DNA from: Cryobacterium sinapicolor
GTDB lineage: Bacteria > Actinomycetota > Actinomycetes > Actinomycetales > Microbacteriaceae
Assembly: GCF_004403465.1 (NCBI RefSeq)
Contig: NZ_SOGQ01000057.1
Span: 1-37,756 of the forward strand
Direction: 5' to 3'
Length of the DNA: 37,756 bases
Shown piece after piece: positions 1 through 37,756 of the stretch. The position numbers were made by a program, and so were the translations under genes. The notes beneath the pieces were generated by a model that was given only the letters and a program-made list of their open reading frames with translations, was not told where the DNA came from and ran no database searches. The first letter of the stretch is position 1; every line of letters begins with the position of its first letter.

Positions 1-110
1 CTTTGTGAGTTGCTTTAGTCGGTACTCACTGACCATCCCACGGTGGCTCTTTACGTTGACGAAGCAACACTCAAGAGCGGGAAACCACACCACTCACAGG
101 GACGTGACCT
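1..110. mobile_element. Terminus of an insertion sequence, extending off the left edge
   Basis: Read inward on the minus strand from 110, the sequence begins GGTCACGTCCC, then TGAGTGGTG and GTTTC. The same string, with a few changes, starts at 37648 on the plus strand, so the two are inverted-repeat ends of the same or closely related IS. The reading frame of the ABC permease enters this sequence at about 110 and stops at 51, which marks the junction. No transposase coding can be recognised in these 110 bases. I suspect the IS256/mutator type from the look of the terminus, but the family is not proven. Confidence 0.6.
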
Positions 111-1559
111 AGCCGTGCCCGCCTCCAGCGCAGTGAGGGTGTCGACATCTGGTGCTTGGCCCAGAATCAACGCGAGGTCGGCAGCGTCGCCGACCCAGAT
201 GGTGGGCTGGGTTGGCGCGAGCTCGAAGCGATCGAGTGTCCCAGCTGCGCAAAGCGCTTCATTCAGACCGTTTTCCTCGAACGACAACTCGCAGATCCCT
301 TCGTCGGCGGACTGGGGCAGAGGAAGACCTTCCGGAGGGAACATCATCGTTTGCCGACCGCTGTACCCTTCGAAGTCATCGACAGGTGAACCCCAGAACG
401 GGCCGAGCACGCCACTGAGTACTCGAACCTCGGTGGCATCAACACCATCAGAGAGGGCCGCGGCGACAGCGTCGGGGTCTCTAACGACGTCCCGTTCAAT
501 CGGGTCCCACCGTGTGGGCACGACTAGATCGACCTTGACCTGGTCTCGTTGGAGTTGCCAGTCGTGGTCTGTGACCGACCATGCGTCGCTCGCGGCAAAG
601 AAGGTGAGGTACCCGCCAACGATAAAGGTGACGAGCATGATGGATGCCGCTGCGGCTCCCGAACGCGCACCGCTTCGTTCCGCATCGCGTGCGGCGATGC
701 GCGCTGCGAGCCCGGCAGCGCCCGGGAGGCGTGCGGGCCCGCGTGCTGTCCAGCGGATCAGGGCGGGGAAGGCGAGGACGGCACCGACCACGATCGTCAG
801 TGCCGCGGGCGCAGCAAGTAGCCCGCTCACAGAGCGTAGAAGGATGGCGGGCAGTCCGTCAGGGAGCACTCCTCCCGCGAACCCGAGCGCACCAACAACG
901 AGGAGAGCTACACCGCCGCTCACCGAAATAATCAGTCCCCCACGCGCCCGTCGAGTCGTCGACCGGGCTGGTCGTGGGGCATCTCGTAGCACCATCGACA
1001 CGTCGATAGCGGATGCTCGCACCGCGGCGACGAGCGAGGCCAACCAGCCCACCCCGCTCGTTGCGATAGCGACGACGATGATCGCGACAATGTCAACCGC
1101 GACGAGTCTGGTGCCGCTGCTCACGAGAAAGGCGATACCCGCAGCGAATCCGACCACAACCGAGGTAACGGCCGCCAACGCACCGAGAATGAGACCTCGC
1201 GCTGACATTACGCGGGCAAGGACCTGTGGCGATGCTCCGATAGCAGCGAGAAGGGCAAGCATTCGTTCACTGCGACGTACTGACACGATCATCGCCGCGC
1301 CGACCATCGCGCCGACCAGTACCAGCGCGAGGATCGCGAACTGCGCTGCCACAGCGATCACGCCCACGACCCACCACGAGCCATAGCTCGTGCCGTCGTC
1401 GAACACGGGAATCATATTGGGGGCGACGACCGCGACGGCCACGACAGAACTGACCGGGATCGCCATGGCAATCACGCTCATCAGGGCTGAGAGACGATTG
1501 CGGCGGATGTCTCGTACGGCTAGTCGGCTGGCGAATCGCCAGCGCTGCAGAACTGTCAT
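51..1559 (-). CDS. ABC transporter permease, FtsX/MacB type, 3'-truncated by an IS
   Basis: Integral-membrane subunit of an ABC exporter paired with the ATPase just upstream. The first residues are a basic segment followed by a TM helix (about 25-48). Three closely spaced hydrophobic segments follow between about 65 and 185, the FtsX-like core, with an ARVMSARG loop. More TM helices lie around 210-270, and an extracytoplasmic stretch then begins after a TM near 310. Family members usually run to about 800 residues or more with a second FtsX domain. Here the native frame ends at about residue 483 (position 110) and the last ~18 residues are read from IS sequence, so the gene is broken and probably non-functional. 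The ATG overlaps the ATPase stop by 4 nt, which indicates translational coupling. Confidence 0.85.
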   Translation of the reverse strand: MTVLQRWRFASRLAVRDIRRNRLSALMSVIAMAIPVSSVVAVAVVAPNMIPVFDDGTSYGSWWVVGVIAVAAQFAILALVLVGAMVGAAMIVSVRRSERMLALLAAIGASPQVLARVMSARGLILGALAAVTSVVVGFAAGIAFLVSSGTRLVAVDIVAIIVVAIATSGVGWLASLVAAVRASAIDVSMVLRDAPRPARSTTRRARGGLIISVSGGVALLVVGALGFAGGVLPDGLPAILLRSVSGLLAAPAALTIVVGAVLAFPALIRWTARGPARLPGAAGLAARIAARDAERSGARSGAAAASIMLVTFIVGGYLTFFAASDAWSVTDHDWQLQRDQVKVDLVVPTRWDPIERDVVRDPDAVAAALSDGVDATEVRVLSGVLGPFWGSPVDDFEGYSGRQTMMFPPEGLPLPQSADEGICELSFEENGLNEALCAAGTLDRFELAPTQPTIWVGDAADLALILGQAPDVDTLTALEAGTARSRPCEWCGFPLLSVASST

Positions 1560-2245
1560 CGCTGCATTTCGGTGGTGGCGTACAGGTGGCCGTCTTCGAG
1601 GGTCAGGACACGGTCTGCCCAGGCCGCCAGTCGAGCGTCGTGGGTGGCCACGATGGCGGCTGCTCCGGCATCGACGCGTTCACGGATGAGTCGCACAATC
1701 GACTCGCCGGTGATGGAGTCCAAGGCACCTGTGGGCTCGTCCGCCAGAATGAGGCGGGGGCTGCCGGCCGTGGCCCGTGCGATCGCCACTCGCTGCTGTT
1801 GGCCGCCGGACAGGTTCTCCGGATAGGAGTCGGCAACCTCGAGTAAGCCAAACTCAGCTAACGCCTGACGGGACGTCTTCAGGGCTCGCGCCCGGGGCCA
1901 ATCATCCAACTCCAGAGGAACGGCAACGTTCTCCAGCACCGTGAGAATCGGGATCAGGTTGTAGTTCTGGAAGATGAACCCAATGGACCGCCGTCTGACG
2001 GCGGCCAGAGCCTGGGCATTGAGTGACCGGAGCGGCGTTCCATCAACGATGACCTCACCAATACTCGGGTGTTCCATCCCACCGGCGATGCCGAGCAGCG
2101 TGGACTTGCCCGAGCCCGACGGTCCCATCACAGCAATCAGCTCGCCGGCTCGCACTGTGAGGCTGACGCCGTCGAGGGCTCGTACTCGCAGATCACCGTG
2201 GCCATAGTCGTGGGAGACATCGGTCAATTTCAGAGTTTCAGTCAT
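1556..2245 (-). CDS. ABC transporter ATP-binding protein (MacB/LolD-like)
   Basis: Cytoplasmic ATPase of 229 aa that would energise the FtsX-type permease. The Walker A motif GPSGSGKST is at 41-49, the Q-loop QNYN at about 93-96, the signature LSGGQQQR at 145-152, Walker B LILADE at about 165-170, and the H-loop histidine at about 202. All catalytic elements are intact. I chose the ATG at 2245 because GGAGGAAAG lies about 8 nt upstream; a longer frame from 2329 lacks such a site and would overlap the PadR gene by more than 90 nt. With this start it overlaps the PadR stop by 8 nt. The order PadR-ATPase-permease is a common self-regulated drug or peptide efflux unit; the substrate is unknown. 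Confidence 0.9.
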   Translation of the reverse strand: MTETLKLTDVSHDYGHGDLRVRALDGVSLTVRAGELIAVMGPSGSGKSTLLGIAGGMEHPSIGEVIVDGTPLRSLNAQALAAVRRRSIGFIFQNYNLIPILTVLENVAVPLELDDWPRARALKTSRQALAEFGLLEVADSYPENLSGGQQQRVAIARATAGSPRLILADEPTGALDSITGESIVRLIRERVDAGAAAIVATHDARLAAWADRVLTLEDGHLYATTEMQR

Positions 2246-2879
2246 CGTTGTTCTTTCCTCCGGGGATATCCGTGGGATCTGTGGATCTGTTTGCTCGGGG
2301 TCGGCCCCGGCGAGGCCGCTCCGTGTCAAACGGAATGGCCAACGAAATTCCCCTGGCGATTGCGTCGCGAACGCGATCGGAGACCTGATCGAGCCACCGC
2401 AATTGAGTCTCCGCCTCGATCAGTAACGCATCGCTCACGATGCGAGAGGCGAGATCCTGCGCGGTGCGCACTGGTTCCCCACCTGATTCGTGGGTGAGTT
2501 GCTGTAGCCGCGTGATCGCTTCACGACGTTGGGCGCGTAACAGCGCAGTCACGTCGACCCCGGGCAACGTCACAGCAATGGCAACCTTGATTGCGAGATC
2601 GTCACGTGCTCGGGTGGGTACCGGATCTGCCTGCTGTATCCAGACACTCGAGGCGGCGACCCCGGCTGCAGTGACCGTATAGAAGACGTGGCCTTCGGCA
2701 TCCGTGCCAGATCTTTTTTCGACGAGACCTTCACGCTCCAGTCGATCCAAGGTCTTATAGACCTGACCGATATTCAGTGGCCACCGGGCACTCGTTCTGC
2801 GATCAAACTCGGCACGTAACTCATACCCGTATCGCGGTCCCTGGGCGATCATCGCGAGGAGGCTCATCGCTACTGACAT
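2238..2879 (-). CDS. PadR-family transcriptional regulator
   Basis: 213-aa winged-helix repressor. The N-terminal half (about 1-85) has the PadR pattern: LLAMIAQGPRYGYEL, then INIGQVYKTL-like recognition-helix text (LNIGQVYKTLDRLEREGLV), and a wing with YTVTAAG. The C-terminal half is helical, as expected for the PadR dimerisation domain, and ends in a basic tail (RPRRGRPRANR). PadR proteins commonly repress the transporter operon they head. The downstream ATPase overlaps it, so it is very probably autoregulatory and controls the exporter. A short inverted repeat at 2902-2917 directly upstream is a plausible operator. The ligand is unknown. Confidence 0.88.
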   Translation of the reverse strand: MSVAMSLLAMIAQGPRYGYELRAEFDRRTSARWPLNIGQVYKTLDRLEREGLVEKRSGTDAEGHVFYTVTAAGVAASSVWIQQADPVPTRARDDLAIKVAIAVTLPGVDVTALLRAQRREAITRLQQLTHESGGEPVRTAQDLASRIVSDALLIEAETQLRWLDQVSDRVRDAIARGISLAIPFDTERPRRGRPRANRSTDPTDIPGGKNNDD

Positions 2880-2901
2880 TGCACTCCCTCAACACATGGC
2901 C

Positions 2902-2917
2902 TGTATATAAATACACA
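2902..2917. promoter_or_regulatory. Putative PadR operator / divergent promoter region
   Basis: The AT-rich stretch contains TGTAT-ATAA-ATACA, a perfect 5-bp-arm inverted repeat, extended by CACA. It sits 23 bp upstream of the padR start codon and about 120 bp before the divergent esterase gene. PadR operators are usually short AT-rich palindromes with ATGT/ACAT or TGTA/TACA arms, which fits. The assignment is inferred from position and symmetry only. Confidence 0.4.
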
Positions 2918-3035
2918 CCATACATTAAAGTGGCTAAGCCTCGTGGCCTCGTTCGCGTGATGCGGACTAGCGCTAGGGTTCACGCATGGGGAACAGTCGG
3001 TCGTTGCGGATTGGCACAACCCAACAGAGGTCGAC

Positions 3036-3962
3036 GTGAAGTCGCTCGACCATGACTCGACGATGGTCGACGCGGTTGATAGCTTGATCCAGGGTCCGCA
3101 CGGCCACATACCGGTGCGCTGGTACTTCCCGCCTGACGGCACCATGCAGATCGGATCTGCGACGATCGTGTGGATTCACGGTGGAGGGTTTTTTAAGGGG
3201 GGCCTTGACCAGCCGGAGTCGAATGACGTTGCGCGAACGCTGGCCGCTGCGGGGTTCACTGTTGTCACCGTGGCCTATCGGCTCGCAACGGTCTCGAGGT
3301 TTCGTTGGTCGGAGCGGGGATGGGGGTGGCACCCCGCCGTGCACTATCCGCTACCGGTGGACGATGTCGTGGCCGTAGTGCGTGAGGTGCAGCGCGGGGC
3401 ACCCAACGGGGTCATCCTGGGCGGTGCCAGCGCCGGTGCATGTTTGTCAGCCGGCGCAGTCCTTCGGTTGGTCGACGACGGAGCGGACGCTCTCGTCGGC
3501 GTCTTCTTCGCTTACGGATTTTTCCATGCCTTGCTGCCGAAACGGTCGCCCGACTTGCGCAGCCGACTTCGTGGCCGGCGCCGTTTCCTGCACACGCCAA
3601 TGCTCCTCAATCTGACGAATCTCCACTACTCGGGCACGCGAACCGCGCTAACGGAACGTTACGCATTTGCTGGCGGCCACGCCCTGCACGAGTTTCCGTC
3701 GACACTCATGATCGACGCGGATCGGGACTCGATGCGTTCATCGGGTGGCCAGTTCGCCCAAGAACTTTCGACCGCCGGCGCTATGGTCGATTACCACGTG
3801 CTGCCCGGAACGTTCCACGCCTTCCTCAATCGCCCGCACGACCAGAGCTTCACCGAGGGCGTGCGCCTGATCATTGACTGGGCCCGGCAAGCAGACTCGA
3901 AGAATGCGCGACCTACAGCCCCGGAAAAGCGGTCAGGCAAACGCACCGGGCAATCTCGATGA
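3036..3962 (+). CDS. Alpha/beta hydrolase, hormone-sensitive-lipase (esterase) family
   Basis: 308-aa cytoplasmic carboxylesterase-like enzyme. The oxyanion-hole motif HGGGF is at about residues 49-53, the nucleophile elbow GASAGA (GxSxG) at about 130-135, the acidic residue in MIDADRD near 226, and the catalytic histidine in GTFHAF near 260. Order and spacing match HSL/group IV esterases, with a ~70-residue lid region between the elbow and the acid. The start is GTG with AGAGG 6-7 nt upstream; an in-frame ATG at 3063 is an alternative. It is divergent from the padR operon with about 150 bp between, so the two may share control. The 22-residue basic tail (KNARPTAPEKRSGKRTG) lies outside the fold. 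The substrate cannot be told. Confidence 0.88.
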   Translation: MKSLDHDSTMVDAVDSLIQGPHGHIPVRWYFPPDGTMQIGSATIVWIHGGGFFKGGLDQPESNDVARTLAAAGFTVVTVAYRLATVSRFRWSERGWGWHPAVHYPLPVDDVVAVVREVQRGAPNGVILGGASAGACLSAGAVLRLVDDGADALVGVFFAYGFFHALLPKRSPDLRSRLRGRRRFLHTPMLLNLTNLHYSGTRTALTERYAFAGGHALHEFPSTLMIDADRDSMRSSGGQFAQELSTAGAMVDYHVLPGTFHAFLNRPHDQSFTEGVRLIIDWARQADSKNARPTAPEKRSGKRTGQSR

Positions 3963-4165
3963 GCCCGAGGAGCCCGGGGGTCGGTAATCTCCGGCCGCAG
4001 TCGAATCAGAAGCAAATCTGAAGTATGTGTGAAATTTGCACGCCGGAGGCTGGCTTCTGCAGGGCAGAGGTCACCTTGGCCCTTGCTTCCGCAAAGCCTT
4101 GAAACGGTCGACCAAACTCTTGACCACGCAGTCCCGCAGAGGGTTCCCTTTCGGCGACGCTGGAC

Positions 4166-4570
4166 CTACTGGTCCTTGATGCGGAGGTTCTCGCTTGCCT
4201 TGCTCCAGCCCGCTCGATTGGGCATGCCGTCCTGAACAACCATGACTTCAAAACCTGGCGACTTCATGGTCGTCATATTCGAGCCGCATCCTCCTAGCCA
4301 GTCACTGGCCGTCCTGTATACGAGCAAGCAGACCGGGTATTCGCGGCCTCGTGCCAAGTACAGCCGCGTGTCGTCAACGGCACTGACAAACCTCAGGCTG
4401 TCGATGTCGAAATCGTCCAATGCGTAGTCAGGAAGGCCACTTGGGATGGCATCCTCAGCGCTGGCCGTTCTATTCAGGTCGGAGAAGCCATCGGCAGGTG
4501 AACAGCCCATCAGGGTGAATACCGTGGCCGACACGGCGAGCAACCACACAAACGTCCACTTATCAGCCAT
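4166..4570 (-). CDS. Small secreted lipoprotein, function unknown
   Basis: 134 aa. Residues 1-20 form a hydrophobic signal peptide that ends in a lipobox-like LMGC, with the lipidation cysteine at 23, so the mature protein is expected to be anchored on the outer face of the membrane. The mature part has no motif I recognise. It contains two further cysteines in YPVCLLVY and GGCGSNM that could form a disulfide, and ends RIKDQ. The start is well placed, with GGGGGAGAA a few nt before the ATG. The neighbours are unrelated (an esterase tail-to-tail on one side, small ORFs on the other), so context gives no function. Confidence 0.75.
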   Translation of the reverse strand: MADKWTFVWLLAVSATVFTLMGCSPADGFSDLNRTASAEDAIPSGLPDYALDDFDIDSLRFVSAVDDTRLYLARGREYPVCLLVYRTASDWLGGCGSNMTTMKSPGFEVMVVQDGMPNRAGWSKASENLRIKDQ

Positions 4571-4782
4571 TTTTCTCCCCCAATGGATGCAAACCTATCG
4601 GGTTCCGAAATCGGACCACAAGGGGTTGGTTGGGCGGACGGAGCTTGAGTCCTGCGACCAACGGATTATGAGTCCGCTGGTTGATCGTGACGCGTCGCTA
4701 TGCTCAACGAGCTTCGCTAGACATGGCCTTTGGCAAGTGGAGCACGGATGTACATTCGCGGGGCGGCCAGTAGATTCGACCT

Positions 4783-4893
4783 ATGAATGAAGAACGTGAC
4801 CAGAGCGACCTGAACGTCTACGGTGCCGAGGACTTCGAAGAGCTCGATGCAATCTTGGCCGCCATTGACCGGGCTCTTGACACGGACGGGTAG
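4783..4893 (+). CDS. 36-aa acidic small protein (tentative)
   Basis: ATG to TAG encodes 36 residues beginning MNEERDQSD and containing AEDFEELDAILAAIDRALDTDG. It is strongly acidic, with a predicted amphipathic helix over its C-terminal half. No clear Shine-Dalgarno precedes it. It lies tail-to-tail, 14 nt from the zinc-ribbon gene at 4908. Acidic helical peptides of this size are sometimes antitoxins or phage- and plasmid-encoded inhibitors, but nothing here proves a role. It may be spurious. Confidence 0.4.
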   Translation: MNEERDQSDLNVYGAEDFEELDAILAAIDRALDTDG

Positions 4894-4907
4894 ACAACCA
4901 GCAGCGT

Positions 4908-5021
4908 CTAGAGCCGCACCAGCCCGCACTCTGGGCACCGCCAAAGCGTCGTGGTCATCCCATCGGCCGGCTCCAGGCGCATCAAACAAGCCGGGCAGTT
5001 AGGGGTATCGAGGTCATCCAT
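4908..5021 (-). CDS. 37-aa two-CxxC zinc-ribbon protein (copy A)
   Basis: 37 aa with cysteines at 9 and 12 (CPAC) and at 29 and 32 (CPEC), a classic rubredoxin-like zinc knuckle, followed by GLVRL at the C-terminus. The start at 5021 was chosen because a near relative at 29797-29913 begins at the same place: both share MDDL, PNC, xxCL, WxCPECG and VRL. That similarity is the main evidence that this tiny frame is a real gene. The N-terminal extension to 5150 has no counterpart in the relative. It is the last gene on the minus strand below the conjugation operon, 182 nt after the DUF4913 gene. Function unknown; a small nucleic-acid- or protein-binding zinc protein is likely. Confidence 0.7.
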   Translation of the reverse strand: MDDLDTPNCPACLMRLEPADGMTTTLWRCPECGLVRL

Positions 5022-5203
5022 GCGCGGAGTCTCGCACCGCACGGCCGTGGACACCAGAGAGACCCTGCGCGGCCTCACTAAACGGCTCCATTGCACGCTG
5101 AGCAATCGTCGATTAATGATTAATTTCTGTCGGGGAACGGTTTCGGCCACGCTGTTTACGTGGCGGGAGCGTCCCCGCGGGTCTCTTCATCGGACCCTTC
5201 CGT

Positions 5204-5611
5204 CTACAGCTCGACGTCGTCAGGAGGCATCGACGCGGGCACGATCCTGGCGGTGGTGTCCTTGCGGCGGTGGAGGTGTCCTTGGTCGGGGTCGCAGTCG
5301 CGGAACGGCCCGTTTCCTTTGTCGAAGATGACGGCGGCGTGGCGGTCCCAGTGGTTGATCCACCAGGAGGACACGGCACCGGCGTCGCCGTCCATGACGC
5401 TGGCGTCGGCTTGCATGCTGGCCTGCCAGAGGGCTTTGAACCGGGCGACGACCTCGGGGTGTAGCCACCATTGGGTGCACCACGGTGTGGGTTTGGTGCC
5501 GACGACTTCGACGGTGGCGAGGTGGCCGGTCAGCCAGTTGAGGAACATTTGGCGGACGTCGACCGGGTCCTCTTCAGGGCCGGTCGAGTCGTAGTCGTCG
5601 TGCTCAGCCAT
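5204..5611 (-). CDS. DUF4913-family protein of the conjugation operon
   Basis: 135 aa. The central part shows the Trp-rich pattern of DUF4913: WCTQWWLHPEVVARF at about 44-58, LWQAS near 61, SSWWINHWDRHAAVIF at about 81-96, then GPF and a cysteine (RDC). The N-terminus is acidic. DUF4913 genes sit close to TraG/VirD4 genes in many actinobacterial conjugative elements, but the function is unknown. The ATG at 5611 overlaps the traG-like stop by 8 nt, so it is translated with the coupling protein and may act with it. A longer open frame from 5959 runs inside traG and is a shadow. It ends the tight operon. Confidence 0.8.
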   Translation of the reverse strand: MAEHDDYDSTGPEEDPVDVRQMFLNWLTGHLATVEVVGTKPTPWCTQWWLHPEVVARFKALWQASMQADASVMDGDAGAVSSWWINHWDRHAAVIFDKGNGPFRDCDPDQGHLHRRKDTTARIVPASMPPDDVEL

Positions 5612-7346
5612 GGGCTGCGACCTCCGCTGTAGTGGTGTCGTCGGGAACCGCGACCGGTGCCGGCCTGGGGTTCGGTGTCCTGGTTGGGGTGCGGTTGATG
5701 GTGGTGGTGAGGGTTTTGTCGCGGAACCAGGGGACGGTGTTGACCATGACGGGTCGGCATTTGGAGCTGAAGACGATGGCGCGCCATTCGGGGAGGGAGC
5801 CGAGGGCGGCGATGTCGAGGGTGTTGACCTTGCGGGTGTTGGTGGAGGTGGATTGGTGGCCGTCTTTGCCGGTGGAGCTGCCGTAGGTGATTTCGTCGTG
5901 TTCGCCGATGAGGGCGGCCAGGGAGCGGAGGAAGTCGTCGTCGCCGGACCCGCCGCCAAAGACCCGGGTGGCGGCGGCGTCCCAGAGGGTCTGCCACCCG
6001 TCTTTCCCGAACGCGTCGATCGCTTGGGCCCGGGATTGGAAGTAGGAGTTGAGGATGATGCCCATCGACCCGTAGAACGAGTACACGGAGGGTAGTTCGG
6101 GCCAGCGGACGATGTTCGCGCACTCGTCGAGCTCCATCACGAGCGGGACGGGGAGACGGCCGCCGTTTCGCTGCGCGGCGGTTTCGGCGGTTTTGCAGAT
6201 GGCGCGGATGAGGGCGGTGAGGATGGCGCCGCCGGATCCTTCACCGTCTTTGGAGAGGAGCACGAGGGTGTCGGTGCTGGTGATGAACGTGGCCGGGTCG
6301 AACCGGCGGATGCCGGCCCGGTCGGTCCAGGCGAGGAGGTCGTCGTCGGCGAGGGCTGACGCCATGCGCTGCGCGGTGGCGTAGACGCTGCCTTTGGTTT
6401 TGTCGGGCCAGCTCAGGATGCCCTCGATTGTGGAGGAGGGCCCGGTTTTTCCGTGGCGGGCGAGGATCTGCTGCACGTCGTATCCCTCGGCGCGGGCGAT
6501 CCACGCGAACACCTGGGAGAGGGGTTCGTGCTCGAGGGCTGCGGCGTAGAAGAAGTACGCGAGCATGTCCCGCCCGGCGGTATCGAACTGGGAGTCCCCG
6601 CCCCGATCGGAGGCCTTCCGTGTGGAGGCCTCGAAGATCGCGGCGAGTTCCCGGGCGTCGGCGGCGCTGCGAATGTAGTCGAGCGGGTTGAACACGAAGT
6701 CAGGCTCCGGGTCCAGGCGGTAGATGCGGTTGGGGTCGAAGATGAACGCCTGCCCGTGGTCGGCACGGCCGGCGAGGGTTTCGCGGACACCGTCGACTTT
6801 GTTAGAAGTCATGATGGCGGCGCCGGGGGCTTCGAGCATGTGCCGAATCACGAGCGCGGACGTTTTCCCGCGGCCGGTGCCGAACACGTACACGCCCAGG
6901 TCCCGCCACCCCTGATACACCCACCGGTTCCGCCGCCCGACGAGGCGGCCGACCCGCTCCCCCGCCGGCAGGTTCACCGCGGCCGGGTGCAGCTGCGCCG
7001 CTTCCTTCGCCCGCAGCTTTTCCCGCAGCACCGCGGACTGCCGGGTCGTGGCCATATGCCGGAGCGCCACGTTGTTCCGCTTGATCGACGCCCATTGGGC
7101 TTGCTTGGCCAGGATGAACGCGAACAGTCCCACGGCCAGGACCAGGGCCACCACGCTCGTCCAGGTTGCCGCGGGCGGCCACGGTGCGTCCCGGAACAGG
7201 AAGTCCCCGGCGAGGGCGGCGGGGTTCCACGGATACGTCGTCCCGGTGGGGGTGATCACCGCGCCCACGTGCACGGCCACAAGCAAGGCCAGGGCGGCGA
7301 GGAGGGCGAGGAGGCCGGTCATGATGCGGGCTTTCCAGTCGATCAC
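5604..7346 (-). CDS. TraG/VirD4-type coupling ATPase of the T4SS
   Basis: 580-aa type IV coupling protein that would bring the relaxase-DNA complex to the channel and pump DNA. Two TM helices lie at about 9-30 and 62-82, with the cytoplasmic ATPase after them. Walker A is FGTGRGKTS at 155-163 and Walker B LVMELDE at 402-408. Downstream are the NSYFQSRAQ and FGGGSGDDD segments typical of TraG/TraD. The C-terminal ~40 residues are a Thr/Pro/Arg-rich tail, perhaps for substrate docking. The start is GTG at 7346 with AAGGAG about 9 nt upstream. It is one of the last genes of the operon, after the cell-wall hydrolase. All motifs are intact, so it is likely active. Confidence 0.93.
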   Translation of the reverse strand: MIDWKARIMTGLLALLAALALLVAVHVGAVITPTGTTYPWNPAALAGDFLFRDAPWPPAATWTSVVALVLAVGLFAFILAKQAQWASIKRNNVALRHMATTRQSAVLREKLRAKEAAQLHPAAVNLPAGERVGRLVGRRNRWVYQGWRDLGVYVFGTGRGKTSALVIRHMLEAPGAAIMTSNKVDGVRETLAGRADHGQAFIFDPNRIYRLDPEPDFVFNPLDYIRSAADARELAAIFEASTRKASDRGGDSQFDTAGRDMLAYFFYAAALEHEPLSQVFAWIARAEGYDVQQILARHGKTGPSSTIEGILSWPDKTKGSVYATAQRMASALADDDLLAWTDRAGIRRFDPATFITSTDTLVLLSKDGEGSGGAILTALIRAICKTAETAAQRNGGRLPVPLVMELDECANIVRWPELPSVYSFYGSMGIILNSYFQSRAQAIDAFGKDGWQTLWDAAATRVFGGGSGDDDFLRSLAALIGEHDEITYGSSTGKDGHQSTSTNTRKVNTLDIAALGSLPEWRAIVFSSKCRPVMVNTVPWFRDKTLTTTINRTPTRTPNPRPAPVAVPDDTTTAEVAAHG

Positions 7347-7422
7347 AGGGTTCTCCTTGCCCCCGAGAAGACGGGTGCCTGTCTGGGTGTCGGGATGGCG
7401 CGGTGCGCCCGTGATTCGGGCA

Positions 7423-8496
7423 TTAGTTGCTGAGTTTCATGGGGTCGGTGGTGTTGGGGTCGACGGCGATGTGGACGTGGTTGCAGTCGTCGCGGAATTG
7501 CTTCATCGACAGGTCCAGGCTTACGCCGGCGTTGGCGCGGCACTGGTTCTGGCCGGCCCCGGACCCGGCGGGCATGACCGGGCTGAGTGCCTTCAGGAGC
7601 TTCAGGGCGTTGGCGTCGGCGCCGGTGGTGGGCATCCGGTCAAAGGAGTAGAAGTCGACGGCGTGCCCGCCGCCGTTCGCGAAGTGAGGTGACGCAACCC
7701 CGGCACCGAGAAGAGTCCCTGTGCAGGCCCGGTTGATGTCGGAGATCCCGACGGCGTCGAACATGTTCGTGGCCATGGTGATGACTTGCAGGATGCGCGT
7801 ATCGATGCCGCAGTTCTCCCGGGTTCTGCCGTCGGCGATCCACCGGATCTCGCGCAGGTGATCCGGCGACAAACCCGTGATCGCTCCCGCGTCGATCTTG
7901 ACCACCAGGGCCGCCGCCAACACCCGCGCGTCACTGCCAACGCCGGCCGCGCACGCTGCGTCCCCGGTCGCAAGCGCGGCTACGACCTCTTTCGCCTGGT
8001 CGTAGTAGGTCGTGTAGTGGTTCGGGTCGGCGTTGATCTGCACGGCGTGCGCCGCCGCCGTGGGCGCCAGCGTCTCCCAGTTCGGGACGGTGACGAGGCG
8101 TTGGAAGAAGAACCCAGCGGCTTGGGTGGGGTTCATGCGCTCGGCCAGGGTGCCCCAGGTGTCGCGCTGTTGGAACAGGCCGCGGGAGTCGGGTCCGACG
8201 GTGTCGCCGTAGCTGAGGTTGCGGAGCGCGGATTCGCCCATGGCAGTCATCACGGCGATGGTTTGCCCCTGCACGTTGACGCCGGCGGCCCGGCCGGCGT
8301 TCATGATCAGGGCGGCGTTGACGAGTTGGTCGCCCTGGTACCCGGCGACCGGTGTGCGTTCGGCGGCCCCCTGCGGGTTCGCCGCGACCGCGGCGCAGGC
8401 CCCGGTGCCGGGGCCGCCGCCGGTGACGAGGAGCAGCCCGGTGAAGAGGACCACGAGCAGGACCACGAGCCCGGTGCCGAGTATGCCTTTCTGCAC
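7423..8496 (-). CDS. Two-domain peptidoglycan hydrolase of the T4SS (lysozyme-like + M15-like)
   Basis: 357 aa. One N-terminal TM (about 4-25) with an outside C-terminus. Domain 1 (about 55-180) resembles lytic transglycosylases: a Glu at 88 in MGESALRN, then SRGLFQQR at 104-111. Domain 2 (about 225-350) has H278 and D281 in GHAVDFYSF and an HVH pair at 340-342, the zinc-ligand layout of M15 / VanY-like peptidases. The protein would open the thick wall locally so the transfer channel can pass, cutting both glycan and peptide. It starts at GTG three nucleotides after the VirB4 stop and has no clear ribosome site, so it probably depends on coupling. Paired cysteines in domain 2 suggest disulfides. 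Confidence 0.87.
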   Translation of the reverse strand: MQKGILGTGLVVLLVVLFTGLLLVTGGGPGTGACAAVAANPQGAAERTPVAGYQGDQLVNAALIMNAGRAAGVNVQGQTIAVMTAMGESALRNLSYGDTVGPDSRGLFQQRDTWGTLAERMNPTQAAGFFFQRLVTVPNWETLAPTAAAHAVQINADPNHYTTYYDQAKEVVAALATGDAACAAGVGSDARVLAAALVVKIDAGAITGLSPDHLREIRWIADGRTRENCGIDTRILQVITMATNMFDAVGISDINRACTGTLLGAGVASPHFANGGGHAVDFYSFDRMPTTGADANALKLLKALSPVMPAGSGAGQNQCRANAGVSLDLSMKQFRDDCNHVHIAVDPNTTDPMKLSN

Positions 8497-8499
8497 GGG

Positions 8500-10047
8500 T
8501 TAGGTGGTGGCGTTGCCGGCGGCCATGGCGGAGTCGGTGTTGGTGACTTCCACTTCCCAGTCCGAGCGGATGTGGCGGATGTGGGTTTCCGGGTTGGACC
8601 CGTACTTGAATACGCAGTGCCCCGGGTTCAAGCCCATGAGGGTGGCGGCGGTGTCGGGGGCGAAGTTGAAGGTTTCTTGCGCCCAGCGGGCGTCTTCGGG
8701 GCGGTCTTGGCGGAACGCGTACACGGTTTGGGCTTCTTGGACGACGGTGTAGCCGGGGCTGTCCGGGGGGATGTCGGTGCCTTTGTGCATGACGAAGACG
8801 TTGGAGATGCCGAGGGAGCGGGAGAGTTTCTGGTTGGATTTCACCAGTTGGGCGGAGGGGCCGCCGATCATGTGCCAGCCCTCTTCGTAGATCACGTTCG
8901 TCACGAACCCGCGCTCCTCACGCAGCCGCCCCATCAGCCACATGTTCCCGATCGCCATCACCGTTGGGATCGCGGGGCCGGAGTCGGGGAGCTGGGAAAT
9001 GTCGAACGTGGTGAGCTTGTGGGAGAGGTCGACGCGGCGGCTGGTTTCTCCGTCGAAGACGCCGGCGTAGGTTTCGAGGAGGTTCTGCAGGCCGAACCGG
9101 ATCGACAGGCCCGCCTGGTGGAACCGCTCCGACGCCTCCCCCGACAATCCCTGATCTGTCGGCACCAACCCGAGGAACGGCATCAGGTCCGTGGTGGTCG
9201 CGGCCCGTCGGGTGTCCTCGAACTTCTCAAACAACAGTTGCAGTGCGTACCGGGTGGCTTTCTCTTCCCACTCCGTCGCGGGGGTGTCGCCCCGGGCGAT
9301 GCGGGCGACAGCGTTGATGAGCAGCATCTGGCCTTGCAGGCCGGTGCCGCGGGCGATGAGGGGGTCCATCAGGTTAAAGCGGGTGCCGGACCCGTCGGGG
9401 TCGAAGCGGAGGGGCTCGGTGCCCATGCGGCGGGTAACGCCGGCGTATTCGCCTTCGCCGCCCTCGTCCTTCTTGTCAAACACCACAGCCCGGTGGTTCT
9501 TCAGCAGCAGAGGCCGCATCACCATGACCGTTTTGGTGAACGAGGACTTCCCAGACCCGACAGTGCCGATGATGAGCACGTTGGGTGAGGTCAGCTTCCT
9601 GGGGGTCGCGTTGTACGCGGTGGGGGCGTCGTGACTGATCATCGTCGACGAGAGCGTGTCGGTACCATTCACGACCCCGTCAATCCCGGTCGGCGCCCCA
9701 ATGATGCCCGTGTTCAGAATCTCGGCCTGCCTGGTCGTGGACGGCGCCCCGGCCAGACGGGGCGCGTACCAACCGCGCGCCGCCGCCCCCGAAGACGCCC
9801 GCAGCACGGACCCGGGCCGCTCGAACGGCGGCACATCCACCGGCCGCCCCGACGACACAGGCGCGTCAGAACCCGCAGCGGCAGACGCAGCTGCGTCTTC
9901 TTCGCCCGTGAGCACGGGCGACGTCGCCACCGGGGTGAGGAAGATTTTCAGGCCGGGGACTGTCCCGTACCAGGGCTTCTTCGTAACGGTGCGTTTGCCG
10001 TGCGCGGTGCCGGCCGCTGCAGCTGCGGGGGTGGTGGGGTGGGTCAT
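8500..10047 (-). CDS. VirB4/TraC-type T4SS ATPase
   Basis: 515-aa cytoplasmic ATPase that powers channel assembly and transport. The first ~150 residues are Ala/Pro-rich and poorly structured. The RecA-like core has Walker A GTVGSGKSS at 161-169, a following FDKKDEGGEGEY segment, and a Walker B-like NVIYEEGW at about 390. The motor part is complete, but the long N-terminal domain of classical VirB4 (about 800 aa) is absent. In actinobacterial systems the preceding SCO6880 protein probably supplies the missing part, so the two may work as a split VirB4. The ATG overlaps the SCO6880 stop (ATGA), consistent with fixed stoichiometry. Confidence 0.9.
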   Translation of the reverse strand: MTHPTTPAAAAAGTAHGKRTVTKKPWYGTVPGLKIFLTPVATSPVLTGEEDAAASAAAGSDAPVSSGRPVDVPPFERPGSVLRASSGAAARGWYAPRLAGAPSTTRQAEILNTGIIGAPTGIDGVVNGTDTLSSTMISHDAPTAYNATPRKLTSPNVLIIGTVGSGKSSFTKTVMVMRPLLLKNHRAVVFDKKDEGGEGEYAGVTRRMGTEPLRFDPDGSGTRFNLMDPLIARGTGLQGQMLLINAVARIARGDTPATEWEEKATRYALQLLFEKFEDTRRAATTTDLMPFLGLVPTDQGLSGEASERFHQAGLSIRFGLQNLLETYAGVFDGETSRRVDLSHKLTTFDISQLPDSGPAIPTVMAIGNMWLMGRLREERGFVTNVIYEEGWHMIGGPSAQLVKSNQKLSRSLGISNVFVMHKGTDIPPDSPGYTVVQEAQTVYAFRQDRPEDARWAQETFNFAPDTAATLMGLNPGHCVFKYGSNPETHIRHIRSDWEVEVTNTDSAMAAGNATT

Positions 10048-11747
10048 GAGATGGCTTCCTTGTCGGTGCGGCCGGCGAGGCGGTTGATGGCCCGGGTTGC
10101 CAGGGTTGCGCCCGCGGGGCGGAGTCCCCGGCCGAGAGGCCAGGTGGTGCCGGAGGCGGCGGATTGGAAGGAGTCTTGCCAGTCGAGGTGTTCAATGCCG
10201 AGGCCAGTCGCGCACGCTTCCTCAAGCTGCCGGGAGGCGTGGCCGAGGTCCGCGCGGGTGGGGGCGGAGATGGTGACGAAACCGATCCAATCGACGCCGT
10301 GGTGGTGAGATCCGGCGGCGAGGTCCGCGGAGCGGCGCTGCGCGGCGGACATGCGAGTGGTGCTGTCGTCGGAGATGAGGCGGCCCTTCTGCTGATCGGC
10401 GAGGACCCCGGCGAGGTCGCGGACGACGTCGGCGCGCGCTTTCGCTTTCGCCTGCCCCGCCGGAACCAGGTGCAGGTGGAAAGACACCGACCGGACAAAG
10501 GTCAGTTCCCGCCCGATGAGGAGGTCGAGACACCAGAGGGGGCTGCGGCCGGCGACGGCGAGGTTCTCCCCGTGGATGGCCGCGGTGCGGTGCCACCACG
10601 TCACCGGCGGCGACACCGGCCCGGCCTCGGTCATGACGAGGGAGGTGGGGTCGACGCCATCGACGATGTGCGCGGAGAACTCGTCACGAGACGCGATCCC
10701 GGAAAGGAGCGGGTCGACGTTCCGGGTGAGGTCGATAGGTAGGTGCGGGTTCTGCTGGTGCAACATCAACGCCGTGGTCTGCTTCGCAGTCAGGGCCTGC
10801 ACGTCACCCATCCGGGCCTCGTTCAAACCCAGTTCGGTGGCCTGAATCTGCCCGGCCATCAACGCCCGCCACGCGTCGCGGCCCGGCCCGAATTTTGCGG
10901 CCGCGTCGGTGAACTGCTGGGTGAGGGGCCAAGACACGACCACGTAGTGGCGCTGCACCATCGCGTTGGCACTGGACTTCCGGATCACCTCGTCATAGGA
11001 AAGCTTCTGCGCCTCAAACGACGCCCGCTGCTCCGCCGTCCAGGATTCCTGCACCGGTTCCAGGCGGGTCTTCACCCACTGCTGCTGCCGGGCCGAGTCC
11101 GGAGGCAGAACCCGGGTCAGGGTTTGCACGTTCCGGATCAGAGACGAGGGTGCGGCGCGGCGGGCGAGGAACTTGCCCCACGCGTTCGCCGCCCGGGTCA
11201 GGGCGGCGGCGGTTTCCATCCCGCGCAGCTGCCCGGACACCGAGAACGCGACCGACAGGTACGGTTGCTCACCGATTGGGGCGTGCCAGGCGATGCCGGG
11301 CATGTTCGAGGCATATTGGAGCCAGCCCATGCCGTCGGCGCCGTCCGGGTTCGCCCGCATCTTCACCGCCGCGCGTTCCGCGGCCTGCTTCTCAGTTTTG
11401 GTGCCGCGGAGGATGGCTTCTTGGAGCTGGTCCCACGCCCCGACCTCGTATGGCACGAATTCGTCCGTGCCGAGGCGCTTCCGGGCCCGGGCGCGGGCGC
11501 GTTTCCGGCGCCGCTCGAGGACGGTGCCGCGGTGGGTGCGGGCGGTGGTCAGCATCGTGATGCCGACCCCGGAGACGGCGACGATCAGGGCGGGGAGGCC
11601 GAGACCTGAGACCATGCCGACCATGCCTCCGGCGATGAACACGCTGAGGAGGATCATCCGGGTTTTGGAGGCGGTACCGCCGAAGAAGCCGCGGTGGCCG
11701 GACTCGCCGCCGAGGTAACGGATGTGGGACTCCGGGGTGTCACTCAC
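10044..11747 (-). CDS. SCO6880-family conjugation protein (VirB4 partner / PrgI-like N-terminus)
   Basis: 567 aa. Two adjacent TM helices at about 30-70 are followed by a strongly basic stretch (RRRKRARARARKR) and a large soluble part. This matches the SCO6880 family, found beside VirB4 ATPases in Streptomyces and other actinobacterial elements: a VirB3/PrgI-like membrane part joined to the VirB4 N-terminal domain. I see no Walker motifs, as expected. The start is GTG, overlapping the TrbL stop by 1 nt (TAGTG). The stop overlaps the VirB4 start. The family name rests on overall similarity and context; the split-VirB4 role is inference. Confidence 0.85.
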   Translation of the reverse strand: MSDTPESHIRYLGGESGHRGFFGGTASKTRMILLSVFIAGGMVGMVSGLGLPALIVAVSGVGITMLTTARTHRGTVLERRRKRARARARKRLGTDEFVPYEVGAWDQLQEAILRGTKTEKQAAERAAVKMRANPDGADGMGWLQYASNMPGIAWHAPIGEQPYLSVAFSVSGQLRGMETAAALTRAANAWGKFLARRAAPSSLIRNVQTLTRVLPPDSARQQQWVKTRLEPVQESWTAEQRASFEAQKLSYDEVIRKSSANAMVQRHYVVVSWPLTQQFTDAAAKFGPGRDAWRALMAGQIQATELGLNEARMGDVQALTAKQTTALMLHQQNPHLPIDLTRNVDPLLSGIASRDEFSAHIVDGVDPTSLVMTEAGPVSPPVTWWHRTAAIHGENLAVAGRSPLWCLDLLIGRELTFVRSVSFHLHLVPAGQAKAKARADVVRDLAGVLADQQKGRLISDDSTTRMSAAQRRSADLAAGSHHHGVDWIGFVTISAPTRADLGHASRQLEEACATGLGIEHLDWQDSFQSAASGTTWPLGRGLRPAGATLATRAINRLAGRTDKEAIS

Positions 11748-13183
11748 TAGACGGAGTCCTTTCCATAATGTTCGTCTTGGTCCTCGACCGGTGACACGGC
11801 CGCGTCGGTCACCGAATCGGTGACCTTCTTCGTCGCCTCAAAACCGGCCATCGCCCCGGCGGCAATCATCGTGGGAACCCCGATCGCAGCACCCGCACCG
11901 GTCGCGGACTCCGCTACACCGGCGGCGGCCATGCCGCTCTCCGCAGCGACCGCGCCACCGCCTGCAGCCGCGGCGCCGGCACCGGCCGTGGCACCGCCAG
12001 CGGTGCCCACGGACGCGGCCTCAGAGATCGACGACGTCGCCGCCTCACCCTCACCAGCCGCCGACGCGCCACCGGAACTGCTGCTGCTGTTTCCGCCGCT
12101 GCTCGAGCTGCCCGCAGACGGGGAACTTCCGCGACCGGAGCTTTCGGGGCCGTTGTCGCTGTACTTGGCGTCGGCTTGCTGCATCGACTGGGATCCGATA
12201 TTCGGTCCCACGGGTGCTGTTCCGCCGCCACCGGTGGGGATCACCGGGGCGAACTTCGTCAGGGCGACCGGGGCAAGGCCGGCCATGAACAACGCCAGGA
12301 TCGACACGACCAAGGTGACCGTTTTGGCGAGGCTGGGGGTGTCGGAGAACGCATCGACCTGGGCGCTCATCATGCTGTACGCGATCGCGAGGAGGAAGAA
12401 CAGCAGCGGGTGGGACGCCAGGACCCCGAACCAGAGATACGCGATCTTCGACCCGAACTTCCGCTTCTGCGGATCCACGATCCACACGAACCCGAGGGGA
12501 AAGAGGACACCGGAGAAATACAGGGTGATGAGTTGAACGATCAGCATCAGGAGCACAACGAGCAGGCCCAGGATCATGAAGAACATCAGAATCACGCCGA
12601 GGACAGCGCCGCCGGCCAGGCCGGACCCGTCTTCCTCGGAGAGCATCGTGGAGAACTTGGCCACGATCGTTTCGGAGTTGCTGGTGACGCCCCACGCGAT
12701 CAACGAGTCGGACAGGGCACCGAAGAACTTCACCAGGAACGCGCCGAGCGCGGGACCGAACATCGCCCCCAGGATGAACGCGGGCCCATAGAGAGTGAGG
12801 GACTCCCCCAGCTCCCGGCCGGACTGATGACCGCGCGCCGTGCGCACGATCTGCGGGATCAACAGGGCCACGAACACGAAGATCGCTAGGGCAAACGACA
12901 CCTGATACGCCTGAATGAACCAATCCGCCGTCAAGTCCGGAAGCGTCGCATGCGTCAACGCCGGCAACACCGTATCGGAGAGACCCTTGGCTGCTTCCTG
13001 CAACAGCTTGAAGGAATTCCCCGCTGGGTCAGACCAGAAGTCCGCCACTCCCGCAGCCGTATTCACGACAGCGCCGACTCCCCCGACGGCGTCCTTGACG
13101 CCCTGTCCGAGGTTCTGAGCGTTGCAGAGGAGAGGGCCGAGGGTGCAATCGGCACCCGCCGCCTGAATGATGACCGGGTGCAT
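11747..13183 (-). CDS. TrbL/VirB6-like polytopic channel protein
   Basis: 478 aa. A short secreted or periplasm-facing N-terminus (with a cysteine pair, DCTLGPLLC) precedes about six TM helices between 90 and 310, including one long hydrophobic run near 200-240. The C-terminal ~170 residues are low-complexity Ser/Gly/Ala, rich in SSSSGGNSSSSSGG-type runs, and end in an acidic tail. This layout is typical of the TrbL/VirB6 inner channel component of actinobacterial T4SS. It begins with a 1-nt overlap (TGATG) with the upstream anchor gene. The low-complexity tail makes its length prone to slippage; the frame is intact here. Confidence 0.85.
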   Translation of the reverse strand: MHPVIIQAAGADCTLGPLLCNAQNLGQGVKDAVGGVGAVVNTAAGVADFWSDPAGNSFKLLQEAAKGLSDTVLPALTHATLPDLTADWFIQAYQVSFALAIFVFVALLIPQIVRTARGHQSGRELGESLTLYGPAFILGAMFGPALGAFLVKFFGALSDSLIAWGVTSNSETIVAKFSTMLSEEDGSGLAGGAVLGVILMFFMILGLLVVLLMLIVQLITLYFSGVLFPLGFVWIVDPQKRKFGSKIAYLWFGVLASHPLLFFLLAIAYSMMSAQVDAFSDTPSLAKTVTLVVSILALFMAGLAPVALTKFAPVIPTGGGGTAPVGPNIGSQSMQQADAKYSDNGPESSGRGSSPSAGSSSSGGNSSSSSGGASAAGEGEAATSSISEAASVGTAGGATAGAGAAAAGGGAVAAESGMAAAGVAESATGAGAAIGVPTMIAAGAMAGFEATKKVTDSVTDAAVSPVEDQDEHYGKDSV

Positions 13184-13899
13184 CAGCAGCCGCCGGTATA
13201 GCGGTTTCCGCCGTTCGAGAGCTTGGTCTCATCGACCACGGTGCCGGTTTCAACGTGCCATCCGCCGTCTTCCCACACCATTACGAGGCCCATACCCGCG
13301 ACCTTGGTGGGGCTGAGTTCCCCGTTCACGACGTAGCCGACGGCCAGCTCGACAGTGACTCGATCGGCCGTGGAGTCCTCAGTAACACGCCACAAGCCGT
13401 TGGTCGTGGACACGTGGAAGGAGGTTCCTGGTTCAACAACACCCTGGGTTGGGTCGTCTCCTGCTCTCGCGTACTGGGCCGTGACGTCCTTCCACGCTGC
13501 GTTTGCCGTCGAGGCCATGACCTTCGAGCCGATTTCGTCGCTTTCCGTGGCCACCGGGTACGGGTATTGCCAGAACCACCGCTCAAATGCCGTGGCGACT
13601 TCCACTGCCCCGTAGGTCGTGTGCTTGGCGTCGGCTTGTGCTGCCAGGACCATGTTGACGTTGCGGTCTTGCCCGCCGAGGCAGCCGGTGGGTGCGACGT
13701 CATCTCCGGTACCCACGGCGCCAGGGGTGCCCGTAGGGGTCGGTGTGGGGGTGGCCGTCGCGGTGCTTGGTGCGGCATTCGGCGTGGGGGACGGGCGGGT
13801 GGCGGTGTAGGCGATGCCGCCGCTGATGACGACGACGAGGACGGCGGCCCCGATGACGATGGGCCAGCGGCTACGGCCAGATGCTGTGACCATTCGCAT
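13183..13899 (-). CDS. Membrane-anchored conjugation protein, TcpC/VirB8-like (inferred)
   Basis: 238 aa. One TM helix at about 12-31, then a Pro/Thr/Ala-rich linker (about 36-60) that could span the wall, and a C-terminal globular domain (about 75-235) with pattern AFERWFWQYPYP and WRVTEDS, ending in a GGC tail. A single TM plus an NTF2-like outside domain describes VirB8 and TcpC of Gram-positive T4SS. The match is by architecture and position (between the pilin-like protein and TrbL), not by a clear motif. GGAG lies 7 nt before the chosen ATG; a second ATG is 6 nt inside. Confidence 0.65.
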   Translation of the reverse strand: MRMVTASGRSRWPIVIGAAVLVVVISGGIAYTATRPSPTPNAAPSTATATPTPTPTGTPGAVGTGDDVAPTGCLGGQDRNVNMVLAAQADAKHTTYGAVEVATAFERWFWQYPYPVATESDEIGSKVMASTANAAWKDVTAQYARAGDDPTQGVVEPGTSFHVSTTNGLWRVTEDSTADRVTVELAVGYVVNGELSPTKVAGMGLVMVWEDGGWHVETGTVVDETKLSNGGNRYTGGC

Positions 13900-13935
13900 G
13901 GTGGGACTCCTTGGGTTGCGCGTTGGTGGTGTGGA

Positions 13936-14250
13936 TTAGCCGGCGAAGGAGAGGACGGCGCCGACGATGATAGCGAGGCCGGCGAGGGCGGCGAGGGAGA
14001 TGCCCGCCCAGACTGCTTTCCGGCGTCCTTGGGCGTGGGCTTGCGGGTTGGGGTTGGTGTCGCCGGAGGCGCCGGCCATGGCGACGATTCCGAAGATCAG
14101 GTAACCGATGGAGACGAGGATGCCGATGGCCCAGAGGGCGGCGATGAGTTTTTGCCAGAGGGCGGTGAATTCGGCGCCGCCAAAGGAGAAGTTGGGCAGG
14201 ATCCCGTCGAGGGGGTTCTCGATCGCCGCGTGGAGCAGGAGGTCGCGCAT
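13936..14250 (-). CDS. Two-TM pilin-like / TrbC-VirB2-like protein
   Basis: 104 aa with two hydrophobic helices (about 38-60 and 80-102) joined by a short polar, basic loop (GRRKAVWAG). This is the size and shape of VirB2/TrbC pilins and of the small membrane proteins that precede VirB6 genes in Gram-positive T4SS. The N-terminus (MRDLLLHAAIENPLDG) is not a normal cleaved signal peptide. GGAAGG lies 8 nt before the start, only 5 nt after the MinD-like stop. The pilin role is inferred. Confidence 0.7.
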   Translation of the reverse strand: MRDLLLHAAIENPLDGILPNFSFGGAEFTALWQKLIAALWAIGILVSIGYLIFGIVAMAGASGDTNPNPQAHAQGRRKAVWAGISLAALAGLAIIVGAVLSFAG

Positions 14251-14255
14251 GGGGG

Positions 14256-15476
14256 TTAGGCCTTCCGGTTCTGTGTGGGTGCGGCGGAGACCGCGGTTTG
14301 CAGTGATCGGACCAAGCTGGAGGCTGCTGCCACAAACGCGTCCCGGGTTGCAGGGTTGAGGCGGCCGAGGGTGAGTTGTCCGCGTCCGGCAATGTGTGCG
14401 TCGTAGGGAATCTCGTGCAGGGCAGACACTCCGGCCTGGCTCAGGAGCCGCGCGACTTCTTCTCGGACGGCGTCGTTCTCGGGTCGTCCATCGGTGAGGC
14501 GGATGGCGATGGCCCGGTTCGCAAGCTCCGCGGAGGGCCCGCCCTCTGCCCGCAGCTCTTCGAGGAGCTGGATGGCTTCGAGGACGGAGTCGCCGGCGTT
14601 CATCACGGGGATCACGAGGACGTCGGAGACGGACACGGCGCCGCGGAATGCGGAGGAGGTGGGGACGTTGCCGGAGTCCATGACGCGGATGGAGTAGAAG
14701 TCGTCGATGACGTTGGAGACGGCGACGACGGATTCGCCGGTGAGGCGGTCGCGACGGCCGGTGGATCCGATCACGGACGCGAACGATGTTTGTGGGGCGG
14801 TGTATCCGGCGAGGCGGCCTGCGGTGTGGACGTGGTCGACGTCGCGGACCAGTTCGCCTAGGCCGAGGAGGGGGTTGCCCTCGGCGCGGAAGTTCAGGGC
14901 GCCGGGGTCGTCGGAGACTTCGAGGATCGCGACCGATCCGCCGCGGATCGCGGCCAGCGCTCCCCCGAGGAGCAGGGCGGTGGGAGTCTTGCCCGTTCCG
15001 CCCTTGGGGTTGTTCACCAGGACCGAGACCGCACGGGTCCAGGTCGCCTGCCGCACAGTGGTCTCGTGAGCGGTCTGCAGTTCCGTCCGGCGCCTCTCCC
15101 CTAGCTCGGCAGCACCCGGACCGACCGGCAGTCCCAGGCTGGCCAGAGCGCCACGGAACCCCGTGGTGGCCTTGGTTGGAGTGCTCGACGCGGAAGCCAG
15201 GCCGGCGGGTGAGCCACCAAAGAGGACAGAGGTGCTCGCTCGGTCGGTGGGCGCCACGGGAGGCACCGACGGGGCCTCCTTCATGGCAGGAGCCTTCCCC
15301 GGGACTGGCGCCTGGGCTGGTTCATCGAGGACGGTGCCGGGAGCAGATGCGGTGCTCGTGGCCTTGCGTCGTGGGGGCGTGGGGATCGTGTGGATGGTGT
15401 CTTCCTCGATGTAGTCCCCGGCGCGGTCAGCCGCTCCAAAGACCTCGCTGGGGGCGGTGTGACCGGTGTCACTCAT
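14256..15476 (-). CDS. MinD/ParA-like ATPase heading the conjugation operon
   Basis: 406 aa. The first ~145 residues are Pro/Ala/Ser-rich and probably disordered. They precede a deviant-Walker ATPase: NPKGGTGKTP at 156-165, with the signature lysine of the ParA/MinD group, a VMDSGNVPTSS switch, and VLVIPVMNAGDS. Such proteins are common at the head of actinobacterial T4SS operons and may position the machine at the membrane or pole. It lacks a cognate DNA-binding partner next to it, so plasmid segregation is unlikely; the parA at 26923 does that. I chose the ATG at 15476 because GAGAGGAC lies about 10 nt upstream; a GTG at 15503 is possible. Confidence 0.85.
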   Translation of the reverse strand: MSDTGHTAPSEVFGAADRAGDYIEEDTIHTIPTPPRRKATSTASAPGTVLDEPAQAPVPGKAPAMKEAPSVPPVAPTDRASTSVLFGGSPAGLASASSTPTKATTGFRGALASLGLPVGPGAAELGERRRTELQTAHETTVRQATWTRAVSVLVNNPKGGTGKTPTALLLGGALAAIRGGSVAILEVSDDPGALNFRAEGNPLLGLGELVRDVDHVHTAGRLAGYTAPQTSFASVIGSTGRRDRLTGESVVAVSNVIDDFYSIRVMDSGNVPTSSAFRGAVSVSDVLVIPVMNAGDSVLEAIQLLEELRAEGGPSAELANRAIAIRLTDGRPENDAVREEVARLLSQAGVSALHEIPYDAHIAGRGQLTLGRLNPATRDAFVAAASSLVRSLQTAVSAAPTQNRKA

Positions 15477-15798
15477 GGGCGGTATGTCCTCTCGAATTTC
15501 CACTAACTGGCATAGGGAATTAGGGAACCCCCGAGGCCTTGACTATTCTCTCGTCTTTTTTCTCATGGCCTCACCTGAACGGGGGGGGGCGTGTTCCCTC
15601 TGCGCTTGCGGTCATAAACGCCTACAACGCCGGGAATATGGATCGAATGGGCGGATCGCATGAAGCTTCGAACCTAACGCCGGCCACCGACATCAGCGGA
15701 CCATTACAGTTCGCAAAGGTAAATAGATGCATTTGCATTAACTTGATTCCGATCGTGGCGCGCCTGCGGGAGGGGTGATCCACGCCAGAATTGAGCGC
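15477..15798. promoter_or_regulatory. Divergent intergenic region: T4SS operon promoter and regulator promoter
   Basis: About 320 bp between the divergent T4SS operon and the first winged-helix gene. It holds AGGGAATTAGGGAA near 15513-15530 (a direct repeat of AGGGAA just ahead of the T4SS leader), a run of nine G at about 15583-15591, and ATGCA-TT-TGCAT (15727-15738), a perfect 5-bp-arm inverted repeat in an AT-rich patch. These are plausible regulator sites. No promoter boxes are certain. Confidence 0.4.
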
Positions 15799-16122
15799 AT
15801 GGCCCGCGACGACAATTTGATGAGACATGCCCCTGAACGGGTGGCGTTGTTTCAGGAGCTGTTTTCCGCGCCGTCCCGCGTCCTGGTACTCCGCGCCCTG
15901 CTCCGGAAGCCACTCAGCTACGCCGAGTTGTTCGACGTCATCGGCGACACCATGAGTCGGCCCGCAGTGCATGCGGCCCTGATCGATCTCCGGGGTATGG
16001 GCTATATCGAGGACGATGCCCCTGATGGGGTCGTGCGCCGGCCTCAGGGGACGAAGTTCACCGCGCGGCGAGACCTCGTGACCCGCGACTTCGGGCAGGT
16101 CCTCGAGTTCGTCCTGGGCTGA
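15799..16122 (+). CDS. Winged-helix transcriptional regulator 1 (ArsR/MarR-like)
   Basis: About 107 aa. A single winged-helix domain: VALFQELFSAPSRVLVLRALL, then LSYAELFDVIGDTMSRPAVHAALIDLRGMGYIE as the HTH and recognition helix, and a basic wing with RRPQGTKFTARRD. No effector domain. The start is uncertain: a GTG at 15775 has GGGAGG too close to it (2 nt), and the ATG used here has no clear site. It is divergent from the T4SS operon, so it is a likely repressor or activator of transfer genes. It resembles the next regulator (16246) in size and fold, and the two may be diverged paralogues. Confidence 0.75.
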   Translation: MARDDNLMRHAPERVALFQELFSAPSRVLVLRALLRKPLSYAELFDVIGDTMSRPAVHAALIDLRGMGYIEDDAPDGVVRRPQGTKFTARRDLVTRDFGQVLEFVLG

Positions 16123-16156
16123 GCGTTCTCGCCTGTTCGGCGGCTGAGTATGGCTG

Positions 16157-16205
16157 GTCGGATTGATGGCTACACCTCCAATCCGACACTAACATTAAGT
16201 GTTAG
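16157..16205. promoter_or_regulatory. Two adjacent inverted repeats before regulator 2
   Basis: First repeat: GTCGGATTG (16157-16165) and CAATCCGAC (16179-16187), perfect 9-bp arms with a 13-nt gap. Second: CTAACA (16189-16194) and TGTTAG (16200-16205), perfect 6-bp arms with a 5-nt gap. There is no T-run, so a terminator is unlikely. They lie just before the second winged-helix gene and look like operators or a DNA hairpin. Confidence 0.5.
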
Positions 16206-16245
16206 GGTAGAGTCGCGAATTGTTCAGCTGCGGCAGAATGAGGGA

Positions 16246-16569
16246 ATGCCCCGCTATGCATCCCCTGAAGAACCTCTGCCGCTTTCGGCCGAGAGGGCGA
16301 CAGTGGTGTTTGGAGCGAATCCCCTGCGAGGGGCGATCATCCGATTGCTCGCCCTCAACTCAGAAGGGATGACATCGGGTGCGATCCAGAGAGAACTCAA
16401 CACGACTTACCAAACGGTCCTCCGGCACCTCCAAGAGCTCGAGTCAGCCGGCACCGTCACCGCCGACGCGGGCGAGCAGCGCCAAGGTCAACGAGTCATC
16501 TATGTTCTCGACACTGATGCGTTGCAGTCAGCATTGTTTGGATACGGCGAATACCTGTTCGGGAAATAA
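16246..16569 (+). CDS. Winged-helix transcriptional regulator 2
   Basis: About 107 aa from the ATG at 16246. The winged-helix core is ATVVFGANPLRGAIIRLLAL, then GMTSGAIQRELNTTYQTVLRHLQELESAG as the HTH, and a wing ending GQRVIYVLD. The C-terminal FGYGEYLFGK may form a dimer helix. GAGGG stands only 1 nt before this ATG, so initiation may be leaderless or from a longer form at 16150; that longer form would place the two inverted repeats inside the coding region. I favour 16246 because homology-like sequence starts after it. It probably binds the repeats upstream and so controls itself, and perhaps rep. Confidence 0.7.
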   Translation: MPRYASPEEPLPLSAERATVVFGANPLRGAIIRLLALNSEGMTSGAIQRELNTTYQTVLRHLQELESAGTVTADAGEQRQGQRVIYVLDTDALQSALFGYGEYLFGK

Positions 16570-16626
16570 TCCGACACACCGCGCGGCGTATGCATTCATA
16601 GAGCTGCCTTCTGCCACTGTTGGCCC

Positions 16627-16863
16627 ATGGCAATGGAACCAGGACGCAGACGACGGCAGGACAACGCGCCGACCGTTCTCTTGCAGGTGCGTGTTGACCC
16701 GGAAATTTTCGCTCTCGTGACCGAGGCAGCGGCAGCAAGTGGGGCAGCTAAGGCGCTCTACATGCAGACCCTGCTTCGTGCGCTCTCGGAGCCGGCGGGC
16801 CACTTGCCAGTTCTCGACCTCGGTCGGCCTCAACTCGAGGAGTTGCCGATCCCAGCCGCTTAA
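16627..16863 (+). CDS. Ribbon-helix-helix protein, CopG-like, upstream of rep
   Basis: 78 aa. After a basic N-terminus (EPGRRRRQDN) comes a beta strand TVLLQVRVDPE, then helix FALVTEAAAASG and helix AKALYMQTLLRAL, which is the ribbon-helix-helix (Arc/MetJ/CopG) order. The tail is Pro-rich. Its place, one gene before rep in the same direction, recalls copG-rep copy-number control in rolling-circle plasmids, or alternatively a relaxosome accessory protein. That role is inference. A second in-frame ATG is 6 nt downstream. Confidence 0.65.
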   Translation: MAMEPGRRRRQDNAPTVLLQVRVDPEIFALVTEAAAASGAAKALYMQTLLRALSEPAGHLPVLDLGRPQLEELPIPAA

Positions 16864-16871
16864 ACGAAAGA

Positions 16872-16893
16872 GCCCGTCGCTTTCGCGACGGGC
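16872..16893 (+). terminator. GC hairpin after the RHH gene
   Basis: GCCCGTCGC (16872-16880), TTTC loop, GCGACGGGC (16885-16893): a perfect 9-bp stem starting 9 nt after the stop codon at 16863. There is no T-run, but many high-GC terminators lack one. It may separate the RHH gene from rep. Confidence 0.6.
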
Positions 16894-16983
16894 CACTGCA
16901 AGTTTCGTAGCTCAAACCACTTCTGCTTCCCGGCACGAGGTTAGAGCTAATCCAGATCAACAGCCCTCACGGGAGGTTTCTCT

Positions 16984-19005
16984 ATGTCCCAGAGCATAGC
17001 GCACGTACCCCATAATGCGCCCGGAATTGTGTCCGGCGTGTCTGGCGTGTCCCCCGAAGCGTGGACAGCCTGGGCTTTGACGCGCCGGATGAGTCCGCGC
17101 GATCAAGTCCGTGTGATGAAGCGCGACGCGTACGGGCGAGTGGACGAGAACAGTTACCCCCTGATCCACCGTGTTGGACCGGCTGAGCCCACGACGCCGT
17201 GGGCGATGAACTTGGCCGATGAGACCGGATTGTTCCGGGTACTGTGCTTTGACTTCGACGGTAAGGACAAGCACGGCGTTGACGCGGAGCTGATGGAGGA
17301 AGCCGTCGATGAGTGCGATGTCCTCTCCCGCACACTCGATGCCCTCTCAATCGAGCACGTCGTGTGCCAGTCCTCCGGGACGGGTGGGCGGCACATCTGG
17401 CTCGCCCTCCAGGGCGGAGCCCCGAAGCTCGCCGTCGCCCCGGTGGCCAGTGCAGCACGAGCGAACTTCCGCCGCTTGGACCACGGCATGCTCCTCAACG
17501 CGGTCACCGGTGCCGCACGGCCGCCGCTGTCCCCGCACCGCGACGGCAGCCATTCCACGGTCCTCCGCGGCAGCCTGAACACCCTGGTCACCCCGTCGAC
17601 CACGCTCGCCGACTTGGCTGCTCTGGCCGCGGTGCTCGAGGCGTGGAAGCCGTCCCTCCGCGCGGAAGACAGCGCCCCGTCGGGCCCCGTCACCCTGCGC
17701 CATCAGTCGCACCGGCGCCTCAGCACGGCCGGCACCGCCCATATGGCCACTATCGATGGCGGTAGCAACCCGAGCTGGACCGGATTCATGTGCCTGCTCT
17801 CGGCCGCGAACGCCGGCTGGCAGCTCGTCGACGTCGAGCACGCCATCAAGACCGCCCCCGGGCTGGAACACTTCCGGACGAAGAACACCGGCCGTGGATC
17901 TCGCCGGCCCCGGGCCGCAGCCGAAGCCCGAGCCCGGTTGGGCCGCCAGTGGGACAAAGCCCAGCAGTACGCCGCCCTCCAGCTCCCGCTGCCGGCGGTG
18001 CGGGAACCGCAGGACCTGTCGGAGCTGGACGCCATCGTGACCGACGTCGAAGCCCTCCTGAATCGGTTCCGGGTCAGCCCGGGCCGGTGGGGCCGCACCG
18101 AAGCGTCCTCGAATCAGCAGACCATTCTCCGCGCCCTGGCCTACCTCACCCTGCAGACCGGCAAGCGCACTGTCGCTGCCGCGATCCGCGACCTGGGCCC
18201 GATGGGCGGCCTGGGCCGCACCACCGCAGCCGACGCCCTGACCGCCCTCGCTGCTGCCGGATACGTCGAACGGGTCAGTGCGAGTGACGACGGCAACGCC
18301 GCCGAATGGCGCCTAGCCTCCACGTTATCCACAGGTCTTAGTACAGTCCGGTCACAACCACTTAATAACCCCCGCCCCCCGCACGAAATCCCGTCGTCTC
18401 CAGGTCGTTCTGCAGCTGAGCTCTTCAACACCCGCGCCTATCTCGTCGCCCTGCTCGAGGAACAACTCACCGACCAACGCCATGACCTCTTCACTCGCCG
18501 TGGCCTGGGACACCTCGCCGGCAAGCTTTACGCCCTGCTGCGCCAGCACCCGTCCCTCACCATTGACTCCGCAGCTCGTCTCCTGGGTGTTACGGCCCGG
18601 CACACTGCCACGATCCTCAGTCGCCTCCGTCGTCACAAGCTCCTCGTTGTTCACCGTGATGGGTGGGCCAGGTCGAAGCAGGATCTTCGGAACCAGGCAG
18701 CCCTGCAGCTGGGCGTGTTGGGGACACTGCTGGCTCGAGCGGAGCGGTATCGGATTGAGCGGGAGGTGTGGGCGTGGTGGCAAGCGGAACTGACGACGAT
18801 GATGTCAGCGCCGAGGTCTCGGCCGCGGCGCCCGCATGTGTCGAGCCGGCCGTTGTTTGAGGCGAGTACGCCGGGTGAGAGGGTGTGGCCGCGGTATCCG
18901 CGGGCCAGGACCAACCTCGCGGATCACCGTTCTGCGCTCGAGCTGGTGGGTGCGGGGCTGCTCAACCCGGAGAACCGGTGGCAGTACCTGGGCGAGGCAG
19001 CGTAG
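16984..19005 (+). CDS. Plasmid replication protein with primase-polymerase (AEP)-like N-terminal domain
   Basis: 673 aa. The N-terminal ~200 residues carry archaeo-eukaryotic primase marks: a metal-binding DFD at 90-92 in LCFDFDGKD, and SSGTGGRHIWL at 130-140 with the nucleotide-binding histidine at 137. The middle (about 200-330) is Ala/Arg-rich. The C-terminal part has two winged-helix-like segments, around 375-440 (TILRALAYL...RTTAADALTALAAAGYVERV) and around 505-560 (AARLLGVTARHTATILSRLRRHKL). This is the layout of prim-pol Rep proteins of actinobacterial plasmids. It would open the origin and prime DNA synthesis. GGGAGG stands 8 nt before the ATG. The preceding regulators suggest copy control. 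Confidence 0.78.
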   Translation: MSQSIAHVPHNAPGIVSGVSGVSPEAWTAWALTRRMSPRDQVRVMKRDAYGRVDENSYPLIHRVGPAEPTTPWAMNLADETGLFRVLCFDFDGKDKHGVDAELMEEAVDECDVLSRTLDALSIEHVVCQSSGTGGRHIWLALQGGAPKLAVAPVASAARANFRRLDHGMLLNAVTGAARPPLSPHRDGSHSTVLRGSLNTLVTPSTTLADLAALAAVLEAWKPSLRAEDSAPSGPVTLRHQSHRRLSTAGTAHMATIDGGSNPSWTGFMCLLSAANAGWQLVDVEHAIKTAPGLEHFRTKNTGRGSRRPRAAAEARARLGRQWDKAQQYAALQLPLPAVREPQDLSELDAIVTDVEALLNRFRVSPGRWGRTEASSNQQTILRALAYLTLQTGKRTVAAAIRDLGPMGGLGRTTAADALTALAAAGYVERVSASDDGNAAEWRLASTLSTGLSTVRSQPLNNPRPPHEIPSSPGRSAAELFNTRAYLVALLEEQLTDQRHDLFTRRGLGHLAGKLYALLRQHPSLTIDSAARLLGVTARHTATILSRLRRHKLLVVHRDGWARSKQDLRNQAALQLGVLGTLLARAERYRIEREVWAWWQAELTTMMSAPRSRPRRPHVSSRPLFEASTPGERVWPRYPRARTNLADHRSALELVGAGLLNPENRWQYLGEAA

Positions 19006-19056
19006 CCGGGACCCTGCTCTGAGGCTGTTGGGCTGTTGGGGATGCTTGGCGGTGGT

Positions 19057-19119
19057 GGGGAGGGCCCCCGGATTCAGCGTAGGTATCTAACATCTTCACC
19101 AGTCACGGAGGCCCTCCCC
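19057..19119. repeat. Long-looped inverted repeat after rep
   Basis: GGGGAGGGCC (19057-19066) pairs perfectly with GGCCCTCCCC (19110-19119), with a 43-nt gap that includes an AT-richer GGTATCTAACATCTTC. It lies about 50 bp past the rep stop, in a ~280-bp stretch without a gene. It may be a terminator, part of an origin, or the ends of a lost mobile element; the sequence does not decide. Confidence 0.5.
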
Positions 19120-19282
19120 CGGCACGGTAGCGCGATGGTGGCCTTCGTGGGGATGGTGCTTCTCATCCGGTGCCCCGCCGGCCGTTGGAACCGTGCTGGT
19201 TTCAAGCGTGGCCTTGTGGGGGGACAACCCACCTGTGGTGAGCCCTGCGGGCTTGGGAACCGCTGCGCGGTCGCCTCTTGCA

Positions 19283-19436
19283 TTTTTTTATCTGTCTGGC
19301 CGTTTCACCGTAGTTCGCTTTCGTGCCTGCGTTTTGGGCTTTCGCGGCATATCCTCGCTGCGCTGCGGTATTCCACGACCCTGCACTCCGGCACTCCCGC
19401 TCTCAATCGATTTCTCTTGCCAGACAGGCAAAAAAA
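19283..19436 (+). promoter_or_regulatory. Structured ~155-bp leader element, copy 1 (before ParB-like gene)
   Basis: Terminal arms TTTTTTTATCTGTCTGGC (19283-19300) and GCCAGACAGGCAAAAAAA (19419-19436) pair at 16 of 18 positions plus one G-T. Inside are GTGCC and GGCAC, which also pair, and blocks shared with copies 2 and 3: TAGTTCGCT, GTGCCTGCGTT, CACTCCGGCACTCCCG and ATCGATTTCTCTTGCCA. A weaker central hairpin (GGGC...CGCGG with CCACGACCC, then GGCATATCC with GGTATTCC) occupies the variable middle. It ends 23 bp before the ParB-like start. It is a candidate structured RNA leader or single-stranded-DNA promoter. Confidence 0.8.
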
Positions 19437-19459
19437 TCAGTTGATGGAGAGAGAACCCA

Positions 19460-20872
19460 ATGATTAACACCACCGCCACCGTCACTGTAGGCACCATCGA
19501 GCACATTGACCCCAACCTCATCGTCGTGGAAGCGAACGTGCGCTCTGAGGCTGCGCTGGGCCGGGAGTTCGTGGCCAGCATCAAGGCAAACGGTGTTCTG
19601 ACGCCGATCCTCGCGCGCCGCGACGACCAGGGCAACATCATCGTCCGTGCTGGTCAGCGCCGCACCCTCGCCGCCCGTGAGGCCGGACTGGTGACCATTC
19701 CGGCGTACATCGTTGCCGCCGACGAGACGACCGTGGAGCGAATCGTGCAGCAGATGGCCGAGAACGATCACAGGGAGGCCGTCACCGACGCCGATCGGGT
19801 GGCCGCGTTCCAGCAGCTTGCTTTCGAGGGTCTGACTCCCGCCGTGATTGCCAAGCGATTGGGCAGCAAGCCTGCCACAGTCAAGGCAGGAATCGCTGTC
19901 GCAGAGAACGCCGTCGCAGCATCCGCCATCGTCAGCCACTCCCTGACTCTTGACCAGGCAGTCACACTGATCGAGTTCGAAGGTGACGATGAAACCGTGT
20001 CCGGGCTCATCGACATAGCAACCACTGCCCCGGAGAAGTTCGCCCACGCAGCACAGCGCGCCCGCGACGAGGCACGGATCGAATCGATCAAGGCGACCGC
20101 GACCGCTGACCTGATCGAGCGTGGCTACGAAATTCTTGATCGTGACCGTGGATCCTACGAAACCGACTACGTCAGCATCAGCTACCTGAGCACCGCGGAC
20201 GGCGAACAGGTCACCGTGCCGCACCTCACCGATGCGGTGGGCCGGGCCGCGTACGTGCACGCCTACGCCAGTAGCGACACGGCCTTCGTGCGCTACTACC
20301 TGAAAGACCCCAAGGCCGCAGGATTTCGCAAGTGCAGCGGAAGTGGAGCCAGCAGCGGCCCGATGACCGACGACGAGAAGGCCGAACGCAAAACCCTCAT
20401 CGCCAATAACAAGGCGTGGGCCAGCGCCGAGGTCGTGCGCCGCGAATGGTTGGCCGAGTTCCTCAGCCGCAAGACCCTCCCCAAGGACACTGCCAAAGCC
20501 ATCGCACTAGGCCTGACCGTGCACCATAGTGTTGTCGGCAAAGCCAACCAGAACGGCAACGTCCTCGCCCACACCCTCCTCGGCTTGGAGCGGGCCAACT
20601 ACTGGTCCGCGGACACGCTCTCCGCACTGGTGGAGCACTCCCCCACCAAGGCGCAGCATGTCACGCTGACCATCGTGCTGGCAGGCATCGAGGACAGCAC
20701 CAGCAAGGAAAAGTGGCGCTACCCGGACGCCCACAACGCCCGCTACTTCGAGCAGTTGGCCGGATGGGGCTACAACCTCAGCGAGGTCGAGCAGATCGTC
20801 ATCGACACAGTCGCCGAGAAGGCAGCCACCAAGGCAGCCGAGGCCAACGCCGCCACGCTCACACAGGGCTAA
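19460..20872 (+). CDS. ParB/Spo0J-like protein without a ParA partner
   Basis: 470 aa. The N-terminal ParB/Srx domain (about 18-110) shows ANVRSEAALGREFVASIKANGVLTPILARR and the nucleotide-binding AGQRRTLAA. A helix-turn-helix follows at about 125-150 (GLTPAVIAKRLGSKPATVKAG). The long C-terminal part (about 200-460) is mostly helical and unrecognised. No parA adjoins it; the real partition pair is at 26923-28256. It therefore resembles the ParB-like (YubM-type) proteins of conjugative leading regions more than a segregation ParB; this is inference from context. GGAGAGA precedes the ATG by about 7 nt, and the string TGGAGAGAGAACCC is shared with the DUF3846 gene at 26149. A strong terminator follows. 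Confidence 0.82.
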   Translation: MINTTATVTVGTIEHIDPNLIVVEANVRSEAALGREFVASIKANGVLTPILARRDDQGNIIVRAGQRRTLAAREAGLVTIPAYIVAADETTVERIVQQMAENDHREAVTDADRVAAFQQLAFEGLTPAVIAKRLGSKPATVKAGIAVAENAVAASAIVSHSLTLDQAVTLIEFEGDDETVSGLIDIATTAPEKFAHAAQRARDEARIESIKATATADLIERGYEILDRDRGSYETDYVSISYLSTADGEQVTVPHLTDAVGRAAYVHAYASSDTAFVRYYLKDPKAAGFRKCSGSGASSGPMTDDEKAERKTLIANNKAWASAEVVRREWLAEFLSRKTLPKDTAKAIALGLTVHHSVVGKANQNGNVLAHTLLGLERANYWSADTLSALVEHSPTKAQHVTLTIVLAGIEDSTSKEKWRYPDAHNARYFEQLAGWGYNLSEVEQIVIDTVAEKAATKAAEANAATLTQG

Positions 20873-20885
20873 CCTCGCCCCAAGC

Positions 20886-20929
20886 CCCGGCGTGACAGTC
20901 CCCCACTGTCACGCCGGGCCTTTTCTGTT
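20886..20929 (+). terminator. Strong intrinsic terminator of the ParB-like gene
   Basis: CCCGGCGTGACAGT (20886-20899), loop CCCCC, ACTGTCACGCCGGG (20905-20918), a perfect 14-bp stem followed by CCTTTTCTGTT. It stands 14 nt after the stop codon. Confidence 0.92.
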
Positions 20930-20991
20930 CCCAGACCCTGGTACGGAAGCCAGAGCCTAAAAACGACCAGGCACCCGTCCCTTCGGGCCGT

Positions 20992-21017
20992 GACGGAACA
21001 GCGGCGCAGCCGCCGTC
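20992..21017. repeat. GACGGAAC-hairpin repeat, left copy
   Basis: GACGGAACAGCGGCG followed by CA and GCCGCCGTC. A close copy stands at 21709-21733, so the two flank the membrane-protein gene 21036-21590. Each can fold into a GCGGC/GCCGC hairpin. It may serve as a terminator for the minus-strand gene, or be a small dispersed repeat. Confidence 0.5.
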
Positions 21018-21035
21018 TCCCCGCTAACGGAAACG

Positions 21036-21590
21036 CTAGGCGGCAGGGGTAGTACGACGCGGTGAGAGGGTTCGATCGCCTGAAGCGGCAGTCACGAGGA
21101 AGAAGAGTGTGAATCCGGTAACGACGAAATTGCCGACGACTGCCAGCAGTCCCCCAAGCAAGGCGGGATGCGCGGTAAAAATCGCGGCCAAGGAAACAAG
21201 AAGGGTCAATGAATTTCGCACCAATTTCCCCCGATGATTTGTCAGCATGAAGACTCCGTTGCTGACTAGTAGCACTGTGGCGCTGAGCGCCCACGCGCTA
21301 GCGGTTTCACCAATATCGCCCGGCCACACAAACAGAGCCGCTACTGAAAGACCGAAAACGAAAACGGCAAGAATCCAACAAGCCCAGGCGATGATCTTCG
21401 GTAGCGCGCGCACGGTACGGGTTAGTGCCGCGACAAGAACACGAGCGGAAACGGCAATAATCCAACTGGCCCATGTGACGATTTGGCGCACCGCGCGCAC
21501 CGCGCGGGTTCGCCGGCCACCGGCAGTATTCTCGGCGGCTGTCGCGAGGTGAGTTTCGGCCAATGTGCTGGGGCCCGCAGGTGTGGTCAT
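21036..21590 (-). CDS. Small integral membrane protein, unknown function
   Basis: 184 aa from the ATG at 21590 (MTTPAG...). About five hydrophobic segments: two short ones within a repeated pattern (ALRQIVTWASWIIAV-like and LPKIIAWACWILAV, about 20 residues apart in style), then GLSVAALFVW, ALSATVLLVSNGVFML, and two near the C-terminus. The resemblance of IVTWASWIIAV to IIAWACWILAV suggests an internal duplication. The tail is basic. No ribosome site is clear, and a start at 21632 is possible. It is the only minus-strand gene between rep and the partition genes, flanked by a pair of hairpin repeats, so it may be a separate insertion. Confidence 0.6.
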   Translation of the reverse strand: MTTPAGPSTLAETHLATAAENTAGGRRTRAVRAVRQIVTWASWIIAVSARVLVAALTRTVRALPKIIAWACWILAVFVFGLSVAALFVWPGDIGETASAWALSATVLLVSNGVFMLTNHRGKLVRNSLTLLVSLAAIFTAHPALLGGLLAVVGNFVVTGFTLFFLVTAASGDRTLSPRRTTPAA

Positions 21591-21708
21591 AATGCGATGA
21601 TATGGCCGGTGAGGTGCCCGAAATGCGTGCACTGATCTCTATTACTCGCTCCATCGATGTGCCTATCGCCCAAGGACCAATCAAGAGAAGGGGAACGTTT
21701 AGGGGCGC

Positions 21709-21733
21709 GACGGAACGGCGGCGAGCCGCCGTC
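21709..21733. repeat. GACGGAAC-hairpin repeat, right copy
   Basis: GACGGAACGGCGGC, GA, then GCCGCCGTC; ACGGCGGC and GCCGCCGT pair perfectly with a 2-nt loop. It differs from the copy at 20992 by about two changes. It lies about 135 bp upstream of the IF2N-domain gene. Confidence 0.5.
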
Positions 21734-21867
21734 CACAGCCGAGCACCTGTCCAATGTTGTCCGGTGCCCCTTCCTCTGCTTCCCCTCATTGAACAGGAAC
21801 GGGTAGGACCGTCACCCGCCGGTAGCCTGAGACTAAATTCCAACGGGGGGAACGGGGTGGCCGGCTA

Positions 21868-23841
21868 ATGTCCGCGAAACCGAGAGTGCACGAGATCGCC
21901 AGAGAGTTCGGGGTGGACGCGAAGATCGCCCTCCGAATACTGAAGGAGGACGGAGTGTTCCTCAAAGGACCGAGCAGCTCGATGGAGCCGCCCGTCGCAA
22001 GACGACTCCGCGCCCGGCTCCAAGCCGAGGGCCACACTCAGCAGAACCCGCAAGCACCGACACCAACCACGCCGCGGCCACTCGTCCCCGCGCTGGGACG
22101 CCCTGTCCCTGCGCCCCCGGGAACCCGCTGGAAAGCCACGGAACCATTCGTCGCGTACATCAACGCGAAGCCCCCGGCGCCAGCTTCCGCAGCGCCCCCT
22201 GCCCCGCCTCGTCGCGTGCGCTCGCGCCCAGGAGACGGCGTCCCCGAGGCTACTCCGCGCCGAGGGACCGGCGTCGCCCATGAAGTCGCCCCATCCGTGC
22301 GAGAGGCGCGCAGGATCAAGGAGGCTAAAAAGGCCGCAAAGCGGGAAGCTGACTTCCAGCTCGCAGCGCCCGAGGCTCGACGAGCGGCCGCAGCCAGGGC
22401 GGAAGAGATCGCCCGGCGCGGGCGGGAGAAAATGGTGCTCGCGCTGGCCAACCAGGCGGGGCAGGCGTCACGGCCGCCGCGCCCTCGCGTCGCCCGGCCC
22501 GTGCGCGACCTCTCACTGGAGGAGACGCGCGCCGTGGTCCGGCGGGGCATTGTCACCCGGCGGGACGGGAAATGGGAGGCGTATGGGATTGGGTTGCAGG
22601 AGCGTCAGGGATGGGAGAAGGCGGGGCTCGGCTACTTCCAGGCTCACATCCCCGCCATGTGCCGGTCCTTCGGCTCGCCCAGGGCGGCCGTCACGGCCAA
22701 GCACCTGCACGTGTTGCTCCCGAGTGGTCTCACCGTGCAGCAGGCGTTCGAGGCTGGAGACAACATCGTCCAAGTGATGGACCAGCTCGCCGCAGTCACC
22801 GATCGCTCATTCAGCAGCGCCTTCGGAGCCCGGGCCGCCGCGGTCGTCCCCGTGCTGCGGGAGGCCCCGCCCAAGAAGTCCCACGTCGTCGCGTCGTCGC
22901 CGGGAGCCATGGATGCCGCGGGCGTGCCCAGTCTCTCCACCTTGCTCATCCGCGCCACCCGACCTTCGCCAAGCGAGCAGACAGTCGACGCGTTCAATCG
23001 AGAGCGCAAGCAGTTCGACCGGACGGGACACCCAGGCCCCCTGGTCAAACTGTACGCAGAGGCGCACGGGATCTTCGATGACATGAACCTCACCCGGAGG
23101 CTTCTCCAGAACGTGCCCCCACACGTGGTCATGAGGGTGCAACGACTGCCGCTCGTGAACCTCATCGCTGACGCCCTGCGCGAGCGCCAGTTCTACTACC
23201 TGTCGCGCACGGCAACCGCGGCCGTCGAGGCGGACGCCGACCCGCGCATCCCGATCCCCGAGGAGTACGACCTGCCCACGCCCACCGGGTTTGCCCTCCT
23301 CAGGGACACGGATATGGACGGGCAGCCCGCGGGCCGGATTCTCCTCTGGAGTCACGGCGCGCGCGAGTTGACCGCTGCGATCGTGTCTGTGGCGGATCTC
23401 GCCGCCGGGCTGACGGAGTTCCCGAACGTCCGGACGGCTCCCATCGGCTCGGTGGGGAACGCGGATGCCGCGCTCGCCCTGGTCGCAGCGATTGGGGCGG
23501 CGACCCGGCGCCCACCCGGGGATCTGGACACGGGGGCGCGGGAGGCCCCGCGGAGGCTGCCCGGGGGGATGGTCAAGCCGCGGCCGCGGAAGCCTCTCGT
23601 TGACGAGGCGGGAGACCTGGTCGATTTCGTCTCGCTGATCTATGCACCGGGGGAGGCGCACTTCGAGGAGTCGCAGGCGACGGGCAGGAAGGCGGAGAAG
23701 CGGTGGGTTGTCCGCGGGCATTGGCGCCAGCAGTGGTATTCGTCCACTGGGGAGCGGCACCCTTTGTGGATCAAGGCGCACGAGGCGGGCGCTGACGAGG
23801 GAGAACTGCTGACGGGTGATCGCGTGCGGGTCAACCGGTAG
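21868..23841 (+). CDS. Large protein with IF-2 N-terminal (IF2N) domain and unknown body
   Basis: 657 aa. Residues 1-50 match the IF2N module of translation factor IF-2: [44 protein letters not shown] Pro/Ala/Arg-rich linker (about 55-150) and a charged helical stretch (about 140-195, with [17 protein letters not shown]) follow. The rest (about 210-657) is a folded part I cannot name; its end [22 protein letters not shown] has a Trp/His-rich pattern I associate with actinobacterial plasmid and phage proteins. There are no GTPase motifs, so it is not IF-2. A role at the ribosome or in binding nucleic acid is possible but unproven. The ATG follows an upstream G-rich stretch (GGGGTGG, about 8 nt away). 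Confidence 0.75.
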
Positions 23842-24341
23842 GCCGCCAATAAACGATTGGCTGGTGTTGGTTGCTCTCTCTCACAGCGCCCAATGGGAAT
23901 CTACTTTGCCGACGTAGCATACGACTCAGTTTTCATGACCCTACGGGGTAGACGGAATGGCTCACCGGGCAGCGCTGGTCAGCGGCGGGCGCACCGTCGC
24001 GACATTGCAGGTGGACTCGACCGGTACTACCCCAAGGGCCACGAAGCTCTGCGTACCCGGATTGCTGAGACAGGCGCGGTACCTCCGAAATCAGCTTCGG
24101 ACAAAGCCTCACCCGGTACCGGTTCCTTATGCGAAACCGGTTGATCGCGGCCGCCGCCCGCGCAACCGTCGTGACGGAAGCCAGCCAACGTTCGGGATCC
24201 TTGAATATAGCGACCCTCGCCTTCACAATCGCCTGTCCCGTGGGCGGGTGCCGTCCCCGGCCCGGTCACGTCCCCGATCCGAGAGTTCGGCGCACAACTC
24301 GTCGTGAACGCTGAGGAAGTCGCCGTCTCTAGGCCGGGCCG
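23842..24341. other. Non-coding stretch, no convincing gene
   Basis: About 500 bp between the IF2N-domain gene and a palindrome cluster. Short open frames exist on both strands but have no ribosome sites, and they are rich in Arg/Pro, as expected of shadow frames in GC-rich DNA. There is no strong repeat. It may be part of a transfer or replication origin together with the cluster that follows. Confidence 0.5.
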
Positions 24342-24446
24342 CCGGCCAGCTCACGAGCTGGCCGGGGACGGGGAAATCGCCCTCGCACTCCCCCACAGCG
24401 GAATATCAGAGTGATGTCACTCTGATAGTGCGACGGCGAAGCCGTC
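24342..24446. repeat. Cluster of three palindromes; candidate oriT or protein-binding origin site
   Basis: Palindrome 1: CCGGCCAGCTC (24342-24352), AC, GAGCTGGCCGG (24355-24365). Palindrome 2: TATCAGAGTGA (24404-24414), TG, TCACTCTGATA (24417-24427). Both have perfect 11-bp arms and a 2-nt centre. Palindrome 3: GACGGC, GAA, GCCGTC (24432-24446). They are followed 42 bp later by leader element copy 2. No T-run follows palindromes 1 or 2. Confidence 0.65.
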
Positions 24447-24488
24447 AAAGGCGACATGGAGCCGCTGCGCGGCACTGATTGTTGAGCA

Positions 24489-24640
24489 TTTTTGTCCTAT
24501 CTGGCCAATCATCGTAGCTCCCTTGCGTGCCTGCGTTACCCGCAGTGCCGGACGCGCCCTGCGGGCTTATTTCGCCCGGCACTGTGGGCACTTCGGCACT
24601 CCCGGTCGCTCTCGATTTCTTTTGCCAGACAGGCCAAAAA
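24489..24640 (+). promoter_or_regulatory. Structured ~155-bp leader element, copy 2 (before Cys-rich/DUF3560 genes)
   Basis: Terminal arms TTTTTGTCCTATCTGGC (24489-24505) and GCCAGACAGGCCAAAAA (24624-24640) pair at 15 of 17 positions. The inner stem GTGCC/GGCAC is kept. The central hairpin is strong: CCCGCAGTGCCGG pairs with CCGGCACTGTGGG (24539-24551 with 24576-24588; one G-T), and GCCC-TGC-GGGC sits inside it. Shared blocks: CCAATCATCGTAG, GTGCCTGCGTTACCCGCA, CGGCACTCCCG and CTCGATTTCT. It ends 29 bp before the next ATG. Confidence 0.82.
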
Positions 24641-24669
24641 AACAGTTGTTCACGAAGAGAAGAGATCCC

Positions 24670-24822
24670 ATGGCTGAGTCCGATTACCGGTACGAGAACA
24701 CCTACCCGAGGGAGTGCTACGCGGACGGGTGCGCCTGCAGCGGGTGCACCTCGGAAGGGGCCGTAGATACCCAGCCCGGAGAAACCTGCACCGCGACCCG
24801 CTACGCCGACAGCTTCGCCTAA
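24670..24822 (+). CDS. 50-aa cysteine-rich peptide
   Basis: 50 aa starting MAESDYRYENTYPRE, with cysteines at 16, 21, 23, 26 and 40, including the compact CACSGC. It may bind a metal, or be a small structural or regulatory peptide. It is acidic with several tyrosines. It directly follows leader copy 2 and stands 18 nt before the DUF3560 gene, so the two are probably co-transcribed. GAAGAGAAGAG supplies a ribosome site. I do not recognise a family. Confidence 0.65.
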   Translation: MAESDYRYENTYPRECYADGCACSGCTSEGAVDTQPGETCTATRYADSFA

Positions 24823-24840
24823 TCGAGGGACAAAAAAATC

Positions 24841-25773
24841 ATGCTCACCATCACCCACAGCCACGCCGCCGGAACCATGATCGACGGCACCGGTAAAGGC
24901 GACGGAACCGCCGACGTTCTCAAGAGCGTTGGTTGGCGTTGGGGGCGCAGCATCAGCGCCTGGTTCGTCCCCCAGTCCCGCGACCGCCTCCCCAAAATCC
25001 ACACCATCACCCGCACCCAGGAGGCCTTGGAAGCGGCCGGATTCCAGGTCGAAACCGACATCGACCACGAGCGACGCACGACCGCCGAGGTTGAAGCCGG
25101 AAAGATCGGACGTCAGGCCGACCGGGTCGACGCTCTGGCCGCGAAGGCCGACCGCAAGAGCACGGCCAGCGACGACGCGTGGACCCGCGCCCGGAGCGCG
25201 CTTGACCGCCTGCCCGAAGGAGGAGAACCGATCAAAGTCGGCCACCACTCCGAAGGCCGCCACCGCAACGCGATCGCCAAAGCAGATAGCGCCATGCGTA
25301 AATCAGTTGAAGCCAGCGCCGACGCCACCCACGCCCATGCAAGGGCCGACGCGGCCACGCACACCACCGACGCCCGCTACCGGCCCGTCACCGTGGCCAA
25401 CCGCATCGACACCTTGGGGGCTGAGCTGCGCAAGTTAGAACGGCGCATCGCCCCGTGCTACGACGACGCACAAGGCTACGTCGACGCCACCGACGCCCAG
25501 AAGCAGGCCCGAGCAGACCACCTCGCACCGAACCTCGCCGAGAATCGCGACCAGATCGCGTACTGGGAAGCCGTGCGCGCCGCCCAGATCGAGAGCGGCA
25601 CGGCCACCGGTTACGACCGCAGCACCGTCAAGAAGGGTGACCGGGTGAAGATCCGCGGCCAGTGGCGCGAAGTCGTCCGCGCCAACCCCAAGACCGTCAG
25701 CGTCAGCACCGGCTACACCTGGACCGATACCGCCCCGTATGCGGAGATCCAGCAGCACCAGCGGCCCGAATAA
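24841..25773 (+). CDS. DUF3560-family protein
   Basis: 310 aa. The N-terminus (LTITHSHAAGTMIDGTGKGDG, then WRWGRSISAWFVPQSRDRLP) matches the start of DUF3560 proteins. The middle (about 75-180) is a charged, Ala-rich helical region with HHSEGRHRNAIAKAD near 135, a His-rich segment typical of the family. The C-terminus has a small beta domain, KKGDRVKIRGQWREVVRANPKTVSVSTGYTW, like a KOW/SH3 fold. DUF3560 occurs mostly on actinobacterial plasmids and phages; its function is unknown. It is the second gene after leader copy 2. GAGGGA lies 11 nt before the ATG. A GC hairpin follows the stop. Confidence 0.82.
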   Translation: MLTITHSHAAGTMIDGTGKGDGTADVLKSVGWRWGRSISAWFVPQSRDRLPKIHTITRTQEALEAAGFQVETDIDHERRTTAEVEAGKIGRQADRVDALAAKADRKSTASDDAWTRARSALDRLPEGGEPIKVGHHSEGRHRNAIAKADSAMRKSVEASADATHAHARADAATHTTDARYRPVTVANRIDTLGAELRKLERRIAPCYDDAQGYVDATDAQKQARADHLAPNLAENRDQIAYWEAVRAAQIESGTATGYDRSTVKKGDRVKIRGQWREVVRANPKTVSVSTGYTWTDTAPYAEIQQHQRPE

Positions 25774-25783
25774 CTGCCGCGGA

Positions 25784-25807
25784 GGCCGGCCCACCCCGGG
25801 GCCGGCC
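25784..25807 (+). terminator. GC hairpin after the DUF3560 gene
   Basis: GGCCGGCCC (25784-25792), loop, GGGCCGGCC (25799-25807): a perfect 9-bp stem 10 nt after the stop. There is no T-run. A second hairpin with the shared CACTCCCCCACC tail follows at 25811. Confidence 0.65.
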
Positions 25808-25810
25808 GCC

Positions 25811-25845
25811 GTGAGGGGGACGGTGCCCCCTCACACTCCCCCACC
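25811..25845 (+). repeat. GTGAGGGG hairpin with CACACTCCCCCACC tail, copy 1
   Basis: GTGAGGGGG, ACGGTG, CCCCCTCAC, then ACTCCCCCACC. Nearly the same unit stands at 26603-26635 after the DUF3846 gene. A partial one (CCCTCGCACTCCCCCAC, 24380-24396) stands before leader copy 2. It is probably a recurring transcription-end or module-boundary signal. Confidence 0.6.
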
Positions 25846-25912
25846 AGGTGAATCCGGCCTGGAGGCCGGACACACACGGAGCCGGCTGCGCCGGCCTGCC
25901 TCTTTCAAAACA

Positions 25913-26069
25913 TTTCTTCCCTTGGTGGCCAATCATCGTAGTTCGCTCCTGTGCCTGCGTTACCCGCACTCTCGCACGCGGTCGCAGGCTCCCTTATTTC
26001 GCACGAGAGTGAGGGCACTCCGGCACTCCCGCTCTCAATCGATTTCTCTTGCCACCAAGGGCAGAAAAA
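25913..26069 (+). promoter_or_regulatory. Structured ~155-bp leader element, copy 3 (before DUF3846 gene)
   Basis: Terminal arms TTTCTTCCCTTGGTGGC (25913-25929) and the region GCCACCAAGGGCAGAAA (26051-26067) pair at 16 of 17 positions, though eight bases of the stem differ in sequence from copies 1 and 2. Central hairpin: CCCGCACTCTCG (25963-25974) with CGAGAGTGAGGG (26004-26015), 11 of 12 paired, again with both arms changed relative to copy 2. The GTGCC/GGCAC stem and the blocks CCAATCATCGTAG, GTGCCTGCGTTACCCGCA and CACTCCGGCACTCCCG are shared. It lies 79 bp before the DUF3846 start. Confidence 0.83.
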
Positions 26070-26148
26070 CGGTGGACGACAACACAACCACTGCCCACGA
26101 GAGAGCTCGGGACCCCGCGCACCTCACCAACCTTGGAGAGAGAACCCC

Positions 26149-26568
26149 ATGATCACCAGCATCCGCAGCGTCAAGATCAACCCGACCGAAACCATCACCA
26201 CCCTGGACGTGAACGAGGCCAGCATCGGGGCGGACATCAGCGCCGCCATCGGCTGCCGAATGTTCGACGTCGTCGGCCTGCAAGACGACATCGACCTCTT
26301 CGTCGATGACGAAGGCCTCATCAACGGGTCAACCCTGAACCTGCCCGCGACCGTGCTCGCCCACCGACTCGGCTCCCGCACCGTCATCTTCGGTACCGCC
26401 ATCGCCGTCAGCGTCACCCAAGACGGTGAAACCGTCGGCCTCACCGACGCCCAGCTCGCCCGAATCCAAGAATCTCTCGCGCAGAAGCCCGACGCCCGGA
26501 CCGTCGACACCCTCGTTGAGAGCCTCTCCCCGTTCCCCACCGTGGTGAGCATGCTTCGCAACATCTAG
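26149..26568 (+). CDS. DUF3846-family protein
   Basis: 139 aa. The sequence TTLDVNEASIGADISAAIGCRMFDVVGLQDDIDLFVDDEGLINGSTLNLPATVLAHRL and the later VIFGTAIAVS follow the DUF3846 pattern: an acidic strand IDLFVDDEG, then a Leu-Pro turn, then a GTAI/GPAL strand. The C-terminal third (about 100-139) is helical. DUF3846 proteins are small plasmid- and phage-borne proteins without a firm function. The string TGGAGAGAGAACCCC just before the ATG is nearly the same as that before the ParB-like gene, so the whole upstream unit seems to have been duplicated. It has its own terminator hairpin. Confidence 0.83.
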   Translation: MITSIRSVKINPTETITTLDVNEASIGADISAAIGCRMFDVVGLQDDIDLFVDDEGLINGSTLNLPATVLAHRLGSRTVIFGTAIAVSVTQDGETVGLTDAQLARIQESLAQKPDARTVDTLVESLSPFPTVVSMLRNI

Positions 26569-26575
26569 CCGCGAC

Positions 26576-26605
26576 CACCGGCTGGCCCTAACAGGCCAGC
26601 CGGTG
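26576..26605 (+). terminator. Perfect 12-bp hairpin after the DUF3846 gene
   Basis: CACCGGCTGGCC (26576-26587), CTAACA loop, GGCCAGCCGGTG (26594-26605). It begins 8 nt after the stop codon. There is no T-run, but the stem is strong enough for a high-GC terminator. Confidence 0.75.
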
Positions 26606-26635
26606 AGGGGTGTCCCCCCTCACACTCCCCCACCG
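26603..26635 (+). repeat. GTGAGGGG hairpin with CACACTCCCCCACC tail, copy 2
   Basis: GTGAGGGG, TGTC, CCCCCTCAC, then ACTCCCCCACC. It overlaps the end of the DUF3846 terminator and matches 25811-25845. Confidence 0.6.
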
Positions 26636-26726
26636 GGCGCGGTTACGGGCGTGAGCCTCCGCAGCGTGGAGCGACGACGAAGCGCCTGCACTCACCGCCC
26701 CAAGCACGCCGCAAGGCTCGGGATAG

Positions 26727-26905
26727 CTGGACTGTCCGCTGTCATTGCTTGTAATGCTGCTATTGGCAGTAATACTGGCATTGTAGGTAATAACGCTAAT
26801 ACAATTAATACCGGTAACGACAGTAAAAGCAGCAAAGACAGCATAAGCAGCAATGCTGCTTATGTCATTAATGACAGCATTAGCTGTAATGTCACTAATG
26901 ACGAC
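26727..26905. repeat. AT-rich island packed with palindromes upstream of parA; candidate centromere (parS)
   Basis: Base composition drops sharply here. Palindromes: CAGTA-A-TACTG (26767-26777), TACCGGTA (within 26808-26816), CATAAGCAGCA with its exact complement around one central A (26842-26864), TGTCATTAATGACA (26863-26876, perfect 14 bp), and CATTA-GCTG-TAATG (26878-26891). GTCACTAATGAC (26891-26902) is a near copy of the 14-bp palindrome, and CATTGCTTGTAATG (about 26743-26756) is a near copy of the CATTA unit. It ends about 20 bp before parA, where centromeres and ParA/ParB operators of type Ib partition loci often lie. Confidence 0.7.
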
Positions 26906-26922
26906 AAGAGAAACGAGAACGT

Positions 26923-27846
26923 ATGCCTCCGGCACTCAATCGCACCGCGTTGGAACGGGTCATCGCCGTCATCAACGGCAAGGGTGGCGTCCTCAAGACC
27001 ACACTCACCGCCAACATCGGCGGCATGCTCGCTAACAACGGCTACCGCGTACTCCTGGTAGATCTCGACCCCCAGGGCAACCTGGCCGAGGATCTCGGAT
27101 ACACGGACGACGACCGGGACGACACCGGCCGCGCACTGGCTCAGGCACTCATGTTCGGTGGGGGAGCGGCCCCCATTCGCGAAGTTCGACCAAACCTTGA
27201 CGTATTCGCTGGAGGTCCGGCCCTCGACCAGGCCACGGCCGGTCTCGCTGCCAAAGCGAACAAGGACCCCGATGGGGCCAAGCTAGCCGTCGCTCATCTG
27301 CTGGAGCCCATTGCGGGCGACTACGACATGATCATCATCGACTGCCCACCAGGCGATGAAACGCTCCAGACGGCGGCCGTTGCGGCCGCGCGATGGGCAC
27401 TCGTCCCTGTCAAAAGTGATAAATCAAGCCGTAAAGGACTTGGTGCCGTCGCAGCGCGACTCGACGCGGTCCTCGGAGTGAACCCCACCCTCGACCTCCT
27501 CGGCGTGGTCCTGGTAGACGTCGGGACCTCTGCCCACGTCGTCCAGCGCGAAGCACGCGAACACATCGCAGAGCTCTTCAATGCCGACAACAACGTCGTC
27601 TTCACTGCCACGGTTCGCCACAGCGAAGCGACCGCCCAGGCCACCCGAGAACGGGGACTCCTGGTTCATGAACTCGACGCACAAGTCCGCAAGGGGCCGA
27701 AGTGGTACGAGATCCGGCGGGGTGACGCGCAGGCACAAACATTTGCACCACGCACAGCGTCGTCGGTCGCTGACGACCTGCAGGCAATCACCCAAGAAGT
27801 CGTGGCCAGGATTACGGCAGCAGAGAACCAGGAGGCCCTCGCATGA
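26923..27846 (+). CDS. parA: ParA-family plasmid partition ATPase
   Basis: 307 aa. The deviant Walker A is KGGVLKTT at 20-27: Lys20 and Lys24-Thr are kept, and the usual fifth residue Gly is Leu, a known variant. VLLVDLDPQGN at about 43-53 is the ParA switch, and IIIDCPPGD near 140 is Walker B. There is no N-terminal HTH domain, so it is the short (type Ib-like) form that normally relies on the partner protein for autoregulation. It segregates the plasmid by moving on the nucleoid. It overlaps the next gene by 4 nt (ATGA). The palindrome-rich island lies upstream. Confidence 0.92.
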   Translation: MPPALNRTALERVIAVINGKGGVLKTTLTANIGGMLANNGYRVLLVDLDPQGNLAEDLGYTDDDRDDTGRALAQALMFGGGAAPIREVRPNLDVFAGGPALDQATAGLAAKANKDPDGAKLAVAHLLEPIAGDYDMIIIDCPPGDETLQTAAVAAARWALVPVKSDKSSRKGLGAVAARLDAVLGVNPTLDLLGVVLVDVGTSAHVVQREAREHIAELFNADNNVVFTATVRHSEATAQATRERGLLVHELDAQVRKGPKWYEIRRGDAQAQTFAPRTASSVADDLQAITQEVVARITAAENQEALA

Positions 27847-28256
27847 GCGACGAAACCCCCAACCGACAGATCGGCGGCCTCAAGCCACGCGCCGGGGCTC
27901 ATGACCTGAGCCGGCTCCAGGCCCGAAATCGCCCTGAACCAAAACCGGAAACCAGTGAGCAGCCCAAAACCGTTGCCTATCCCGCTGCAAAGCCCTCGCG
28001 CACACCAGCCAAGAAGTCGGCAACCGTTGTGGTCGACACGACTGCGCGGATGACCACCTATCTGTCAGTAGCCACACGTGATCGGGCCCGTGCAACGTAC
28101 CGGGCGACGAGCCACATCGAAGGCGATAAGAGCTGGTCAGACTTCGTGGAGCGAGCCATTTTGGCAGAGGTAGAACGTCGTGAACTCTCACACAACGCAG
28201 GGGAGAGATACCAGGGTGATAGCTCGCCGCTCCCCGCTGGACGACCACTGAGCTAG
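27843..28256 (+). CDS. Small partition partner protein, ribbon-helix-helix type (ParB-equivalent)
   Basis: 137 aa. The first ~60 residues are polar and Pro/Lys-rich. Residues 60-115 have a strand-helix-helix order (ARMTTYLSVATRDRARATYRATSHIEGDKSWSDFVERAILAEVERRE), the RHH fold used by the small centromere-binding proteins of type Ib partition systems. The tail is disordered. It overlaps parA by 4 nt. It should bind the palindromic island at 26727-26905 and stimulate ParA. It has no ParB/Srx domain. Confidence 0.82.
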   Translation: MSDETPNRQIGGLKPRAGAHDLSRLQARNRPEPKPETSEQPKTVAYPAAKPSRTPAKKSATVVVDTTARMTTYLSVATRDRARATYRATSHIEGDKSWSDFVERAILAEVERRELSHNAGERYQGDSSPLPAGRPLS

Positions 28257-28358
28257 GGCGGTCTCCCCGCCAGTAGCTCGGCGTGAGGGACGGCGCCGCA
28301 GGCGAACAGGAACATGCCCAGTACGCCTCTGGCCGAGACGGGGAGTGGGGCCGACGTT

Positions 28359-29420
28359 CTACTTCTGCTTGGGGCGTGGCGCCTGTGCTTCGGCGCGGTC
28401 GGCGCGGGTGCGCTGTTCGCGTTCACTGGTGCGTGCCTGGTCCAGGTCGGAGCGCAGCTGGGTGAGTTGCTGCTCGAGGGCGGCCCGCACGTCGGTGACG
28501 CGCTGCTCGGCGTAGGAACGCTCCCTGCCCGCCTCGGCCGTGGCACTGTCTCGTTCACTGCTGACTGTGGCCAGGCGCCCGGTGAGCACGAGCGCTTCCG
28601 CCCGGGCGCTCTCGCGCTCCGTCCGGGCCTGATCGAGCAGGTCCCGGGTGCTCGCAGCATCCGTCTCGGCCCGCTCCAAGCGGCTGGCCGCGGCGGCGGC
28701 CTGCGCGACCGCGTCGCGCGCGGCCGCCAGGGCCTCGTCCTTGGCCGCAGTGGCCGCCGTGACGAGCTCCCGGGCCTCGGTGAGCTGTGCGGTCGTGGCC
28801 GCGTTCTCGATGCTCAGAGCGGCCACCTGGTCTGTGAGGGCGGTGACCTCGGCGGTCGCCCGCGCATTGTCCTCGCCCGCAGTGACCAGGTCGCCCTCGA
28901 GAGTGGCGGCACGCTGCTCGAGCGCGCCCAGGGTCGTGCGGAGCTCGTCGACCAGGGCAGCTGATTCCTCGGCTGCCGCGTCGGCTTCGGCGCGCTCGGC
29001 CTCGGCCTTGCGGGTGGCGGTCTCGGCGCGGTTGGCGCGGGCGGCCGCCGTAGCCACCTGCTCGGCCGCGTCAGAAGTGACGGCCTCGATCTGCGCTTCA
29101 GCTGCGTCCGGGTCCGCGACGGTGCGGAGCTCGTCGACAAGGACCACCAGCTGCTGCTGCAGGTGCTCGACCATCCCGGCGACCTGGGACCGCAACACGC
29201 TCGCCCGCTGCCGGGCCGCATCAACAGGGAGTTTGTCGTCCTCGACGGTGCGCTCGACCCGGCCGGACTCGGCGCGGCGGGCCCGCCATGCAGCGGCGCG
29301 GTTATGAGCGGGATTGACGCAGTAGCCGGCGGGCCGGCCCACACCAGCCGTGGCGTCAACGGGCTCCTCGCAGCCGGGGAAACCGCAGGTGCGCACGTCG
29401 GTGATCTCAGGAATGCTCAT
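28359..29420 (-). CDS. KfrA-like coiled-coil protein with N-terminal zinc-binding region
   Basis: 353 aa. Residues 11-45 hold cysteine/histidine pairs (RTCGFPGCEEPV, GYCVNPAHN), a probable zinc finger, followed by AAAWRARR. From about 70 to 345 it is one long Ala/Glu/Arg coiled coil with heptad style (AAEQVATAAARANRAETATRKAEAERAEADAAAEE and on). This matches KfrA-type plasmid proteins: an N-terminal DNA-binding head plus a coiled-coil tail that helps partition and binds its own promoter. It converges on the partition pair. A set of ATAACG hexamers lies 40-57 bp upstream. There is no ribosome site close to the ATG, so it may be leaderless. Confidence 0.8.
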   Translation of the reverse strand: MSIPEITDVRTCGFPGCEEPVDATAGVGRPAGYCVNPAHNRAAAWRARRAESGRVERTVEDDKLPVDAARQRASVLRSQVAGMVEHLQQQLVVLVDELRTVADPDAAEAQIEAVTSDAAEQVATAAARANRAETATRKAEAERAEADAAAEESAALVDELRTTLGALEQRAATLEGDLVTAGEDNARATAEVTALTDQVAALSIENAATTAQLTEARELVTAATAAKDEALAAARDAVAQAAAAASRLERAETDAASTRDLLDQARTERESARAEALVLTGRLATVSSERDSATAEAGRERSYAEQRVTDVRAALEQQLTQLRSDLDQARTSEREQRTRADRAEAQAPRPKQK

Positions 29421-29556
29421 GTCAATATCGTATCACTAGTAACGCAATACGTGAACGAAATAACGATAACGATAACGGAAATACGAAAACGGCCTCTCGT
29501 CTCGGATAGCGTGGAACTCGCCGCGTGGCGGGGTGCTCTGTGCCGGCCAGGGCTCG
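29421..29556. promoter_or_regulatory. Upstream region of the KfrA-like gene with three tandem ATAACG hexamers
   Basis: ATAACG is repeated exactly three times at 29460-29477, flanked by AACGAA and AATACG variants. CGTAT and ATACG at about 29429-29450 form a loose inverted repeat. This AT-rich patch contrasts with its surroundings. KfrA-type proteins bind repeats at their own promoter, so this is a likely autoregulatory site. Confidence 0.5.
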
Positions 29557-29670
29557 GACGACCTGGGCGTGCCACCCGACTGCGAGCACTGCCCCATCCC
29601 AAGGCCGCCCGCCGGGACAGTTCGTGCTCGAGTGGCACTGTCGTTCGGGCGACCTGGTCAACAGGATTGA
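29557..29670 (+). pseudogene. Decayed copy of the two-CxxC zinc-ribbon gene
   Basis: The frame reads DDLGVPPDCEHC, very close to the start of the intact copy at 29797 (DDLGVPNCERC), but the codon before it is TCG rather than ATG. Later, in another frame, EWHC and then CTGTCGTTCG...GTC resemble the intact end. The second CxxC is lost. It is best explained as an old duplicate 240 bp upstream of the intact gene. Confidence 0.5.
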
Positions 29671-29796
29671 GCCCTACGGGCGCGGGGGAGCGGTGTCGGA
29701 GATTCTGGCCCAACCATGTCGAGAGGTCGCCCTGCCCGGTGACGGACCTGATTCATCGAGGGTGTCAGGGGCGGTGCCCGGCGTAGTGTGGCCGAC

Positions 29797-29913
29797 ATGG
29801 ACGACCTTGGTGTGCCGAACTGCGAACGATGCTTGGTACGCATGGTGATCGAGGGCACCGATGAAGGCGCCTACTGGTGCTGCCCCGAGTGCGGTGTCGT
29901 TCGACTCGTCTGA
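29797..29913 (+). CDS. 38-aa two-CxxC zinc-ribbon protein (copy B)
   Basis: 38 aa with cysteines at 9 and 12 (CERC) and at 29 and 32 (CPEC), plus C28, ending GVVRLV. It is a relative of the 37-aa protein at 4908-5021: identical MDDL at the start, PNC, CLxR, W.CPECG and VRL. Such conservation across two distant sites supports both as real genes. Codons preceding the ATG hold no obvious ribosome site. It is followed 82 nt later by the SRAP gene in the same direction. Function unknown. Confidence 0.7.
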   Translation: MDDLGVPNCERCLVRMVIEGTDEGAYWCCPECGVVRLV

Positions 29914-29995
29914 CGTACGTCTTCCCGGCTGTGCCCAGAGGGCGACGGGTTGATTCCATTGCTGGTGAGGTCGGGGGAGCGGTAGTTTCAACAGC

Positions 29996-30697
29996 ATGTG
30001 CGGCAGATTCGTGGTTCCCAGCACCACCGACCAATTGCTGAGCGTCTTCGACGCCACCGGCGACAACGCCGCCGAGTGGAAGCCCTCGTACAGTGTTGCC
30101 CCCACGGATCCGGCGCCGGTCGTGCGCGAGTGGATCCACGACGAAACAGTTCAGCGTGACCTGGACTTGGCCTCGTGGGGGTTGAAGCCGGGTTGGGCGA
30201 AGCCGGGTGGCCCGGCCCCCATCAACGCACGCCTGGAATCGGTGGCCAGTAACGGCATGTTCCGAAGCGCGTTTGCCAGCCAACGGTGCCTGGTGCCCAT
30301 GGCCGGCTACTACGAGTGGCAGCAGATGGACGACGGCAAACAGCCCTACTTCATCCACAGCGAAGGCGATGTGCTGGCGGCGGCCGGCCTGTACGCGGCC
30401 CGCCAAGAAGATGACGTGTGGAAGATCTCGTTCACGATCATCACCCGCGCAGCGCGCGACGCGTCCGGTGAAATCCACGACCGGATGCCCGTGTTCTTGA
30501 CCCCGGACGTGTGGGACCAGTGGCTGCGCCCGGAGAAGGTCACCGACAAGGAGGAAGTCCTCTCGATGCTGGACCGTAGCTCAGTTGCAGTCGCCAAGAC
30601 TGTGACGGCGTATCCGGTGGCACGGACGGTCAACAGTGTTCGTATGCTCAACCGTGAAGATCCTGATCTCATCGAACCTGCGGCGACAAGGGGATAG
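29996..30697 (+). CDS. SOS-response-associated peptidase (SRAP; YedK/HMCES family)
   Basis: 233 aa. MCGR at the N-terminus gives the catalytic Cys2, exposed when Met is removed, which forms a thiazolidine crosslink with abasic sites in single-stranded DNA. Other family residues are present: NAR at 77-79, GYYEW with Glu107, and HDRMP with His161. The length is normal. The protein shields ssDNA abasic sites during replication. On a conjugative plasmid, which enters as ssDNA, that is a sensible cargo. The start is certain because the Cys must follow Met. A G-rich ribosome site (GGGGGAG) lies slightly far upstream. Confidence 0.93.
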   Translation: MCGRFVVPSTTDQLLSVFDATGDNAAEWKPSYSVAPTDPAPVVREWIHDETVQRDLDLASWGLKPGWAKPGGPAPINARLESVASNGMFRSAFASQRCLVPMAGYYEWQQMDDGKQPYFIHSEGDVLAAAGLYAARQEDDVWKISFTIITRAARDASGEIHDRMPVFLTPDVWDQWLRPEKVTDKEEVLSMLDRSSVAVAKTVTAYPVARTVNSVRMLNREDPDLIEPAATRG

Positions 30698-30738
30698 CGC
30701 GTTGAATGCGGCCTAGTAGCCGTTAGCGACCCGGTGCC

Positions 30739-31473
30739 CTACTTCATGCTGAGTTCGTCGGCTTCTTCACCGTCGAGTGTTCCGACAAGTTCAGCGATCT
30801 TCACGACGATGTCCTTCATAGACTCCTCCGCCGTGCTGAATCCACCACGCGACGCGAGGGTAGGGCTGACCTGGTCAAGCTCCTCAAAGGTCGCACCATG
30901 CATGACCGGCACTAGGAGGTTGCGGCGCAGCAGAGCGCTGAGCTCGTTGCTCGCGATGCTTCGATCGGTGCGCAGTTTGTCGAGCATGGCGGGCGTCACC
31001 AGAACGATCCCGATGCGCGAATTCACGAGCCCCTTATCGATCGCTACGCGCATGTCCGTGCCGGGCCTCAGTGTCACCTCGCTGAACCACACCGAAACGT
31101 CTTCATCGACGAGCAAGTCGTAGACGTCTTTCGCGTCGGCCTGACGGTCGGGCCAGGCGTGGCAGAGGAACACGTCGTGCGCCTGCGTTCGGACCACGAC
31201 CGCCGTGCGTACGGGCTCGAGGTCGCGCACCTGCTGCGGCGTGTAGGAGACAGTTGAGGTCCTAGGCGACCAAGTGGGACGGGTGGTGCTGCCTCCACTA
31301 CGCCCAGCTCCGCTGCTCGTCAAGCTTCCACTCCTGACAACAGAGGTGACCGGCGGCGGCGAGTACCGCGGGTACGACGGCGTCGAGTAGTTGTATCCAC
31401 TGCGTCCGTGAACGGGGCAGTCGGCGCCGCCGCCCCTGGTGTGGCCTCTGACGGGGGCTGTGCACTGGGACAT
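30739..31473 (-). CDS. TIR-domain protein with N-terminal Cys/His motif
   Basis: 244 aa from the ATG at 31473 (GGAAG 8-9 nt upstream). Residues 4-22 carry C4, H11, C19 and H22 (CTAPVRGHT..., ADCPVHG), a small possible zinc knuckle. Residues 25-90 are Ser/Pro/Thr-rich and disordered. The TIR domain (about 98-240) reads AHDVFLCHAWPDR, VSVWFSEVTLRPGTDMRVAIDKGL, IGIVLVTPAML, then SNELSALL with Glu177 at the place of the catalytic glutamate of NAD-cleaving TIRs. It may act as an NADase effector in anti-phage defence. It lies divergent from an R-M pair, which supports a defence role. The sensor is not evident. Confidence 0.83.
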   Translation of the reverse strand: MSQCTAPVRGHTRGGGADCPVHGRSGYNYSTPSYPRYSPPPVTSVVRSGSLTSSGAGRSGGSTTRPTWSPRTSTVSYTPQQVRDLEPVRTAVVVRTQAHDVFLCHAWPDRQADAKDVYDLLVDEDVSVWFSEVTLRPGTDMRVAIDKGLVNSRIGIVLVTPAMLDKLRTDRSIASNELSALLRRNLLVPVMHGATFEELDQVSPTLASRGGFSTAEESMKDIVVKIAELVGTLDGEEADELSMK

Positions 31474-31825
31474 ACTTTGGTCTTCCTTGGAACCTTGCGC
31501 CGTGGCCCAAGAGGCCTTTCCGACGAGCCGTCTGCGGGCATTTCGGGTGATGAGTCGAACTCTATGTGCAACCGCCGACATTGCCACTCGTCGCAAGTCG
31601 CGCTACTTTACTGCGATAGGTCGATTTGAGGGCTGCTAGCTCGCCCGGTGTACTCCTTCTATGGTTTTGAAACCGTTCGTATTTCTGGCCGGTCTAGTTC
31701 AACCACGAGGCAGCCCGTCCGAAATCGATCGTTCGCGGACCGCTGATTGTTTTCCTTGGCTGGCCGCACCGCTCCTTCGCGGGGCGCCGTCAACGCGGCG
31801 TGGAGATTTGCCAGAGAATGGCTAC
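31474..31825. promoter_or_regulatory. Divergent intergenic region between TIR and methyltransferase genes
   Basis: About 350 bp. The methyltransferase frame stays open to 31661 upstream of the chosen start, but that part (LVQPRGSPSEIDRS...) is unlike the family and is treated as non-coding. Both promoters must lie here; none is clear. No repeat is seen. Confidence 0.4.
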
Positions 31826-33484
31826 ATGAGCATCGCCCCCGTTCCTGCCGCCTCCGACACCAAGGAGCTGCGAAAGGCACGAGGAGCATTCTTCACGCCC
31901 GAGCCGATCACTCGTTTCATTACAGATTGGGCAATCCGCGACCGCAACGACCAGGTCATGGAACCCTCTGCAGGAGATGCGGCGTTCTTGGTCGAAGCTG
32001 TCCGCCGGCTCACGCATCTAGGAGCGACCACCCCCGAAGTAGCTGGCGTCGAAATTCACGCCCACAGTGCACGGATCGCGCGCCAGCGCGTTAAGGCGGC
32101 TGGCGGGACGGCTCGGATTATCCATAGCGACTTCTTCCTGGTTGATCCTGTGCCGCAATATGCGGCCGTAATCGGGAATCCTCCCTACATTCGATACCAA
32201 GACTTCACGGGCGAGGCACGCACCAGATCCCGCGCGGCCGCACTAAAAGCGGGGGTTGCCCTCAACGGGCTCGCTTCGAGCTGGGCTGCATTTACGATCC
32301 AGTCAGCGCTCTTTCTTAAGCCGGGCGGCAGGATGGGCCTTGTCCTGCCCGCGGAGCTGTTGAGCGTTAACTATGCGGCCCCTGTTCGGCAATTCCTCTT
32401 CGACCGGTTCAAGACCATCGAGCTCGTCCTGTTCTCCGAGCAGGTCTTCCCCGAGGCTGAGGCCGACGTCGTTCTTCTACTCGCGGACGGGTTCGACGAA
32501 GGACCTTCCGAGCACGCGACGATTCACCAAGCGCACGACGCGGAAGCCCTCGAGGCCCTCGGGATTCCCCTCACCTGGTCGCCCAAGCGCCCGGCAGACA
32601 AGTGGACCGGGCTGTTAGTTGACTCTGCTGCGCTACGCCCTCTGGTCAAACTGCGAGAGTCGGGGGACTTCATCGACCTAGAGCAGTGGGGGGACACGAC
32701 GCTCGGGATGGTCACGGGCAACAACTCGTTTTTTGCGTTGTCTCCTGCGCGAGTAAAGGAACTTGAGCTTTCCCGCTCAGATCTTCTCCGTCTCTCTCCC
32801 CCCGGGAGCGCGCACCTACGCGGTCTTGCTCTGTCCCGACACCACATGACGGCGCTGGGCCAAAAAGGCAAGGCGACCTGGCTCTTCCGCCCCAGGGAGA
32901 AGTTATCGGCCTCGGCCTCCGCTTATATCGAAGCCGGTCATATTGCGGGCGTGGACCAGGCGTATAAGTGCCGTGTGCGCAAAGTGTGGCACCAGGTACC
33001 GCTGTTGGCTCCTGCTGACCTTCTGCTGACCTGCATGAACGCCGACACGCCTCGACTCACCACGAATGAAGCGGGTGCACACCATCTCAATTCCGTTCAC
33101 GGCGTGTACCTCTCGGCGTCGCTGCGCGAACTCGGCCGGGAGCTTCTACCGCTTGCCAGCCTCAACTCAGTCACTCTTTTGAACGCCGAAATGGTCGGCC
33201 GATCGTACGGCGGCGGGATTCTAAAAATAGAGCCTCGCGAAGCGGACGTGTGGGCGATGCCGTCGCCGGCTCTCATTCGGACGCGAGCTGCGCAGCTTCG
33301 ATCCGTAAAAGATGCCGTAGCACGGCAGCTGCAATCGGGAAAACTTCTCGCTGCGGTGGAACTCGTCGACGCAGCACTTTTCCCGAAGGGTAAAACCTTG
33401 AACAAACAAGACCTCGCGGTCGTCCGATCGGCTCATGCCGGCATGACCGCACGACGCGTTATGAGGGCCGAAAGTGGCAGGTGA
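31826..33484 (+). CDS. N6-adenine DNA methyltransferase of an R-M system
   Basis: 552 aa from the ATG at 31826. KARGAFFTP at 17-25 (motif X), EPSAGDAAFL at 46-55 (SAM-binding motif I) and IGNPPYIRY at 116-124 (catalytic NPPY at 118-121) define a gamma-class N6-adenine methyltransferase. The remaining ~400 residues contain the target-recognition part; HHLNSVHGVY and the GGGILKIEP end are typical of Eco57I/PstI-like enzymes. It would protect host DNA at a specific site. It overlaps the next gene by 11 nt, as expected for a methylase-endonuclease pair. An in-frame extension to 31661 is rejected for lack of a ribosome site. Confidence 0.88.
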   Translation: MSIAPVPAASDTKELRKARGAFFTPEPITRFITDWAIRDRNDQVMEPSAGDAAFLVEAVRRLTHLGATTPEVAGVEIHAHSARIARQRVKAAGGTARIIHSDFFLVDPVPQYAAVIGNPPYIRYQDFTGEARTRSRAAALKAGVALNGLASSWAAFTIQSALFLKPGGRMGLVLPAELLSVNYAAPVRQFLFDRFKTIELVLFSEQVFPEAEADVVLLLADGFDEGPSEHATIHQAHDAEALEALGIPLTWSPKRPADKWTGLLVDSAALRPLVKLRESGDFIDLEQWGDTTLGMVTGNNSFFALSPARVKELELSRSDLLRLSPPGSAHLRGLALSRHHMTALGQKGKATWLFRPREKLSASASAYIEAGHIAGVDQAYKCRVRKVWHQVPLLAPADLLLTCMNADTPRLTTNEAGAHHLNSVHGVYLSASLRELGRELLPLASLNSVTLLNAEMVGRSYGGGILKIEPREADVWAMPSPALIRTRAAQLRSVKDAVARQLQSGKLLAAVELVDAALFPKGKTLNKQDLAVVRSAHAGMTARRVMRAESGR

Positions 33485-34451
33485 CGATGACGGCCCCAAG
33501 CTTGCTTGGGCGCTATTCGACACGATCATCGCTCAATCCGAGCGGGACAGAAGAACCAACCCATGGGCGACGGACAACAACGACGAGCTGCGGTACCAGC
33601 CCGATTTCGAGACTCTGAGCGTGCTGCTCGGCGTTCCCATTTTCCTCGGCAGCGTTTCGCAGTCAGGGTTACTTGCGATCGCCGTGGACGTTTGGATCTC
33701 CTACGAGCTGCGGCGTGCTGGCTTCCATCCCGACGCCGTTTGGCCCCGAGCAACCACCCCTCGCGTTCTACCTCGGTCCCTGGCTCTTTTCGCTGAGCGT
33801 ATCCCAGTACAACTTCGCGACCAGGTTGTCGCGCGCTATGACCACCAGAACGGCAACATCTCCAAGTCCGTCGCTGCTCCTGCGACGGCTCGTATCCTAG
33901 GAAAAAACTACGTCAAACAGGTCGACGTCGTCATCTCTGACTGGTCCACCGGCCCCGAGCTGCTCATCAGCACCAAGCGCATGGACGCCAGCTATTCAAA
34001 CAACGCTCTGAACCGGGTCGAGGAGAGCTACGGCGACGCAAAGAACCTCCGCCTACGCCATCCCCTTGCTGCCCTAGGGTTCGTCTTCGCGCTCAGCTCG
34101 GGGATCTACACCAAGAATCGAAATCTCGTTCCGAAGCTCAAGGACCTGTTGTCCAAGCTGGGCCAGGAAGACGACGCATATCACGCGGTCATGCTCGTCA
34201 TGCCTGACTACGTGTCCGTCATGGCTGAGCAGCCCACGGATGCAGTCGGGCTTGCCGCTGAGATGCGCGAGAACATCGATGCAGTAATTGCGCGCATCCC
34301 CGTTGTAGGGATACTCCTTGATGAATCTCCGCACGACATTGCGCCGGCGACCTTCTTCGAGAAAATGATCGTGCGCGTCCTCAACAACACTCCGGTGGAC
34401 TTTCACGAACCGGCGCGGGCGCTTCGAAATACGGCAGCCAAAGCCAAATGA
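33474..34451 (+). CDS. Probable cognate restriction endonuclease
   Basis: 325 aa from GTG, overlapping the methylase. No strong family match by eye. Residues 150-168 read VDVVISDWSTGPELLISTK, a D...(I/L)xTK pattern that could be a diverged PD-(D/E)xK core (D151 and K168; the middle acid may be E162). The following SYSNNALNRVEESYGDAKNLRLRHP and LAALGFVFAL are typical of type II endonucleases that pack against the catalytic core. Its place after the methylase, with overlap, is the main reason for the call. The recognition site is unknown. Confidence 0.68.
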   Translation: MAGDDDGPKLAWALFDTIIAQSERDRRTNPWATDNNDELRYQPDFETLSVLLGVPIFLGSVSQSGLLAIAVDVWISYELRRAGFHPDAVWPRATTPRVLPRSLALFAERIPVQLRDQVVARYDHQNGNISKSVAAPATARILGKNYVKQVDVVISDWSTGPELLISTKRMDASYSNNALNRVEESYGDAKNLRLRHPLAALGFVFALSSGIYTKNRNLVPKLKDLLSKLGQEDDAYHAVMLVMPDYVSVMAEQPTDAVGLAAEMRENIDAVIARIPVVGILLDESPHDIAPATFFEKMIVRVLNNTPVDFHEPARALRNTAAKAK

Positions 34452-34890
34452 CCCTTGTGCCGGAAACGGCGTCGGAACCAATGGCCGATACTTCGATCCT
34501 TTGCAACAGTTGATTTTAGGCCGTTTCAAGAGAAACGCTTCTGGGCTATTTTCGGCGATCTTTGGCGGCGTTCTGTGATCGTTCTTTGGCGCATCCGCTA
34601 AGGTCCAAACCAATTCAGCGCAGGCCTCGGCGTTCAGATCTCATGGGTGCGAGCCACTCAGTGTGAGGAACACCGGTTCAGCACCCAGTGCAGTAACGCC
34701 GGCAGCAGGCCGGCATGCGCTTCCCCTCTGGAATGACCATTTTGGGTACACCCCAGCTGGACGTCAGGTCAGAGAGCAGGACTGCCGTCAGATAACGTCG
34801 GTTTCTTCATTCCTTGACACTCGCTGGCAAGGCTCTTGGAGGTGCCCTGACACTGACGGGGTTGGACGGTGGCGGGACAGGCCCGGGGGA
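34452..34890. other. Non-coding stretch after the R-M pair
   Basis: About 440 bp with no convincing gene, hairpin or repeat. The nearest open frames lack ribosome sites. The base composition near 34500-34600 is lower in GC than its flanks. It marks the boundary between the R-M cargo and the minus-strand membrane genes. Confidence 0.5.
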
Positions 34891-35250
34891 CTATTGGCCT
34901 GAACTTGATGCCGCCGCTGCGGTGACTATCCACAGGAAAGTCGTGATCACGGAGAGACCAAGCGTGACGTACCCCAGGATGAGCCCTGTGAGTGAGGCGC
35001 CGCGTCCGATGCCGCCGAGGCGGGTTGCGTTTCGCAATCCAACGTGGCCGAAGATCACCGCGAGCACTGCAGGCAGGAAGGCCAAGAACATCATGACCAG
35101 CCCGAGGATCGGGATGGGTATCCAGATCCCAGTGACGATGGCGACTATACCGAGAACAAGTGAGGTGACGGCCATGCCGTTGGTGGGCGGCTTGATGACC
35201 TGCTGATAGATGATCTGCTGCGGGTAGGAGGTCATCTGCCGGTCACTCAT
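34891..35250 (-). CDS. DUF4190-domain membrane protein
   Basis: 119 aa. A polar, Gln/Tyr-rich N-terminus (MTSYPQQIIYQQV) precedes about three TM segments with the DUF4190 pattern: MAVTSLVLGIVAIV, FLAFLPAVLAVIFGHVGLRN, then RGASLTGLILGYVTLGLSV. DUF4190 proteins are common small actinobacterial membrane proteins without a proven role. It is read in the same direction as the membrane protein at 35412, with 161 bp between. Nothing indicates a link to transfer or defence. Confidence 0.85.
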   Translation of the reverse strand: MSDRQMTSYPQQIIYQQVIKPPTNGMAVTSLVLGIVAIVTGIWIPIPILGLVMMFLAFLPAVLAVIFGHVGLRNATRLGGIGRGASLTGLILGYVTLGLSVITTFLWIVTAAAASSSGQ

Positions 35251-35411
35251 TTCGTTTGTGGGGAAGTGCGCTCGGAAGCGTCCGTCGTCGTTGATAAGGA
35301 CGGCTTTGTGTGATTGGCGCCTGCTGACCAGGCGTCGATGTGCACCGGGCTGGTGCTTGTCGCAGAGTTGTAGGGATAGCGCTTCCCGCGGTTGCTTTGT
35401 TCATCGTGGGG

Positions 35412-36224
35412 TCAGTTGTTGGTCACGAGGCCAGTTGCGGAATCGAAAGTTACGCCGGCACCGGAGGAGTCGTCGGTGATCGTGAGGCGGTAATTCTCAC
35501 CACTAGTGCTCCGTGCATATCCGCCTGTAGTGCCCACGGGGATTTGAAAGAGCGCCTGGCCTTCTGGTGTCGAGACCATGTTGTCCGCGCTGATGAGGAG
35601 TTCAGCCGGCCACGGTTGTCCAGGCGTTCGTAGATTCTTGAGGACAAACGAAATCGTGCCGGCTGCCATCTGCATGGCTGCACGGATTTCTTCCGGAGAA
35701 CGTGGCGTGGTGGCCAGCGGCATCGTCGCTGGGGCGTCTGGAACTACTTGCGGTGCCGGGATTGCCTGTGGGAGGACACCAGGCGCGGTCGCCATGGGCT
35801 GGGTCAGAGCGGTCAGCGACGCCAGGCTCGGCATGGGGGGTACGGCGTTTGGGGCATAGAAGAACGCCAGGCTCCAAATGGACAGCAGTGTCCCGGCGAC
35901 ACCGAGAGTGCCTCCGATTGCGGGCAATAACCGGCTCGACGCTCGGCCTTCCCGTCGGAGCTGCGTTGCTCGAATGGCGAGCGAGATCGCTGTGATGCCG
36001 GCAGTGGTGAATGCAAATCCACGGAATCCCGTGCTGACGTCCGGATGAGCGAGAGGCAAGAGAGTGGCGAAGAGGCCTAACGCGACGGCCAGCAAGCCAG
36101 TCAAATTGCTCGACCGGGCGCGCGGCTGGGTCGCAACGTACCTACTGCGGGGGCGTGTGATTGTGTTGGCCGCCGGTTCGTCCCAATATCCCGGCGGATT
36201 CCAGTCTCTAGGACCATGCCCCAT
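35412..36224 (-). CDS. Membrane protein with extracytoplasmic C-terminal domain, unknown
   Basis: About 270 aa from the ATG at 36224 (MGHGPRDWNPPGYWDE). A cytoplasmic N-terminus is followed by three TM segments (about 42-60, 68-85 and 103-125) and an Ala/Pro-rich linker (VPPMPSLASLTALTQPMATAPG). A C-terminal ~90-residue domain near the end (SPEEIRAAMQMAAGTISFVLKNLRTPGQPWPAELLISADNM, then GGYARSTSGENYRLTITDDSSG) looks pilin-subunit-like in its length and beta-rich end. It is not recognised further. The start may instead be 36260. It shares direction with the DUF4190 gene. Confidence 0.65.
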   Translation of the reverse strand: MGHGPRDWNPPGYWDEPAANTITRPRSRYVATQPRARSSNLTGLLAVALGLFATLLPLAHPDVSTGFRGFAFTTAGITAISLAIRATQLRREGRASSRLLPAIGGTLGVAGTLLSIWSLAFFYAPNAVPPMPSLASLTALTQPMATAPGVLPQAIPAPQVVPDAPATMPLATTPRSPEEIRAAMQMAAGTISFVLKNLRTPGQPWPAELLISADNMVSTPEGQALFQIPVGTTGGYARSTSGENYRLTITDDSSGAGVTFDSATGLVTNN

Positions 36225-36322
36225 GTTGCCCCACGTCAATTCCCCCAAGCGCCCATCCATACAGGCGCCCTTCTGTCTAGCAGCCGGGAGACCAGTCCGA
36301 CAGACCCCCGAACACGTGGGAG

Positions 36323-37417
36323 ATGTCGGAAGTGACTGGTGGGCATAAATGGAAGGAAATTCCCGAGGACGGGGCCCATGCGTACCCTCGCGTCCGTGGT
36401 TCGTGTGAGGCTGGGCTCGTGATCGAGCGAGTAGTGGATTTCAACCGCCTCCGCGGCATGCGCTGCGGCTCTTGCAGGAATGAGTGGCACGCGAACGCTG
36501 AATGGCTGGATCGCTTCGACCAAGGAGATGAAGCCTGTCCAAAATGTGGCACCGACTGCCAAGTTGAGGAGCGGCCCAACTTCTGGGCCGTGCACGACGA
36601 CCCCTCGTACGATGACTCCAAGGTGCGCGACACGTACTGGTATCACACGTCAACGCAGGCGAACTGGCCCGACCGAGCCCTCGACCCCACCGCTCGACTC
36701 ACCGATATAACCAAACAAAGAATGCACGACATCGGCACCGATGGGCGAGCGCTAGAGCGCTGGGCCCAAGGTCAGATGACCAAAGCTCTGCACCTAGGCA
36801 CCTACGAGGCGGCGGTCGAGAACATGCTTAGGCGGATGACGAACCAAGACGGCGCTGACGATCAGTTCTACCTGTACCGGGTGCGCCTCAGCCGCAACGC
36901 CGTCATCGAACCCGGCGTGCACACCGAGCCCACCAACTTCGTCGGCGACGTGCAGCTGGCCGAGGTGTGCGCCCCAGGCGTCGACACGTTCCGGTACGTG
37001 AACACCCACGAGGACCCGTCGAGCGTTTCTCTTGCGGTCACGATGCACGTGATTCAGGCCGTACAGAGCATCTCTGTTCCACTCGCGGTCGATGCGGCAC
37101 ATCCGTGGGTGAGTGACGCGGCGGCGCGACTGCTCTATGCAGCGTCGCTGCCTGCACAGCAACCAAAGACCACGCTTGAACGCATGCGGCGGCACATGCC
37201 CTCAGCGCTCTCTAACGAAGCGTGCAAGCTGGAGAAGGAAGTCGCTGACACTTTGCCGCTAAGACTCCGCGGCAGATTTCGTTCGGGCTTTGACGCAGCG
37301 AGTCTGACAACGAACCCAAGTGCGTTCCCCTCGAAGCTGGCCGGTTTGGCTCAGCTTGTCGGGACTCCGCTAGTTGTTCTCGACTTGCTCGACGCCGAGC
37401 CGTGGCGAGAGGTTTGA
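36323..37417 (+). CDS. Zinc-finger protein of unknown function (ADP-ribosyltransferase-like pattern possible)
   Basis: 364 aa. Two CxxC pairs (C48-GS-C51 and C72-PK-C75) form a probable zinc ribbon. Residues 105-190 then read YWYHTSTQANW, RALERWAQGQMTKALHLGTYEAAVENMLRRM, QFYLYRVRL. The spaced YHTS and HLGTYEAA strings faintly recall the H-x-T/Y and later parts of ADP-ribosyltransferase folds, and a conserved-looking PTNFVGDVQLAEVCAPGVDTFRYVNTHEDPSS follows. I cannot assign a function. It is the last intact gene before the right IS. The ATG directly follows GTGGGAG, so the true start may lie further inside. Confidence 0.6.
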   Translation: MSEVTGGHKWKEIPEDGAHAYPRVRGSCEAGLVIERVVDFNRLRGMRCGSCRNEWHANAEWLDRFDQGDEACPKCGTDCQVEERPNFWAVHDDPSYDDSKVRDTYWYHTSTQANWPDRALDPTARLTDITKQRMHDIGTDGRALERWAQGQMTKALHLGTYEAAVENMLRRMTNQDGADDQFYLYRVRLSRNAVIEPGVHTEPTNFVGDVQLAEVCAPGVDTFRYVNTHEDPSSVSLAVTMHVIQAVQSISVPLAVDAAHPWVSDAAARLLYAASLPAQQPKTTLERMRRHMPSALSNEACKLEKEVADTLPLRLRGRFRSGFDAASLTTNPSAFPSKLAGLAQLVGTPLVVLDLLDAEPWREV

Positions 37418-37555
37418 CCAAACCATGCCCCGTCGGTCGTTGCGCCGACCGTGATTAATTGAACTGATTGACCTCTCGAACTGAGCAATTCTTCGACCGG
37501 CAGCGGAGATAGCAAATGATCCGCCTGCCACGTTCAAGTAGGGCATGCTCAGATC

Positions 37556-37705
37556 ATGTCGAAAGCTACGGAACAAACAGCATTAGGCCAAGGGCTCGCT
37601 CTTGGGGCGCGCATGCTCGCTGTTGACTCGGTGATGGCCAACAAGATGGGTCACGTCCCGCTGAGTGGTGGAGTTTCTCAACACCGTGCGGGTCAGCTGT
37701 TTTAG
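37556..37705 (+). pseudogene. Start of a gene cut off by the right-hand IS
   Basis: The frame starts MSKATEQTALGQGLALGARM and runs 31 codons to DSVMANKM (37648), then enters IS sequence and stops at 37705. Only the first ~92 bases are native. The intact gene cannot be recognised from so short a stretch. Confidence 0.5.
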
Positions 37706-37756
37706 TTTAGGCGGCGGCGAGTTCGGGGAGGATCACCGCCTCGTCGATGACCTCGA
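37648..37756 (-). mobile_element. Terminus of an insertion sequence with a transposase 3' end, extending off the right edge
   Basis: GGTCACGTCCC at 37649, then TGAGTGGTG and GTTTC, mirrors the inverted-repeat sequence at 80-110. On the minus strand a frame ending EVIDEAVILPELAAA and a stop lies at about 37711-37756, which I take as the C-terminus of the transposase. The element's other end is outside the window. IS256-like by the look of the ends; not proven. Confidence 0.6.

Follow-up and report, generated by a model that had tools for sequence, protein, structure and literature searches.

Repeated folded elements ahead of establishment-type genes on actinobacterial plasmids are probable single-stranded DNA promoters

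The window, as the whole stretch of 37,756 nucleotides from Cryobacterium sinapicolor is called here, contains three structured elements, each upstream of plasmid genes, and on the same contig a conjugation gene coding for a coupling protein (Table 1). No convincing match to a solved structure was found for a 673-aa neighbour protein. An earlier note had described the three elements with their common blocks and pairing arms, and these were found in the sequence where it had placed them. The outer stem, CTGTCTGGC/GCCAGACAG in copy 1 and CTTGGTGGC/GCCACCAAG in copy 3, and the inner hairpin, CAGTGCCGG/CCGGCACTG in copy 2 and CACTCTCG/CGAGAGTG in copy 3, read as it had given them. Its blocks stand; its length of about 155 bp does not, as a GC mini-hairpin just ahead is part of most copies.

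Table 1. Coordinates of the elements, their parts and the genes of the window
Feature	Position	Strand	Remarks
Element 1 (model R1 match)	19276..19446	-	upstream of ParB-like gene; functional fold taken as minus (template) strand; DNA fold minus -26.1 vs plus -22.5 kcal/mol
-10 box TACGGT, 3' arm of element 1	19307..19312	-	template strand
-35 position AAAACG (weak), element 1	19330..19335	-	17 nt ahead of -10 box
GC mini-hairpin, GCA loop, element 1	19260..19270	-	template strand, C-GNA-G type
Predicted transcription start region, element 1	19419	+	ATG 41 nt further on
ParB_N-domain protein, 470 aa	19460..20872	+	Pfam PF02195 5.8e-9
Element 2	24482..24651	-	upstream of 50-aa ORF and DUF3560; functional fold taken as minus strand; DNA fold minus -40.8 vs plus -34.6 kcal/mol
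-10 box TACGAT, element 2	24511..24516	-	
-35-like GTAACG, element 2	24534..24539	-	17 nt ahead of -10 box
GC mini-hairpin, GCA loop, element 2	24462..24472	-	template strand
Predicted transcription start region, element 2	24624	+	ATG 46 nt further on
Small ORF, 50 aa	24670..24822	+	open frame; first gene past element 2
DUF3560 protein, 310 aa	24841..25773	+	Pfam PF12083 2.2e-17
Element 3	25906..26078	-	upstream of DUF3846; functional fold taken as minus strand; DNA fold minus -36.3 vs plus -31.2 kcal/mol
-10 box TACGAT, element 3	25935..25940	-	
-35-like GTAACG, element 3	25958..25963	-	
GC mini-hairpin, GCA loop, element 3	25882..25894	-	template strand
Predicted transcription start region, element 3	26051	+	ATG 98 nt further on
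DUF3846 protein, 139 aa	26149..26568	+	Pfam PF12957 2.6e-15
VirD4/TraG-type coupling protein (conjugation gene)	5604..7346	-	Pfam PF12696 3.3e-25; same contig as elements 1-3

The genome of the window has four further copies on contig C92, and a covariance model built from the seven was used to search the genus and the taxonomic family. Elements were found in 33 of the 57 genomes searched in the genus and in 46 of the 299 searched in the family. With the C92 copies and this spread, the three elements are not a product of chance, and the covariance model which the earlier note had proposed for three copies led, with seven, to a large family. One search gave 192 matches, and exclusion of 28 reverse-strand echoes over the same places left 164. 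The list used here has 163 elements, 150 in alignment A3 and 13 added by hand. It leaves out the one at 6863-7009 of locus L100, a repeat of that at 23253-23399 of L017, which is the same plasmid; two more L100 elements also duplicate ones of L017, so that each counts double in the 163 and in the set of 162 used for folds and boxes, which lacks one element truncated at a contig end. Elements are about 155-180 nt long across the family, and a single contig (G026:C2) has up to seven. With model R2 and strict filters, at least 8 of 396 genomes of an order sample carried the element (six in the family, two outside it with weak partial matches, G568 and G629), and at least one of 396 in a phylum sample, the window's own; at most 7 candidates were scored per genome, which makes both figures underestimates. 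One Arthrobacter plasmid outside the family also bears the element, and a search of a phage collection with element 2 gave no match.

In an alignment of 150 rows, 146 of them distinct, 42 of 46 base pairs were seen to vary on both sides. The covariation score was 0.277, against 0.091 (sd 0.003) in shuffled alignments and 0.030-0.067 when partners were slid. The scores should not be read as R-scape significances, and the rows had been aligned by fitting to the model. The two arms do change together. The earlier note had taken this as the mark of a fold under selection, be it in RNA or in single-stranded DNA, which is borne out, with the choice now narrowed towards the latter.

The genes behind the elements are of the establishment type. 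The genes that follow the 163 elements include DUF3846 (35), DUF3560 or its small ORF (25), ParB-like (22), DprA (19), a 217-aa protein of unknown function (17), NrdH/glutaredoxin (14), SSB (8) and ArdC-like (3), which agrees with the expectation of a recurrent place before plasmid genes. Homologues of the 50-aa ORF also come after the element in other plasmids. Four of ten plasmid records were typed as non-mobilizable. In cargo plasmids the element genes sit far from the relaxase gene, so the term leading region cannot always be taken literally.

The question of which strand folds was addressed in 41 non-redundant copies (chosen greedily, with less than 45% shared 8-mers). The template strand is the better folder in 41 of 41, with DNA and RNA parameters alike, the mean template-minus-coding difference being -6.45 kcal/mol for DNA and -15.1 for RNA (Wilcoxon p 2.4e-8). 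Against dinucleotide shuffles the strand difference has a mean z of -1.6 for DNA (38/41 under the shuffled mean) and -2.0 for RNA, and composition thus accounts for part of the preference. Random 170-nt segments of the same loci favoured the minus strand in 151 and the plus strand in 136 of 291 (DNA). In 20 TPP riboswitch places of the genus, used as the RNA control, the coding strand was favoured in 18/20 (DNA) and 17/20 (RNA); the c-di-AMP riboswitch, looked for as another such control, was present in 0 of 21 genomes. An F-plasmid control of 341 nt gave the same sign weakly (DNA -72.4 minus vs -71.6 plus; RNA -151.8 vs -143.9), and for a 241-nt piece the sign was reversed under DNA parameters (-36.7 minus vs -40.5 plus).

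These data bear on the possibility that the element is a structured RNA leader, regulating its mRNA in cis or acting as an attenuator, whose transcription would begin at a double-strand promoter upstream of it. An element that covaries and lies directly ahead of the gene, on the gene's strand, is what such a leader would look like, and the coding strand also folds better than its shuffles (mean z -2.7 DNA, -3.9 RNA). However, it is the worse folder in every one of the 41 copies, the reverse of the TPP riboswitches, and the mismatches within stems mostly point the same way. In the 35 of the 41 copies that are in A3, plus-strand A.C (template G.T) exceeded G.U by 25 vs 5 pairs and 61 vs 19 cells on the structure derived from the minus strand, by 17 vs 4 pairs and 28 vs 18 cells on the plus-strand-derived RNA structure, and by 17 vs 2 pairs and 27 vs 6 cells on pairs common to the minus- and plus-derived structures; on a ten-pair plus-strand DNA structure the excess was absent in cells (9 vs 14 G.U; pairs 6 vs 3). 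No Rfam family matched at the gathering threshold across the window, nor at E <= 1 in 19200-26200.

The small loops also lie on the strand opposite to that of a leader. A triloop hairpin occurs within 60 nt ahead of the element in 31 of 41 copies. GNA triloops with a stem of 5 were found there on the template strand in 22, on the coding strand in 0, otherwise in 4 and not at all in 15; the corresponding figures elsewhere in single-orientation loci were 91, 51 and 705 of 847 (Fisher 2.7e-4 for strand, 4e-17 for frequency). Among 13 apical hairpins with a triloop, GNA is on the template strand in 10 and on the coding strand in 0. RNA is not known to gain much from GNA loops. Passages of PMC6479982 describe them as stabilisers of DNA mini-hairpins. 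The retention of the fold on the template strand favours single-stranded DNA over an mRNA leader.

A -10 box of the form TANNNT lies on the 3' hairpin arm of the template strand in 162 of 162 elements, in ten different hexamers, mostly TACGAT. By its definition as the first TANNNT within the final 50 nt, the hexamer cannot vary in its T, A and T; the evidence is that every copy has a TANNNT, and has it where the flanks align, the flanking AGCGA being shared by 34 to 41 of 41 copies per base. Matches to a -35 at the best spacing of 15-19 are weakly above shuffles (mean 2.93 of 6 vs 2.51, sd 0.10), the best spacing being 17 nt in 13 copies, 19 in 12, 18 in 8, 16 in 5 and 15 in 3. A coding-sense promoter with TTGCCA as its -35 was considered and dropped, as no coding-sense -10 box fits in the last 75 nt (0/41). 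In the 80 nt ahead of the element coding-sense -10 boxes were not enriched (5 vs 13.8 expected), which again speaks against an upstream promoter for an RNA leader. The chosen start codon lies a median of 30 nt past the stem base (40 nt or less in 103/162); its choice favours starts with a Shine-Dalgarno sequence, and the count of the latter was not used as evidence. The folded single strand would rebuild a promoter aimed into the gene, and in double-stranded DNA the promoter would aim away from it.

An outward-reading box could instead make an antisense RNA from the minus strand, which would fold as seen and control the gene. The box does read outward in double-stranded DNA, and the minus strand folds better with RNA parameters as well. 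Yet the box lies within the 3' arm, and its transcript would be without the 5' arm and would not form the element's fold, requiring some other promoter, and the GNA loops are of the kind that stabilise DNA mini-hairpins (according to passages of PMC6479982). We regard an antisense RNA as extremely improbable.

A single-stranded DNA promoter would require that the entering strand be the template. Elements are on the strand of the relaxase gene in 18 of 18 genus contigs holding both, and opposite the putative nicked strand in 11 of 11 contigs with an oriT-like motif and elements, where the oriT and nicked strand are placed by layout. Fourteen genus contigs have an oriT motif, ten with elements and four without (G022:C21, C62, C79 and G036:C53). 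In two plasmids inspected for a MOBF-type oriT upstream of mobF, no nick site was assigned. The window has one oriT motif match with two mismatches, at chance level (0.89), and its contigs C92 and C93 gave no relaxase match. Copies in both directions occur at 16 of 51 loci (15 by the list, the sixteenth through the L100 copy), a figure which is not a population frequency, the loci having been picked from contigs with many or mixed-orientation copies. Nine genus contigs with mixed-orientation elements had no match to a PF03432 or PF08751 relaxase. Such loci are not explained by the single-stranded promoter, since one T-strand cannot serve all copies. They pose no problem for an RNA leader, which we nevertheless consider very improbable given the strand data.

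Among known systems, the early promoters of phage N4 have in common with the proposed promoters that the polymerase reads a template-strand hairpin. They are short hairpins used by a phage polymerase on supercoiled double-stranded DNA, and are not conjugative. The closest likeness is to the Frpo/ssi single-stranded DNA promoters, established for F, ColIb-P9 and related plasmids (passages of PMC9849209 and PMC11541004). According to these passages, they too are non-coding hairpins, repeated ahead of leading-region genes, with a stable stem-loop on the template strand (here 41/41), and the gene types overlap (SSB, ParB-like, anti-restriction). In Frpo/ssi the template is the transferred strand, as it may be here (11/11 contigs by oriT layout and 18/18 by relaxase strand, with 16/51 loci mixed), and the fold rebuilds -10 and -35, for which the present elements offer TANNNT in 162/162 and a -35 weakly above shuffles (2.93 vs 2.51). 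Unlike those described there, the present elements have the TANNNT box, conserved AGCGA and GNA features over about 155-170 nt, are hosted by Actinomycetota and also stand ahead of DprA, DUF3560, DUF3846 and NrdH. Homology to Frpo was sought in the F plasmid, where a search of 44-70 kb with model R2 gave nothing at E <= 10. The remark that no named motif matches stands at the level of sequence, with no Rfam match, and not in kind, as the elements would work like Frpo/ssi.

EGeRS1 of pLS20-family Bacillus plasmids likewise comprises several structured conserved regions ahead of establishment operons and has no strong normal promoter (passages of PMC8708921). It measures 400-600 bp, against about 155-180 nt here, and its authors hold an ssDNA promoter to be highly unlikely, because the transferred strand is the non-template and the fold shows no promoter (PMC8708921); here the template would, by layout, be the strand transferred, and the fold has a -10 box. 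Passages on ssDNA promoters in PMC9849209, PMC11541004, PMC8708921 and PMC12826799 mention none in Actinomycetota, the main texts of PMC11541004 and PMC12826799 do not contain the string 'actinobac', and a passage of PMC11541004 tells that candidates were also sought in a Streptococcus island. Among the matches listed by literature searches, none deals with actinobacterial elements of this kind.

A single-strand initiation site could make use of this fold and -10 box as well; the hairpin would then recruit RNA polymerase or primase for complementary-strand synthesis, with genes expressed incidentally or not at all. The Frpo of F reportedly serves transcription as well as primer synthesis, going by the title of Masai and Arai 1997, and such a double role lends the idea some weight. 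However, up to seven copies per contig, mostly shortly ahead of a start codon, go beyond the needs of priming, and this reading appears improbable to us.

It is highly probable that the elements serve actinobacterial plasmids, conjugative or mobilizable, as single-stranded DNA promoters of their establishment genes, each of them Frpo-like and without detected Frpo homology. Computation showed the fold, its covariation, the preference for the template strand, the -10 box, the gene set and the orientation to the relaxase gene and putative oriT. We infer the T-strand's identity, the use of the elements by RNA polymerase, the start site and the transience. During conjugation a single T-strand, here probably the minus strand, would enter the recipient and fold into one long imperfect hairpin per element. 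The 3' arm, as the non-template strand, would present the TANNNT box with the weak -35-like region about 15-19 nt ahead of it, and the 5' arm would be the template, continuous with the gene. The internal loop that separates the -10 box from the outer stem could be a partly ready-made bubble. Transcription may begin near the GCC of the outer stem, RNA polymerase then leaving by way of the stem and reading on through the ribosome site and the gene. Synthesis of the complementary strand would remove the hairpin, and the same boxes would then face off the gene, making expression self-limiting.

Further than this, we lean towards the view that these are independently evolved actinobacterial ssDNA promoters. 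A DNA-only fold, made of the template-strand hairpin, the AGCGA-TANNNT block and the C-GNA-G mini-hairpins, would rebuild a gene-directed promoter in single-stranded DNA that is aimed the other way in double-stranded DNA, and would drive a zygotic regulon of DprA, SSB, ParB-like, ArdC-like, DUF3560 and DUF3846 genes, some loci being bidirectional through a further single-strand source. If this is true, early expression from the entering strand arose more than once, and the family would allow the initiation of RNA polymerase on a folded single strand to be studied by comparison, base by base. The genes behind the elements, among them DUF3560, DUF3846 and the 217-aa family, would then be candidate establishment or anti-defence genes.

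The three elements were found in the window where the earlier note had placed them and with the appearance it described. The window, 37,756 bases long, is the entire contig C93 of a draft genome of 3.53 Mb; it encodes a VirD4/TraG-type coupling protein and a ParA/ParB pair, and a second contig of the same genome, C92, carries four further copies. A covariance model, R1, built from these seven copies matched in 33 of the 57 genomes of the genus and, in the family sample, in 46 of 299 genomes and 22 of 85 genera. A nucleotide search of a plasmid collection matched ten records (Cryobacterium 4, Herbiconiux 2 and one each from Mycetocola, Arthrobacter, Clavibacter and Rathayibacter). The order sample (at least 8 of 396 genomes) and the phylum sample (at least 1 of 396) added little outside the family; both counts are underestimates under strict filters. 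From 51 loci, chosen from contigs with many or mixed-orientation copies, 163 elements were gathered. It had been proposed that the paired arms change together, and this was borne out in the alignment of the best 150 of the 163 to the model, where both sides vary in 42 of 46 pairs and the covariation score reaches 0.277, compared with 0.091 for shuffles.

The template strand folds better than the coding strand in all 41 copies of the non-redundant set. Against dinucleotide shuffles the strand gap has a mean z of -1.6 with DNA parameters and -2.0 with RNA parameters, and it lies below the shuffled mean in 38 of 41 copies (DNA parameters); as judged from these same-dinucleotide shuffles, composition explains part of the gap. 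With a structure taken from minus-strand folding, A.C on the plus strand (G.T on the template strand) exceeds G.U by 25 pairs to 5. Because that structure came from the minus strand, the count was redone with others, giving 17 against 4 with plus-strand RNA folding and 17 against 2 for the pairs common to both; the excess was absent in the ten pairs from plus-strand DNA folding (6 against 3 by pairs, 9 against 14 by cells). An mRNA leader would predict selection on the coding strand with tolerance of G.U, but the opposite is observed, and such a leader is very improbable here. Among TPP riboswitches of the genus, taken as a control, the coding strand is the better folder for 18 of 20 (DNA) and for 17 of 20 (RNA); of 291 random windows, 151 favour the minus strand and 136 the plus strand. 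In 22 of 41 copies a short GC hairpin 5' of the element (stem of 5) carries a template-strand GNA triloop, and no copy carries one on the coding strand; at other places in the loci, 91 template-strand and 51 coding-strand GNA triloops occur among 847 hairpins with a stem of 5. GNA loops are described in passages of PMC6479982 as giving very stable DNA mini-hairpins. The region of Frpo, the single-stranded DNA (ssDNA) promoter of the F plasmid, also prefers the template strand, but weakly, and one shorter Frpo piece reversed the preference with DNA parameters, which counts against the strand argument.

A promoter in the coding sense was considered and rejected: TANNNT is found within the last 75 nt in 0 of 41 copies and is rarer than expected upstream of the elements. 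On the template strand 162 of 162 full-length copies have TANNNT within the 3' hairpin arm, as TACGAT (104), TACGGT (36) or one of eight others. Position -8 is variable (A 26, G 14, T 1 in 41 copies) and the box is preceded by AGCGA, with a per-base agreement of 34 to 41 of 41. The -35 is weak (2.93 matches against 2.51 in shuffles, best spacing 15-19, spacing variable), GGAACG being the commonest bases 17 nt before the -10 box. In the model consensus structure the last four bases of the -10 box form pairs with the 5' arm, and this paired box end is set off from the outer stem by an internal loop. When the three window elements are folded singly, each leaves the A at -11 unpaired; element 3 folds as in the consensus, element 2 forms two additional pairs within the loop, and in element 1 local pairing replaces the consensus form. 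If the 3' arm serves as the non-template strand and the 5' arm as its template, transcription is predicted to start near the GCC of the outer stem, 41, 46 and 98 nt from the start codon in elements 1, 2 and 3; in double-stranded DNA the same -10 box would be directed away from the gene. This predicted promoter logic is the one described for Frpo in passages of PMC9849209.

Elements and relaxase gene share a strand on 18 of 18 genus contigs with both (10 PF03432, 8 PF08751). An inverted repeat with TATAGCTTGCTC after it is conserved 5' of mobC, and the repeat varies among plasmids with both arms altered. In known oriTs the repeat is situated 5' of the nick, and the repeat with TATAGCTTGCTC is taken as a putative oriT of that layout. 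The elements are on the strand opposite to this motif on 11 of 11 contigs with both (36 elements), so that, given the putative layout, their template would be the strand that is transferred. The relaxase gene is typically in the lagging region, according to a portion of PMC11541004, which agrees with this assignment. In pLS20 the transferred strand is the non-template (section 4.1 of PMC8708921), so that the two systems would differ, provided the oriT assignment here holds. Neither the window nor C92 gave a relaxase match (PF03432, PF08751), and the window's transferred strand is therefore judged from relatives.

Copies in both directions occur at 16 of the 51 loci (15 in the collected list, plus L100, which is the same plasmid as L017), and these do not fit the ssDNA-promoter reading. 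Seven are alike, with SSB and a 217-aa gene in one direction and DprA in the other (L086, L087, L088, L090, L093, L094, L095); their contigs, of 74 to 514 kb, gave no match in a relaxase search (PF03432, PF08751). The remainder have glutaredoxin copies opposed to others, or divergent pairs. Mixed-locus copies within the non-redundant set still fold better on the template strand, and the -10 box is retained in all full-length mixed-locus copies of the collected list. Either these loci have a second source of ssDNA, or the copies are decaying, or they serve another stage. In L102 and L103 two outward-facing elements stand back to back, ~126 nt apart, with an ArdC-like gene on one side; the other side in L102 has an integrase-family protein.

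Immediately ahead of the element cluster, several plasmids encode a 630-670-aa hypothetical protein that may be a replication initiator or regulator; similarly placed proteins of L087 and L099 have weak nSTAND_NTPase5 matches, below cut-off. A remnant like the DprA gene end of C92 precedes element 2 without an element of its own. Palindromes before elements on both contigs are perhaps operators. A protein beginning MCGRF, which we take to be SRAP-like, adjoins one that presumably resembles a TIR domain, near an Eco57I-type methylase; the three perhaps form a defence or anti-defence cluster.

Coordinates of the elements and of features near them
Feature	Sequence	Position	Strand	Remark
Element 1	window	19276-19446	-	strand of the presumed functional fold
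Element 2	window	24482-24651	-	strand of the presumed functional fold
Element 3	window	25906-26078	-	strand of the presumed functional fold
630-670-aa protein	window	16984-19005	+	Pfam search without match
Similarly placed protein	L011	19655-21607		by position
Similarly placed protein	L012	15589-17601		by position
Similarly placed protein	L013	31328-33340		by position
Similarly placed protein	L014	16170-18092		by position
217-aa family member	L013	34070-34723		
Putative MobC-type oriT	L011	6150-6220		inverted repeat then TATAGCTTGCTC
Putative MobC-type oriT	L109	18870-18940		inverted repeat then TATAGCTTGCTC
Putative MobC-type oriT	L077	150-215		inverted repeat then TATAGCTTGCTC
Back-to-back elements	L102	9231-9711		
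Back-to-back elements	L103	9364-9843		
DprA-like remnant	window	23950-24310		by eye
Palindrome	window	24405-24427		ATCAGAGTGATNTCACTCTGA type, by eye
Palindromes	L009	~7905-7925, ~7985-8005		ATCAGAGTGATNTCACTCTGA type, by eye
MCGRF protein	window	29996-30697	+	
TIR-like protein (presumed)	window	30739-31596	-	
Eco57I-type methylase	window	31661-33484		

The next gene was assigned for the 163 elements by comparing the ORF chosen after each with annotated plasmid proteins. It is DUF3846 in 35, DUF3560 or the 50-aa ORF that precedes it in 25, ParB-like in 22, DprA in 19, NrdH or glutaredoxin in 14, SSB in 8 and ArdC-like in 3; 9 belong to one of four other small families, 10 are unassigned and 1 lies past a contig end. 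The 217-aa family follows 17 elements; its Pfam search gave no match, and it is a candidate establishment protein. The median distance from stem base to chosen start codon is 30 nt. SSB, DprA and ArdC are among those that handle ssDNA or counter restriction, and genes for SSB, a ParB-like protein and antirestriction are also present in the leading region of F. That region gave no sequence or structure match to the element model, and the elements form a predicted ssDNA promoter family without detected homology to Frpo. Several computed lines support the elements as a new family of predicted Frpo-like ssDNA promoters of actinobacterial plasmids.
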